Origin: Deltaproteobacteria bacterium
GTDB taxonomy: Bacteria; Desulfobacterota; Desulfarculia; Adiutricales; Adiutricaceae
Length of the DNA: 54,627 nt
Direction of reading: 5' to 3'
NCBI GenBank assembly: GCA_031263485.1
Contig: JAISFS010000323.1
Location: forward strand, 1-54,627
Positions 1 through 54,627 of the stretch are shown piece after piece. The notes below the pieces were generated by a model. That model had not been told where the DNA came from. It was given only the letters and a program-made list of their open reading frames with translations, and ran no database searches. A program made the position numbers and the translations under genes. Every line of letters begins with the position of its first letter. Within the stretch, counting starts at the first letter, position 1.

Positions 1-16
1 AGAATCTTCCTCTCAT
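1..16 (-). CDS. TonB-dependent receptor paralogue, first codons only (partial)
   Basis: Only the first five codons (M-R-G-R-F) are inside the window. They are preceded at 17-60 by the same leader seen before the two complete receptors: a CAAGGAG ribosome-binding site, the spacer ATTGAGGCTT, then ATG. Upstream of it lie a CGTTTC...TTTT block and a strong hairpin (about 111-141). The call therefore rests on leader homology, not on protein sequence. It implies the receptor array continues to the left. Confidence 0.5.
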
Positions 17-262
17 AAGCCTCAATCTCCTTGTTTCTTGTTTCCTTAAAATGGCTCGAGTGCCGTCCAGAAACGGAAGCTCCGCGCCCGGACAGGCTCC
101 GATGACCGCCTGCCGTTCCGCCGCGAAATCGCGCGCGGAACGGTCGGAAAGGTCGGATTTCAGGGGGAGTGAAGGTCTGGTCAGCGCAAGTGGCCCGTGG
201 GGCTCATAGTGGTCCGGCCCCCGAGGCCATAACGCCCTCGAATGCCGGCGGCAGAGGCGTAC

Positions 263-2383
263 TCAATAGCTGTAGACGAGTCCCAGGTAGATCTCGCGTC
301 CGGGCATCGGATAGCTCGCGGTGTCGAGATAAAGCTTGTCGAACAGGTTGTCGACAGATACCGTGAGGCTCAGATCGCCCTTGTCGGCGAAGGTCATGAG
401 GGTCTTCGTGAGCGACAGGTCGAAAATCATCGAGCCGCCCTTCTCGTCGGGAGGTGTCTGGTTCGGGAAACTGTTGATTTTCGGCCTGCCATAGTACACC
501 GCCTTGAACCTGGCCCTGAGCCCCGCCGACGCCGATCTGAAATCCAATCCGGCGGAAAAGACGTTCTCCGAAAGATCCGCCAGCTTGAAACCCTCTTCTG
601 ACTCGTATTTGATGAGCCGCGTCCAGCCCGCCCACGGTGTCAGATCGAAGTCTGCGCCCAGCGCCCTGCCCAGGTTGTAGCGGAGCTTGGCCTCGATGCC
701 GGTTATCTTCACGTTGGCGACGTTCGTGTACTGGCGCTCGCCTGCGGGAGTCGTTATGGTGCCGAGGTAGTTCTTGAAGTCGGTGTCGAAGTAGGTGGCG
801 GAGAACAGGAGCTCGCCGTAGTCCAGATCGAAGCCGGCGTCCCAGGTCAGCGATTCCTCGGGGACCAGGTCTATGTCCCCGATATACAGGGTGTTCGCCA
901 TGTAGAAGTTGCCGATCAGCTGCCGCGGGGAAGGCACCCTATACGCCTCGCCGACGTTCGCGCGGAGCTTGAGGTATTCGACCGGCGTGTAAGCCACTCC
1001 CAGGGAAGGAATGGTCTTCGTGTAGGACCTGGAGTCGTGCAGCCATTGCGGGTCCCGGTTGTTTATCCTGTCGATATCGATCGTGAACTTGTCGTAACGT
1101 ACGGCGCCGGTGAAGACGAGGTTCCTCCTGTCCAGGAGGCTCACCTTCGCCAGCAGGAACGCGCCGATGTCGCCCATCCTGCTTTTCCCGGTGGAGAAGT
1201 TGGGGGAGGTGGAGTAGGTGTTGATACGCTGCTCCTGGGACATCTCGTTTGCGTACCAGTCGACTCCCGCCGTCAGGTGCAGGATCCCGCGATCCCAGCC
1301 TACCTGCCCCTGGGCGCCCTGGAACGTCATCCTGTTCATCGAGTTGTTGTGCCGATCGCTGTCGCCGTCCGCGAAGAAGGTCTCCCTCCACAGGCTATAG
1401 GAGCTCTTGCCGTAGTAGTACCTGACAAGCCAGCTGAGATCTCCCCGCTCGTTCCCGCCCTCGTAGGTCAGATCCCCGGAATGGAGCTTCTTGTCCTGCG
1501 AGTCGACGTACGGCCTGCCCTTGTAGGGCCCCGGAACCGTGGTCCCGGTGCCAAGCACGCCTCCTCCCGGCCTCAGGCCCTTGTCGTTGGAGTTCCCCTG
1601 GAAAAGGATCCCTATCCTGTTGCGCTCGTCGAAGTTGTAGCCGAGGTTCATGTAGAAGCCGTAGCGCCCGCCCAACCCGGAATATTTCAATACCTCACCG
1701 GCTCCGTTCCTGTAGTCACCGGCATTCATGTATGCCATCGCCGCCGCGACGTCCAGCTTCCCGCCGCGTCCCGAACCGGAGATGACGGCCTTGGTGGTAT
1801 CGAACTCGCTGAACCCGACTTCCGCGCGCATGGACGGGGTCTCGCCGCCCCGCTTGGTTATGATGTTCACCACGCCGCCCATGCCGGCGGATCCGTACAT
1901 CACCGATCCGGGCCCGTGTATGATCTCGATGTGGTCCACGGCGTCGATGCCCATGATCGAGAGCGAGTCGAGCCCGACCCGCCTGCCGTTCAGGAGCACC
2001 TGGACCCCGCTCAGGATGTCGTTCCCGAAGGTCGACGTCGAGAACCCCCTCATCGACAGTTCGTCGTTCCCGTAGTTCCTGGAGTACAGGTACGTAATCT
2101 GGATGCCGTGCTCCTCCATGATGTCAGTCAGGTCTTTCGCGCCGGACGAGCTTATCTCCTCCTCGGTGATGACCTCCACGTTCTGCGGGACGTCCCTTAT
2201 CCTCTCGATAGTCCTGCTCGCGGTGACCACCAGCATGTCCAGGAATCCTTCGGTCGAAGGGTCCCACATCGACTGCGCCGCCGCCGGGGCGGGCATCGCC
2301 AACGCGGTCAGCGCGGCCGCGACGGCCGCAAGGTGTCTTCCGCTCATAACCTTCACCATAGACTTCAACAAAAACTTCAACAT
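263..2383 (-). CDS. TonB-dependent outer-membrane receptor (copy 1)
   Basis: A 706-residue outer-membrane beta-barrel receptor that should import a scarce ligand (metal chelate, cobalamin or similar) using TonB energy. A signal peptide ends near PAPAAAQ. It is followed by a plug domain with a TonB-box-like DMLVVTASR segment, VPQNVEVITEEEI, LLNGRRVG and the plug signature IEIIHGPGSVMYGSAGMGG. The barrel ends in an aromatic residue (LGLVYSY). The start at 2383 is chosen because AAGGAG sits 9 nt upstream, exactly as in copy 2. Relative to copy 2, the n-region carries a 12-residue insertion (MLKFLLKSMVKV) made of near-repeated codons. The ligand cannot be told from sequence; the colicin-I/BtuB-like layout is only a rough resemblance. 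Confidence 0.93.
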   Translation of the reverse strand: MLKFLLKSMVKVMSGRHLAAVAAALTALAMPAPAAAQSMWDPSTEGFLDMLVVTASRTIERIRDVPQNVEVITEEEISSSGAKDLTDIMEEHGIQITYLYSRNYGNDELSMRGFSTSTFGNDILSGVQVLLNGRRVGLDSLSIMGIDAVDHIEIIHGPGSVMYGSAGMGGVVNIITKRGGETPSMRAEVGFSEFDTTKAVISGSGRGGKLDVAAAMAYMNAGDYRNGAGEVLKYSGLGGRYGFYMNLGYNFDERNRIGILFQGNSNDKGLRPGGGVLGTGTTVPGPYKGRPYVDSQDKKLHSGDLTYEGGNERGDLSWLVRYYYGKSSYSLWRETFFADGDSDRHNNSMNRMTFQGAQGQVGWDRGILHLTAGVDWYANEMSQEQRINTYSTSPNFSTGKSRMGDIGAFLLAKVSLLDRRNLVFTGAVRYDKFTIDIDRINNRDPQWLHDSRSYTKTIPSLGVAYTPVEYLKLRANVGEAYRVPSPRQLIGNFYMANTLYIGDIDLVPEESLTWDAGFDLDYGELLFSATYFDTDFKNYLGTITTPAGERQYTNVANVKITGIEAKLRYNLGRALGADFDLTPWAGWTRLIKYESEEGFKLADLSENVFSAGLDFRSASAGLRARFKAVYYGRPKINSFPNQTPPDEKGGSMIFDLSLTKTLMTFADKGDLSLTVSVDNLFDKLYLDTASYPMPGREIYLGLVYSY

Positions 2384-2513
2384 AAACCTCAATCTCCTTG
2401 ATACCGAAAAGGGCGCGGGCACTGTCTGAAACGTGACCCCGCGCCAGTCGAGAGGCGGGCCGCTTTTCCGTCCCCGCAACCATATGCGGGGGTAACCTGA
2501 ACCGGATTATGTC

Positions 2514-2609
2514 GCCGTAGGCCCGCAACCGGTTCTCCTCCCTATGCCGTAGGCCCGTTACCGGTTCTTTTACCTATGCCGTCCGTCCGGGACCGGCCCT
2601 CCTGCCGAT
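2514..2609. repeat. 3 x 32-bp degenerate tandem repeat
   Basis: Three 32-bp units (2514-2545, 2546-2577, 2578-2609) with core GCCGTAGGCCCG..ACCGG, lying between the two receptor genes upstream of copy 1. The first two units are close to identical and the third has diverged. No coding potential is apparent. Confidence 0.75.
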
Positions 2610-2976
2610 GCAGTCCTGGCACAGGCGCCCCTATCGCCAGGGAGACGGCAGCCGGAACCTGGCTGTCGTTACGGCGGTCCGCATGTTGACTGAGGCAGGA
2701 ACCGCCGCATGGGCGCCGCGCGGCCCCGTCCTGCAAGACTGGCCTTGCCGCCTGCGCATATTTCTGGGGAGGCGTGGGTCCCGTAAAGGCGGCCCCCCAC
2801 AGCCCGCAACCGCAACGACCGGGGTCAGAGTCCCTGCCCCTCCGCCGCAATCATGCGGTATAATGGCGAACCCCATTCTTAAGCTATTTTTGCCCAAGCG
2901 TTTGCGCCAGGAGCGGCAGGCCTTGAACCTGACCCGGTCGGAACAGTGAAAGGCGCCGGGACATGAATTCCCGCCA

Positions 2977-3006
2977 GGGCTCCGGGATTCAGCCATCCCG
3001 GAGCCC
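2977..3006 (-). terminator. Hairpin after receptor copy 2
   Basis: A perfect 11-bp stem (GGGCTCCGGGA/TCCCGGAGCCC) with an 8-nt loop, 18 nt past the stop of the receptor gene in its direction of transcription. There is no U-tract after it, so it may be a 3'-end stabiliser rather than a true intrinsic terminator. Confidence 0.5.
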
Positions 3007-3024
3007 GGAGCCGTGGACGCTCGC

Positions 3025-5115
3025 TCAGTAATTGTAGACGAGCCCCACATAGATCTCCCTTCCTGGCATCTCCACGCTCGCGGTATCGACGTAGAACTTG
3101 TCGAAAAGGTTGTCGACCGACACGGTGAGGCTCAGATCTCCCTTGTCGGCGAAGGTCATGACGGTCTTCGTGAGCGAGAAGTCGAAGATCATAGAACCGC
3201 CATTCTGATCCGGAGGAGCCTGGCTGGCGTAGTCGTCTACTTTCGGCCTGCCGTAATACACCGCCTTGACCCTCGCCCTCAGGCCGGCGGGCTCCGACCT
3301 GAAGTCCACCCCTGCCGAGAAGACGTTCTCCGATAGATCCGCCAGCTTGTAGCCCTCGTCGGTATCGAACTTCAACAGCCGCGTCCACCCCGCCCAGGGG
3401 GTCAGATCGAAGCCGGCGCGCAGCGCCCTCCCCAGGTTGTACCTGAGCTTGGCCTCGATGCCGGTGATCGTCACGTTGGCGACGTTCGTGTACTGGCGCT
3501 CGTTGGCGGGAGTGGTTATGGTGCCGAGATAGTTCTTGAAATCCGTGCTGAAGTAGGTGGCTGAGAACAGGAGCTCGTCGTAGTCCAGGTCGAGGCCGGC
3601 GTCCCAGGTCAGCGACTCCTCGGGGACCAGGTTCAAGTCCCCGAGAAACAGGGTGTTGCCCATGTAGAAGTTGCCGATGAGCTGCCGCGGGGAAGGCACC
3701 CTGTAGGCCTCGCCCACGTTCGCGCGAAGCTTGAGGAACTCGACGGGGGTGTAGGCGACCCCCAGGGAGGGGATGGTCTTCGTGTAGGACCTGGAGTTGC
3801 GGACCCATTGCGGGTTCCGGGCATTTATGCTGTCTATGTCTATCGTGAACTTGTCGTAGCGCACGGCCCCCGTGAAGACGAGATTCCTCATCTCGAGGAG
3901 GCTCACCTTGGCCAGGAGGAACGCGCCTATGTCGCCCATCTTGCTCTTGCCGGTGGTGAAGTTGGTCGAGGTCGAGTAAGGGTTCAGGCGCTGCTCCTGG
4001 GTCATCTCGTTCCCGTACCAGTCCACCCCCCCGGTCAGGTGGAGGATCCCGCGGTCCCAGCCGACCTGCCCCTGGGCGCCCTGGAACGTCATCCTGTTCA
4101 TCGAGTTGTTGTGCCGGTCGCTCCCTCCGTCCGCGAAGAAGGTCTCCCTCCACAGGCTGTAGGAACTCTTGCCGTAGTAGTACCTGACAAGCCAGGTGAA
4201 ATCTCCCCTTTCGCTCTCGCCCTCGTAGGTCAGATCTGCGGAATGGAGCTTCTTGTCCTGCGAATCGACGTACGGCCTGCCCTTGTAGGGCCCCGGAACG
4301 GTGGTACCGGTGCCAAAGACGCCTCCTCCCGGCCTCAGGCCCTTGTCGTTGGAGTTCCCCTGGAAAAGGATCCCGAGCCTGTTGCGCTCGTCGAAGTTGT
4401 AGCCGAGGTTCATGTAGAAGCCGTAGCGCCCGCCCAGGCTGGTATACCTTATTACTTCGCCGCCTCCGCTCTTGTAGTCCCCGGCCTTCATGTAGGCCAT
4501 CGAGGCCGCGATGTCCAGCTTCCCGCCGCGCCCGGAACCGGAGATTACGGCCTTGGTGGTGTCGAACTCGCTGAACCCGACCTCCGCGCGCATGGACGGC
4601 GTCTCGGAGCCCCGCTTGGTGATGATGTTCACCACGCCGCCCATGCCGGCTGATCCGTACATCACCGATCCTGGCCCGTGGATGATCTCTATGTGGTCCA
4701 CCGCGTCGATGCCCATGATCGAGAGCGAGTCGAGCCCGACCCGCCTGCCGTTCAGGAGCACCTGGATGCCGCTCATGATGTCGTTCCCGTGGGTCGACGT
4801 CACGAACCCCCTCATCGACAGCTCGTCGTTCCCGTAGTTCCTGGCGTACTGGTAGGTGATCTGGATGCCGTGCTCCTCCATGATGTCCGTCAGATCGCTC
4901 GCGCCCGAAGACCTTATCTCCTCCTCGGTGATGACCTCGACGTTCTGCGGTACATCCCTTATCCTTTCGAGCGTCCTGCTCGCCGTGACCACCAGCATGT
5001 CCAAAAAGCCCTCCGCCGAAAGTTCCCGCTGCGACTGCGCAGCGACCGGCGCGGGCATGGCCAACGCGGCCGCCGTCAGCGCTGCCGCCGCGACCGCAAG
5101 GTATCTGCCGCTCAT
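3025..5115 (-). CDS. TonB-dependent outer-membrane receptor (copy 2)
   Basis: A 696-residue paralogue of the preceding receptor, very similar over its whole length. Signal peptide MSGRYLAVAAAALTAAALAM...AQ, plug signature IEIIHGPGSVMYGSAGMGG, and barrel ending LGLVYNY. Differences from copy 1 concentrate in the region after the signal peptide and in short barrel stretches, as expected for a recent tandem duplication. The start at 5115 is fixed by AAGGAG nine nt upstream. An open frame continues upstream through the hexanucleotide repeat but lacks a plausible start. A hairpin about 100 nt upstream (CCCCCGCCTGCG/CGCGGACGGGGG) is also present, in other sequence, before copy 1. Confidence 0.93.
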   Translation of the reverse strand: MSGRYLAVAAAALTAAALAMPAPVAAQSQRELSAEGFLDMLVVTASRTLERIRDVPQNVEVITEEEIRSSGASDLTDIMEEHGIQITYQYARNYGNDELSMRGFVTSTHGNDIMSGIQVLLNGRRVGLDSLSIMGIDAVDHIEIIHGPGSVMYGSAGMGGVVNIITKRGSETPSMRAEVGFSEFDTTKAVISGSGRGGKLDIAASMAYMKAGDYKSGGGEVIRYTSLGGRYGFYMNLGYNFDERNRLGILFQGNSNDKGLRPGGGVFGTGTTVPGPYKGRPYVDSQDKKLHSADLTYEGESERGDFTWLVRYYYGKSSYSLWRETFFADGGSDRHNNSMNRMTFQGAQGQVGWDRGILHLTGGVDWYGNEMTQEQRLNPYSTSTNFTTGKSKMGDIGAFLLAKVSLLEMRNLVFTGAVRYDKFTIDIDSINARNPQWVRNSRSYTKTIPSLGVAYTPVEFLKLRANVGEAYRVPSPRQLIGNFYMGNTLFLGDLNLVPEESLTWDAGLDLDYDELLFSATYFSTDFKNYLGTITTPANERQYTNVANVTITGIEAKLRYNLGRALRAGFDLTPWAGWTRLLKFDTDEGYKLADLSENVFSAGVDFRSEPAGLRARVKAVYYGRPKVDDYASQAPPDQNGGSMIFDFSLTKTVMTFADKGDLSLTVSVDNLFDKFYVDTASVEMPGREIYVGLVYNY

Positions 5116-5303
5116 AAACCTCAATCTCCTTGTAACCGGAAAGACGCGAGTGAATTCCTGAAACGGTACTCCGCATCGGGTCGGCGCGGACGCACGTCTA
5201 CCCCCGTCCGCGAAACCGCAGGCGGGGGATATTGCCCTGTCAGGATGATGAATTTGTCCGTACGGGGACCCGCCCGCAGACGCGGAGACGCGTCCGCATC
5301 GCC

Positions 5304-5357
5304 TCAGGGTCAGGGTCAGGGTCAGGGTCAGGGTCAGGGTCAGGGTCAGGGTCAGGG
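5304..5357. repeat. (TCAGGG)9 hexanucleotide repeat
   Basis: Nine perfect TCAGGG units, 54 bp, about 190-240 nt upstream of the receptor start (read as CCCTGA on the transcribed strand). A perfect short repeat of this length is prone to slippage and could alter promoter or leader spacing. Confidence 0.95.
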
Positions 5358-5370
5358 CGCGATCGCGCAC

Positions 5371-7315
5371 CGGAACCTGGCCGATATAATTTCCGTACGC
5401 ATGGGCCTGAGCCAGACGCGAACGCCTGGCGGATCGGCCGCACGGGGCCCTTACCGCGGCATATGTACCTGGCGGTGGCTTGGGAATTTCGGGGGAGTGA
5501 GGGTCAGGGCGGAGCGGGCTTGACGGGGGACACCGGACGGCACGGGGTCGGACGATGCACGAAGCGAAGCGGAAGCGGGAGATCGGGAGCGACGGATTCG
5601 GAAGCTGAAGCGGAAGAACGGGCGAGGCGGTTCCCGGCGGAGATGCCGGGGATCGGACGCCTGAGGCCCGTCAGCCGCCTCCCGACCGAGGCCGCGGCGA
5701 TCTCCGGAAGGCATGGGGAGGAGTGAGAGGGAGGAGGGGATCGGACGCTGGCCGATCGGGTCATGCGGCAAGACGGCGACGGGGATGACCGGCCATCGGC
5801 ATCGCGTTCGGAGCTAACCTTTCGACGGCGAGAATCTCTGTCCGTCCGTAGCTAGAAAATAATGCTCACCTTCCTGAATCGTGCCCATGCCGCGGTCCCC
5901 GACAAGGAGAATCGCGGACGCCCGGCGGGGCTGAACAAAACATGACGCTTAAGAATACATTCAGGAGAATCCGGTGGGCCATCTGCAAGCTCATAAGCCC
6001 CCAACGTCCTATCCTAAGAGGGATACGAGGACAACGGGCTATCCTCGATAGGCTTTCTCTTGGGACGGCGAAAACTGCGGATTCGCGACAAAATGCCCTG
6101 AACGGGTGCGTCTTCGGGATTCTTCTCCGGAGGACGGATCAGGGCAAATCCCCATGTTTCGGCAGAGGACATGGCGTGTGGAGTGAAATGGCAACGTCGC
6201 TACCCCGGAAGTTGAGGCGCAATGGAAAACTAGGTGCCACAAATTAACTATCTTACTTCGAATGATAAGCCTCAGTCAACAGGAATTGCGACCGTTTCCG
6301 GCTCCTCTTCGACAACATCACCTCCAAGAGCTACCCCGGTTGACAAGGAAGCCATTGCCTTGATGTCGGCGCCCTATTTATGATGCGCTCGCAAAAAGTC
6401 TCAGCAAGGGCTCCAGGCCCAGGCTCTCGGGCCAGACGGCTCCGGGCTACGGCTAAGGCCTCAGCGGCTTCGAGTCACGGCTAAGGCAACAGAGGGTCAT
6501 GTCAAAGGCTAACGCCAAAACAGCTCCAGGCCAGGGGCCTCGGGCCTCGCCGCACGTGAAAGGAGCTCCGGGCCACGGTTCACGCGAAGCGGCTCCGGAT
6601 CACGGCACACTCGGAAGCGGTTCTGGATCACGGCTCACACGAAGCGGCCGATCTTTCCAGTTGTCAGTATGCCCTAGAATTCCAAGACAGAGAGCAAGAA
6701 CTCTACTAAACCTGGATGACCACCAGCGGCATGTCTCAGCTTGGGTCCTGCAAGAGCCCAGACGGGATGCAGACGGTCGGAAGTTGAGTCTTGACCCGAT
6801 TGGGTCTTTTTCTCTTCTCTTCAAGGCGCCTGCCCCTTCTTAGGTTTTCAACGGTGACTATCCTCAACTCATGGGCAGTCATCTGCTTCAACCCTCTCAC
6901 GGTAAGTCGGGCTACACCGTACGTCCGTTTCATAAAACTGACCCTGGACGCGATTCCATGTTGCCGGTATCCGCGTCACCGGCACGGAGTGAAAGAGTTC
7001 AAACCGTTTCGGACGAGCCTAATGTTACAAGGAACCCTTCGCTTTAAGCCACGTGAATCAGCTCTCTTCAGTAACGTCAGATAGCCGGTAGACGGATAAA
7101 GTGCCGATGGCAGGCGTGCATGACTGGCGGGAAACACGCGTGGGTGCCGCCAGGACGTCACCGCACCGCCGTGCGCATGAGAGTCACTGCATAGCCCGGA
7201 CGCCATCGGACGAAATGTTCCCTGTCACGGTTGTGCGCAACTCTGGCCGACACGAGATGTCGCAAGCTCCGCCAGCCGGAGCCGTCCCGGTGGAGTTCCG
7301 CACGACCGCAAGCCC
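5371..7315. other. About 1.9 kb without a confident intact gene
   Basis: No open frame here has a recognisable domain plus a ribosome-binding site. It contains degenerate about 28-bp repeats around 6400-6645 (motif GGCTC(C/T)GGxxCACGG), a sequence at 6377-6400 like the end of the element at 9988-10163 (TTATGATGCGCTCGCAAAAAG), and one transposase relic annotated separately. It looks like decayed mobile DNA. Confidence 0.55.
6736..6933 (-). pseudogene. Transposase C-terminal relic
   Basis: The frame contains RTYGVARLTVRGLKQMTAH followed by VTVENLRRG. This resembles the C-terminal end of DDE transposases of the pattern YGxARLxVRGLxQMTAHxLxxATxxNLRR. No catalytic core is recognisable upstream, so only a remnant remains. 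The family is uncertain. Confidence 0.45.
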
Positions 7316-7630
7316 TCACAGTTCTATGCCGGTACTCACGATCTCCTCTACGAAGGGGTTGCCGCGCTCGAACTCGGAGGACAATAAAAGCTTTGGCTCG
7401 AAATACGCATCGTAGTGATGTGTCATGCCCATCAGCCGTATCATGGTGCCGCGCCACTTCCTTCGGGGCAACTCGCGAAAAAAGAAGGCTATGTCCACAT
7501 TGCTCAATTCATCGGCGGTCCCTTTCGCATACGACCCGAAAAGAATCACCCGTTCCACGGGCATGGCGGCTCTTGCCTCTGCGGCGAACTGCCTGGCTTC
7601 CCTTTTCACGGCTTCAAAGTCTGTAGCCAC
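7316..7630 (-). CDS. MNT-type nucleotidyltransferase domain protein (HEPN partner)
   Basis: A 104-residue minimal nucleotidyltransferase. The fold signature is VILFGSYAKGTADELSNVDI, corresponding to the usual GSxxxG...SDxD. The first metal-binding Asp of the DxD pair is Asn here (SNVD), so catalytic activity is doubtful. It starts with GTG at 7630, with GAGG about 7 nt upstream, and overlaps the HEPN gene by 25 nt. In known MntA/HepT-type pairs the nucleotidyltransferase is the antitoxin and modifies the HEPN toxin. That role here is inference from family and gene order. Confidence 0.75.
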   Translation of the reverse strand: MATDFEAVKREARQFAAEARAAMPVERVILFGSYAKGTADELSNVDIAFFFRELPRRKWRGTMIRLMGMTHHYDAYFEPKLLLSSEFERGNPFVEEIVSTGIEL

Positions 7631-7959
7631 TTGAACGCCTCCTTGGGAAGATTCAAGACCCTGAATGCTTGGGGTTTCCTGGTATTTTCCGACAACTGAT
7701 CCGTAAAATCTGCATAACGGGTATCGATATAGTATCCTGACAACTCATCAAGAAACTTTACGGTATCCGCAGAAATTTGCTTGGGCAACCTGTCCTCGAA
7801 ACGCCTGAGAACTTCCATTATATTATGGGTTCTCGGAGGCATGCCGGACTCGAAATACAAATGATATAAACCTTTTGCAGTCTTTTCGAGGGTTTGCTGG
7901 CACGTGAACAGGACGTACATCCAACGCCCCGTCTTGAACATGGCTTCTGCAGTTCTCAT
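7606..7959 (-). CDS. HEPN domain protein
   Basis: A 117-residue, all-helical HEPN protein. Recognisable features are FTCQQTLEKTAKGLYHLYFE (helix with the EK..KG pattern), PRTHNIMEVLRRF, and YYIDTRYADFTD in place of the usual RYPD. HEPN proteins of this size are RNase toxins or nucleotide-binding partners of MNT proteins. The start at 7959 has only a weak ribosome-binding site. The pair sits alone in decayed DNA and is less GC-rich than the housekeeping genes, consistent with transfer. Confidence 0.75.
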   Translation of the reverse strand: MRTAEAMFKTGRWMYVLFTCQQTLEKTAKGLYHLYFESGMPPRTHNIMEVLRRFEDRLPKQISADTVKFLDELSGYYIDTRYADFTDQLSENTRKPQAFRVLNLPKEAFKWLQTLKP

Positions 7960-8543
7960 GTCGTAGAGAGCTTTCTTTAGTCAGTGCCCGGACTTTTCCG
8001 AAGAATCCATCATGTTATGAGCCTATCAGTGAAGGCTAGGAGTAACCAGGAGACTCCAAACGTCAGATGCATATGATTTTCAAGATTGCCAAACCTGTCA
8101 ACCTCTGAAGTCGACATCGTCCACGTCATGCAGGCCAACGCCGAACTATGACGTTACGGACGGGCAAAGAGGCACCAGCTTCAGATGGGGCGTCCTTCCG
8201 TAGGCGCCAGGCAGTTGAGGAAACGGCTTGCCGAAGGCTCTCTCAGCTCTGCCGCTACGCGCGACCATCGCTTGTAGAACGCTTCGGAAACCGCTGTATA
8301 CCCGGAAAACCTCGAAACCCAAGCCTTCAGGGCAACGACATAGACGGCACCCCCCCGTCAACTTGTGATTTTAAATCATCCGGCAACCCAGTGCAATCCA
8401 AATAGCGCTCAAGAAGTCCCCGCCCCTGAACCCCGTCTTCCCAGACAGCCAGACTATAACAGGCTACGGACGAGAGAGGAAAGGCAGAGGAACCTTCCAG
8501 CCGCTTTGAATGGCACGGCCCCTCATGCTGAAACCCCTCGAAA

Positions 8544-8740
8544 GGCACCTCGATACGGACCGAGATGCCGAGTCCATCTGAAGCCACCTCGGCCTGGACC
8601 AGAATGCCAGTACCCCTTGGAAGGCACCTCGGCCTGGACCAGAATGCCAGTATCCCTCTGAAGGCACCTCTGCCTGGACCAGAATGCCAGTACCCCTCTA
8701 AAGGCACCTCTGCCTGGCACCGATGCTGGCACTGCCAGGA
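8544..8740. repeat. About 5 x 40-bp tandem repeat
   Basis: Units start at about 8544, 8583, 8623, 8663 and 8703. The core is GGCACCTCGGCCTGGACCAG followed by AATGCCAGTACCCCT. Units 2-4 are nearly identical; the outer two are degenerate. The 40-bp period is not a multiple of three, so the open minus-strand frames through it change reading frame each unit and are unlikely to be coding. Confidence 0.85.
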
Positions 8741-9399
8741 CCGGGTGGCGAAGCGGGCCCTTGTCCCCAATCTGAGTAGGCCGATGGGGAAGTCCTCGCT
8801 CCTGCTTTATCCGTGACAAAACTCCCCGCCATAATGATAATGTTGCCCTCCTCTCGCAATCGGTTTCCTACGGGCGTGAACGGCCTTGTTGCCGGACCTC
8901 GCCGATAGGCTCGCCAAGGAAATGCCGACCGCATCTGAGGAATCACGGACGTCCATCGCTGGCCGAGGATTTCGAACATGGGTTGCGACCCACAAGTTAA
9001 GGCTCCGGAGGCCTCCCGACGGTTTTCACCACGTCCATGCCGTCCTGAGTCACCTGTCAACTAGGGCGGTTCCGCGCCTTCAACCATCCCCATATCAGCC
9101 GCCGCTGAACGTGAAGGGCCGGTACGCTTGGCCCATGTCAAGTTCGGTCGACTGCTTCGGGACGAGCCTGCGGCAGTTCTCCAGCTCCAGTCTGGCGGTT
9201 CATTGCGGGAAGTTGACGCCGCGCAGGCAGGATGAAGTTCAGTCGACCGACCATGGGGAGCTGATTTCAAGGAGTTTCGGACCTTCGGGGGATGAACGGA
9301 ACTGAACGTTGAAGATCCTGCCAAGCTTGAACCGGCGGGCCAAAACCGCTGACGCCTCCTCCATTGGCGCGTGTTGCACGAGATGTTCCTAGGCCCTAG

Positions 9400-9518
9400 G
9401 AGCCTGTTGCATAAAGGGTTTTGAGGAAGGGTACGAGGATGGATGTGGCAGGCAAGAAGCAGTCCATCCACAACCAATAGCATCGGGGCTATGCAATTGT
9501 GAATTATGCAACAGGCTC
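9400..9518. mobile_element. 119-bp MITE (family 1, copy A)
   Basis: Terminal inverted repeats GAGCCTGTTGCATAA / TTATGCAACAGGCTC bound a 119-bp element with no transposase. It is flanked on both sides by CTAG (9396-9399 and 9519-9522), a 4-bp target duplication of the YTAR type known for IS5-group elements. Nearly identical in reverse orientation to the element at 34047-34165. Confidence 0.85.
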
Positions 9519-9825
9519 CTAGAGCGGAGCGGCTTCACACTCACGATCACGACGTTCAGGTATCAATCCACGACCAGGCAGTCCAAGCTGAACCACTGGG
9601 CGGGCAGGTGCTCCATCACGATGAGCTTACGGAACTTAGCGGGCGGAACGTCCAGGACCCTTACGGTCGCCTCATGGAAACTCACACTGAATCACTCGCC
9701 AGTGACGCCGCAAGCAGGTCGGCAGAGGGCCAGAGGATCTTGAAGCCCAGCCCATAGACTAACCGGGCCGACTTGAACAGAGCGCGGGTCTCGTAGCCAG
9801 GAGCTCAGTTGCCGCCTTCCTACAC

Positions 9826-9900
9826 GTTCATGTAGATTGTCGACACCCCGGCGCATGAAACCTTTCTGGGCATCCCAATATGATGGGTGTCCAATGCGAT
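9826..9900 (-). repeat. Dispersed repeat segment, probable coding relic
   Basis: Read on the minus strand it encodes LGIIALDTHHIGMPRKVS followed by CAGVS. Related segments occur at about 35577-35665 (HIDMPRKVSWAG) and, shorter, at about 52605-52640. It is probably part of a decayed repeated gene such as a transposase. I cannot name it. Confidence 0.45.
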
Positions 9901-9987
9901 GATGCCCAAGAAGACTTTATGATAAAGGACGCCAGATCGCTTGTCTACCTGTAGCCGGGAAGGCCCCTTCCCAAGGAGCCTGCTGCA

Positions 9988-10163
9988 TATATGATGCGTT
10001 CGAAAAAAGTCCCGAAGCAATGACAGGCATCTCCGCTGCACAGGTCCCGTACCGGCGGTTCAGCACGACGGCACCCGGATAGCTGAGTAAGTGGCGGGTG
10101 GAGGCGGGTAGGTATTCCCCCCTATTAGAGGTCCCTTGGATTTTTTGCGAACGCATCATTTAT
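9988..10163. mobile_element. About 175-bp inverted-repeat element (family 2)
   Basis: Ends TATATGATGCGTTCGAAAAA and TTTTTGCGAACGCATCATTT are inverted repeats of about 20 bp with few mismatches, with no gene between them. A related end occurs at 6377. Immediately before its left end is GAGCCTGCTGCAT, which looks like one end of a family-1 MITE and suggests nested insertion. Confidence 0.6.
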
Positions 10164-11138
10164 CGGGTCAAGCTCCCTTGCCTGGCCGAGCCCCTGCGGC
10201 GTGCCAAATCCGCCCAATCGACCAAAGATCCAAAGAACAAAGACTCTGTCGATTTCACGCGTTTTTAATCGTCTTTGCACCATAATCTGCCCTAAAGTCT
10301 GCCCCGGACTTCCGTCCTTGACATCAACGAGGATTTTCATGGCCCTTCCAATTTTTTTGGCACTAAACTTTCCCTAACTCTCCGTATCCCGGTGGAAAGA
10401 TGACCGGAATCCAGTCAACCCTGAACGCGGCTTCACAGCGCCTTATTTCCTCATCGCGTGACGAACGGGCTGAAGGTTTCGTGGCAACGAGATAAGTGAC
10501 ATGCCCGGTGCCCGGACAGCCCTCCCAACCCTCACGGAGTCCTGCTGGAAGCGTCCGTTACCGATGGATAGCAAGAACCAGTTGGTGACGGCTTACGACC
10601 GCCCTGCCTATGGACGGGTCCCTGCTCTGGGGTTTCACAGGATGTCCGGGGGGCTGGCTAAAACGTTAGGGGGCTCAAGCCGATGGAAGTGAGGCTCGGG
10701 GCAAGGAGTTTCTGTAAGCCGAGAACGGGAGAGACAGTGCCAGAACCCAGCGGCCATGACATCAATGAGAACACATGGTTATGGTATACTAGAACTATAT
10801 ATCATTCATGTCCATGCTGTGATTATCGACTCCCTGCGTATGACACCTTTAAGCCTTCACAATATGAAAGGGGGTCCTAGGTCCCAAGCCAGTAATGGCC
10901 CTGAAATCGTTTCATGATATAACAGTTTGGAAGGGGGCCTGCCATTTCGGTGCCCCTCTCTCGGATAAGGCTCCCTATCCGAGCACGGCCCGCAGGACAT
11001 CCCGCAAGACCCGGCACCGGAAAAATCATGTGCCTGACGATCACCCTTTTCGCGATTCTGACGATGGTCCTGGCGCTGGCGCTACCCAGTCACCGAGGTT
11101 TCCGGGCGGACGGCGGAGTAACCGACTGGCGCGGCTTC
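10164..11138. other. About 1 kb with no confident gene
   Basis: A 71-codon minus-strand frame starting at 10340 (MKILVDVKDGSPG...) has a GGAAGGG ribosome-binding site but runs into the family-2 element and is probably a truncated gene of unknown function. The rest, including an AT-rich patch near 10780-10870, shows no recognisable gene. Confidence 0.4.
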
Positions 11139-12122
11139 GGATCGCCCCATCAAGGCAAGGATATCTTTCGAAAATACCTCATCGACAGGTTTCCCCAAGC
11201 CTTCTTTCAGTTTCTCGGCAAGCCATCAGGCCTTGCCGAAATCTCCGTACCGATCAAGACGGAGCTGACCGGACTCCGCGTGGGAATAAGGCGTCCCGAC
11301 CGCGTGTACCGGTCAGGCAAAGCCCCATCCACATTCTCGATTTCCAATCCACCGCCGACCCGCACGATATCTTCAGGTTCCTCGAATACGCCTTCATGCT
11401 GGCGGAGGAGCACTCGACACGAGACGGGTACGTGCCGGTCCATGTCACGGTCGTATACTCGGCCGGCATCGGGACGCGCCCGCCGCAATCCTGCCCCGGG
11501 GAACACCTGGACACGGGTTGCCTGCACTTCACGCTCGGGCAGATCTTCCCGGAGGACATTCTCGATATGGCAACGATCGTCCAGGAGATCAGGGCCAAGA
11601 TAACGCACAGGAAGCCGGACTCGGACGACTTCGGCCTGTCGCCCGTCGACCTCATCCGGCTGTGGCTCGCCCCCCTCGGGAGCGTCCCGGACGTTCCCTG
11701 GGAGACCGGCGAGGATTATCTCACGCTGGGTCGTGAGCTGTCGGAAATGACCCAGAACTGGGATATACTCGGCATGATGATACGCGCCGTCATTGTGCGG
11801 GACAACATCTGCACCAAGGAAACGATCGCCCGCTTCAAGAAGGATGATGGAAAAAATGGGTTCCGACATCGCCCGGTTATTCGATGCCGTGACGGACGGT
11901 AATTATTCGCGCCTGGAGGCGACTAACAAGTCCCAGGAGGGGACGATCAAGTCCCTGGAGGGGGCGAACAAGTCCCTGGCCGCGGAGAACGAGGACTTGA
12001 GGACCGCCGCTGTCCTGGCCCTGTACGCCAACAACAAGAGTCCTAAGGAAATAGCCAGGAGGCTCAAACTCAAGATGTCCGAGGTCTACAAAATTCTGGA
12101 GAGTAACGGCGAAGACGCATGA
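11139..12122 (+). pseudogene. Rpn/PD-(D/E)XK nuclease-type transposase-like gene, frameshifted
   Basis: Three reading frames must be joined. The first has SPHQGKDIFRKYLIDRFPQA..FLGKPSG..VPIKTEL. After a shift near 11300-11330 comes ILDFQSTADPHDIFRFLEYA..VTVVYSAGI. After another near 11850 comes EKMGSDIARLFDAVTDGNYS, a KSLEG/KSQEG heptad coiled coil, and a C-terminal helix SPKEIARRLKLKMSEVYKIL. This is the layout of the recombination-promoting-nuclease/putative-transposase family (D..F..yL...L, iktEL, hIEFQS). Two frameshifts make it inactive. The last 480 bp are duplicated just downstream. Confidence 0.65.
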
Positions 12123-12216
12123 CGCCCCCGCCTGCGGGCACTTCCGGCATCCTCACGCCCGGGACACGCCCGGGCGAGGGCGCCCGATTGCGCCTCCTGG
12201 ACGATAATGGGCGGTC

Positions 12217-12692
12217 GTCGACCTCATCCGGCTGTGGCTAGCCCCCTGCGGGAGCGTCCCGGACGTTCCCTGGGAGACCGGCGAGGATTATCTCACGTTG
12301 GGTCGTGAGCTGTCGGAAATAACCCAGAACGGGGATACTAGTATTGATGATGTGCGCCGTCATTGTGCGGGACAACATCTGCACCAGGGAAACGATCGCC
12401 CGTTTCAAGAAGGAGATGGACAAAATGGGTTCCGACATCGCCCGGTTATTCGATGCCGTGACAGACGGCAATTATTCTCGCCGGGAGGAGAAGATCAAGT
12501 CCCTGGATGAGAGGATCAAGTCCCTGGAGGGGACGATCAAGTCCCAGATCGCGGAGATCGAGGACTTGAGGACCGCGACTGTCCTGGCCATGCGCGCCCA
12601 ACAACAAGAGCCCGAAGGAGATAGCCAGGAGGCTCAAACTCAAGATGTCCGAGGTCTACAGAATACTGGAGAACAACGGCGAAGAAGCATGA
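12217..12692 (+). pseudogene. Tandem duplicate of the C-terminal part of the Rpn-like gene
   Basis: Repeats the DNA of about 11646-12122 at high identity (VDLIRLWLAP, DVPWETGEDYL, AVIVRDNICT, KMGSDIARLFDAVTDGNYS). The coiled-coil part differs in number of units (IKSLDERIKSLEGTIKSQ). It has its own frameshifts near 12345 and 12595 and no N-terminal half. The shared 3' flank (GACGCCCCCGCCTGCGGGCA) shows the duplication unit was about 570 bp. Confidence 0.65.
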
Positions 12693-12769
12693 CGCCCCCG
12701 CCTGCGGGCACTTCCGGCATCCCCCACGCCCGGTCGAGGGTGCCCGGTTGCGCCTCCTGGGCGATTACG

Positions 12770-14254
12770 GGTGATCGAAGCGCCCTTCCCCAGCACCGTG
12801 CCCAGATCACTCTCGCGCATGGGAATAGCGGACGCCTCGGACCAAATTTTCTCCCATCCCAAGCCAACGTACGTGTGAATCCCCGCTCGGGCGAGGAGCG
12901 TCCGGAGTCAGGGGGAGGATATCTGTCAGAAAGCCGTGTCCGTTCACTGGGAAGGACGGAAAGAGCATCGAGCTCCATTCTCCCAGACCGATTCGCTTAT
13001 TCTCCTTCCTTTCCCTTTCCTCATTCTCCTCACTAGGAAGCTCTCTAAAAATTAGAATTCGGCCCTTTGGTCGCGCCTAACCTCCCTGTAAGTAACAAGA
13101 TGCCTCACTGTGAGCTGACTGCTACGGCAAGGGCAGGCACTGCCACCGAAACGAATGGGTCATCATGGCCGCTCAATGTTGTTTCCAGGGCCACAAGCTC
13201 TTCTTTCTCCGGAAACCTAAAACCTTCCTTAACCGAGGGCTTTACCGTGTTTTCGCACACCTTTCTTCTTATTGATTAATATTTTGATGCATAAACTCTT
13301 AAAATTATGAGTTCTATTGTTCCGATATTTTAATTCCTGCCGAGTCTCCGTAAACTCCTGCCGCTGTTCTCCCCCTAATCCCGTCCTGTGACCTGTTTCC
13401 CGCACACCTGTAGATTTGACATCCCCGGGGGAACGGATTAATCACTTGCCGTTCGACTTTCCCATAAAATCAAACCATTACATTATTTTAGTGATCTGAT
13501 TTCTTCCTTGCCGCCCAGTTCCTTTTCGCGCTCCTCCGCCAAAGACTCTCTTCAAAATCCGGACTAGACGAACCATTCTGCCCTCCCCCCCCCCGACATA
13601 TCCGTGGAACCCGAACGACATTACGCCGAAAGATTCCCCGAACGCCCGACCCGGAACAGAGCCATTTGGAGCCAGTTGGATATAATGATTTAATGAAGGG
13701 AATGAGGATAAATATGGTAGACCATGAATAATATAACCACAACTAATTGACCAACGGCTTTGCCATCGCGAATTATGCGACAGGCTCCTATCCGCCCGCA
13801 AGACGCTCAACATTTTTGGCCCGTCTTGGCCGGCTGAACGGGAAGCCATTCTGAGACCTTCCCCTACTCACTTGCCTATCGCCCCGTCCCAGGTTCTCCC
13901 GCCGTCCCAACGCACAAAATCCAACGCGCTACGGGAGCCTCTGAAGAATTGCGCCACAATCCTGGACAATCTTCCGACGAGTCTCCCTATTTTCCCCCGG
14001 ATGTGCTACGTTGCACACGAAACGACCGAGAGAGCCCTATTTTGACTTCAGACCGTCCTTAACCCTCCTTTTTTCCCGGCCCTCCCGGGAGACGCCATTT
14101 CCTCGGCCCGTCCCGGAACGGAATTTTCCGGGCACTCCGCCCCGAAAGAGCCCCGCCCCCCTCCCGCGGGCCCCGTCCGCCCCGTCTTGAGAATCGGCGG
14201 ATTAGCGCTATCATTGGAGATCCGCCGTCCATCGCCCTCCCCCCGCGTTACGGT
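12770..14254. other. About 1.5 kb intergenic, one MITE
   Basis: Apart from the diverged family-1 MITE at 13669-13787, no gene, RNA or strong repeat can be supported. Frames present are short and lack ribosome-binding sites and domains. Confidence 0.5.
13669..13787. mobile_element. 119-bp MITE (family 1, diverged copy D)
   Basis: Begins GAGCCAGTTGGATA and ends AATTATGCGACAGGCTC, the same ends and the same 119-bp length as copies A and B. The interior has diverged and is AT-rich. The flanking CTAG is only partly kept (CTAT on the right), indicating age. Confidence 0.65.
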
Positions 14255-14283
14255 TTGCCGGATCGCGCCTCTATTGATATAAT
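14255..14283 (+). promoter_or_regulatory. Sigma-70-type promoter for the 14357 gene
   Basis: TTGCCG, a 17-bp spacer, then a perfect TATAAT at 14278-14283. Predicted start of transcription is near 14290, giving a leader of about 65 nt. Confidence 0.55.
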
Positions 14284-14356
14284 CCCTTTCCAGACCCACC
14301 CCCCGCCTGCCTCAGGCGAATCCCTTTCAAACTGGATAACGAAAAGCCCAGAGAAC

Positions 14357-16444
14357 ATGTCAAACCTTTCGAAGACCCCTAACCCCGATTCCGGGCCCAG
14401 GCCCGGAAAGAGCAAGCTCAAGATCGTCCTGGCCGTCGTGGCCGTAGTCGCAATCGCCGCCGCAGTCGCCTTCATGGCGATCAAAAGCTCCGTCGGCGCC
14501 AGGGCCTGGGAAACCTTCTCGGCCGCCATGGACAAGACGGCGGGCCAGGGCAACTGGTCGGCGGGCGAACACGAGTTCGCATTCCTGTCCCGGACCCTCA
14601 CCGTCAAGGGCCTGGCCCTCAATTTCCCAGCCCCGCCTGCCGCGCCGCCGGAAGTTCCGCCGGACGCAGCAGGCGCAGCCCCCGCGCCTTCCCCTGCATC
14701 CTCCAACCGCAGGGAGGGCACCTTCGTGCGGCTGGACACCCTTAAGATTCAGGGCACCCCCGACAGGGACGTCCTGGAACGCCTTATGGGGGACGGTGTC
14801 CTCCCGGCAGGGCCGGGCAGGGACCTCTTCGAGCTCGTCTCCATCGACGGCCTCACCGGCGAGAAGACCAGGCAGGGGCTCACGACCGAGTACGGCTTCA
14901 CTAAGCTGGAGCTTTCGGGCCTGGGCCTGAAGGAGATCCCCCGGGAAACCGAGGTGGGGTCGCCCGACTTCCTGAAGGCCGTGGTGCTCAAAAAGGCAGA
15001 GCTTTCCGGCTACCACACGGGCTTCGCGGCACCTGCCGAGACGGGCGAGGACTTCTCGCTGTCGCTGGGCAGCCTGTCCCTTGAAGCCCCGGGGCTGGGG
15101 GACGGGTTCGGGAACCCCGACAACTATTACGACTATCTCCGCAACGTCTCCGCGGCATCGGCCTCGCTCGCCGGGTTCAAGACCTCCGTGTCCCAAGGCG
15201 GGGTGGCCGCCTTCACGGGCGAGGCGGGCAAGCTCGACCTGAAGGGGCTGACCGCCGGAGGATCGGCGAACTCCTTCTCCGGGTCGGGGATCCGGGTCGA
15301 GATGAAGGATCCCGCGACCCCGGACTTCACGGCCGTCGTGGCCCTCGCCGAATTCGAACTCGCGCGCCCGGACCTGACCGTGCCCCTGGCCCGTGCCGGA
15401 GACGTGGCCGACAGGCTCGCCACCAAGTACTATTTCCCGTCCGTGTCCAGGATCTGGCAGGAGTTCCCGCGAATCTCCGACATCGTCTCCTTCCCGTTCG
15501 GCATGGAACGCGGGACCATCAGGGGCCTTTCGGGCGCGGTCGAGCCCGGACCCTCCCTGAAGGTGGCCGAAGGGCTCCTCACCGGGCCCATCACGGCCCA
15601 GACGCTCCCCAAGGGCGCCCTGGAGCTCAAGGGCGTCGTCTACACCCCGCCCCCGGACCCGCAGTCCCTCTCCGAAGGCAACCTCAAGACCCTGACCATG
15701 CTCCTGCCTTACCTGGGGCAGGACGTCCTGGAACTGAACGCGAAGCTCGCCTTCGCCTCCGACCCCGGTACCGGCGAATACCGCCTGACCTTGAACGAGC
15801 TCTCGGCCAAGGGCGCGGGCGAGCTCACCGGGTCGGTCTCGCTGGAGGGCATCCGGAGCGAGCTCATGGACCCGCTCTCGCGGATATACCTCTCCGATCT
15901 GCCCCGGCTCTCCTTCGGCCGTGACCTGTCCAAGGTCGGCCTCCAGCGCCTGCAGCTGAACTACACCGATCGGGGCTTCATCCCGGCGGCCTACAGTTAC
16001 CTTGCCGAACAGACCAACCAGGAGGCCGGCGCCGTGCGGGAGGCCGTGACCACGAACGTCACGAACATGATCCGCGACAGGATGGGACCCGAGATTGAGG
16101 ACATCGAGCCCGTGCTCTCCGAGATTGGCGGCTTCCTCGCGGCCCCGGGGACCCTGTCCGCGTCCTCCGCGCCTTCCCCTCCGCTGAACCACGAGGTCTA
16201 CGAGTCGATCCCCGAAGGCGACCAGGCCGCGTGGCGCAACGCCATGAACATCAGCGTCACCGTCAACGGCGCGGCTCCCACGCCGCTACGCTTCAGGAAC
16301 CCGCCCGTTGCGGCGCCTGCCGCCAACGCGGCGCCGACCCCCGTGCCCGATGCCGCGGAGGAGGTTTTCGAGGACGACGGGGCGGCTTACGACGAGACGG
16401 ACGGCGATGAGGGCGATGCGGCGGAGGCCGACCCGGAGGATTAG
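14357..16444 (+). CDS. Membrane-anchored envelope protein of unknown function
   Basis: 695 residues. One transmembrane helix near the N-terminus (IVLAVVAVVAIAAAVAFMAI) after a short Lys/Arg-rich cytoplasmic end. Then comes a large periplasmic part with many short beta-type segments (e.g. LTVKGLALNFP, LKTLTMLLPYLGQDVLELNA). The C-terminal tail from about residue 640 is Pro/Ala-rich and then strongly acidic (EEVFEDDGAAYDETDGDEGD). The layout recalls AsmA/DUF945-like envelope proteins, but I do not recognise a definite family. ATG at 14357 is preferred over the TTG at 14255, which lies within the promoter. Confidence 0.75.
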   Translation: MSNLSKTPNPDSGPRPGKSKLKIVLAVVAVVAIAAAVAFMAIKSSVGARAWETFSAAMDKTAGQGNWSAGEHEFAFLSRTLTVKGLALNFPAPPAAPPEVPPDAAGAAPAPSPASSNRREGTFVRLDTLKIQGTPDRDVLERLMGDGVLPAGPGRDLFELVSIDGLTGEKTRQGLTTEYGFTKLELSGLGLKEIPRETEVGSPDFLKAVVLKKAELSGYHTGFAAPAETGEDFSLSLGSLSLEAPGLGDGFGNPDNYYDYLRNVSAASASLAGFKTSVSQGGVAAFTGEAGKLDLKGLTAGGSANSFSGSGIRVEMKDPATPDFTAVVALAEFELARPDLTVPLARAGDVADRLATKYYFPSVSRIWQEFPRISDIVSFPFGMERGTIRGLSGAVEPGPSLKVAEGLLTGPITAQTLPKGALELKGVVYTPPPDPQSLSEGNLKTLTMLLPYLGQDVLELNAKLAFASDPGTGEYRLTLNELSAKGAGELTGSVSLEGIRSELMDPLSRIYLSDLPRLSFGRDLSKVGLQRLQLNYTDRGFIPAAYSYLAEQTNQEAGAVREAVTTNVTNMIRDRMGPEIEDIEPVLSEIGGFLAAPGTLSASSAPSPPLNHEVYESIPEGDQAAWRNAMNISVTVNGAAPTPLRFRNPPVAAPAANAAPTPVPDAAEEVFEDDGAAYDETDGDEGDAAEADPED

Positions 16445-16888
16445 GGACCTCCCTCGGACGGCATGGCATGCCTCAACCCCATCGGGCAACGGCGCGGTTT
16501 CAGGATCGCGGTCTGCGGCAACGCCCGTACCCCCGCCGTGCGGCGTCGCGGGGCCAGCGCCCGTAACATGCGGCATGGCCTTGCCTGCTCGCCCGGGCGT
16601 GTCCGCCATGCCTGCGGCTTGCGGCGAAGCCTCGCGCCCGCGCCTGACGGCGTTCCCGCGCCCGTCTTCTTCGGCGTAGCGCAATCTCCGCACCGGGGCG
16701 GCGCCGCCCTGCCGTAGGTCCGCGGCATTTCGCCACGCCACGCCACGCCACGCCCTGCGCCATCTCCTGCCCGCGCCGTTGCCCTACGCCCAACGCCCGC
16801 GCCAGCATCGTAGCCTTGCCTGCGGCAAGGGCGTTGTCCCGGACCGGTCTCGCGCCCGCAACGGCAAACCTCCGGGAGCGGAGGTCCG
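16445..16888. other. 444-bp intergenic region
   Basis: GC-rich. Holds a short CCACG pentamer run near 16734-16760 and a palindrome CCTTGCCTGCGGCAAGG at about 16815-16831. No gene is supported. Confidence 0.5.
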
Positions 16889-17686
16889 ATGGAAAAGCCC
16901 GTCTTCATCGAGAACATCAAGTCCGAGAACGGCGCGTACCTGAACCTGGAGGGCCACGCGGTACGCATGGACCGCACCATGCGCAGGTTCTTCAGACATC
17001 CTTTCGTGCATTCGGCGCTCCCCAAGATTCTTCCCCCGCCTCCTCCCGGCGACACGCTGATGCTGACAGTCCATTACAGCGACGCGATAGTCTCCGCGGA
17101 GTTCTCCCGGTACGAGCGGCCCGTGATCCGGAGCCTCGCCATGGTCGACGCGGGCCAGGTGGACTACATCTTCAAGTCCCGCAACCGAGAGCAGCTCGAG
17201 GCGATAAGGGAGTTCTCGGGCGCAGACGAGGCGATCATCGTCCGCAACGGCTTCATCACCGGCGTCACCGTAGCGAACCTCGTCTTCCGGGACCTCCATG
17301 GCGGCCTCTTCACGCCCCTCCACTACGTCCACTCCGGCACCAAACGGGAGTTCTACATCAAGACCAAGATCGTCACCACCTACCCCATCAAGCCGGAGCA
17401 GCTCTCCTCCTACGAAAGCGTCATCCTGGTGAACGCCATGCTGGACATCGAAGACGAGGTGATCTTCCCCTGCTCGCTGATCCGGCCGGTCGTGCCGATG
17501 TTCCCGGATGTCGGGAAGCCATCCCAGCACGAGCCCGGAAGCCCCGCGCCCGATGACGCGCCCGCTTCCCTTGCCGTCACCGCTACGGATTGCCGGGAGG
17601 CTTCCGGGACCAAGGACGCTTCAGAGTCGACCTCCGCTCAAGCGGGACCTGAAGCGCCTACGCCTTCCCCGCAGGAAAAGGGCTGA
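16889..17686 (+). CDS. Class-IV aminotransferase (PabC/D-amino-acid transaminase fold)
   Basis: 265-residue PLP enzyme of fold type IV. The diagnostic C-terminal half is present: IRSLAMVDAGQVDYIFKSRN (the Lys-containing YxxKxxxR segment), DEAIIVRNGFITGVTVANLVF, TPLHYVHSGTKREFYI and ESVILVNAMLDIED. This is the fold of 4-amino-4-deoxychorismate lyase and branched-chain/D-amino-acid transaminases; the substrate cannot be assigned. After about residue 215 a low-complexity Pro/Ser/Ala tail of about 50 residues is added. GGAGCGGAGG lies just upstream of ATG. No pabA/pabB neighbours are present. Confidence 0.8.
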   Translation: MEKPVFIENIKSENGAYLNLEGHAVRMDRTMRRFFRHPFVHSALPKILPPPPPGDTLMLTVHYSDAIVSAEFSRYERPVIRSLAMVDAGQVDYIFKSRNREQLEAIREFSGADEAIIVRNGFITGVTVANLVFRDLHGGLFTPLHYVHSGTKREFYIKTKIVTTYPIKPEQLSSYESVILVNAMLDIEDEVIFPCSLIRPVVPMFPDVGKPSQHEPGSPAPDDAPASLAVTATDCREASGTKDASESTSAQAGPEAPTPSPQEKG

Positions 17687-17729
17687 GAGCGGGCAGAATC
17701 TCCCGTGCAATTCGCGGCCCATCAAGCCG

Positions 17730-17775
17730 AAAAAAATGGGCGGACGGCCCCGGTTTTCCGGAAGGCTGTCCGCCC
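17730..17775 (-). terminator. Intrinsic terminator of tRNA-Asp
   Basis: On the minus strand a stem GGGCGGACAGCC/GGCCGTCCGCCC is followed by ATTTTTTT. It begins about 9 nt after the tRNA 3' end. On the plus strand there is no U-tract, so it is specific to the tRNA transcript. Confidence 0.85.
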
Positions 17776-17783
17776 TAGCTTTC

Positions 17784-17861
17784 TGGCGGGGACGACGGGA
17801 TTTGAACCCGCGTTCTCCTGCGTGACAGGCAGGCGTGTTAGGCCAACTGCACTACGTCCCC
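17784..17861 (-). tRNA. tRNA-Asp (GTC anticodon)
   Basis: Acceptor GGGGACG pairs with CGTCCCC. The anticodon stem-loop is CCTGC-CTGTCAC-GCAGG with anticodon GTC. T-arm GCGGG-TTCAAAT-CCCGT, discriminator G, and CCA encoded in the DNA. All fit tRNA-Asp. The D-stem is only three clear pairs (GTG/CAC). A promoter and terminator flank it, so it is transcribed alone. Confidence 0.95.
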
Positions 17862-17920
17862 GCGTTAAAAGGACGCCGCGCCGGGGCCCGCTGAGGGCGA
17901 CCGCTCCGGCGCAGAAGATG

Positions 17921-17948
17921 ATTATACTTTCCGGGGGCCGGATGTCAA
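17921..17948 (-). promoter_or_regulatory. Sigma-70 promoter of tRNA-Asp
   Basis: TTGACA (17943-17948), a 16-bp spacer and TATAAT (17921-17926), both perfect consensus hexamers, about 60 nt upstream of the tRNA 5' end. Confidence 0.85.
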
Positions 17949-18160
17949 GCCTTTTCGTTGACCGGGCCAATTCCCGACCGCTGAAACGGCCCGGTTCCGG
18001 AGCTGTCCCGCCGCACGCCTTCATGCCTTCCGTTCCACCGGAAAACGTCACGCGCCGACTCGCCTTCCGTTCGGCAGGAAAACGTCGCGAGCCGACCCCC
18101 CTTCCGTTCGACCGGAACGCGAGGACACGCCCGTGCCGCCGTTACGGCCACGTCCCGACT

Positions 18161-18180
18161 CCTTGACCCGTCCGTCAAGG
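18161..18180. promoter_or_regulatory. Perfect inverted repeat, possible operator
   Basis: CCTTGAC-6 nt-GTCAAGG, 7-bp perfect arms, ending 10 bp upstream of the likely -35 box of the hydroxyacid oxidase gene. The position suits a repressor or activator site; no regulator can be named. Confidence 0.4.
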
Positions 18181-18190
18181 CGGCGGGGGC

Positions 18191-18219
18191 TTTACCCGCG
18201 CGGCCCAACGAAGCATAAT
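18191..18219 (+). promoter_or_regulatory. Probable promoter of hydroxyacid oxidase gene
   Basis: TTTACC, a 17-bp spacer and CATAAT. Leader about 135 nt to the ATG at 18361. One mismatch to consensus in the -10 and two in the -35. Confidence 0.45.
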
Positions 18220-18360
18220 GGCTTCCGCCCGCGCGTCGTTCGCGCGATGCGCGCAATACGGATGTGCCCGGAGCCGCGCCCGATGCGGCTAACGTCACGC
18301 CGAACCGTCATTCCGACCGGCCTGCGGGCCCGATCTGACGACATAAGCCAGGAGACTCCG

Positions 18361-19413
18361 ATGGACCTCAAAGAGATAAGGGGCAAGGCCCGTGCACTCG
18401 CCAAGGGCTACTGCCGCGTCTGCCCTTCGTGCAACGGCTGGGGATGCGCGGGCGAGATCCCGGGCATGGGCGGCGCCGGGACCGCCGCCTCCTTCAAGCG
18501 GAACCTCAGGGCGCTCGCGAACCTGGAATTCGCGACGAGCCTCATTCACGAGGTCAGGCGCCCGGAACTGGCTACGGAGGTCATGGGGATCGCGCTCTCC
18601 ATGCCGCTCATGATAGCCCCCATAGGCGGGATCTCCTTCAACCTCGGGGGGCCCGTGGGCGAGGGCGACTACCAGAGGGCCATCGGCGAGGGCGCCTTGG
18701 CGGCGGGCATCTCCTGCGGCACTCCAGACGCCGCGGCCGAAGGCGTCTTCGAGGTCGGCCTTGCGGAGGCGGGAAAGCCTTTGGGCGGGGGGATCATGCC
18801 TTTCGTGAAGCCCTGGGAGCCGGAACTGGTCAGGGAAAAGCTTGCGCTGGCCAATGCCGCAGGCTGCAGGACCGTCGCGATGGATCTGGACAGCGTGGGG
18901 CTTGCCACGCTCCGCCTCATGAAGCGCCCCTGTCTGCCCAAGAGCCTCAAGGAGTTGAGCGAGATCATAGCCGATGCCCATTCCTTGGGCCTCAAGTTCG
19001 CGCTGAAGGGCGTCATGACCCCGCAGGACGCCATCCGGGCTGTGGAGGCCGGGGCGGACGGGATCGTCGTGAGCAACCACGGGGGCCGCGTCATGGACTT
19101 CATGCCCGGGACCGCCGATATCCTTCGGGCGACGGCGGCCGCCGTCAAGGGCAAGGCGGCGGTCTTCTGCGATGGCGGAGTCCGCGCTGGCGGGGACATC
19201 CTGAAGTTGCTCGCCTTAGGCGCCGACTGCGTGATGGTCGGGCGGCCCTTCGCCGTGGCCGCGGTGGGCGGCGGGGCCGAAGGCGTGAGGCTTCAGGCGG
19301 AGGAATACCGGCAGGAACTGGAGACCGCCATGGTCATGACCGCGACACCATCCATCCACGCGGTCAGCCCGGCCATCCTGAGGCAACGCAGCTCCGGAGC
19401 GATGCCCATGTAG
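18361..19413 (+). CDS. FMN-dependent alpha-hydroxy-acid oxidising protein
   Basis: 350-residue TIM-barrel flavoprotein of the lactate/glycolate oxidase family. It should oxidise a 2-hydroxy acid to the keto acid using FMN. It has APIGGISFN, the catalytic SNHGGR (substrate Arg and base His), and CDGGVRAGGDILKLLALGADC..VGRPF for phosphate binding. A Cys cluster CRVCPSCNGWGC near residue 18 is typical of versions found in anaerobes. ATG at 18361 follows AAGCCAGGAG. The gene is single with its own promoter. Substrate unknown. Confidence 0.9.
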   Translation: MDLKEIRGKARALAKGYCRVCPSCNGWGCAGEIPGMGGAGTAASFKRNLRALANLEFATSLIHEVRRPELATEVMGIALSMPLMIAPIGGISFNLGGPVGEGDYQRAIGEGALAAGISCGTPDAAAEGVFEVGLAEAGKPLGGGIMPFVKPWEPELVREKLALANAAGCRTVAMDLDSVGLATLRLMKRPCLPKSLKELSEIIADAHSLGLKFALKGVMTPQDAIRAVEAGADGIVVSNHGGRVMDFMPGTADILRATAAAVKGKAAVFCDGGVRAGGDILKLLALGADCVMVGRPFAVAAVGGGAEGVRLQAEEYRQELETAMVMTATPSIHAVSPAILRQRSSGAMPM

Positions 19414-19437
19414 CGTGAGCGCCGACCCGCGCCCAGC

Positions 19438-19685
19438 TTCACGATGCGTTGCCCTGGCCTTGCCACGTTTCACGGCGCAATGCCCTGGCCGCGCCAGGCT
19501 TCACGATGCGTTGCCCTGGCCTTGCCACGTTTCACGGCGCTATGCCCTGGCCTTGCCACGTTTCACGGCGCAATGCCCTGGCCGCGCCACTTTTCACGGC
19601 GCAATGCCCTGGCCGCGCCAGGCTTCACTCCGCGAAGCCCTGGCCGCGCCAGGCTTCACCGCGCGAAGCCCCGGCCGCGCCCCGC
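19438..19685. repeat. 8 x 31-bp tandem repeat
   Basis: Eight contiguous 31-bp units (TTCACGGCGCAATGCCCTGG plus CCGCGCCAGGC) starting at 19438, falling into two alternating subtypes (GATGCGTT versus GGCGCAAT) and decaying towards the right end. It begins 24 bp after the oxidase stop. There are no unique spacers, so it is not a CRISPR array. Confidence 0.9.
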
Positions 19686-19827
19686 TTCGCGGGAACAAGC
19701 CGCGTTGCCGACATGATTCCGTTAGCCCTGACGCGGACGGCCCTCTCTCCGGGCCGGGCCGCATGCCCTCGGCGCCCTGGCCTCCATGGCGGGCGCGAAA
19801 CCCTTTCCTTGACGCGCGGGGGGACCT

Positions 19828-20037
19828 TCAGCCGCGACGCGCGGGCGTGAAGTACCTGCATGCCTCGCCGGAGTTGCGGCGGACCTCCACGCTCGGGACC
19901 TGGCGGCTCTTGAAGCCCATGGCCCGGCAACCGTGGGGGTTTGACTGCTCCCAGGTGACGAAATAATGGGTGCAGAAGCGGCAGACCGGATCCCCGCCCG
20001 TCCGCTGCCCCTGGCCTCCGGTGGGGGGCTTGGCCAT
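19828..20037 (-). CDS. Small conserved Cys-rich protein, likely zinc-binding
   Basis: 69 residues with CRFCTHYFVTWEQSNPHGCR, then a GFKS..PS..V..NSG segment and a final CRYF. Four Cys suggest one zinc site. Small proteins with this CxxC-HYxVTW-PxxPHGCRA pattern occur in deltaproteobacteria and are often labelled uracil-DNA-glycosylase-like, a doubtful name that I do not endorse. The gene starts 10 nt after yggS and is the last in that operon. Confidence 0.7.
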   Translation of the reverse strand: MAKPPTGGQGQRTGGDPVCRFCTHYFVTWEQSNPHGCRAMGFKSRQVPSVEVRRNSGEACRYFTPARRG

Positions 20038-20047
20038 GGCGGGCGCC

Positions 20048-20740
20048 CTACCTGGACCCGAAGAGGGCCGTGCCCACCCGGACGATCGTGGCGCCCTCCT
20101 CCACCGCCACCTCGTAGTCGCCGCTCATGCCCATGGACAGCCCGGCGAGGTCGGGGGCCACTCGGTCGCGGAGCTCGCGCAGCCGGCGGAAGTGCGGGCG
20201 GGCGGCCTCGGGGTCGGGATCGTAGGGAGGCATGGTCATGAGCCCCACCGGCACCGCGCGTCCGAAGGCCTTAAGGCCCAGGAGGAAGTCCTCGAGCTCG
20301 TCCGGCGGAATGCCGCTCTTGGCCCGCTCGCCGGAAACGTTCACCTGGACGTACACGTCCATGGAGCGGCCCGCCTCCGCCAGGCGCCTGTCCAGCTCGG
20401 AAGCCAGATCCAGGCTGTCCACGGCGTGGACGCAGTCGAAGAGCCTCGCGGCGTACTTCGCCTTGTTGGCCTGCAGGTGCCCGATGAAGTGCCAGACGGC
20501 GTTCCCCTTCACGAGCGGGATCTTGTCCCGGGCCTCCTGCACGTAGCTCTCCCCGAACTCCGTCTGGCCCGCGCCCATGAAGGCTTCCACCGCCTCGGGC
20601 GGGAAGGTCTTGGAGACCGCGAGGAGCTTCACCGCTTCCGGGTCGCGTCCGGCGCGCCTCGCCGCTCCCGCGATTCTCCCGCGCACCTCCTCCAGGCGAC
20701 TGGCCGCCTCCTCGCGGGGAAGCGCCGCGTGGGCGTTCAC
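20048..20740 (-). CDS. yggS: YggS-family PLP-binding protein (PLP homeostasis)
   Basis: 230 residues. TIM-barrel PLP carrier with the PLP lysine in LLAVSKTFP. Further family motifs are FGESYVQEA, WHFIGHLQANKAK, VHAVDS, VNVSGERAKSGI and GLMTM, plus MSMGMSGDYEVAVEEG-type (LSMGMSGDYEVAVEEGATIVRVG) and the final ALFGSR. Members keep free PLP and amino-acid pools in balance and have no known catalytic step. GTG start at 20740 overlaps the stop of the upstream HD-GYP gene by 4 nt (GTGA), so translation is coupled. Confidence 0.92.
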   Translation of the reverse strand: MNAHAALPREEAASRLEEVRGRIAGAARRAGRDPEAVKLLAVSKTFPPEAVEAFMGAGQTEFGESYVQEARDKIPLVKGNAVWHFIGHLQANKAKYAARLFDCVHAVDSLDLASELDRRLAEAGRSMDVYVQVNVSGERAKSGIPPDELEDFLLGLKAFGRAVPVGLMTMPPYDPDPEAARPHFRRLRELRDRVAPDLAGLSMGMSGDYEVAVEEGATIVRVGTALFGSR

Positions 20741-22005
20741 TTGCCGACATCCGCGAGGTTGAAGTAGTAGGAAGGGTCGAAGCCCGCTTCGGAAGGCGGG
20801 ATGACCCTGGAGATTGACCAGCCCTCGCCCTCGGTCTCGGAAGCCATGTGCAGGACCCTTGGCTTGGACAGGATCCGGCCCTTTGGATCGGCCACGATCT
20901 TCACGATGGGCTTCAGGAGCGAGGTGTGGATGACCTCCATCACCACCGCGATGTGCCCGGAGTTCATCTCCACGACCGACCCGGGCGGGTAGATGCCCAC
21001 GCTCTGCACGAAGCGGTCGACCCAGCCCGGCTCGAAGTGCGTGCCGCGCAGGCCGTAGATGAACTTCAGCGCGTCGTGCGGGAGCATGCCCTTGTGGTAC
21101 ACCCTGTCGGAGGTGAGCGCGTCGTAGACGTCCGAGAGCCCGCAGATGGTGGCCAGCTTCGGGATCTCCTCTCCCTTGAGGTGATCCGGGTATCCCGATC
21201 CGTCCATGCGCTCGTGGTGAAAACGCGCCACCTGGATGACCTGCGCGTCCACGTCCAGCTTCTGCTCAAGGATTATCTCCTCGGAGAGGGCCGAATGGTT
21301 GCGCATCACCGCGAACTCCTCGTCGGTGAGCTTGCCGGGCTTGTTCAGGATATAGGCGGGCACCCGGGTCTTCCCCAGGTCGTGGAACATCGTGCCCATG
21401 CCCAGGATGCGAAGGTCCTCGTGGGAGAGGCCCAGGGCCTTCCCGGTGCTGATGGACAGGACCGAGACGTTCAGGCAGTGGGTGTAGGTGTAGTCGTCGA
21501 AGCGCCTGAGCTTTATCAGCGCCGAGAGCGCGTCCTGGTTGCGGGTGACCGACTCAACCAGCTCGTCCACGTTCTCCTGGACCTCGCTCACCTCGATGCG
21601 CTTGTTCATGTAGCAGGCGGCTATGAGGGCCTTGGAGGTGTCCAGGGCCTTGCCGTAGGCCTTGGCGGCCTTGGGCAGCTCGACCTCCAGACCGGAAACC
21701 CGCTCACGCGCCGCCGCGGCGGGCGGGGCCGCGGGAGCGGAGGCCTTCCTGAAGGGCGGGGCGGTGCCCGCCACCGGCACGAAGGGCTTGCGCCCGGAGG
21801 CTCCCTGGCCCGGGCCCTTGTTGACCTTGGACTTCTCGGTGTCTATGTAGACCTCGTCGATGCCGTAGTCGATGAGCTCTCGGATCTCGGCCTCCTCGGT
21901 CAGGAGACGGCTTTTCGATGACCAGGGATGGTTGAACCAGGCTCTACCCACGTCGGCCACGAACATGCCGATCTTGAGTTCCCTGGTGGGCATTTTCTTG
22001 AGCAT
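20737..22005 (-). CDS. HD-GYP domain protein, probable cyclic-di-nucleotide phosphodiesterase
   Basis: 422 residues. The N-terminal about 60 residues resemble the DUF3391 module (TRELKIGMFVADVGRAWFNH...). Then comes a Pro/Ala-rich linker and the HD-GYP hydrolase with HCLN, HD at 208-209 (TMFHDLGKTRVP), HHERMDGSGYP with GYP at 271-273, and DVYDALTSDRVY. All metal ligands look present, so it should hydrolyse c-di-GMP in the cytoplasm. ATG at 22005 follows GGGAAAAG. First gene of the HD-GYP/yggS/small-protein operon, with its own promoter. Confidence 0.88.
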   Translation of the reverse strand: MLKKMPTRELKIGMFVADVGRAWFNHPWSSKSRLLTEEAEIRELIDYGIDEVYIDTEKSKVNKGPGQGASGRKPFVPVAGTAPPFRKASAPAAPPAAAARERVSGLEVELPKAAKAYGKALDTSKALIAACYMNKRIEVSEVQENVDELVESVTRNQDALSALIKLRRFDDYTYTHCLNVSVLSISTGKALGLSHEDLRILGMGTMFHDLGKTRVPAYILNKPGKLTDEEFAVMRNHSALSEEIILEQKLDVDAQVIQVARFHHERMDGSGYPDHLKGEEIPKLATICGLSDVYDALTSDRVYHKGMLPHDALKFIYGLRGTHFEPGWVDRFVQSVGIYPPGSVVEMNSGHIAVVMEVIHTSLLKPIVKIVADPKGRILSKPRVLHMASETEGEGWSISRVIPPSEAGFDPSYYFNLADVGK

Positions 22006-22162
22006 CTTTTCCCTTTCGAGGTTCCCGGGCCCTTCGGCTCCGCGCCACGGGGGATCGGGCCCCCCGGAGGCGGGGTGGCCTGAACGGGGACGAAAGGCAC
22101 ATATACAGGCGGGCCCTGCCCCGCAACCCCTGGCGGCTGTCAGAACGGGGAGTCTGCGCACA

Positions 22163-22190
22163 ATTATATCTGCCGGGCTACGGCTGTCAA
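22163..22190 (-). promoter_or_regulatory. Sigma-70 promoter of the HD-GYP/yggS operon
   Basis: TTGACA (22185-22190), 16-bp spacer, TATAAT (22163-22168). Leader about 150 nt. Confidence 0.75.
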
Positions 22191-23634
22191 GGAGCCTGAA
22201 GGCCCTCGGGTGTCCGAGGTCGGCCAAGGGAGCGCGTTTCAGGCCCGGACATGCCCGGCGCGGTACCGGGGCGCCCCAGCCGGGGCGGCATTCCGGCTGG
22301 ACGGGCCGGTCAAGTGAACTGACGGTCGGAAGCGGACTTTGGAGACGCCGGGGGACGGGTCAGGGGATATTCCGAAGGGAACGGTCGCCTTGCGGCAGGG
22401 AGGGCTTGAGGACCGATTGTCTTGAATCGTGGGCTGGGGCCGTTGATGGAGCTGGGGGCAGGAACCGCGGACCGGAGCCGAAGGCTTCGGGTCTTCATGG
22501 CCCTGGTTCCGCAGGCGGTCGCGGATTCCGTCCGCCCGGAAGGCAACGGTCCGGAGCGCGGCCGTCTAAGGCCTTGGGGAGCTGCCGGAATCCGTCTCGG
22601 AATCTTACGGACACTTCGGGGGTAGCGCGACACGCCATTTCGGGGCCATAGGAAAACGGATGGTAACAGCGGAAACCTAGATCGGCAGTCACGGGGCATA
22701 TTTCATGCATGCATATAATACGCCAACGATCATCAACAATACTTTAAATATGGCATCGGGTTAGATTGCGCCACGATATGCCGTCATCGGCGATCGCCAC
22801 CCATTAGTTCACGGCTTGCCCGTTTCCGTTTCACGGGGAAGCCGGGCAGGTATCGGAGGTCTACCCTCGGTGGCCTAGGAGCCTGTCGCATAAACCGTGA
22901 CGGCATTGCCGCGAGTCAATCAGTTGTGGATTGGCTGTCTCTTATCTACCTCATTCATAGCCATGTCCTTCATCAAAAACCCTTATCAACAGGCTCCCGG
23001 GGATACGAGGGCAACCTGACGGAGAAACTCCGGCAATTGCCGTTTCCGAATCGCCAGATGGAATTCGGTTCACCATTGAATCAGCGTCGCCTCATACCGT
23101 CCGTGCCAGCGGTTCCGAGCGGGCCGCAGTCGGGAACCGAAGAGGCATACGCGTCTCCGCAGGTGGCACATGGGCTTGCCGGTCAGGAGCGACCAACACC
23201 GCAAGATTTGCAGGAGAAGCAAGTGCCGTCTCCAGCGGTTTCTCTGTCTTGTTGAGCGTTCCGGCAATACCGTACAGCATGTTGGACATGTCGCCCGTCG
23301 CTATCACCAAAACCGTGAAGGAGATCGCGATAAACCGCTACTTCTTACAGTATAAAATGCAAGCACAGCAAAGTCAATCAGACTCAAATATGGCTATGGT
23401 TTGGCGGTTTCGTTGACCTTCTCCAAAAATCAAGACGCAAATTGAGCAAAAATATTAAGGTTGCTTTTTTAGCGATTCACGGACCGAGGAGTCTTATGTG
23501 ATAGAAACCAGAATGGAGCGGAGGGAACGGAAGGCATGGGGGGAACGGGGGAAACGGAGGAAATGACAAACGTCCGGCTCTACCCGCGGCATCCAAGCAT
23601 CACGGTGGCCTCCCGCCGGGCACGCGTGGTCCGG
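22191..23634. other. About 1.4 kb intergenic with one MITE
   Basis: No intact gene. Contains the diverged MITE at 22879-22996. Around 23090-23250 the minus strand shows several Cys codons spread over three frames (CFSCKSC, PCATC), possibly a decayed zinc-ribbon transposase N-terminus, but this is too weak to call. Confidence 0.45.
22879..22996. mobile_element. 118-bp MITE (family 1, diverged copy C)
   Basis: Starts CTAG|GAGCCTGTCGCATAA and ends TTATCAACAGGCTC, with interior partly alignable to copy B (ATTGCC..., CATCAAAAACCCTTAT). Right-hand CTAG has decayed to CCGG. Confidence 0.7.
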
Positions 23635-25707
23635 CTACGGCCTCTGCTGGCCTCCGCCCTTCCGTTCCACCACATCGTAACGGCTGAAGGTCATGAGGAA
23701 GGACCCCCGGCCCTGGGTCTGGGAGCGCACGGCGGTGGAGTAGCCGAACAGGGACGCCAGGGGCGCCGAGGCGATGATCACCCTGAAGCCGGCAGGCAGG
23801 CTCTGGACGTCCTCCACCCGGCCCTGGCGCAGGGAGATCTCGCCCATGATCTCGCCAACTGACTCCTCCGGGCATGTAACCTCGAGGCGCATGACGGGTT
23901 CCATGAGGACGGGGGCGGCGGCATTGAGCGCCTGGCGCAGGGCCTGGGCCGCGGCCATGCGCACCGCAGGCTCGTCCGCGCCGCCCTCGCCCAGTTCCAG
24001 CGTGTCGAGGGACGCCTCGACGTCCAGCATGGGGTAGCCTAAAAGGGGTCCGGTGCCCAGCCCGTCCTTCACGGTGTCGAAGGCCGCGTCGGCCAGGGCC
24101 TTGGGCCAGGGGAAGCCGTCGGCGACGAGGTTCGCGGCCTTCACGCCCTCGCCCCTGGCAAGCGGCCTCACAGTCACGGCCGCCTTGGCCGAGCGGGATG
24201 CCGCGCCGGCCGGCCGCTGGAAGGAGCCCTCCGCGCTGGCCTCCCTGGTCACGGTCTCGCGGTGGACCACCTGCGGCTTCCCGACCCTTGGATGCACCCC
24301 GTGCTCGCGGCCGAGGCGGTGGACCAGGACTTCCAGGTGCAGCTCGCCCATGCCGGAGATGACGGTCTGTCCGGTGTCCGGGTCCTGCTTGATCTTGAAG
24401 GTGGGGTCCTCCTCGGCCATCCTGGAGAGGGCCTCCAGGAGCCGGGGGCCGTCCGCCGCGCTCTCGGGCTCCACGGCGGCGGAGATGACGGGATCCGCGG
24501 CCTGGATGGACTCGAGGAGGACAACCCGGTCCTCCGCGCACACGGTGTCGCCGGTGACGGCGGAGCGCAGGCCCACCACCCCGACCAGGTCCCCCGCGGA
24601 GGCGTGGTCCGTGCGGTCGCGCTTGGCGGCAGAGAGCCTGAACAGTCTCGAGATCTTGTCCTTCCGGCGCATGCGGGTGTTGAAGACCTCGCCGCCCTCC
24701 TGCATCCGGCCCGAGTAGACGCGCACGAAGGAGAGCTTGCGGCCCTGCTCCATCATCTGGATCTTGAAGACCAGCGCCGCGAGCGGGGCCTTCTCGTCGG
24801 GGCTTATCAGGACCGTCTCGCCCTCGGGGCCCTCGGCCTCCACCGGCGGGAGATCGGCGGGGCAGGGCAGGTAGTCCACCACGCCGTCCAGAAGCGGCTG
24901 CACGCCCTTGTTGCGCAAGGCCGCGCCGGCGAAGACGGGGACCAGCTTCAGCGCCACGGTCGCGCGGCGGATGGCGGCCTTGAGCCTCGCCTCGCCGAAC
25001 TCCTCGTCCGCGAGGTAGCCCTCCATCACGTCGTCGTCGCAGTCGGCCAGGGTCTCCACGAGCTCGCGGCGGGAGCGCTCGGCCTCCTCCGCGAGCTCCT
25101 CCGGCACGGGGGCCTCGGTCATCTCTGCCCCCAGGGAGTCCTCGGACCAGGTGCAGAACTTCCCCCTCAGGACGTCCACGACCCCCCGGAAGCCGTCCTC
25201 GCGGCCCACGGGACGCGTGATGACGAGCGGCCTGGCGGAAAGCTTGTCCCTGAGCTCGCGGAGCACCTTGTCGAAGTCCGCCCCGGTCCGGTCCATCTTG
25301 TTCACGAACACGAGCTTGGGCACGCGGTGGCGGTCCGCCTGCCGCCAGACCGTCTCGGACTGGGGCTGCACCCCGCCCACGGCGCAGAAGACGCCCACCG
25401 CCCCGTCCAGGACGCGCAGGCTCCGCTCCACCTCCATCGTGAAGTCCACGTGGCCGGGGGTGTCGATGATGTTCACCTCCGCCCCGCGCCATTCGCAGGA
25501 GATGACCGCGCTGGTGATGGTGATGCCGCGGTCCTGCTCTTCGGGCAGGTAGTCCATCACGGCCTCGCCGTCGTGGACCTCGCCTATCTTGTGGGTACGT
25601 CCGGTGTAATAGAGGATGCGCTCGGTGAGCGTGGTCTTCCCGGCGTCGATGTGGGCGATGATCCCGATGTTCCTGAGGCCGGGGCCCTTGCTTTTGTGGG
25701 GCGTCAT
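23635..25707 (-). CDS. fusA: Translation elongation factor G
   Basis: 690 residues, normal length. G1 AHIDAGKTT (18-26), switch region [10 protein letters not shown]3 DTPGHVDF and G4 NKMDR are all intact. The domain II-V order is that of EF-G, with GMGELHLEV in domain III and a C-terminal domain containing [19 protein letters not shown]. Catalyses GTP-driven ribosomal translocation or, if this is a second paralogue, a specialised role. ATG at 25707 overlaps the purE stop (ATGA). It is not next to rpsG/tuf, which favours a fusA2-type duplicate; that is inference. Confidence 0.93.
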
Positions 25708-26207
25708 GGGAGGCGCCCGTCCGCCTCGGCCACGGCGCGGGCCGCGGCCTCGCGGGCCGCGCGGACGCGCGAGGCGAGCCCCGGGTCGCCCAGGGCCAGG
25801 ATCTCCGCCGCCAGCCAGGCGGCGTTCCTGGCGCCGTCCACGGCCACGGCGGCCACCGGCACGCCCGACGGCATCTGGACCGTGGAGAGGAGCGCGTCCA
25901 CCCCGCCGAGGGCGGACGTTCCCGACAGGGGCACCCCGATCACGGGCAGGATCGTCCAGGCCGCGATGGACCCGGCCAGGTGCGCGGCCATGCCCGCGCC
26001 CGCGATTATGACCCTGATCCCCCGGCCCTCGGCGGACCGGGCGTATTCCAGGGTGCGCTCCGGGGTCCTGTGGGCGGAGGAGACGCGGAGCTCGCAACCC
26101 ACCCCCAGCTCCCCGAAGACCTCGGCCGCGGCGCGCATCACGCGGAGATCGCTTTCCGACCCCATCACTATGCCCACGAGGGGGCCGTCATGGCCCGCGT
26201 CCCCCAT
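25704..26207 (-). CDS. purE: N5-carboxyaminoimidazole ribonucleotide mutase
   Basis: 167 residues, PurE family. Motifs [37 protein letters not shown] and [20 protein letters not shown]-type are present. Catalyses the carboxylation-type step to CAIR in purine synthesis; no purK lies next to it. ATG at 26207 follows AAAGGAC. Four-nt overlap with the EF-G gene, so the two are co-transcribed, an unusual pairing. The leader holds a terminator-like hairpin. Confidence 0.9.
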
Positions 26208-26229
26208 CACGCTTGTCCTTTCGTATCGC

Positions 26230-26253
26230 AAAAAAAGCCCCCCTGAGGGAGGC
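26230..26253 (-). terminator. Terminator-like hairpin in the purE leader
   Basis: GCCTCCCTCAGGGGGGC followed by seven T on the minus strand, 23 nt upstream of purE and downstream of its predicted promoter. A second hairpin (GCCCGCGCTTGCGGGC) precedes it. The arrangement is that of an attenuator, or of a short RNA ending before purE. Confidence 0.65.
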
Positions 26254-26294
26254 GACCGGGCCCGCAAGCGCGGGCTCTCATGATTTCCGGCACA

Positions 26295-26323
26295 ACCTTA
26301 AATTTTTTTGCCGCAACTGTCAA
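26295..26323 (-). promoter_or_regulatory. Promoter of purE-fusA
   Basis: TTGACA (26318-26323), 17-bp spacer, TAAGGT. Predicted transcript start near 26288. Confidence 0.55.
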
Positions 26324-26491
26324 GGGAACATCCGCCCCCTGGCCAACAAGAAGCCATCGCGGCAGGGGTTGCGCGGCGGCCCGGAAGGGGGATTGCCGTC
26401 GGCTCGAAGGGACAAACGGAAGGCGCGGGCGGATGGGGGGCGAAGGCCGGCCGTAACCGTGAGGACGGCAGCCAGAGAGCCGGGAATCGGC

Positions 26492-26520
26492 TTGCAGGGC
26501 CTTCCGCTTGCCTCTATAAT
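26492..26520 (+). promoter_or_regulatory. Promoter of the gmhA operon
   Basis: TTGCAG, 17-bp spacer, TATAAT at 26515-26520. Leader to gmhA is about 365 nt, GC-rich, with no other gene visible in it. Confidence 0.6.
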
Positions 26521-26892
26521 TGCCTTTCCGGCGGAAAACCCAAGCGGCTGGCCGTACGCGCAGGCCGTACACGCGCTTCGCTTTCGGCCTTTTCCCGCCC
26601 TCCGTCCAGGCTTTAAGGATCTTTTGGGCCCTACGGGATCGCCCGTCCGGCGATCTTTCGGGAACGGCCCTTTCCTGATCTTCCGGCGCTTCCCTTTCGG
26701 CGGCGTTCGACGGTCTGCGCCGTCCAAGGGGGATCCGGGGAGGATCTTCCGAAAGTCCGGAGACGCCGGGGGGTTCCCCCCGTCCCGTCCGTACCCCCTC
26801 CGAGGCCGCCCTGGCAGGTTCCCGCACCGCCGCGGCCCCCGCCTCCGCGACCCCGCACCGCTTTCCGTCCCCTTGCGGGGAAAGGAGCGCGT

Positions 26893-27471
26893 TTGACAGC
26901 CTACCTCGACAGCCTTTTCGGGGACCTCGCCGCGTCGGTGGAGGCGGCCCGGAGCCAGAAGGACCGGCTCGCGCGGGCGGCGGGGTTGATGGCGTCCTCC
27001 CTGACAGGCGGCGGCCAGATCCTCATCTGCGGCAACGGCGGGAGCGCGGCCGAGGCCCAGCACTTCGCGGCGGAGTTCGTGGGCCGCTTCCTCATGGAGC
27101 GTCCCGGCCTTCCTGCGGTGTCGCTCGCGGCCGACAGCTCCAAGCTCACCGCTATCGGGAACGACTACGGCTTTCAGGAGGTCTTCGCCCGGCAGGTCCG
27201 CGCCCTGGGCCGCCCGGGGGACGTCCTGTGGGCCTTGTCCACCTCCGGGACCTCGCCCAACGTGCTCGCGGCGCTCGCCGCCGCCCGCGAGCGGGGCCTC
27301 AGGACGGTCTACATGTGCGGCCGGAGCCTGGCTGACGAGGGCGTGGCGGACGTCGTGATCCTCTCGCCCGGGCCGTCGACCCCCAGGATCCAGGAACTCC
27401 ACCTGTTCTACGGCCACGCCCTCTGCGACATGTGCGACCGCATCCTGTTCGCCGCGCCGGTGGACCCTTGA
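26893..27471 (+). CDS. gmhA: Phosphoheptose isomerase (SIS domain)
   Basis: 192 residues. Converts sedoheptulose 7-phosphate to D-glycero-heptose 7-phosphate, the first step to the LPS inner-core heptose. SIS-domain motifs ICGNGGSAAEAQHFAAEFVG, AIGNDYGFQEVF, ALSTSGTSPNV and the C-terminal ELHLFYGHALCDMC are intact. TTG start, with AAAGGAG 6 nt upstream. Translation appears coupled to the next gene through a TTGA overlap. Confidence 0.93.
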   Translation: MTAYLDSLFGDLAASVEAARSQKDRLARAAGLMASSLTGGGQILICGNGGSAAEAQHFAAEFVGRFLMERPGLPAVSLAADSSKLTAIGNDYGFQEVFARQVRALGRPGDVLWALSTSGTSPNVLAALAAARERGLRTVYMCGRSLADEGVADVVILSPGPSTPRIQELHLFYGHALCDMCDRILFAAPVDP

Positions 27472-28442
27472 CCCGAAATCCCCCTCCGGCGCTGGATTTC
27501 CGGAAAGTGACCCTCACCGGGCTCTCCGAGAGGCGCTCCACGGTGGACGCGGGGTCCTTCGGGAAGGCGTTCCCGGCGGGCGCCCCGTTCAAGGCCTTCA
27601 TGGACTCGCTCCCGGAGATCCTGGGCTCGCGCGACCTGCGCCGGGCCGCCCGGGCCGTGGCCAGGGCCAGGGCGGCCGGCCGCCCGGTCATGCTCGCCAT
27701 GGGCGGGCACCCGATCAAGGTGGGCCTGGGGCCGCTCATCCGGTCGCTGGCAGAGGACGGCTTCGTGACCAGCCTTTCCGCCAACGGCTCGGTCCTGATC
27801 CACGATTTCGAGACGGCCTCGGTCGGGGCCACTTCCGAGGACGTCGCGGCCTCGCTTTCGGAAGGCCGCTTCGGCGTGACGGCCGAGACCGGGGCCTTCG
27901 TCTGCCGCGCCGCCCGCGAAGCCGCGGCCTCGGGCGAGGGCCTGGGCCGCGCCGCGTGCCGCATCCTGGACGAGACGTCCCCGCCATATGCCGCCCTGAG
28001 CGTGCTCGTGGGCCTGAGACGTTCCGGGACGCCGTTCACGGTGCATCCGGCCCTGGGCACGGACGTGTTCTCCATCCACCCCGACTACGACGCGGGCGAG
28101 CTGGGGCGCGCGGCGGACGCGGACTTCCGGCTCTTCTGCAGGCTCGTAGCCGATCTTGAGGGCGGGGTCTTCATCAACCTGGGCTCGGCGGTGATCATGC
28201 CCGAGGTCTTCCTCAAGGCCGTCTCCCTGGCCCGCAACCTGGGCTTCAGGCAGGAGGGCCTTTTCACGGTGGACATGGACTTCGCGCGGAACTACCGGCC
28301 CCGGGTAAACGTGGTGGAGCGCCCGGTCCAGGGGCGAGGACGCGGCGTGAGCCTGACCGGCCACCACGAGATCATGTTCCCGCTCCTCATGGCCATGGCC
28401 AGGGAGTACGCCCGCGCGGGGGACTTCGATGAGCCGGCCTGA
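27468..28442 (+). CDS. Conserved protein with deoxyhypusine-synthase-like features
   Basis: 324 residues from the TTG that overlaps the gmhA stop. The segment VMLAMGGHPIKVGLGPLI then FVTSLSANGSVLIHDFE resembles the NAD-binding core of deoxyhypusine synthase (LxGxxVPxGLxPII...TGANLVHD). The end has SLTGHHEIMFPLLMAMARE. Bacteria lack eIF5A, so the substrate is unknown; coupling to gmhA suggests sugar or envelope metabolism, which is inference. It overlaps the next gene by 14 nt. Confidence 0.7.
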   Translation: MTRNPPPALDFRKVTLTGLSERRSTVDAGSFGKAFPAGAPFKAFMDSLPEILGSRDLRRAARAVARARAAGRPVMLAMGGHPIKVGLGPLIRSLAEDGFVTSLSANGSVLIHDFETASVGATSEDVAASLSEGRFGVTAETGAFVCRAAREAAASGEGLGRAACRILDETSPPYAALSVLVGLRRSGTPFTVHPALGTDVFSIHPDYDAGELGRAADADFRLFCRLVADLEGGVFINLGSAVIMPEVFLKAVSLARNLGFRQEGLFTVDMDFARNYRPRVNVVERPVQGRGRGVSLTGHHEIMFPLLMAMAREYARAGDFDEPA

Positions 28443-29259
28443 CCCGCAAGTCCCGCCTGCGGCGGCGGACCTCCGATGCCCCGCGGACGGCCGCTCCCCC
28501 GCGCCGGGCCCGGACGAAGCGGACGGATCCGTCCCCGCGAATGCCCATGCCCATGCGAAGCCTCCTGCTGCCGCTGGCGCCTTGCCCCGCACGAAGCCTC
28601 CTGCTGCCGCTGGCGCCTTGCCCCGCACGATTTCCCTGGCCGACGCGAAGGGCCTGCCCAGCGCGGGCGCCCTGGCCCCAGTTAAGTCCCTGATCCGCGT
28701 AGCCCCCGTCCTCGCGGCCCTGGCTCTCCTGGCCTGGGCCGGCCTTTACGCCTCCCCCGCATCGGCGGCCGATCCGGTCGACGGGACTCCGCCTCCCGCG
28801 GATGGCCAGGAGTCGGCCAGAGCTCGGCCCGGACGCGCGGCCCCGGTCTCCTCCTGGAGCCTCGCGCACCTCTACGACGTCATGAGCCGTGAGGATCCCC
28901 TAAACGAGAGGGACATCGATCTGTATATCAGCCATCTCGACAGGATCGAGGCCTTGAAGGAGGACCCTTCGGGGCTCTCGGAAATCCTCGTCGCCACCGG
29001 CTGGTCCGAGAGCCGGCTGGCATACGTGACCACGAAGACGGGGATAGCGCTTCTGGGGCATCTGGACCCGGACGGCCTCAAGACCAGGAAGATCCCGCCC
29101 TTCGCGAGGCCCAGCCGGGACGAGACGGCCCTGGTCCTTTCCCGCGAGCCCGCGATCGCGAAGGCCTACGCCCAGGTTATCCGGAACCGCCGGGCGAAGG
29201 CCGCCCCGGACAGCCCCCCGCCCCCCGCCAGGAAAGGCGCCAGGCGGAAAGGCGCCTGA
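28429..29259 (+). CDS. Divergent founding-type member of the small secreted protein family
   Basis: 276 residues. The core is VMSREDPLNERDIDLYISHL, then ESRLAYVTTKTGIALLG, matching the R..Y...K...G pattern of the ten genes that follow. A hydrophobic signal or anchor segment (VAPVLAALALLAWAGLYA) lies at about 89-108. It is preceded by a long Pro/Ala-rich extension with a duplicated 12-residue unit (KPPAAAGALPRT). The usual TP-A-P motif is missing and a basic tail is added. ATG overlaps the preceding gene, placing it in the gmhA operon. A later start is possible. Function unknown. Confidence 0.65.
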   Translation: MSRPDPQVPPAAADLRCPADGRSPAPGPDEADGSVPANAHAHAKPPAAAGALPRTKPPAAAGALPRTISLADAKGLPSAGALAPVKSLIRVAPVLAALALLAWAGLYASPASAADPVDGTPPPADGQESARARPGRAAPVSSWSLAHLYDVMSREDPLNERDIDLYISHLDRIEALKEDPSGLSEILVATGWSESRLAYVTTKTGIALLGHLDPDGLKTRKIPPFARPSRDETALVLSREPAIAKAYAQVIRNRRAKAAPDSPPPPARKGARRKGA

Positions 29260-29487
29260 GCGCGGGCGATCCGCGCGGACTCCCCGCCCGCCCGGGATAC
29301 CTCCCGCGTGATTCCCGGTGCGCGGCGCCGGTCCCGCGACTCATGCCGCGCCCCGATTTCAGCCCGCGAGGCATGCCGCGCCCGGTGTTCAGCCCGCGAG
29401 GCATGCCGCGCCCGGAGCCCGGAGCGCGATACCCGACGAACCATGCCGGACGATAGCCGCACGTTAACGAAAGGGAAGGTTACCCCC

Positions 29488-29913
29488 TTGAAACCCTCAC
29501 GCCGCACAGCTTTCCTGATGGCCGCCCCCCTCGCGGCCATGGCCTCCCTCCTGCTCGCCGCCTCCTTTGCCCAGGCCCAGGCTCCAGACGACCTCGAGGC
29601 GTTCTTCGCCTCCCAGCCCCCGCTCAAGGCCTCCGAGATCCCGATAGCCCTGGACGCGTTGCGCCTGGTCTCCCAGAACGCCTCGGACGAGTCGATAGAC
29701 CGCCTGGCGGCCAGACACGGGGTATCCAAGGAGAGGCTGGACTTCATCGTCACCAAGGTCATGGCCTCCGTGATCCTGATAGCGAGGCCCGGGGACGCCG
29801 AAGCCGCGGCGCAGGCCTCAGGGGCCCGCGCGGCGCTCCCCACCCCCGCCGAACTCGAGCTGGTCCGCCCACACTACGCGGCCCTGGCCGAGTTCTTCCC
29901 CGGACTGAAGTAG
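29488..29913 (+). CDS. Small secreted protein family, member 2
   Basis: 141 residues from a TTG with AAGGGAAGG upstream. Signal peptide ends at ASFAQA. Mature part: FFASQPPLKASEI, a helix, then RLDFIVTKVMASVILIA and LPTPAELELVRPHY. No cysteines. An ATG at 29443 would place extra residues before the signal peptide and is less likely. Expected to be exported; no known domain recognised. Confidence 0.7.
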   Translation: MKPSRRTAFLMAAPLAAMASLLLAASFAQAQAPDDLEAFFASQPPLKASEIPIALDALRLVSQNASDESIDRLAARHGVSKERLDFIVTKVMASVILIARPGDAEAAAQASGARAALPTPAELELVRPHYAALAEFFPGLK

Positions 29914-30234
29914 CCCGGGCCGACGTAAGGCCGGGCCGCGGGAAGGCCAGACCGCCGGGACCTCAGTTCCCTTCACCCTTCTTCCCTCCCCATGTCCCGG
30001 TACCCGTACTCCCGCCCGTACTCCCAGTACCCGCCGCGCCCCCAGGGTCACGTCCCTGCGCCGACGCCGGGCGCCGCGGAGGACTCCCGCCGGGAGGGGG
30101 CCAAAGACCCAGGACGGGCGCGGGACGAGCGTTCGCGAAGTCGTCTGCCCTCTCCGGGGCCCGGTCCGGCGCACCCTCGCCCGCCTCGCGGGAGGCGCTG
30201 TCCAAGGCCGTGTAATGAACGTCCGGAAAGCCCT

Positions 30235-30262
30235 TTGATCCGGACCCGGTTCCTGCTAGACT
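30235..30262 (+). promoter_or_regulatory. Possible promoter of member 3, with leader hairpin
   Basis: TTGATC, 16-bp spacer, TAGACT. A C-run/G-run hairpin (CCCCCCTAGGGACAGGGGGG) follows at about 30288-30308, before the ATG at 30342. Confidence 0.4.
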
Positions 30263-30341
30263 TGGACATTCCCCCGCAAACCCCCCTTCCCCCCTAGGGA
30301 CAGGGGGGATTTCAACGCCCGGACCCGGAGACCGCGCCGCC

Positions 30342-30815
30342 ATGGAACCTCGCGCATCAGGACGCCCGTTCCCCGCCTTCGCGCCCGCGTCCGCCGGAGC
30401 CGTAGCGCGCCCCCTCGCCGTTCTGGCGCTCGTCGCGGCCCTCGCGGCCGCCGCCGCGCCCCTGGCCGCCCAGGAGGGCCCCCCTCCCCTTCCGCCCGAG
30501 GTCTTCGCCGGCCAGAAGCCGGTGACCGAGGCCGATCTGGACCTCGCCGTGGATCTCATCGCCCGGGGCAGGGAGGGGAACGCCACCGCCGCGGACATGG
30601 AGACCCTGGCCAAACGCCATAAGGTGGAGGAGCCCTTCCGCGCCGCCTACGTGGCAGCCCGTTTCGGGGCGGGCATCCTGATGCTGAGGCAGGGGGCCAC
30701 CCCCGAGCAGATCCAGGAGTTCTACGGGACCCCGCTCGCCGTTCCCTCGGACGAAGAGCTGGAGTCGATACGGGCCATGTTGCCCCGGATTGAGGCCCGG
30801 CTCGGCCTGAAATAG
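30342..30815 (+). CDS. Small secreted protein family, member 3
   Basis: 157 residues. Signal peptide (LAVLALVAALAAAAAPLAAQ), then VFAGQKPVTEADLDLAVDLI, FRAAYVAARFGAGILMLRQG, and YGTPLAVPSDEELESIRAML. The mature domain is about 110 residues, predicted all-helical, without Cys. Exported protein of unknown role. Confidence 0.78.
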   Translation: MEPRASGRPFPAFAPASAGAVARPLAVLALVAALAAAAAPLAAQEGPPPLPPEVFAGQKPVTEADLDLAVDLIARGREGNATAADMETLAKRHKVEEPFRAAYVAARFGAGILMLRQGATPEQIQEFYGTPLAVPSDEELESIRAMLPRIEARLGLK

Positions 30816-30937
30816 CCGGAACCCCCCCCTTCCATTCGCCCGCGCGTGGCGGACCGCCGCGCCGTCGGCGCGGCTTCAGGCGCGCCGCACGGCCTAACCA
30901 CCGACCCGACGTCCGGGCGGCAGAAAGAGCCCTCATC

Positions 30938-31372
30938 ATGAGATACCCCGCGACCGCCGCCGGGGCCGCCGTCCCTGCGGCAGCCCTGGCCCTGATCATG
31001 GCCTTCGCCTCGGCCCCCGTGACCGCCCTGGCCCAGCAGCAACAGATGCTGCCCGACGAGATCTTCCGGAACCAGCACCCCATCACCGCCGCGGACGTGG
31101 ACGCGGCGGTCGACATCATCAAGATCTCCTCCCGGAACCCCAGCGAGGAGGACATGCGGGCAATCGCCACCAAATACGGATACGACGACCTCCGCCTGGC
31201 CTACATCTCCACGAAATTCATGGCCGGGATGCTCCTGCTCATACCCGCCGGCCTGACGGCCGACCAGGTGGCGGAACAGTTCGGGACCCCTCTCGCCTTG
31301 CCCGACGACGCGGAACTCGAGGTCGTGCGCGCCGCGTTGCCCCGTCTGATGGAAAGCACCGGGCTTAAGTAG
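30938..31372 (+). CDS. Small secreted protein family, member 4
   Basis: 144 residues, the most typical member. Signal peptide to about ALAQQ, EIFRNQHPITAADVDAAVDI, then LRLAYISTKFMAGMLLLIPA, FGTPLALPDDAELEVVRAAL and a C-terminal TGLK. AGAAAGAG lies about 8 nt upstream of the ATG. A good query for defining the family. Confidence 0.8.
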   Translation: MRYPATAAGAAVPAAALALIMAFASAPVTALAQQQQMLPDEIFRNQHPITAADVDAAVDIIKISSRNPSEEDMRAIATKYGYDDLRLAYISTKFMAGMLLLIPAGLTADQVAEQFGTPLALPDDAELEVVRAALPRLMESTGLK

Positions 31373-31584
31373 CCTTCCCGCCGCTCCGCCGAAGCCTTCC
31401 GCCTCCTGCGGCCTCCGCAGGAGTGCGCCGAGGGACGTGACCGGACGGATATCGCCTCCGGCCTCATCCGGCAAGGCCATGAACGCCCTCGGTCGACCTG
31501 GCCCTGACCTTGGCCTCCGCCTTTCCCTGGACGTCGCCTGAGCCATGGCGCCCGCGTCTTCACTCGCCCTTGAACCCCGCCCCT

Positions 31585-31660
31585 GCCCCTGCCACGACAG
31601 ATCTTCCGGGACGGGAGCCCCGTCGTCTCACAGACCCGGCGGTCGACATCCTCTAGGCCG
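31585..31660 (+). pseudogene. Relic of a further family member
   Basis: QIFRDGSPVVSQ in one frame is followed, after a frameshift, by DPAVDIL and a stop. The DNA aligns with the EIFRNQHP...DAAVDII segment of the preceding gene. Only this short piece is recognisable, so an old duplicate has decayed between members 4 and 5. Confidence 0.5.
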
Positions 31661-31841
31661 CATCATCTGGGCCGCATCCAAGAACCTCTTCGGCGCTTCA
31701 TGACGCGCGCCCCGCCCCTCGCCGGGAAGGGCTCCCGCCCGTCCTGCCGGGCGCGGAACGCCGTCCGTCGGAAAAGGCGCCGGTCTTCGGCAGGCGGACG
31801 ATGCCAGGCCGAGCGCCCTCAATCCTCAAGGATCTCCTCCG

Positions 31842-32336
31842 ATGCCAATGCCAGAACCGAAACTTCCCGCCCTCCCAGCCATTTCCGCATTTCCCGCCGC
31901 CCGACTCGCCATGGCGGCGCTCGCTTTAGCGTTCGCTTTCGCCCTCACGCTCGCCGCCGGACCGCTGGCGGCCCAGACGGGATCCGGGATGCAGGTCACC
32001 ACGGAGATCTTCGATGATCAGCCCCCCCTCTCTGAAGCCGACTTCCCTGCGGTCGTGGAGCTCCTGACCCTTCTCAGCGCCCCCGACGTCGACCCCGCTT
32101 CCAGGCAGGACGCCTTTCAGGAGGTGGCCGACAAGCACAAGACGACCGTGCGCCGCCTGACCTACGCCTACCTTAAATGCACGATAGGCCTGACGTCCCT
32201 CCTGCTGGGAGGCTTGAGCGACGCGGACGTCGAGCAGATTGCCGGGAGCCCGCTCGCGGCCCCGACCGAAGCCGAGCTTGAAGTGGTGAGGGCCCACCGG
32301 GACGAGATCTCCGCCGCGCTGAACCCGGAGGACTGA
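31842..32336 (+). CDS. Small secreted protein family, member 5
   Basis: 164 residues. Signal peptide LAMAALALAFAFALTLAAG..AQ, then IFDDQPPLSEADFPAVVELL, RRLTYAYLKCTIGLTSLLLG (with a Cys absent from most members) and SPLAAPTEAELEVVRAHRDE. AAGGA lies 9 nt upstream of the ATG. Confidence 0.78.
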   Translation: MPMPEPKLPALPAISAFPAARLAMAALALAFAFALTLAAGPLAAQTGSGMQVTTEIFDDQPPLSEADFPAVVELLTLLSAPDVDPASRQDAFQEVADKHKTTVRRLTYAYLKCTIGLTSLLLGGLSDADVEQIAGSPLAAPTEAELEVVRAHRDEISAALNPED

Positions 32337-32704
32337 AACCGGCGCGACCGTCGTCCGCAGACCCCCGTCCTTCGCGCAAGCCCTCCTCTCCTCCCCGACC
32401 GGCGGGCGTCCCCGGATTGAGGGCTCCCGTGCGGGACGTCGCCCCGAAACCCCACTCCCCCGGCCTCTCGTTTGCACGCTGCCTGCCGGACGGAGCTTGC
32501 CTTCCGACCGATGCCCGTTATAATTGTCCCGGTCGCCGCCTCGCCGAGCGCCGGGTCGCGCCAAAACGTCAAACGCAGGCCGACATTCCTAAATCGAAGG
32601 CCTGTCCCCGGCCCTTCCTCGCTCCCCCACCGCTCCACGCGCCTTCGGCGCGTACCGGCCCACGCCGGATCTGTGCAAGCGCACCCGGTTCCGCATGCCC
32701 CGTC

Positions 32705-32852
32705 CTGAGCCTGTCCGGCGCCCGCCCGGAGCCGGTCCGGCATCTATCCGGAGCCTGTCCGGCGCCCGCCCGGAGCCTGTCCGCCATCTCTATCCGGAGC
32801 CTGTCCGCCATCCGTCCGACTCTTGTCCGGAGCCTGTCCGGCGTCCGTCAGG
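32705..32852. repeat. Degenerate repeats of CCGGAGCCTGTCCG
   Basis: Several copies of a CCGGAGCCTGTCCGxC word spaced irregularly between members 5 and 6. All three frames are open through it but no start or domain supports coding. Confidence 0.6.
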
Positions 32853-32968
32853 TTCACCCCCGGCTCCTCACGCCGGCCCGCAAGAGTTTCGTCTGCCTCC
32901 GATCGTGCCGGAGGCGCCGAATCGGGCCCGACTCCCCCCGCATCGACGGGAAGCGCCGGGCCCTGCCT

Positions 32969-33065
32969 GCGGTCGCCCCTGCGACCGCAAAGCGCGCCCC
33001 TCCTTCGGGAGAGGGCCGACACGCGCCCCCCTTGGGGCGCCAAACACCGCCTTCGGGCGGAGGAG
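32969..33065 (+). promoter_or_regulatory. Four consecutive hairpins before member 6
   Basis: Stems at 32969-32988 (GCGGTCGC/GCGACCGC), about 32996-33016 (TTCG loop), 33023-33040 (GCGCCCC/GGGGCGC) and 33047-33060 (CCGCC-TTCG-GGCGG). The last touches the GGAGGAG ribosome-binding site. A structured leader that could limit translation or protect the mRNA. Confidence 0.55.
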
Positions 33066-33078
33066 TCAACCGACACAC

Positions 33079-33483
33079 ATGCTAATCACGAACCTAACCA
33101 AGTCTTTGGCATTCCTGGGCCTCGCCGCCCTCGTCCTCGCCGCCGCGCCGGCATTCGCCCAGAATCCCTTCGCGGATCAGGCCCCCCTGACCGCCGCCGA
33201 CATCCCGGCCATAATCGAGATCCTCGAGACCGCCCGCGCCAACCCCACCGACCAGGCCGCCGTCATGGCGGTGTACACCAAGCACAACCTGGACGCCATG
33301 CGCGGCGCCTACCTTACCCTCAGGACCGGGGCCGGCGTCTCGATGCTCATGGCCAACATGACCCGCGAGCAGGCCGCCCAGCAGATGGGCGGCGTGGACA
33401 ACGTGCCCTCCGATGCCGAGATAGCCGTGATCAAGGACAACCTGCCCGCCCTCCAGGCCGCCATGGGCATGCCGGCGCAGTAG
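33079..33483 (+). CDS. Small secreted protein family, member 6
   Basis: 134 residues from ATG 33079, with GGAGGAG upstream. Clear signal peptide (MLITNLTKSLAFLGLAALVL..AFAQ). Mature part: PFADQAPLTAADIPAIIEIL, MRGAYLTLRTGAGVSMLM, VPSDAEIAVIKDNL. The TP-A-P motif is altered to VDNVPSDAE. Followed by an intrinsic terminator, so the array has at least two transcription units. Confidence 0.82.
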   Translation: MLITNLTKSLAFLGLAALVLAAAPAFAQNPFADQAPLTAADIPAIIEILETARANPTDQAAVMAVYTKHNLDAMRGAYLTLRTGAGVSMLMANMTREQAAQQMGGVDNVPSDAEIAVIKDNLPALQAAMGMPAQ

Positions 33484-33548
33484 CGGCAGCCCGGGCTGGC
33501 CCCGGAGCCTCGCGGCATGCCTCCGGCGCCTTGGCCCGCTTTTTCCCG

Positions 33549-33586
33549 AGCGGGGGCCGCTTTTCGGCGGTCCTCGCTTTTTTTTT
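33549..33586 (+). terminator. Intrinsic terminator after member 6
   Basis: Stem GCGGGGGCCGC / GGCGGTCCTCGC (11 pairs with two G-U) followed by nine T, about 65 nt past the stop codon. Confidence 0.85.
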
Positions 33587-34006
33587 AGGCTTCTCTGGCA
33601 TGTAACGGCTTTTTGAGTGTCATGGCCTTGGGCATCCGTCATATAGTGAAGCCACAAAAAAGGGTTCGTGCGCCGGAGCGGCGATAATCGACATGGAAAT
33701 CGCGGACGGCCCCCGCCCCCTCCCCCCGGACAGCTGTGGAAATCGTGACCGGATCGCGTCGGCCCCGCTCCGAGCCCCGGTCTCGGGTTTTCCTGCCTCG
33801 CGGCACCGGCGGGCTTGCGCCTGCGGCTACGCTCGCATCATGCGCCTTCCCCCTTGCGGCCTCAACGTCCGAGCCATCGGCGGAGACCTCCGGAAACCGC
33901 CCGTCCCTGACAGGATGAGGCATGTGCCGCGCACGATGCCGTGCCCGCCGCACCCTTCCCGCCTCGTGGCCGCATCGACGATGCCGGTGACGCCGTGTCG
34001 ACCGAG

Positions 34007-34738
34007 ATGATCATGACTCAAGCAAGACAGCCCGTTCCGGCGCTAGGAGCCTGTTGCATAATTCACAATTGCATTGCCACGGCGCTATTGGTTGTGGGAG
34101 GACTGCTTCTTGCCTGCCACATCCATCCTCGTACCCTTCCTCAAAACCCTTTATGCAACAGGCTCCTAGGTCGCCGCCTCGCCGCGCTGGCGTCCGCAGC
34201 GGCGATCGCGCTTTGCGCGCCGCCTGCGGTCGCCTGGACCGACGGGCCGACCCGCGATGTCTTCCGTAACCAGCCGCCCTTATCCGACGAGGACGTGACG
34301 GACATCCTGACGCTCATGGCCGCTTGGGAAGGGAACGGGGAAGGGAACGGAGAAGGGGAAGGGAACGGAGAAGGGGAAGGGAACGGAGAAGGGGAAGGGA
34401 ACGGAGAAGGAGAAGGGAACGGAGAAGGGAACGGTAACGCGGTCGCCGCGATACTCGCCAGGCGCGGTTGGGACGAAAGGAGGGTGCAGTACCTGGTCAT
34501 GAGATGCATGGCCGCGTACGTGATCATCGACCCCGAAACGCCCTTTTCCGGAGGCGATCTGCTCAGGCGCTTCGGAACCCCGCTCGCAGTGCCTTCCCAA
34601 GACGAAATGGCCGTCCTCAGACGCCGCTACGGGGATCTCGCGCGAAACGGCAGGCTTCTTGCCCTGATTGCCTCAGACGTTTTGGAACGGGCGCCCGAGA
34701 GTCCCCCTGAAGGCAGTGCCGGATCCGTCCCCCCTTGA
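34007..34738 (+). CDS. Small secreted protein family, member 7, with in-frame MITE and EGNG repeat
   Basis: 243 residues as the frame now stands. The MITE (34047-34165) plus its 4-bp target duplication adds 41 codons after MIMTQARQPVPALG. The pre-insertion N-terminus would have read on into RRLAALASAAAIALCAPPAVA, a normal signal peptide. The family core follows: VFRNQPPLSDEDVTDILTLM, then a 36-residue Glu-Gly-Asn repeat, RRVQYLVMRCMAAYVII, RFGTPLAVPSQDEMAVLRRR, and a C-terminal extension. The MITE-encoded part is hydrophobic (IATALLVVGGLLLAC) and could act as a second signal or anchor. The gene may still be functional; no frameshift is seen. Confidence 0.65.
   Translation: MIMTQARQPVPALGACCIIHNCIATALLVVGGLLLACHIHPRTLPQNPLCNRLLGRRLAALASAAAIALCAPPAVAWTDGPTRDVFRNQPPLSDEDVTDILTLMAAWEGNGEGNGEGEGNGEGEGNGEGEGNGEGEGNGEGNGNAVAAILARRGWDERRVQYLVMRCMAAYVIIDPETPFSGGDLLRRFGTPLAVPSQDEMAVLRRRYGDLARNGRLLALIASDVLERAPESPPEGSAGSVPP
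34047..34165. mobile_element. 119-bp MITE (family 1, copy B) inside member 7
   Basis: GAGCCTGTTGCATAA...TTATGCAACAGGCTC, flanked by CTAG at 34043-34046 and 34166-34169. Nearly identical to copy A in opposite orientation, so it moved recently. In this orientation one frame is open right through. Confidence 0.88.
34326..34434. repeat. In-frame GGAGAAGGGGAAGGGAAC minisatellite
   Basis: About six 12-18-bp purine-rich units encode (EGNGEG)n inside member 7. Units are multiples of three, so copy-number change would lengthen or shorten the protein without frameshift. Confidence 0.85.
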
Positions 34739-34825
34739 CCGGAAGGCGCGCTCCGGACATAATCGACCATGCCCGGGCCGATGCGGCGGGCCGTGTCCGT
34801 GCCGTGCGCCGGAAAGGGGTACAAC

Positions 34826-35287
34826 TTGAGACCTTCCTCGCAGCCTTTTCGCCAACTGGCCTTTCCGGCGCTCGCGTCGCTGGCGGCACTCGCGGCGCTT
34901 GCCCTTGCCGCGCCGTTGGCCCGTGCCCAGCCCCCGGACACCGGCCTTGCCCCGGACAGCACCCTGGAAACCGTATTGCAGGGCCAGCCTCCCCTGACCG
35001 AAGAGGAGCTGCCCGCCGCGGTCGAGATCCTTATCGACCTGGACGCCGACGGCTCCGGATACGACAGGATAGGCGCGAAATACGGGCTGGACCGGAACCG
35101 CCTGATCTATTTCGCCAACAAGCTGACAGCGGGCATGTGGATGCTCGACCCGGACTTCAACGCCCCAGCCGAGGACGTGGCCATGGCCTTGGGGACCCCG
35201 CTGGCGTTGCCCTCCCCCGAGGAACTCGCGCTGATAGGCTCCCATTACGACGAAATCAGGGCGGCCAGGGAAGCGGCGCGGCGGTAG
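34826..35287 (+). CDS. Small secreted protein family, member 8
   Basis: 153 residues from a TTG with GGAAAGGGG upstream. An ATG at 34769 would add 19 residues before the signal peptide. Signal peptide ASLAALAALALAAPLARAQ, then VLQGQPPLTEEELPAAVEIL, NRLIYFANKLTAGMWML, LGTPLALPSPEELALIGSHY. No Cys in the mature part. Confidence 0.75.
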   Translation: MRPSSQPFRQLAFPALASLAALAALALAAPLARAQPPDTGLAPDSTLETVLQGQPPLTEEELPAAVEILIDLDADGSGYDRIGAKYGLDRNRLIYFANKLTAGMWMLDPDFNAPAEDVAMALGTPLALPSPEELALIGSHYDEIRAAREAARR

Positions 35288-35576
35288 CCGCGCCTAGCGG
35301 ACGCCCGCTTATGCCTGCGGGGCGTTCCGACGGTACCCGGAACGCCTCGCAGGCCCTTCGGCCATCGCCGCATCGACCGGCGATTCCCCGGCTGCCGCCC
35401 CTGACCCGCTCATACACCGTCCCGGAGATCTTTCCGCGCCCTATACCCTATGGATCACCGATCGGGAACGGACAAAGGAGCCGCAGAGACGGCGCCTGCG
35501 ACCGAACCCGAGCGTAACCGGAGCCTCAGCCGACCCGGATCCGAAACGATACCGGTGCCGATGCAGACGCGTCAAT

Positions 35577-35665
35577 GTCGATTATCGACGCCCCTGCCCA
35601 TGAAACCTTTCGGGGCATGTCAATATGACAGGCGCCCGCAGCCGCGATGCCAAGAATATCATTCC
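35577..35665 (-). repeat. Dispersed repeat segment (MPRKVS relic)
   Basis: Minus-strand reading gives HIDMPRKVSWAGASIIDID, matching the segment at 9826-9900. It lies in the 630-bp gap between members 8 and 9, which shows no other gene. Confidence 0.45.
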
Positions 35666-35916
35666 ATGACAACGCCGGACCGTTGACGGCCGGACCGGAC
35701 AAGGCTGAGGAAAGAAACCTTCACTGGCCTCCGGCCCCTCCCCCCGGCCCGGCCCCCCCGCCTTCGGGCCGTCGCCCGCCGTGGCGCCGTCGGCCGCCGT
35801 CCCGCCCGTCCGCCGGGTTCGCGCGGGCGCGCGCCGTCGCGCGGTCCTCTCATCAACCTCCCTGGCCACATCGCCAGATACATGCCGTCACCCGCAACAC
35901 CGGATAAGTGAACATC

Positions 35917-36342
35917 ATGCGAAAACCCTTCACGGGCCCCCGGCCCCTTACCACAGTCCTGGCCGCCGCAGCCCTCGCCCTGGCCGCCTTCGCGCCGTCC
36001 TCCCCGCTCCTGGCCCAGGGGCTCCCCCCGGAAGTCTTCCAGAATCAACCGCCGATGACCGCGGCGGAGGCCGAGGTCGGCATGGAGATCCTTCAAGCCT
36101 CCATGGCCGACGCCGACGAGGCCGCCATAGAGGGTATCGCCTCGAAGGCGAAGATGGACAAGATGCGCTCCTTGTACGTCACAACAAAGCTGATGGCCGG
36201 GTTCCTCCTCACCCTTCCGGGCACCACCGAGAAGGACATCGCCGAACAACTAGGGACCCCGGAGGCCCTCCCGACGGCGACCGAGCGCGAGCTGGTGAAA
36301 CCGTACCTGGGCACCTTGAATAAGATGATGGGCATAGAGTAG
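35917..36342 (+). CDS. Small secreted protein family, member 9
   Basis: 141 residues from ATG 35917 (an in-frame GTG lies 9 nt earlier, after GGATAA). Signal peptide LAAAALALAAFAPSSPLLAQ, then VFQNQPPMTAAEAEVGMEIL, MRSLYVTTKLMAGFLLTLPG and LGTPEALPTATERELVKPYL. Very close to members 10 and 11, including about 50 bp of upstream DNA. Confidence 0.82.
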   Translation: MRKPFTGPRPLTTVLAAAALALAAFAPSSPLLAQGLPPEVFQNQPPMTAAEAEVGMEILQASMADADEAAIEGIASKAKMDKMRSLYVTTKLMAGFLLTLPGTTEKDIAEQLGTPEALPTATERELVKPYLGTLNKMMGIE

Positions 36343-36664
36343 CGACCCCCGTCCGCCCGCCCGCGGCCGGATGCCGGTCCCTCGCAGGGACCGTGTCCCG
36401 CCGCCGGCGCGGTCGGCCCCGTCGGAGCCCGTCGACAGCACGGCCATAAGGCGGACCTCCGCAGGAGAATCCCGCCGCAGGCCGGCCAGCGACCTCTCCG
36501 CAACGGAAGCGTCCCGCCACAGGCTTGGCCCCCGACCTCACCGCAACTGAAGCATCCCGCCGCCCGCCTACGCTACCCGCTTTCGCTCCCCCTTCTCCGC
36601 CAGTCTTCCTGGTTACGGCGCCGGATACAGGCCCGTCACCCGCTACAGCGGACAAGTGAACGCC

Positions 36665-37090
36665 ATGCGAAAACCCTTCCCGGGCTCCCGTCCCCTTCCC
36701 CCCGTCCTGGCCGCCGCGGCCCTCGCTCTTGCCGCCTTCACGCCGTTTGCCCACCTCCTGGCCCAGGAACTCCCCCCGGAAACCTTCGAGAACCAGCCGC
36801 CGTTGACGGCGGAGGAGGCCGAAGCCGGCATGGAGATCCTGAAGGCCTCAATGGCAGACGTGGACGAGTCGGTCGTAGAGTGGATCGCCGCCAAGGCAGG
36901 CATGGACGATGCGCGTACCATGTACGTCACCACCAAGATGATGGCCGGATTCCTCCTCACCGTTCCGGGAGCCACCGAGGAGGACATCGCCGCCAGCCTC
37001 GGTACTCCCGATGCCCTCCCGACGGCGGCAGAGCGCGTGCTGGTGGAACCGCACCTGGACGCCATAAGGCTGATGATGGGGAAGAAATAG
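36665..37090 (+). CDS. Small secreted protein family, member 10
   Basis: 141 residues from ATG 36665. Signal peptide LAAAALALAAFTPFAHLLAQ, then TFENQPPLTAEEAEAGMEIL, ARTMYVTTKMMAGFLLTVPG, LGTPDALPTAAERVLVEPHL. A recent duplicate of member 9. The upstream gap holds three degenerate repeats around CCGCAxxxGAA-xCxTCCCGCC. Confidence 0.82.
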   Translation: MRKPFPGSRPLPPVLAAAALALAAFTPFAHLLAQELPPETFENQPPLTAEEAEAGMEILKASMADVDESVVEWIAAKAGMDDARTMYVTTKMMAGFLLTVPGATEEDIAASLGTPDALPTAAERVLVEPHLDAIRLMMGKK

Positions 37091-37366
37091 CGGCACCCGT
37101 CCCCCTGCCCGCAACGGATGCCGACCCCTCGCCCGGGCCGCATCCCTCCTCCGATGCGGGCGCGCCCCGGACAAGATCCGCCGATCATGCGCCAGAAAGC
37201 TAGCCGCCCGGGGATAATCCCGGCACGGCCTCGGACTTAGCCCGCCCGCCATAGCGGCTTCCCCCAGTCCCTCGCCTTCAAGCAGTCCCTCGCCTCCGGT
37301 CAACACTCTCCGCCAACATCCCTGATTACGATGCCGGAACAGGCCGTCACCCGCAACGCCGGACGA

Positions 37367-37800
37367 GTGAACGTCACGCGAAAACCCTTCACGGGCCTCA
37401 GACCCCTTCCCCCGTTCTGGCCGTTGCCGCCCTCGCCCAGGCCGCCTTCACGCTCTCTTCCCCCCCTCTGGCCCAGGATATCCCCCCGGAAACCTTCGAG
37501 AACCAGCCGCCGATGACAGCTGCGGAGGCCGAAGCGGGCATCGAGATCATCAAGGCCTCCAAGTCCGGGGCGGACCAGCCCGTCTTGGAGGAGATAGCCG
37601 AAAAGGCCGGCATGGGCAAGGAACGCGCCATGTACCTCACCAGCAAGCTGATGAACGGTTTTCTGCTCACTTTCCCGGACGTGACCGAAGAAATGGTCGC
37701 GTCCGCCTTCGGGACCCCCAACGCCATCCCCACTGCTGCCGAACGCGAACCGGTGTAACCGCGCGAGGCCGCCATGAGGACCTTGATGGACATGGGTTAG
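37367..37800 (+). pseudogene. Small secreted protein family, member 11 (broken)
   Basis: Same order as members 9 and 10, but with three defects. The ATG is ACG (only the GTG at 37367 remains). One C is lost from a C6 run in the signal peptide (near 37410-37415), shifting frame. GAA has become TAA at 37756, with 13 further codons in frame after it. The mature frame is otherwise clean (MTAAEAEAGIEIIKAS, RAMYLTSKLMNGFLLTFPD, FGTPNAIPTAAERE), so inactivation is recent. Confidence 0.8.
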
Positions 37801-37837
37801 CAGTGCCCGCCCGCCTGCCCGCGCTGAAAACGCCTCA

Positions 37838-37992
37838 GGCTTGCGGGAATCGCGCACCACGCGACCGACAGGCTCGCGGCAATCACTCATCATGCGACCG
37901 ACAGGCTCCTGGCAATCACGCATCTCGCGACCGACAGGCTTGCGGAAATCACGCACCTTGCGGCCGACAGGCTTGCGGCAATCACGCGTCAC
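37838..37992. repeat. About 4.7 x 33-bp tandem repeat
   Basis: Units at 37861, 37894, 37927 and 37960, preceded by a partial unit. Core GCGACCGACAGGCTTGCGGC then AATCACGCA. Contiguous units with no spacers. It lies just after the last family member. Confidence 0.85.
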
Positions 37993-38848
37993 GCGGCCGA
38001 CTGACTGGCCCCCTTCAAGGCTTTCCGACCGCAACGTCTTGATCGGTCGTTGCTGGATAACCCCTTGTCGCCCTCGGCAGAGACGCCGAAGGATGCCTGA
38101 GAGCGGCGCTCCGTCGCGCCTCGTGAGCGCTTTCAAGGGCAGATCTTCCAAGGAGCCGCCACGAATGCCGACTCGGGAGTAGGCGGACGGCGCAGGTATC
38201 GACCAAGCCGCAACCGTCTTGACGGGCAGACACCGGGGAAATTCACCGCCGCCTAAACCGGCAATTTCAGTGGCCCACGCTATCGCTTGAGTTGATTGTT
38301 TCTGTACACGCGCGGGAAAACGCGGGGACTGCTGAAGATGAAGGATACGGGAGGCGTTCGGTACCGGCGGCTTCGGAAGCGTCTTCCGTCTGCAACTTCA
38401 TCGAAGAAGTCGCCGCTCATCGGAACGGCGATGCCGCCCGAATCCGGAAACCCCGGTCATGAAGCCATATCCTTAGGGCATGACATTCGGGCAAAGACTC
38501 TCATTCCGCCACGATTAAGCCGTCAAGCCGAAGCCGAGGACGGCATTTTCCCTGATCCGCGCCGAGCCGCCATCATCATCATCATCATCATCGCCGCGGC
38601 CGCAGACGGATCGCCGCACCGGACCGGCCCTTGAGTCCGGCATCCCGGCCACGATCCGCCGTCCTGAAACTCTCTCGCCTCAGGCCTCCGCGAAGGGATC
38701 CCCCCGCTACCGGGACACGATCGCCTCTCCGGCCGCAACGCCCTTATGCGTCCGCGCAACGCCAAACGGCAGTCCGGCGTTTCGCGGGTCTCCAACGGCG
38801 CCGTCAGAGAACAGTTCACCCGGAGACGTCGGCCTCCATGCCTGAAGC
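37993..38848. other. About 850 bp intergenic
   Basis: Contains a (CAT)7 microsatellite at 38571-38591 and nothing else that can be supported as a gene or RNA. Confidence 0.5.
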
Positions 38849-39337
38849 TCAGCCTTCCTTGGCGATTGGGACCCTGCGGTAGCGGAAGACGCACTTCCCG
38901 TGCCCCTCCATGATGGTCTCGGGCCTGTCCAGCGCCAGATCCGGCGCGTAGCCCTCGATGAAGGCCGCGTCCCGCATGCACGACGCGACAAGTCCAAGCT
39001 CCTCCATGCCCAGTTCCCTGTACATCGTAGCGTAGTCGCAACGGACAACCTCGTAGGCGTATGAGTCGTCCGTGAGCTCCAGGACCCGGGCATCCAGCGC
39101 CCCCCCCGCCGCCCAGATGCCCTGGCGGGCGGCCAGCGTCCGGGGGCCCGGCATTTCCGACTCCTGAGCCGCCAGGGCGGCGCCCGCGTCCCTGGCGGCA
39201 TTCCTTATCGCGCGCGCGATGAGTACCTTGGCCCTGTCAGCGCCCAGCTCCTCCTTGAGCGCGCCGTAGACGTACCCTATGAGCTCCGCCTCGATGCGCC
39301 TGCGGGCGATCAGGGGGACCTCTGCCTCGCCGGTCAT
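38849..39337 (-). CDS. L-2-amino-thiazoline-4-carboxylic acid hydrolase family protein
   Basis: 162 residues. Family features: an N-terminal helical part, then VVRCDYATMYRELGMEELGL, SCMRDAAFIEGYAPDL, ETIMEGHGKCVFRYRR. Enzymes of this family open a thiazoline ring to give cysteine, but most members in anaerobes are uncharacterised. ATG at 39337 follows GAAAGG. The upstream terminator at 39393-39437 separates it from the rubrerythrin operon. Confidence 0.78.
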   Translation of the reverse strand: MTGEAEVPLIARRRIEAELIGYVYGALKEELGADRAKVLIARAIRNAARDAGAALAAQESEMPGPRTLAARQGIWAAGGALDARVLELTDDSYAYEVVRCDYATMYRELGMEELGLVASCMRDAAFIEGYAPDLALDRPETIMEGHGKCVFRYRRVPIAKEG

Positions 39338-39392
39338 GACTCGTGCCTTTCGCGGCCAATCCGCCGCCTGCGCCCCGGGGTTCAGGGCGCGG

Positions 39393-39437
39393 AAAAAGGC
39401 CGCCGCCGGCAAGGACGTGCCCTTGCCGGCGGCGGCC
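39393..39437 (-). terminator. Intrinsic terminator of the rubrerythrin-desulfoferrodoxin operon
   Basis: A 17-bp perfect stem (GGCCGCCGCCGGCAAGG with its complement), a 6-nt loop, then TTTTT on the minus strand, about 50 nt past the desulfoferrodoxin stop. Confidence 0.9.
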
Positions 39438-39488
39438 TCCGAAGGATGGCGCTCCCGCCCGGCGCAAGGGCCGGCCGGGAACCCCGGG

Positions 39489-39863
39489 CTAGGCCTTCCA
39501 GAGGCCGTGGAGGTTGCAGTATTCGCGTGCGACGGCCGGGCCGTCCGCGGTCTTGAAGACCGCCTCCGGCGCCTCGCCGGGCTTCAGGCGCTTAAGGTAG
39601 GTGATACCGTCCACGGTGAGCTCGATCCACTGGATGAAGTGCTTCTCCTCCATGGGGTGGGCAACGGAGCCCACCTGGACCTTGTAGCCGCCGTCGACCT
39701 TGGTGATCACGGGGACGTGCTTTTCCTTGGCGCCGTCGGAAGTGTTCTCCTTGAGGAGGATCATCTTCTCGCCGCAGCAGTCCGGGGCGCAGTCGTCGGC
39801 GGTGAGCACCTTGAGGGTCAGGCTGCACTTGGGACACTTGAAAATCTGGTCTATCTCGGACAT
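39489..39863 (-). CDS. dfx: Desulfoferrodoxin (superoxide reductase, two-iron class)
   Basis: 124 residues. Center I Fe(Cys)4 ligands are C10, C13, C29, C30. Center II ligands are H49, H69, H75, C116 and H119, and the catalytic Glu47-Lys48 pair (EKHVP) is kept. It reduces superoxide to peroxide in the cytoplasm without making oxygen, which suits an anaerobe. ATG at 39863 has CCGAGG upstream. It lies 175 nt after rubrerythrin, which can remove the peroxide formed. Confidence 0.95.
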   Translation of the reverse strand: MSEIDQIFKCPKCSLTLKVLTADDCAPDCCGEKMILLKENTSDGAKEKHVPVITKVDGGYKVQVGSVAHPMEEKHFIQWIELTVDGITYLKRLKPGEAPEAVFKTADGPAVAREYCNLHGLWKA

Positions 39864-40038
39864 CGTATTACCTCGGTAACTGTTTGACGACCTGCGAGTC
39901 AATGCCGGTTTCGGCAGATCGGGGGGGCTGCATCATCGGCGCCTTCGCGTAACGCGGAGCGCAATGCCCGAGTCGCGCCGCGTCCGCGTCGGCGCGCCTG
40001 CGGCGCGTGTCGGCCGGACGGAGGACATCCCGGACCCG

Positions 40039-40614
40039 CTACAGGCTCCCCAGGACCTCGAAGTAGGCCTTGGCGTGGGCGCACGCGGGGCAGAGCTCGG
40101 GCGGCTCGAGGCCGTGGTGGATGTAGCCGCAGTTGCGGCAGCGCCACACGGTCTCCTTGGGCTTCTTGAAGAAGGTGCCCTCCTTTATCTCCTTGAGGTT
40201 TTCCAGGAACCTCTTCTCGTGGAACTCCTCGGCCCGGGCAATCGACTCCATCGCGGCCGCTATGGCCGGGAATCCCTCGCTCTTCGCGGTCTTCGCGAAC
40301 TCCGGGTACATGACGGTCCACTCGTAGTTCTCGCCGGCCGCGGCGGAAGCGAGCCAGTCCGGGAGACCGCCCGTGATCCCGGCGGGGAAATCGCCCGCGA
40401 TCTTGGCAGTGCCGCCCTCCAGGAACTTGAAGAGCCTCTTGGCGTGCTCGCACTCCTGCTCCGCTGTCTCCAGGAAGATGGCCTGGACCTTTACGTAGCC
40501 CTCGTTCTTGGCGACCGATGCCGCCATGGTGTAGCGGTTGCGGGCCTGGGACTCGCCCGCGAAGGCTGTCAGTACGTTGATTTCCGTCTGTGATCCCTTG
40601 AGCGACTTGGTCAT
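40039..40614 (-). CDS. rbr: Rubrerythrin
   Basis: 191 residues. Ferritin-like four-helix diiron domain (AFAGESQARNRYT, AEQECEHAKRLF, ARAEEFHEKRF) and a C-terminal rubredoxin domain with CRNCGYIHHG and PELCPACAH as iron ligands. NADH-dependent peroxide reduction in anaerobes. ATG start with an AGGAGGT-type site just upstream (GCGCCAGGAGGTCGCCC on the coding strand). First gene of the operon. Confidence 0.95.
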   Translation of the reverse strand: MTKSLKGSQTEINVLTAFAGESQARNRYTMAASVAKNEGYVKVQAIFLETAEQECEHAKRLFKFLEGGTAKIAGDFPAGITGGLPDWLASAAAGENYEWTVMYPEFAKTAKSEGFPAIAAAMESIARAEEFHEKRFLENLKEIKEGTFFKKPKETVWRCRNCGYIHHGLEPPELCPACAHAKAYFEVLGSL

Positions 40615-40720
40615 GGGCGACCTCCTGGCGCGGTTGGGGCGAAATTTCGCTGAGATGGAGGCATCGGCCTCCGGAAGGCTCTACGCCTTCGCTGGGCCGG
40701 ATACGGGACCCGCATCGAGT

Positions 40721-40782
40721 CCCATGCCTCGGACATGAGCCGACCGATGCTCCCATGCCTCGGACATGAGCCGACCTATGCT
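40721..40782. repeat. Two 31-bp direct repeats in the rubrerythrin leader
   Basis: CCCATGCCTCGGACATGAGC followed by CGACC(G/T)ATGCT occurs twice back to back with one mismatch. It is about 107-168 nt upstream of the rubrerythrin start and downstream of its promoter. Could be a duplicated regulatory site or a simple duplication. Confidence 0.8.
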
Positions 40783-40870
40783 CTCCACGAAGCCGTATGG
40801 CGGGCGGAGCTGACGCACCGCGCAAGATCCGGGCGCATATGAGGCCCGATGCCTGGACTTTTCGAAAGAA

Positions 40871-40888
40871 GCCCCCCTCCGGGGGCTC
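40871..40888 (-). promoter_or_regulatory. Leader hairpin of the rubrerythrin operon
   Basis: GAGCCCCCGGAGGGGGGC then CTTCTTTC on the minus strand, 12-30 nt after the predicted transcription start. Terminator-like but with an imperfect U-tract. Confidence 0.45.
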
Positions 40889-40906
40889 AGGTCGGAACTC
40901 AAAAAA

Positions 40907-40935
40907 AGTATAGAGCGGCCCCGGGGCTTTGTCAA
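40907..40935 (-). promoter_or_regulatory. Sigma-70 promoter of rubrerythrin-desulfoferrodoxin
   Basis: TTGACA (40930-40935), 17-bp spacer, TATACT (40907-40912). Leader about 285 nt. Confidence 0.8.
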
Positions 40936-42026
40936 TTTACTCCGGAAAACACGTGCCAGGACGCAGGATGGGTCTGAACCAGCAAAATCCGAAATGGCCC
41001 GCCCAAATCATCGCGATTCAGCGTGCTTGCGGGAGGCGCCCATGGAAACGGCAGTTTGCAGGTGACCAGCCGCCTTTCCCCGCAAGCCGTCTCAATGGAA
41101 AGGTTGTTAGCTTACGAATCCAGGTCCGACCGGCTAAACTCCTGTCCCTACCTGGCCGCCTTTGCCAGTCCGGGTCCGCCCGCCGGAACCCTACGGGTCA
41201 ACCCGGAGGAACCGTCCCGGTCAGCCCGACAGAACCGTCCCGGTCAGCCCGGAGGAACCGCATTGTCCATGGCCATGTCCATTGCCATGGTGCAACCGCA
41301 GGTATCATGTCGTGTTCCAGATGATTGCAGACGCCTGTGGCGGTGGAACATCTTGTGAGTACCGTTTCCGCGGCAGTTCCGTATCGGATACGATGATTTC
41401 ATGTCTTTCTATCGAATTCCCTTCCTGCCCGCCTGGCCGGTTTCGCGGCTACGGCAGGATGCCCGATCGGCAACGAAGTCAAGTTAAACGCGAAAGGGTG
41501 GCGGTCGAACCGTGATCGGAACGAAGCGGACTGACGGACATCGCCATGTCACGCGTTCCGACTCTCTCTGGCCTTATTGTCAGGCTATCACCGGGCCAAA
41601 GATCGCAAACCTGGCTGGCACCCTTATGGGAGGTCCTGGAGTTTACTGAAGCCTATGTTGAAGCCGATGTCCTGCAGTCAGGGGTATGGCCATCGACATG
41701 GCGGTTACGCAACAATACGAGAAAGGTTCATGATGACGAGCCGAATTGGCGGCGGATACCGTAACGGGGGAGCCGGCCGGTCGCTCACCGATAACGGATA
41801 CATTATTCACGTGATGACCGAGACGTGATGACCGAGAATTGATCTAAACCGCCGGGAAAACCAGGGCCGCGATGCAACGGTGGAGCCCGGATGGCGCATC
41901 AGACAGACGACGGAAAGCGGGCGCCAACATCCCGGAGGGTTCGGGTGACATGCGGGCCGTCACGGCGGGTCGGGCCGTTCCGGCAGCGAAGGAAGATGGA
42001 GACACGCCTGAACCCGAGAGCAGACT
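40936..42026. other. About 1.1 kb without a confident gene
   Basis: Holds three degenerate 23-bp repeats at about 41203-41270 (AGCCCGxxxGAACCGTCCCGGTC). Short open frames near 41546-41830 have no recognisable domain. Confidence 0.45.
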
Positions 42027-43910
42027 TCAGTCGCCGAAGCTTTTATAACTCATTTCCTCGAATCTGATCTCCACGTTCATCCTGCCGACGATGGATACTG
42101 CCACGGCCCAGACCTTCTTGTCCTGTCCCAAGAACTCCAAGGGATACTTTTTCCTGCATATCTGGCTAATGGCATCGGCAATTCCTCTATCGAGAAGCTT
42201 ACGGACAGGAACCGCGTGATTCCGTTCGGAGGGTGTCGGCGACCCGGCGTCAATTTGACCGTGACCGGTCGCCTTACCGGACTCACTTCCCTCTGAACCG
42301 CTCGATGCGGGCAATGTTGACATTCCGGTTCCGGAAGCGAGCGAAGAATCTTTCGGCTGGCTGTCCTGTCCGTTCTTGGCGAGGCTCTGAGGGAGATCGT
42401 GATATTTTACCTCGATGACAAAGACATTTTTTCGCGACATGACTACAAAATCAGGAACCCCGCCGCCATTGCCGTATTCGGCCGAAAATTTACCGCGCAC
42501 GAATGATAATGCCCTGATCATATGGGATTTAAAAAACGATTCCTTGTCATCGTCATGATGTTGGTGCGGCAACCCTGCGAATATGGAAGACAGATAATTT
42601 GAAGCGCTTTCAGGCTCAATGCTTGTGATGGCATCGGAGAATTTTCTGTATAGCGTCAAAAAATCTGTCTGAGCATCCATGGAAATATCCGGGTATATCC
42701 TTTCTACAAGATAATCTTCCGCGAAGGACATCCTGACTTCCGCGTTGGGGATCACGAGTTTGTATGTCTTCCCCATGGTGGGGGCCGTTGCGGGAATGAT
42801 TTTGTCGATGGTCAGATACCCCGTCATCAATAGGGCAGTGGTAGCGGACAGCGTGTTCGTCATATGCGATTCTAACGTATTTTCGCCTGAAATATTCCTG
42901 GCGAACAGCCTGAAATAATCCTTATCAAGTATCTGCAACCGCTCAAGAAAACCTGGACCTCCGGTATCATACCAATATCTGTCGAAAATTTTGTTTCGTA
43001 AAAAGTGTAGGATCGAGTGAGGGTTCAGCACGCGTGACTGTCCGTCAAAACTGTATCCGTCGTAAAAATCGACAATGGTACCTAATATATCTTTAAGCCC
43101 GGAATCTGGTCGGAATTGACCAATTTTCTTTAGGTTTTTGAGTGAGGATCTGACTTTGCCTGAAAAATTGGTCTTAATCTCTTTCCGAGTAAATCCACAA
43201 ATTTTTGAATACTTTGGGTCGAACGTGATATCACGGAAATTATTCAACCCAAAGAATGGCGTCAATCCGGTCGATCTCGTAATCCCGGTAATGAAAGCCG
43301 AACGTACCATCCCGCAGTCATGCGCGGCTTTCAGGCTGGAATAGAATCCGTATAGCGTATCACGAACGATCTCAAGTTTTTTCGGGTCATTAAAATTTGC
43401 GGTAAACTGAAAATCATATTCATCGACAAGCAGAGCGACTTCCGGAATATCGGCTTTTTTTGAAAGATCTGATGCTCCAAGGGGAATTGTGTCATATGAC
43501 TTGTATAAGACTTCTATCAAACGGTTCAAGGCTGACCCGCAGGATGGGCAACAATCGAGATCTATTCCGTATTCGTTGCCGATTTCTCGCAGTTTATTCA
43601 AAAGATCCTTACCCAAACTGTAAGGGTCTGTCCCGAAACGGTTCATCTGAATCTCGATCACATGGGAACTTTTCCATTGATATTCAGGTTTCTTCGCACA
43701 TATGTCTAATTTCTCGAACAGGTCGCGCCTCCCCAGCAAAACCTGTTTGATAGTGCTGAGAAGAAGCGATTTGCCGAACCTTCTCGGCCTATTCAGGAGG
43801 ATCAGCTTGGGCTCTTTCGGCTTCATCAATTTATGGATGAAACCGGTCTTGTCGACATAGGCATGCCCCCCCATAATCAATTTCTCGAAATCAGCAACTT
43901 CGACTCTCAT
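42027..43910 (-). CDS. AAA-ATPase-like protein with C-terminal PD-(D/E)XK nuclease domain
   Basis: 627 residues from ATG 43910 (a GTG at 43922 is also possible). N-terminal AAA-ATPase-like domain: YVDKTGFIHKL, Walker A NRPRRFGKSLLLST at about 40, Walker B VALLVDEYD, and the GITRSTGLTPFFGLNNFRDI segment. The C-terminal PDDEXK_9 nuclease has GVPDFVVMSRKNVFVIEVKY. This core is split by a Ser/Gly/Lys-rich insert of about 55 residues before RGIADAISQI. Such proteins are common and multicopy in anaerobic gut bacteria; function unproven. Base composition is clearly more AT-rich than the neighbours, suggesting transfer. Confidence 0.85.
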   Translation of the reverse strand: MRVEVADFEKLIMGGHAYVDKTGFIHKLMKPKEPKLILLNRPRRFGKSLLLSTIKQVLLGRRDLFEKLDICAKKPEYQWKSSHVIEIQMNRFGTDPYSLGKDLLNKLREIGNEYGIDLDCCPSCGSALNRLIEVLYKSYDTIPLGASDLSKKADIPEVALLVDEYDFQFTANFNDPKKLEIVRDTLYGFYSSLKAAHDCGMVRSAFITGITRSTGLTPFFGLNNFRDITFDPKYSKICGFTRKEIKTNFSGKVRSSLKNLKKIGQFRPDSGLKDILGTIVDFYDGYSFDGQSRVLNPHSILHFLRNKIFDRYWYDTGGPGFLERLQILDKDYFRLFARNISGENTLESHMTNTLSATTALLMTGYLTIDKIIPATAPTMGKTYKLVIPNAEVRMSFAEDYLVERIYPDISMDAQTDFLTLYRKFSDAITSIEPESASNYLSSIFAGLPHQHHDDDKESFFKSHMIRALSFVRGKFSAEYGNGGGVPDFVVMSRKNVFVIEVKYHDLPQSLAKNGQDSQPKDSSLASGTGMSTLPASSGSEGSESGKATGHGQIDAGSPTPSERNHAVPVRKLLDRGIADAISQICRKKYPLEFLGQDKKVWAVAVSIVGRMNVEIRFEEMSYKSFGD

Positions 43911-43922
43911 GATTATCAACAC

Positions 43923-45726
43923 TTGCCGATGGCACCTGTTTCAAGCCAAATATTGTTCCGGAACATGAAACCTGGACATTAGCCGACCGGAATCAGACAC
44001 CATCCACACGTCAACGCCATATTTAGGATAACCGAAAATTAAGTGCGCTTGATATTGTTTTCTTGGCTTTGTTCCCTGTATTTACAGGAATCCATACGGT
44101 TGCCAGAGCCACAATTCTTGATCCAAAATAACTGTCGGACATTGAAAAGTCAAGTTCTATGGTTCAGCCTCTCCTTTCCTCAGTTCCCGGTCATCTCCGT
44201 TCCTAATGAGCGACAATGCAAACAACATTGTCCTTAACGATTATCAAGATCATTGAAAGATGTAAACGAAATCATGAACGCATGCACGAATTGTCAACCC
44301 CCGGAAATACGGTGACATACCACTTGCGGCACGCAAACTTAAGGAACACAGGCAAAAAAGGCCCGGCACATCGCGGTTCCCGTGAAGGCCCCATCGCGCC
44401 TCCGTCCTCACGCACCACTCTGACTTGTCATAACTTCACGAAACAGAATCATCCTCTTCCGCTCGCGATATAGTTTCGACCGTTTGCCATGATCGCCCAT
44501 AACCATTTTGGGTCAGCGCCCCTTGAGCAGGCTCTCGGGAACGCTCATCGTATGCCTTGGCAACTCCGTCACCTGCCTCGAACGGCCGTATGACCTGCCG
44601 ACTCGTCTCGGAAGCGATCCCTCCCTGAGAAATCGCTCCAAGAAAGGATGGAGGCCAGAGGTTCCCGAACGGTATCGCGTCCGTCGCATGCAGCCTCGAC
44701 CAGGCACGGAGACCAGCTATTCCGAAATTGCCGGATTTCCTGCCGTATCACGGATTCAGGGAGAAGCCCTCTGACCCCTCATGCCGTGCTAAGCCGCGAC
44801 TTAAACAGAAGAGGCTGACTCGGGCCCGGCGCTCGTGCGTTCGCCGTCGTCCGTAAGCATTCCGATATCTCTCCGATATCCTTCAGATGTTGGCTTAAGG
44901 CCATCGAACCTCCAAAGGCTAACGCCCGGGGCGGCAGATCCCCGGAAATTTTCCCCTGACCCGTGAACCGATCGTCAAGAGGGAACGCGAACGCAACCTC
45001 CCATCCCGACTGCGGATCATGAGGCCATATCCCTTCCGGTCATCGACTGGAAACCGCTCTGCTGAGGACATCGGCCTCGGGCATGCCGGTTCCGGCGCAT
45101 TTTCCGACACCCCGATAAGGAGTCCTGGCCTCCCCCTGCGAGATGGCAACTGTCCCTCAGCTGGATATAGGTTGTCAACCTCGGGATGGAGGTTACCCCC
45201 AGCTGGATGTAGGTTGTCCACCTCGGGATGGAGGTTACCCCCTGCTGGATGGGTGTTGTCCAGCGCGGGATGGCGGTCGTCACCCGTGAGTTGGCGGGAC
45301 TGTGCGATCGAGCATCCGGCTTGTGTTAAGGGCCATGGTCGGGGTTGCCGCCAGGCACCCGACAGGAACCGCCCCGTCTTTTGGAGGCGGCGATCAGCCG
45401 CACCGCGACCAGGAGGGCCAAGCAAGTCGGAAAGTCCGGACTTCAGCCCGGCCCGCCGGTCACGCGAGAGGAAAGGAGGATGCCTGTGCGGTCATAGTCA
45501 CCGGCGGCGCCTGGCTCACTGCAACCTCGGCCTTACAGTCCCTGTGCCGACCTATGCGGCTCCGCGTCGGCATGCCCGCGCCCGGTGCGACAGATACCTT
45601 ATCCTCTGCTCCACCGCGCTTCGGGCACGATCCCGGCGAGGCCGGCGACGCTAGATCTTGCGGGACCAGTCCTACGTCTCCCGTCCCGTTCCATGACATT
45701 TCGGGATGACAGGTACAAAATCACCG
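43923..45726. other. About 1.8 kb without a confident gene
   Basis: AT-rich near the ATPase gene, GC-rich later. Apart from the 42-bp repeats at 45159-45284 no gene or RNA is recognised. Confidence 0.45.
45159..45284. repeat. 3 x 42-bp tandem repeat
   Basis: Units at 45159, 45201 and 45243, core AGCTGGAT(A/G)TAGGTTGTC then CACCTCGGGATGGAGGTTACC. 42 bp is 14 codons, and the minus-strand frame stays open (NLHPEVDNLHPAGG), but no start or domain supports translation. Confidence 0.8.
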
Positions 45727-48700
45727 CTACTGCTCGACCCTGACCGTCGTTCCCGCCCCGCGCCCGTAGTTCTCCGGGTTGTACATCTCCTCGGCGTAAG
45801 GCCCGGGCAGGACGTAGGTCCCCGGGGTAACGGGCCGGGCCAGATAAGAGAAGGTGTACACGCCCGGTTGAAGCTCGTCGGCGAAGAGCCTTACCGAGTC
45901 GGGGCGGATCTCCGCGTGGTCGTGCCAATACCCCCATTCACTCCAGGGATCGCGCGTGAGGGGGCGGAGCCTTCCGGACGCTCCGCCCGGAAGCTCTGCC
46001 AGCCCGGGGTCCTGGCCGAGGAGATTGAAGTCCACCGGCTCCAACCCCGCAGGCACGGGGTCCACGAGCGCGATGTTCCAACGGGGGACGGCGGTCACCA
46101 GCGTGAGCGTCACCAGCACGATCTCCCCGCGCCGGAAAACCGTCGCGTCCGGTTCCCCGGAGGCGGGACGCACCTTTCTGTATGTCCGACTGAGCGTGAG
46201 CCCCCGCGCGGAGACAGCCGACAGATCCGGCTTCAAGGGAGCCCAGTCCAGCCGCCGGAATGCCCAGCCCTCACCCTCGCCTTCGATCTCCCAGACGGGA
46301 GGGGGGCCGTCGGCAAGCTCGCATGCCGTAATCACGGCCCTGATCACCTGGGCCCGCGGGCCAGACAGCACCCCGCCCGCGACGGTCCTGCCGTCCAGGG
46401 ACACCCTGACCTTCAACTCCGGGCCCTCGACCGCAGCAGGCTCCCCGGTTGCCGCAGGCCCGCCGGTTGCCGCAGGCCCGCCGGCGACCTCGACCGCCCC
46501 AATGGCTTCCGGAGCCGGGTATCCGGGGCCTCGAGCGCCCGTCATGAGGTTCCAGACGCCCCGGAGCACCGTGACCGAACCGTTGGTGCTCGCGACCGCC
46601 CCCCCATGACCCGATGCCAGGACCCCCAGCGCAAGGGACGGCAGCATCACGTTGCGGGGATCCGCCTCGGAAAGCGCCAGGAGGGCCTGGGCGGACAGAT
46701 CGTCGTGGCCGGAGAGCCACAGGTAATGGTCCTCGCGGCCGCGAGGGTCCTTCAGGCGGGCGGTCGTATTCGAGACCTCGATCTCAGAGGCCACCATGGG
46801 CACCAGTTCGGCCACGCGGGAGTCCCTGGCGGCCGAAGGGGGAAGGGCCGCCGCCGCCCTCAGGAGAAACAGCCGCTCCGCGAGATTCATCTCCGCGCGG
46901 TCGGCATAGAGGGCCTCAAGCGCGCCTTCCGACGGCCTTCCCGCCCGGAACAGGGAGCCCATGACATAAAGCGTCTGGGCCCGGGACCCGCAAAGCCTGC
47001 AACGGTAGTCGCCCGAAGAAGGCGGCAGCCTGTCAAGGCGCGGGCGGTCGGGTGAATCGGAAGACGTCCCGGATGAGGGATCGGAAGTCGTCTCGGAAGG
47101 GGAATCGTCGGGAGTCTCGGAAGAATGAACGGAAGAGCCGGAAGAAGGACCGGATAACGATCCTTGAGACCCAGACGGCCCCGGCGCGGGGGCAGGGACA
47201 GCCATTTCCAGGAAGTCCAGGACGGACTCGGCTAGCCCGTCCGGGACCGCGAAGCCGTCCGCGGCCGCTTCCCTCAGGAAATCCAGGACCCAGGCGGTGA
47301 GAGGGACGGAGACCGAGCCGGCGGACGTCAAGGGCCAGAGGGGAAAGCCGCCGTCCCGCGATACTCTCGCGAGAAGCGCGAGCTGGTCCGTCACCCTTTC
47401 GCGAAGCTCCAGGCGGCGACCGTCCTCGAGCCCGCCCGTCCCCCCGCCGAGCCTGAGCTCGTAGAGGGCCCCTACGGCCCTGGAGGTGCTCTGTTCCAGG
47501 CAGTCGTAAGGGTATCTCTCCAGTGCCAGCAGATACCTGTCCAGCGCGGCGCTCAGGCCCGGCGAGAAGGAGAGCTCCAGGCCGCCGCGGGCAGGATCGG
47601 CGCCTTCGGGGAGCCTGGCCACCGGCATGGGGGAGCCGGCGCGGACCGCGGCGAAGCCCGCATCGGAGACCAGACGGCCCGCAGGGGCCACGGAAACCTC
47701 GAAGCGTGCCCCGTCGGAAAAGTTGCCCATGGATGCCCTGAAGGCAAGCGACATGACGCCCGTTTCCCCTGCGGGAGCCGTCCCGGTATCGCCATCGGGC
47801 GCACTCCCGGCAACGCCCCCGGAGCAGCTCCCGGCATCCACGCCACCCGCGCTCACGGCAACCCCGCCAGGCGCACTCCCGGCATCCACGCCACCCGCGC
47901 CTGAGGCATTCCCGTCGGACGCACTCCCGGCATCCACGCCACCCGTTCCCGAGGCATCCACGTCACCCGCACCCGAGGCTTCCACTCCGACCGCGCCCGC
48001 AGTGCCGCTTCCGGAGCCGCTCACGCCATGCCTCCCCTTGGCGCACGCCCCGGGGGCGAGGACGGCCCTGGCCTTGAACGACACCTCGACCGTCTCGCCC
48101 GGCTTCAGGCTCACGGTCTTATCGGGGGCGTCCAGAAGCTCGACGGCGCCGGCGGCGGCCAGCCTCACCGTAAGCTCCCCCGCCTGAGTAGCCCGGCTCG
48201 AGACGAGCGCCGAAGCCAGGAACTCGTCCCCCGCCGTAAGGCGCGCGGGCAGCGAGGCGCGGAGTGCCAGATCCCGGGAAACGGCTATCGTTGCCTCGCC
48301 GGTGCCGTTCTCGCGGCCCTTTCCCGTGGCCACGGCGTAGATCCTGTACCCAGTGATGCCGTCGGGCAGGGTGAAGCCGATCTCCGCCTCGCCGCCGGCG
48401 TCCAGCTCCAGCGCGGGGTCGAAGAAGGCCACGGCCCTGAAGTCCCGGCGGAGCGGTTCGGGCCCGCCCTGCGCGCGGGAATCGCCCCCGCCTCCGCCGG
48501 CAGGCCCCTCGCTCTTCCTGGACCAGTCCTCCCTGGGAAGTACCTGCAGGGCCGAGGCGGCAGTCAGCACCCTCAGGGGGGAAGCCTTGCCCAGGAGAGC
48601 CCCCGGCCTGAAATGCCTGTCCCCGGCCAGCTGCACGAGCCCGGCGTCCAGGGCGACCAGCGCCACCTCGCAGTCGGGGTAGGGCCGGCCGAGGGAGTCA

Positions 48701-51700
48701 GTGACCTTCACCCGCACCCTCACCCGATCGCCGGGGGACGCCTCGGCGGCCGACGGCGCGACGTCCACCCGGAGGACGTCCCCGTCCGGGACCACCTTCA
48801 GGGCCGCGTAACCGATCATGAAGGCCGGACGGCCCAGGTCGTCTTCCTCGCCGTCGCCTTCGCCGTATTCCGGCGGAGGGGCGACGCGGCCCCGGACGAG
48901 CGAGACGGAGACGTGGACCCCAGGGGCGTCCACGACGTCCAGGGGCACGTCCAGGACGGGCGCTCCGCCGGCGAGATCGAAGACCCGCGCCTCCCGCACC
49001 CCGCCCCGCTCGACGGTCAGGAGGCCCGTGCCGGTCGTAAACGGGCTCCGGACGAGGATCCTGGCCGTGTCGCCCGGACGGTACGACTCCTTGTCCGTCG
49101 AGAGCTCCACCCGACCGCCGTCCCGCCTCCGCCACGACGGCTCCCCGTCCCCGGGGCCCGTGGCCCAGAAGTCCAGCGCGGCCATGAAGGGCCTGCCCAG
49201 CGCGTCCCGGCCCTCCGCAACCGCGAAATAGCTCCCGGAGTACGGGGGAACCAGATCGAAGGCGACCGGGACGTCGGAGCTCACGATCTCGGTTTCCGAG
49301 ACGAGCGCGTCCTGGACCTCGGAAAGGCCAACGTACGCCCCGCCCGCGCCGCGCCTGAGCCCGGCGCTCCAGACCCGGCGCCGGAGCGTGACCTTAAGCG
49401 GAGTCCCGGGCGCCGGGGCGCCGTCCGCAGCGGTCACCGCCGCCTCGAGTCGGCAGGGCTCCCCCGCCTCGCAGAAGGAGGTTCCGGCCCTGAGCCCCGC
49501 GTACAGTCCCGAGGGGTGCGCCATGAAGCTCCCGGACTCCGAGACGCTCCGCCCGTCCGCGTCGAAGGCGGTCACGGCGAGGGTGCAGGTCCGGGGGACC
49601 GGCGGGCCTTCGTCGGGGATTTCTGCCTGGAATGCCGCCGTCCCGTCCGCCCCGAACGCGGCCGTTCCTTCGGCGATCGTCCCGGACGGCGCGGGATCGA
49701 AGGTCCAGCCGCCCTCGGCGTCCGTCTGCAGGGGCGAGCGCGCCGTGAACGCCCATTCCGGCCCGTAGCCTGGGGGCCTGAAGGCCCAGGCCGGGGCGCC
49801 CGCGAGCCTGAAGTCCGCCCTGGCGCCGGAAAGCGGGGCCCCGTAATGGTAGCGGCCCTCTGCCTTGAAGCCCGCCGCGTCCCCCATGAGCCTGTCCGGC
49901 ATCCCGCCGCCCGGCATCCCGGACAGCGCGAGCCCGAAGGCCGGGGCCCTGTAGAAGCCCACCCTGAAGCTCCCGGCCATCGCCCCGCCGGACTTCGCCC
50001 CCGAAGGGGAACGGGCATCGAGCGTCACCCGGTAGTCGCCGTAGGCCGCGTCCTCGGGTATCCGCCAGTCGAGGGACACGGTCCCGTAGGCGTTCGTCTC
50101 CCCTTCGGTCTGGTGGGCCAGCCCCCCGCGGGGATCGCTTATCCTGATTCCCGCGGTCCCGGGCTCGGGGGCGGCGGCCCCGTCGGGACCCACGTCGCGG
50201 GCGATTATCTTGAGCCGCGCCGTCTCGCCCGGCATGTAGACGGGCTGGGAAGCCACGAGGAAGGCTTCCGTCCTGTCTTCGGCGGACGGGTCCAGGTAGC
50301 TTGCCGCCCCCGCCAGGCGCGGGTCCATGTCCCTGGACCAGTCGAGGCTCCAGAACACCCGCTCCCCGCCCTTGGAGGCCGAGAAGTGGAGCCTGGGCCG
50401 TTGGGGGGGGGCAAGCCTGCACTTGGGCGAGACGGCCCCGGCGAGCGAGGATACCCCGGGGAGCCATGCCGTGCCGTCCCGGCCGGTCGCCCCCGTCCAC
50501 AGGGTCGCGCCGTCGCAGTCCAGCACCTTCGCCTCCGCGCCGCCGACGGGCGTCCCGTCGGAGAGCAGCGTGGTCCAGACGAGCGAGCTCGTCGCGCCCA
50601 GCTTGACCGTGATCGCCAGATCCGTCACCTGGTAGAGGCTGTAGCCTCGGCCTTCCATCGCGCCCGCGAACACGGTCCCGTCCCGCTCGCGCCCCTCGAA
50701 CAGGCGGGAGAGATCGAGCAGGGCCACCACCAGGGACTTCGAGCTGTCCGCCGCGGGTTCGAGCTTCATGGAATAGTTGCCCGGCCCGGGCCTTCGGGCC
50801 CTCTCGATCCAGGAGGCTACCCTGTCCGGCACCCAGCGGACGGGCCCGTTCCAGATGGCATAGGGCCACAGCTCCAGAAACCTCGCCGTCTCCGCGTCCG
50901 TCATCACCTTCCCGAAGACCTCGGCCTCTGGCATGTTGCGGATCCTGACCGGCACGAGCGGCGGGAACGCCGACTCCAGGATCCCGCCCCGCAGGGAGAG
51001 CCTGGCGTCCGGCCTGAAGGGCCCGGTCCGGAAACGGATCGTCTCGTCCCGTTCCAGCGTCTGCCCGTAGATGTCCGGCATGCCTTTTCCGAACGTGACG
51101 GCGTACTCGGTCTCCGGCGTGAAGATCCATGCGGAGAGGCTGGAGCGCACGCTCGCGGAGTCCGGCTCGGCGGGGGCCGCGGCTTCCGCGTCTTCGGCGT
51201 CTTCCTCAACTGCACCGCCCCCGGCTCCTCCCGGCTCGCCGGAAGCGTCGACGGTCCGCCCCGCGGAAGCCGCGCCGTTTCGTCCCTCGGAAGCCCCTTC
51301 CCCGGACGCGGAAGCCTCGCCGCCGGCCGTTACGCGCCATCTCTTCCGCATCTCGGTGAAAACGGGATGCGGCGGCTCTATCCCGATGAAGGCCATCGCC
51401 TCGGACATCATCACGGGATTGGAGAAGCGGACCAGAAGATGCCCGTTTTCGGGGCCCTCCATGACGCCGATCCTGTCCGGGCCCTCTCCCTCGTAGATCA
51501 TGAACCCCGGGGCGACGATCTCCAGGGGCCCGTAGGTGGCGCCGGCGGCCACCGCCAGGTCCTCTTCGAGCGGGAGGAGGCCTTCAGCCGGAGACGTGCC
51601 CTTCACGATCACCAGCGTCCATGCCGTGTCCTTAGGGAGGTCCTCAGACGCCTCGGCCCTGAAGGTCACGCCATTGCCTTCGGGAGGCGACCAGACGGCC

Positions 51701-52389
51701 GGGGCCCGGCCTCCCTCCCAGACGAAGAAGCTCCCCCCGCTTATGGCCGCGGGATCCGCCGGCTGGTTGAACTGGGCCGATACCGAGGGCCTGAGCGGGA
51801 ATTCCCTTCCCCCGTGCGCCGTCTGCCACTCCACCGCCAGGCGGGGCAAGGAGAAGCTCGCCTCCCGCGGGCCGTCCGATACCGCCTCGCCGGACAGCGA
51901 CCTCACGCCGTCCGAGAGCCGGACCGTCGCGGCCAGGCTCCCCATGACCGGGGCGTCCGGCACGAAGGCCAGCGTGAACTCGTTCGCCCAGACCACCTTG
52001 CCCGGAAGCGGCGGATCAATCGTGACGAGCGACTGGTCCGCGCCGTCGAGCTCGCCCAACCTCGCCATGGGCTTGTTGAACATGACCGCGGCCTGGGTGA
52101 AGCTCCTCACGGGGCCTTCGGGCAGGATGCGCAGGACCGTCAACGGGCCGTCCATCCCGTCCGCAGGCGCCACGCCCGTGCCGCCCGCAAGACCCGGGCC
52201 TGAGCCGTCCGCAAGTCCCAGGCCTGTGCCGTCCAAGGTTTGGGAACCGGCCGACGGTGCCGCGCCTTCCTCCTGGGGCTCCGCGGTCCCGGATCGAAAG
52301 AGCGCGAAGGCAAAGGCAGGAATCAGAAACAGAAACGCCAGAAAAAGGCCCTTGGGGATCCGGCAGGTACCGGAGCTTCTCGTGACCAT
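45727..52389 (-). CDS. Bacterial alpha-2-macroglobulin (thioester protease trap)
   Basis: 2220 residues, longer than the usual 1500-1900. A hydrophobic N-terminal segment (LFLAFLFLIPAFAFALF) without a lipobox Cys suggests a periplasmic anchor rather than a lipoprotein. A chain of MG-type beta domains follows (QPVYMPGETARLKI, LSTDKESYRPGDTARILV). The thioester motif CLEQ has Cys at 1630, in YPYDCLEQSTSRAVG, with the alpha-helical TED after it. It should trap proteases covalently in the periplasm. Unusual inserts: a Gly/Ala/Ser/Val/Asp repeat at about 1460-1536, and a Ser/Pro/Thr linker at about 1737-1783 followed by CRLC at 1797-1800. No pbpC partner is in the window. ATG 52389 has only a weak ribosome-binding site. 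Confidence 0.93.
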   Translation of the reverse strand: MVTRSSGTCRIPKGLFLAFLFLIPAFAFALFRSGTAEPQEEGAAPSAGSQTLDGTGLGLADGSGPGLAGGTGVAPADGMDGPLTVLRILPEGPVRSFTQAAVMFNKPMARLGELDGADQSLVTIDPPLPGKVVWANEFTLAFVPDAPVMGSLAATVRLSDGVRSLSGEAVSDGPREASFSLPRLAVEWQTAHGGREFPLRPSVSAQFNQPADPAAISGGSFFVWEGGRAPAVWSPPEGNGVTFRAEASEDLPKDTAWTLVIVKGTSPAEGLLPLEEDLAVAAGATYGPLEIVAPGFMIYEGEGPDRIGVMEGPENGHLLVRFSNPVMMSEAMAFIGIEPPHPVFTEMRKRWRVTAGGEASASGEGASEGRNGAASAGRTVDASGEPGGAGGGAVEEDAEDAEAAAPAEPDSASVRSSLSAWIFTPETEYAVTFGKGMPDIYGQTLERDETIRFRTGPFRPDARLSLRGGILESAFPPLVPVRIRNMPEAEVFGKVMTDAETARFLELWPYAIWNGPVRWVPDRVASWIERARRPGPGNYSMKLEPAADSSKSLVVALLDLSRLFEGRERDGTVFAGAMEGRGYSLYQVTDLAITVKLGATSSLVWTTLLSDGTPVGGAEAKVLDCDGATLWTGATGRDGTAWLPGVSSLAGAVSPKCRLAPPQRPRLHFSASKGGERVFWSLDWSRDMDPRLAGAASYLDPSAEDRTEAFLVASQPVYMPGETARLKIIARDVGPDGAAAPEPGTAGIRISDPRGGLAHQTEGETNAYGTVSLDWRIPEDAAYGDYRVTLDARSPSGAKSGGAMAGSFRVGFYRAPAFGLALSGMPGGGMPDRLMGDAAGFKAEGRYHYGAPLSGARADFRLAGAPAWAFRPPGYGPEWAFTARSPLQTDAEGGWTFDPAPSGTIAEGTAAFGADGTAAFQAEIPDEGPPVPRTCTLAVTAFDADGRSVSESGSFMAHPSGLYAGLRAGTSFCEAGEPCRLEAAVTAADGAPAPGTPLKVTLRRRVWSAGLRRGAGGAYVGLSEVQDALVSETEIVSSDVPVAFDLVPPYSGSYFAVAEGRDALGRPFMAALDFWATGPGDGEPSWRRRDGGRVELSTDKESYRPGDTARILVRSPFTTGTGLLTVERGGVREARVFDLAGGAPVLDVPLDVVDAPGVHVSVSLVRGRVAPPPEYGEGDGEEDDLGRPAFMIGYAALKVVPDGDVLRVDVAPSAAEASPGDRVRVRVKVTDSLGRPYPDCEVALVALDAGLVQLAGDRHFRPGALLGKASPLRVLTAASALQVLPREDWSRKSEGPAGGGGGDSRAQGGPEPLRRDFRAVAFFDPALELDAGGEAEIGFTLPDGITGYRIYAVATGKGRENGTGEATIAVSRDLALRASLPARLTAGDEFLASALVSSRATQAGELTVRLAAAGAVELLDAPDKTVSLKPGETVEVSFKARAVLAPGACAKGRHGVSGSGSGTAGAVGVEASGAGDVDASGTGGVDAGSASDGNASGAGGVDAGSAPGGVAVSAGGVDAGSCSGGVAGSAPDGDTGTAPAGETGVMSLAFRASMGNFSDGARFEVSVAPAGRLVSDAGFAAVRAGSPMPVARLPEGADPARGGLELSFSPGLSAALDRYLLALERYPYDCLEQSTSRAVGALYELRLGGGTGGLEDGRRLELRERVTDQLALLARVSRDGGFPLWPLTSAGSVSVPLTAWVLDFLREAAADGFAVPDGLAESVLDFLEMAVPAPAPGPSGSQGSLSGPSSGSSVHSSETPDDSPSETTSDPSSGTSSDSPDRPRLDRLPPSSGDYRCRLCGSRAQTLYVMGSLFRAGRPSEGALEALYADRAEMNLAERLFLLRAAAALPPSAARDSRVAELVPMVASEIEVSNTTARLKDPRGREDHYLWLSGHDDLSAQALLALSEADPRNVMLPSLALGVLASGHGGAVASTNGSVTVLRGVWNLMTGARGPGYPAPEAIGAVEVAGGPAATGGPAATGEPAAVEGPELKVRVSLDGRTVAGGVLSGPRAQVIRAVITACELADGPPPVWEIEGEGEGWAFRRLDWAPLKPDLSAVSARGLTLSRTYRKVRPASGEPDATVFRRGEIVLVTLTLVTAVPRWNIALVDPVPAGLEPVDFNLLGQDPGLAELPGGASGRLRPLTRDPWSEWGYWHDHAEIRPDSVRLFADELQPGVYTFSYLARPVTPGTYVLPGPYAEEMYNPENYGRGAGTTVRVEQ

Positions 52390-52950
52390 GAAATAAATCC
52401 CTGTCTGTTGCCGGGACCGCCATCGGCGGCCTGCCGCGCGGGAAGTAGGGCGGGGAAGGGCCGAAAATGCCAAAAACGCCGGGATTTGCCAAATTGTTAT
52501 GCGATATCAGCAACTTAATGGGCCATGAATATGGAAAGCTGAAGAAATCATCGATGAAAATTCGACATTATCTTCGATTTTCCGCCTTACACGTTCATTT
52601 TGATTCGTCGACACCCCGGAGCATGAAACGTTCCGCTTTGCCGTCCCCCGCATCAACGCTGACCTTCATACTGCATGTCTCGGCAGGTGAAGGCGTCCAT
52701 CCCTTCACGATAATGCCGGACCCTTGAACTGCCACGCCGCCAGATGCCGAACCGCGGCCTGTATCCCGGAAGGCGTATGATGGACTGTCCGATCTCCTGT
52801 CAAGTGGCACAATTTGAGGCCATTATCCCAAAAATTCACCACATATTGACAGAAGTCAGGAATACATGCAATACCCTGCCCATCGCGCGCGAATACGCCG
52901 ATGAGGGAGGCATAGGGACGGATGAGCGAAAGAAACAAGCCGTCCTCGAG
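52390..52950. other. Intergenic region upstream of alpha-2-macroglobulin
   Basis: Contains a short match (TCGACACCCCGG, CATGAAAC) to the dispersed segment at 9826-9900. No strong promoter or gene is seen. Confidence 0.4.
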
Positions 52951-54060
52951 GCCAGTTTCTACTCGGCAGTCGGCATCGGCGTCCGCGGCAGGATCAACGT
53001 CGCCCGCCATTTCGTACCGGACTCCGCCGACCGCCGCAACCGCGAGGACATGAAGTCCGGCACCATGCCGCACGGCTTTCTGGTTCCCGCGGACCAGGCG
53101 ATCCCGAAAGGGGGCAAGGCGGTAATCTTGGAGAACACCGGCGTCTTCCTGAAGACCCTCCACACGGCGACCGTAAAATAGTCGACCTGAATGTCGTCGC
53201 GGTCAACCCGAGGCGCGCCAAGAATCTCCCCGACCGCAAGGCTGATATGTCCGACGGCCCGCAGTTGACCAGGTCCGCCCGCTTCGACCCACTTAAGGCG
53301 GGCTTCGGGCCACTGAAGGCGGCCTTCGGGCCAAGCCCCTAGCCCGAGAACGCCCGCTGGTTATCGTGCCTCATGCGGAAGCCAACACGGTGCCGCGCCC
53401 GCGCCCGGTCCATGAACAGGGTCACCATGTGGCTCGCAGAGCACGGCGCAAGCGCGATGTCGTCGTGTCCGACGTATTCGGCAAATCCGCCAGAGCCGTG
53501 CTTGACGCCATAGCCTACGGCGAGGCCCCGACCGAGGCCGCCAAGCGCGTCCACACGCGACTCACGGCGAAGCCCGATGAGATTGCCCGTGTCCCTGGCG
53601 TTCGAGCCGGATGATGGCTGGCACGACCAGCTCCGGCGCCCGCTCGGCCGCATGGACTGGCTCGAGGGTCAGAAGTCCGAGCTGGAGGACGAGCTCTTGC
53701 GGCCTTCGAGGCTCACTCCGAGTGCTACTGGACCGCATCGAGACGATACACGGGATAAGCAGGCTCACAACAGCATCCGTCCTCTCCGAGAGCGGCCCCG
53801 ACATGGCCGTTTCCTGGACCTTGGGCGGCTGTGTGAGTGGACCAGCGCGTATGCCGCAACGACGAGCCAGCCGGCAAGAGAAGAGCCGGCAGGACGGCCC
53901 CCGGCGAATGCGGCGCACACGGCAACCTGGACGCCCCGGCACGGCACCGTCAATGTCCGGCAACGCAATATACAACGCACTTACCCGCGAAGCGATGCCA
54001 CGACTGCGCGGTGGGCACATCGAAATCTCCGCCATACGGCTCTCCGAATACGGGAAGCCA
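52951..54060 (+). pseudogene. IS110-family transposase, multiply frameshifted
   Basis: Pieces of a DEDD-type IS110 transposase appear in order across frames: VGIGVRGRINVA, AVILENTGVFLKTLH, VAVNPRRAKNLPDRKADMSD, VSDVFGKSARAVLDAI, DWLEGQKSELEDEL, IETIHGISRLTTASVLSESG, and CRNDEPAGKRRAGRT. At least four frame changes and a stop at about 53340 make it inactive. The first catalytic Asp of GIDVH is Gly here. No clear element ends found. Confidence 0.75.
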
Positions 54061-54179
54061 TACGGTCCATACCCGTGACCGCAACTAACGCATATTCAAA
54101 CCCAGCCATCACATATTCCCAATGAAAATGCCGAGTCAACCTTTTGAAAATCAATCATGGCTATAGAGAAAATCAATCA

Positions 54180-54349
54180 TGGCTATAGACATGACGGGGG
54201 CTAAACCCTAATCCAAATGGTAAGTTTGCGGGCTTGGTTTGTGTCATGTCTTGACAGCGAAACATGGGATAGCTGGACGATTTTCACCCTGTAGCCGCCA
54301 TGTTTATGGGGAAGTCTGGGTTGTTTAGCTCCCGTCATGTCTATAGCCA
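54180..54349. mobile_element. 170-bp MITE with 26-bp terminal inverted repeats (family 3)
   Basis: Left end 54180-54205 (TGGCTATAGACATGACGG...) and right end 54324-54349 are inverted copies with one mismatch. The interior is short and non-coding, and AT-rich compared with most of the window. A direct partial copy of the left end (AAAATCAATCATGGCTATAG) lies just before it. No transposase inside. Confidence 0.75.
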
Positions 54350-54468
54350 GGAAATCAATTTCGACAATTTTAAGGACAATAACGTACAATAAGTTGCCGG
54401 CATTAATAATCCATAAGCTGAATGAGCTCATTTTCCTGCCATGAGTTGTTGACATAGTTTTCAAAAAG

Positions 54469-54627
54469 TCAGACAGACATTATCTGATCAAAATATTGTG
54501 TTGGCATCAATTTCACTGACCGATAATCATGTTTCATGATATAATCATTGAAGGATTTCCTGATGATGGTGTCATCCGAAAAAACGGCCCGCAACATCAT
54601 CTCGTGTGTATCCCGGTCATTGGCCAT
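54469..54627 (-). CDS. Unknown protein, 52 visible residues (may extend past the edge)
   Basis: Frame open from the window edge: MANDRDTHEMMLRAVFSDD..., KSFNDYIMKHDYRSVKL, ending MSV. The ATG is the last codon of the window, so it may be the true start or an internal Met. AT-rich relative to the rest. No family recognised. Confidence 0.35.
   Translation of the reverse strand: MANDRDTHEMMLRAVFSDDTIIRKSFNDYIMKHDYRSVKLMPTQYFDQIMSV

Follow-up and report, generated by a model that had tools for sequence, protein, structure and literature searches.

Organization of the array

The window, by which we mean the whole 54,627-nt stretch of DNA analyzed here, carries ten intact plus-strand open reading frames (ORFs) between positions 28429 and 37090, together with a pseudogene and a short relic. 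All copies in this array represent one homologous, putatively exported domain of about 100 to 120 residues. Two plus-strand genes precede them. The first gene of this leader operon (26893 to 27468) encodes a GmhA-like sedoheptulose-7-phosphate isomerase with a SIS domain (Pfam SIS_2, E = 3e-31), matching TIGR00441 and NF010546 at E-values of 1e-55 and 6e-61, under the curated cut-offs. The second (27432 to 28439) encodes a GSU2086-family protein, gmhA-linked and belonging to sugar/LPS operons (NF052581, E = 2e-105, above the cut-off), and lies immediately 5' of family member 1.

Member 1 (28429 to 29259, domain at 28876 to 29163; profile E = 6e-30) is the ancestral ortholog of the array by its clade in the tree and its synteny; translation may in fact begin at a TTG (28582 or 28618). 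Members 2 (29308 to 29913; E = 8e-34) and 3 (30342 to 30815; E = 3e-37) were likewise placed in the tree and have orthologs in sister species; member 2 probably starts at the ATG at 29443. Members 4 (30938 to 31372; E = 2e-42), 5 (31842 to 32336; E = 6e-35), and 6 (33079 to 33483; E = 2e-41) follow, the last with ribosomal-protein-like codon usage and a likely start at 33079 within the ORF 32695 to 33483. In member 7 (33941 to 34738), an 18-nt tandem repeat detected by TRF at 34326 to 34434 adds a GEGN-rich loop that divides the domain, and for this reason the profile scores it only as two pieces (34250 to 34330, E = 0.92; 34430 to 34642, E = 4e-12). Member 8 (34769 to 35287; E = 1e-34) precedes a 77-nt relic of a signal-peptide-coding 5' end (35715 to 35791), 75% identical to the unit at 35.9 kb (E = 9e-6). 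The array closes with a tandem triplet built of ~0.7-kb repeated units: member 9 (35908 to 36342; E = 6e-42), member 10 (36656 to 37090; E = 2e-42), and a pseudogene (37381 to 37791) whose frame is broken in the signal peptide, leaving that part in a different frame, and which has a single internal, in-frame TAA near the C terminus.

A BLAST search of the window's own genome with member 9 as the single query recovered most other members (E-values from 2e-57 to 3e-7). The mature-domain profile matched the undivided copies at E-values from 2e-42 to 6e-30. As this profile was built from the same array sequences, the single-member BLAST search is the independent test of homology. The ten genes, the fresh pseudogene, and the relic proposed in a first-pass annotation of this DNA are all borne out. 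Moreover, the similarity persists without the signal peptides; therefore, the loss of similarity that the annotation had named as evidence against a family is not seen. The same genome has two additional copies, on contig C104. At locus L011, an autotransporter-like protein of 1,011 amino acids is encoded on the minus strand (2471 to 5503), ~4 kb from the two dispersed copies.

Sequence features and predicted fold

By inspection, each member starts with a hydrophobic stretch closed by an AxA-like site, most often with a Q right after it; on these features, the family is predicted to be exported via signal peptides, as first proposed. None of the ten has the Cys at the predicted +1 position that the lipobox of a bacterial lipoprotein would provide, again by inspection. 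The description of the mature domain as almost Cys-free holds, with 0 to 1 Cys per domain. The GTPxAxP motif, which had been considered usual, is indeed common across the array but is missing from member 1 and its orthologs. Conservation falls mostly on the helix caps and on an R-x-x-Y on helix 3, the near-invariant residues being the P and E of the last helix cap and the R/Y of helix 3; a catalytic-type polar set was not found.

Searches of Pfam, NCBIfam, PHROGs, and PADLOC gave nothing convincing for the mature domain, and a PDB sequence search returned chance-level matches only, in agreement with the earlier view of an unrecognized domain. PADLOC, which covers anti-phage systems only, gave 0/18 matches. 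Several apparent hits were discarded: TrAA12 on member 7 (E = 7e-11) covers only the GEGN low-complexity repeat, Sp-DndD (E = 7e-4) matches 1 of 47 members, and DUF3717, INCENP, and similar Pfam entries are isolated weak matches.

The domain had been called helical, and AlphaFold2 models agree: member 9 is modeled as five helices (pLDDT 95, pTM 0.87) and member 1 as a longer helical version (pLDDT 93.7, pTM 0.85). A Foldseek comparison of both models with the PDB yielded no match at an E-value of 0.001 (best E-values, 1.1 and 2.9), and among the matches listed, the query TM score was below 0.5. The member 9 model likewise had no match at 0.001 among viral proteins. We rejected the PDB and BFVD fold matches, many of them to helix-turn-helix DNA-binding proteins, on E-values above 0.1, low TM scores, and the predicted export of the family. 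A viral origin was also set aside, as one IMG/VR scan with member 9 found no relatives. Spy/CpxP, HdeA, and Skp are small, exported, helical, non-enzymatic periplasmic chaperones. The array family may be likened to them in being small, helical, putatively exported, and, in our reading, non-enzymatic, yet these families are absent from the Pfam matches of 47 members at an E-value of 0.1 and no fold match links them. A literature search on the Desulfovibrio homolog described below and on such arrays turned up nothing useful. The family is real, unnamed, and unmodeled in the libraries searched, and the syntenic lead that follows is new.

Distribution of the family

In the GTDB family of the window, copies occur in 37 of 37 genomes, at 1 to 26 per genome, with 1 to 12 in genera other than that of the window; a separate count for the window's genus gave 8 to 27. 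Other genomes of the same class gave 0 of 26. A sample of 395 genomes of the phylum added one group, comprising 11 genomes of one genus (profile E-values from 2e-7 to 6e-5), and a directed search of this second family, probably Desulfovibrionaceae, found one distant copy each in 30 of 199 genomes (5 of 44 genera). In the loci read, this homolog lies 3' of glpX. Profile comparison by hhalign (probability 96.6, E = 5e-10, 100 columns) supports the assignment of the glpX-linked proteins to the same family. The two groups match in the signal peptide, the [QE]PP-x-T helix cap, a W/G-x-x-x-RF helix, and the final E-L helix (loci L114, L116, L137, and L142); the glpX-linked protein differs in occurring once per genome, in having an additional ~17-residue loop behind helix 1, and in its neighbors glpX and nadE. 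Hence, the earlier notion of lineage specificity holds for the expansion but not for the family itself. The source of the window is probably a gut bacterium from termites; Adiutricaceae metagenome-assembled genomes (MAGs) have been reported from termite guts (PMC9137090).

A conserved genomic slot

Outside one genus, and leaving aside two contigs too short to judge, gmhA-like and GSU2086-family genes lie directly 5' of the founding gene and on its strand in 18 genomes; the exceptions are three genomes with one leader gene detected and one (G008) with neither. In two genomes (G020 and G011), the start of the founding gene overlaps the stop of the gene upstream. Six genomes of one genus have degP/htrA immediately 3' of it, an identification based on the Trypsin_2 and PDZ domains seen in one of the six. 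In a further genus (seven genomes), the cluster sits before rarA and, in six of the seven, behind branched-chain amino-acid transport genes.

Mutants in hldE, GSU2086, and gmhA of Geobacter sulfurreducens share a common defect (−3.1, −3.2, and −3.7, respectively), which ties the leader genes to heptose/LPS synthesis (PMC5585712). The two genes 5' of the array match the gmhA and GSU2086 families of that system, whose products, however, are cytoplasmic enzymes, with the exported family not among them.

At its far end, the slot is bounded by an ATC-hydrolase gene in the opposing orientation, usually accompanied by desulfoferrodoxin and rubrerythrin; in the window, the ATC-hydrolase-like gene lies at 38852 to 39412 on the minus strand (PF14196, E = 5e-30) and is recognized as the border by synteny. 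The midpoint distance between the founding gene and this border is 0.5 to 1.7 kb in several single-copy loci versus 6 to 10 kb in three array genomes; therefore, the array expanded in place. The ATC-hydrolase-like, desulfoferrodoxin-like, and rubrerythrin genes of the window (38852 to 40614, minus strand) form a conserved cluster of oxygen-stress type facing the array.

Duplication history and selection

Most founding genes cluster together in the tree, the triplet of members 9, 10, and the pseudogene is specific to the window (support 0.988), and most array copies of the window have a sister-species copy as their nearest neighbor. The repeated units measure 710 to 748 bp, flanks included. The array grew by ~0.7-kb tandem duplications in a fixed slot, and the rapid duplication suspected at the outset is visible as recent copying in the triplet, the repeated units, and the dN/dS ratios. 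These ratios are 0.20 to 0.26 for orthologs and 0.32 to 0.43 within the triplet; for the freshest pairs of other genomes, they reach 0.97 to 1.85, rough values because dS is just 0.02 to 0.11. Older copies are under purifying selection, and the history is one of ordinary duplication and divergence with loss. Tandem repeats of 11 to 44 nt occupy spacers at 37836 to 38001, 32702 to 32841, 28556 to 28630, and 36457 to 36563, and possibly promote unequal exchange. In genome G016 (locus L068, 6310 to 8699), two distinct family genes were apparently duplicated as a pair (6310/7729 and 7084/8427; dS 0.02 to 0.05).

Member 6 stands out for its codon adaptation of 0.80, against a ribosomal-protein range of 0.63 to 0.81, and in the related genomes where orthologs were found, these take the top rank or one close to it; codon adaptation here largely follows third-position GC. 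A strong hairpin resembling an intrinsic terminator lies 3' of the gene (33548 to 33579, plus strand; 14-bp stem and T run), a consensus match of a kind that overall is not commoner than in shuffles.

Possible roles of the family

Our preferred reading, held tentatively and at somewhat less than even confidence, is that these are periplasmic, non-enzymatic envelope proteins, with one core copy and a set of diversifying paralogs. From one founding gene, which in some relatives overlaps the stop of a heptose/LPS-linked gene, a tandem array arose in one gut-bacterial genus. The family's products would remain in the periplasm or envelope, the location beyond the inner membrane being predicted, and would act by binding; we infer binding rather than catalysis because a conserved catalytic-type residue set is absent. 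Acting like a chaperone or scaffold, the founding copy would contribute to outer-membrane/LPS homeostasis, the paralogs would have spread to differing clients or conditions, and member 6 and its orthologs would be the abundant form. The signal peptides without a lipobox, the presence of the founding gene across genera, the heptose/LPS leader genes, degP/htrA downstream, the ortholog dN/dS of 0.20 to 0.26, the helix-cap conservation, and the codon usage of member 6 all argue for such a role. Against it, the heptose/LPS link is positional only, and the neighbors are rarA in one genus and glpX in the second family. A bolder version, which we consider improbable as a whole, is a new periplasmic fold that aids outer-membrane/LPS assembly, is tied to heptose synthesis, and was multiplied in one gut lineage into client- or condition-specific versions.

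Host interaction had been suggested from the start, and the proteins could instead be released or displayed at the surface, act on the gut environment, the host, or flagellates, and have diversified through duplication in an arms race. Copy number varies widely (8 to 27) among species of one genus, dN/dS is near 1 in the freshest pairs, and the MAG names of relatives fit a termite-gut series (PMC9137090). Yet the founding copy occurs universally and sits with housekeeping envelope genes, purifying selection acts on the older copies, and a second bacterial family also has a relative. We consider this alternative unlikely: the position behind heptose/LPS genes favors a founding copy with a core function in the envelope, and host interaction, although possible, is less favored and not supported by our results.

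We give a similarly low probability to neutral birth and death, by which one gene is functional and the extras are short-lived products of unequal exchange in repeat-rich, high-GC spacers. The pseudogene, the relic, the 0.7-kb tandem units, the many spacer repeats, and new copies with dN/dS near 1 would all be expected, but most window copies are nearest a sister-species copy in the tree, and the ortholog pairs compared have a dN/dS of about 0.2. Less probable still are periplasmic carriers for differing small hydrophobic ligands; a soluble, helical domain of small size, in which the residues between conserved helix caps vary, would suit them, as would the branched-chain amino-acid transport genes adjoining the cluster in one genus, yet neither a fold match to ligand carriers nor conserved pocket residues were found. 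Least likely are periplasmic immunity proteins against competitors' toxins, kept as a variant array: the small, divergent, exported paralogs resemble one, but no toxin was recognized next to the array or, where neighbors were read, next to solitary copies, PADLOC (anti-phage systems only) was negative, and one core copy is universal.

The function of the family can be approached experimentally: the bacteria that carry the homolog are probably culturable and of Desulfovibrio type, so function is testable by ordinary gene deletion. The family combines a confident predicted fold unlike those in the PDB with presence throughout one bacterial family and, in a second, a homolog present as a single copy. 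In the array, genes at stages of birth, divergence, and death can be read clearly as a natural series within one fixed slot.

Elsewhere in the window, the GC content drops to 47% at 42001 to 44000, compared with at least 60% nearby, where a minus-strand ORF of 631 amino acids has no NCBIfam match. Two adjacent genes resembling TonB-dependent haem/siderophore receptors lie at 266 to 2479 and 3028 to 5370, both on the minus strand.
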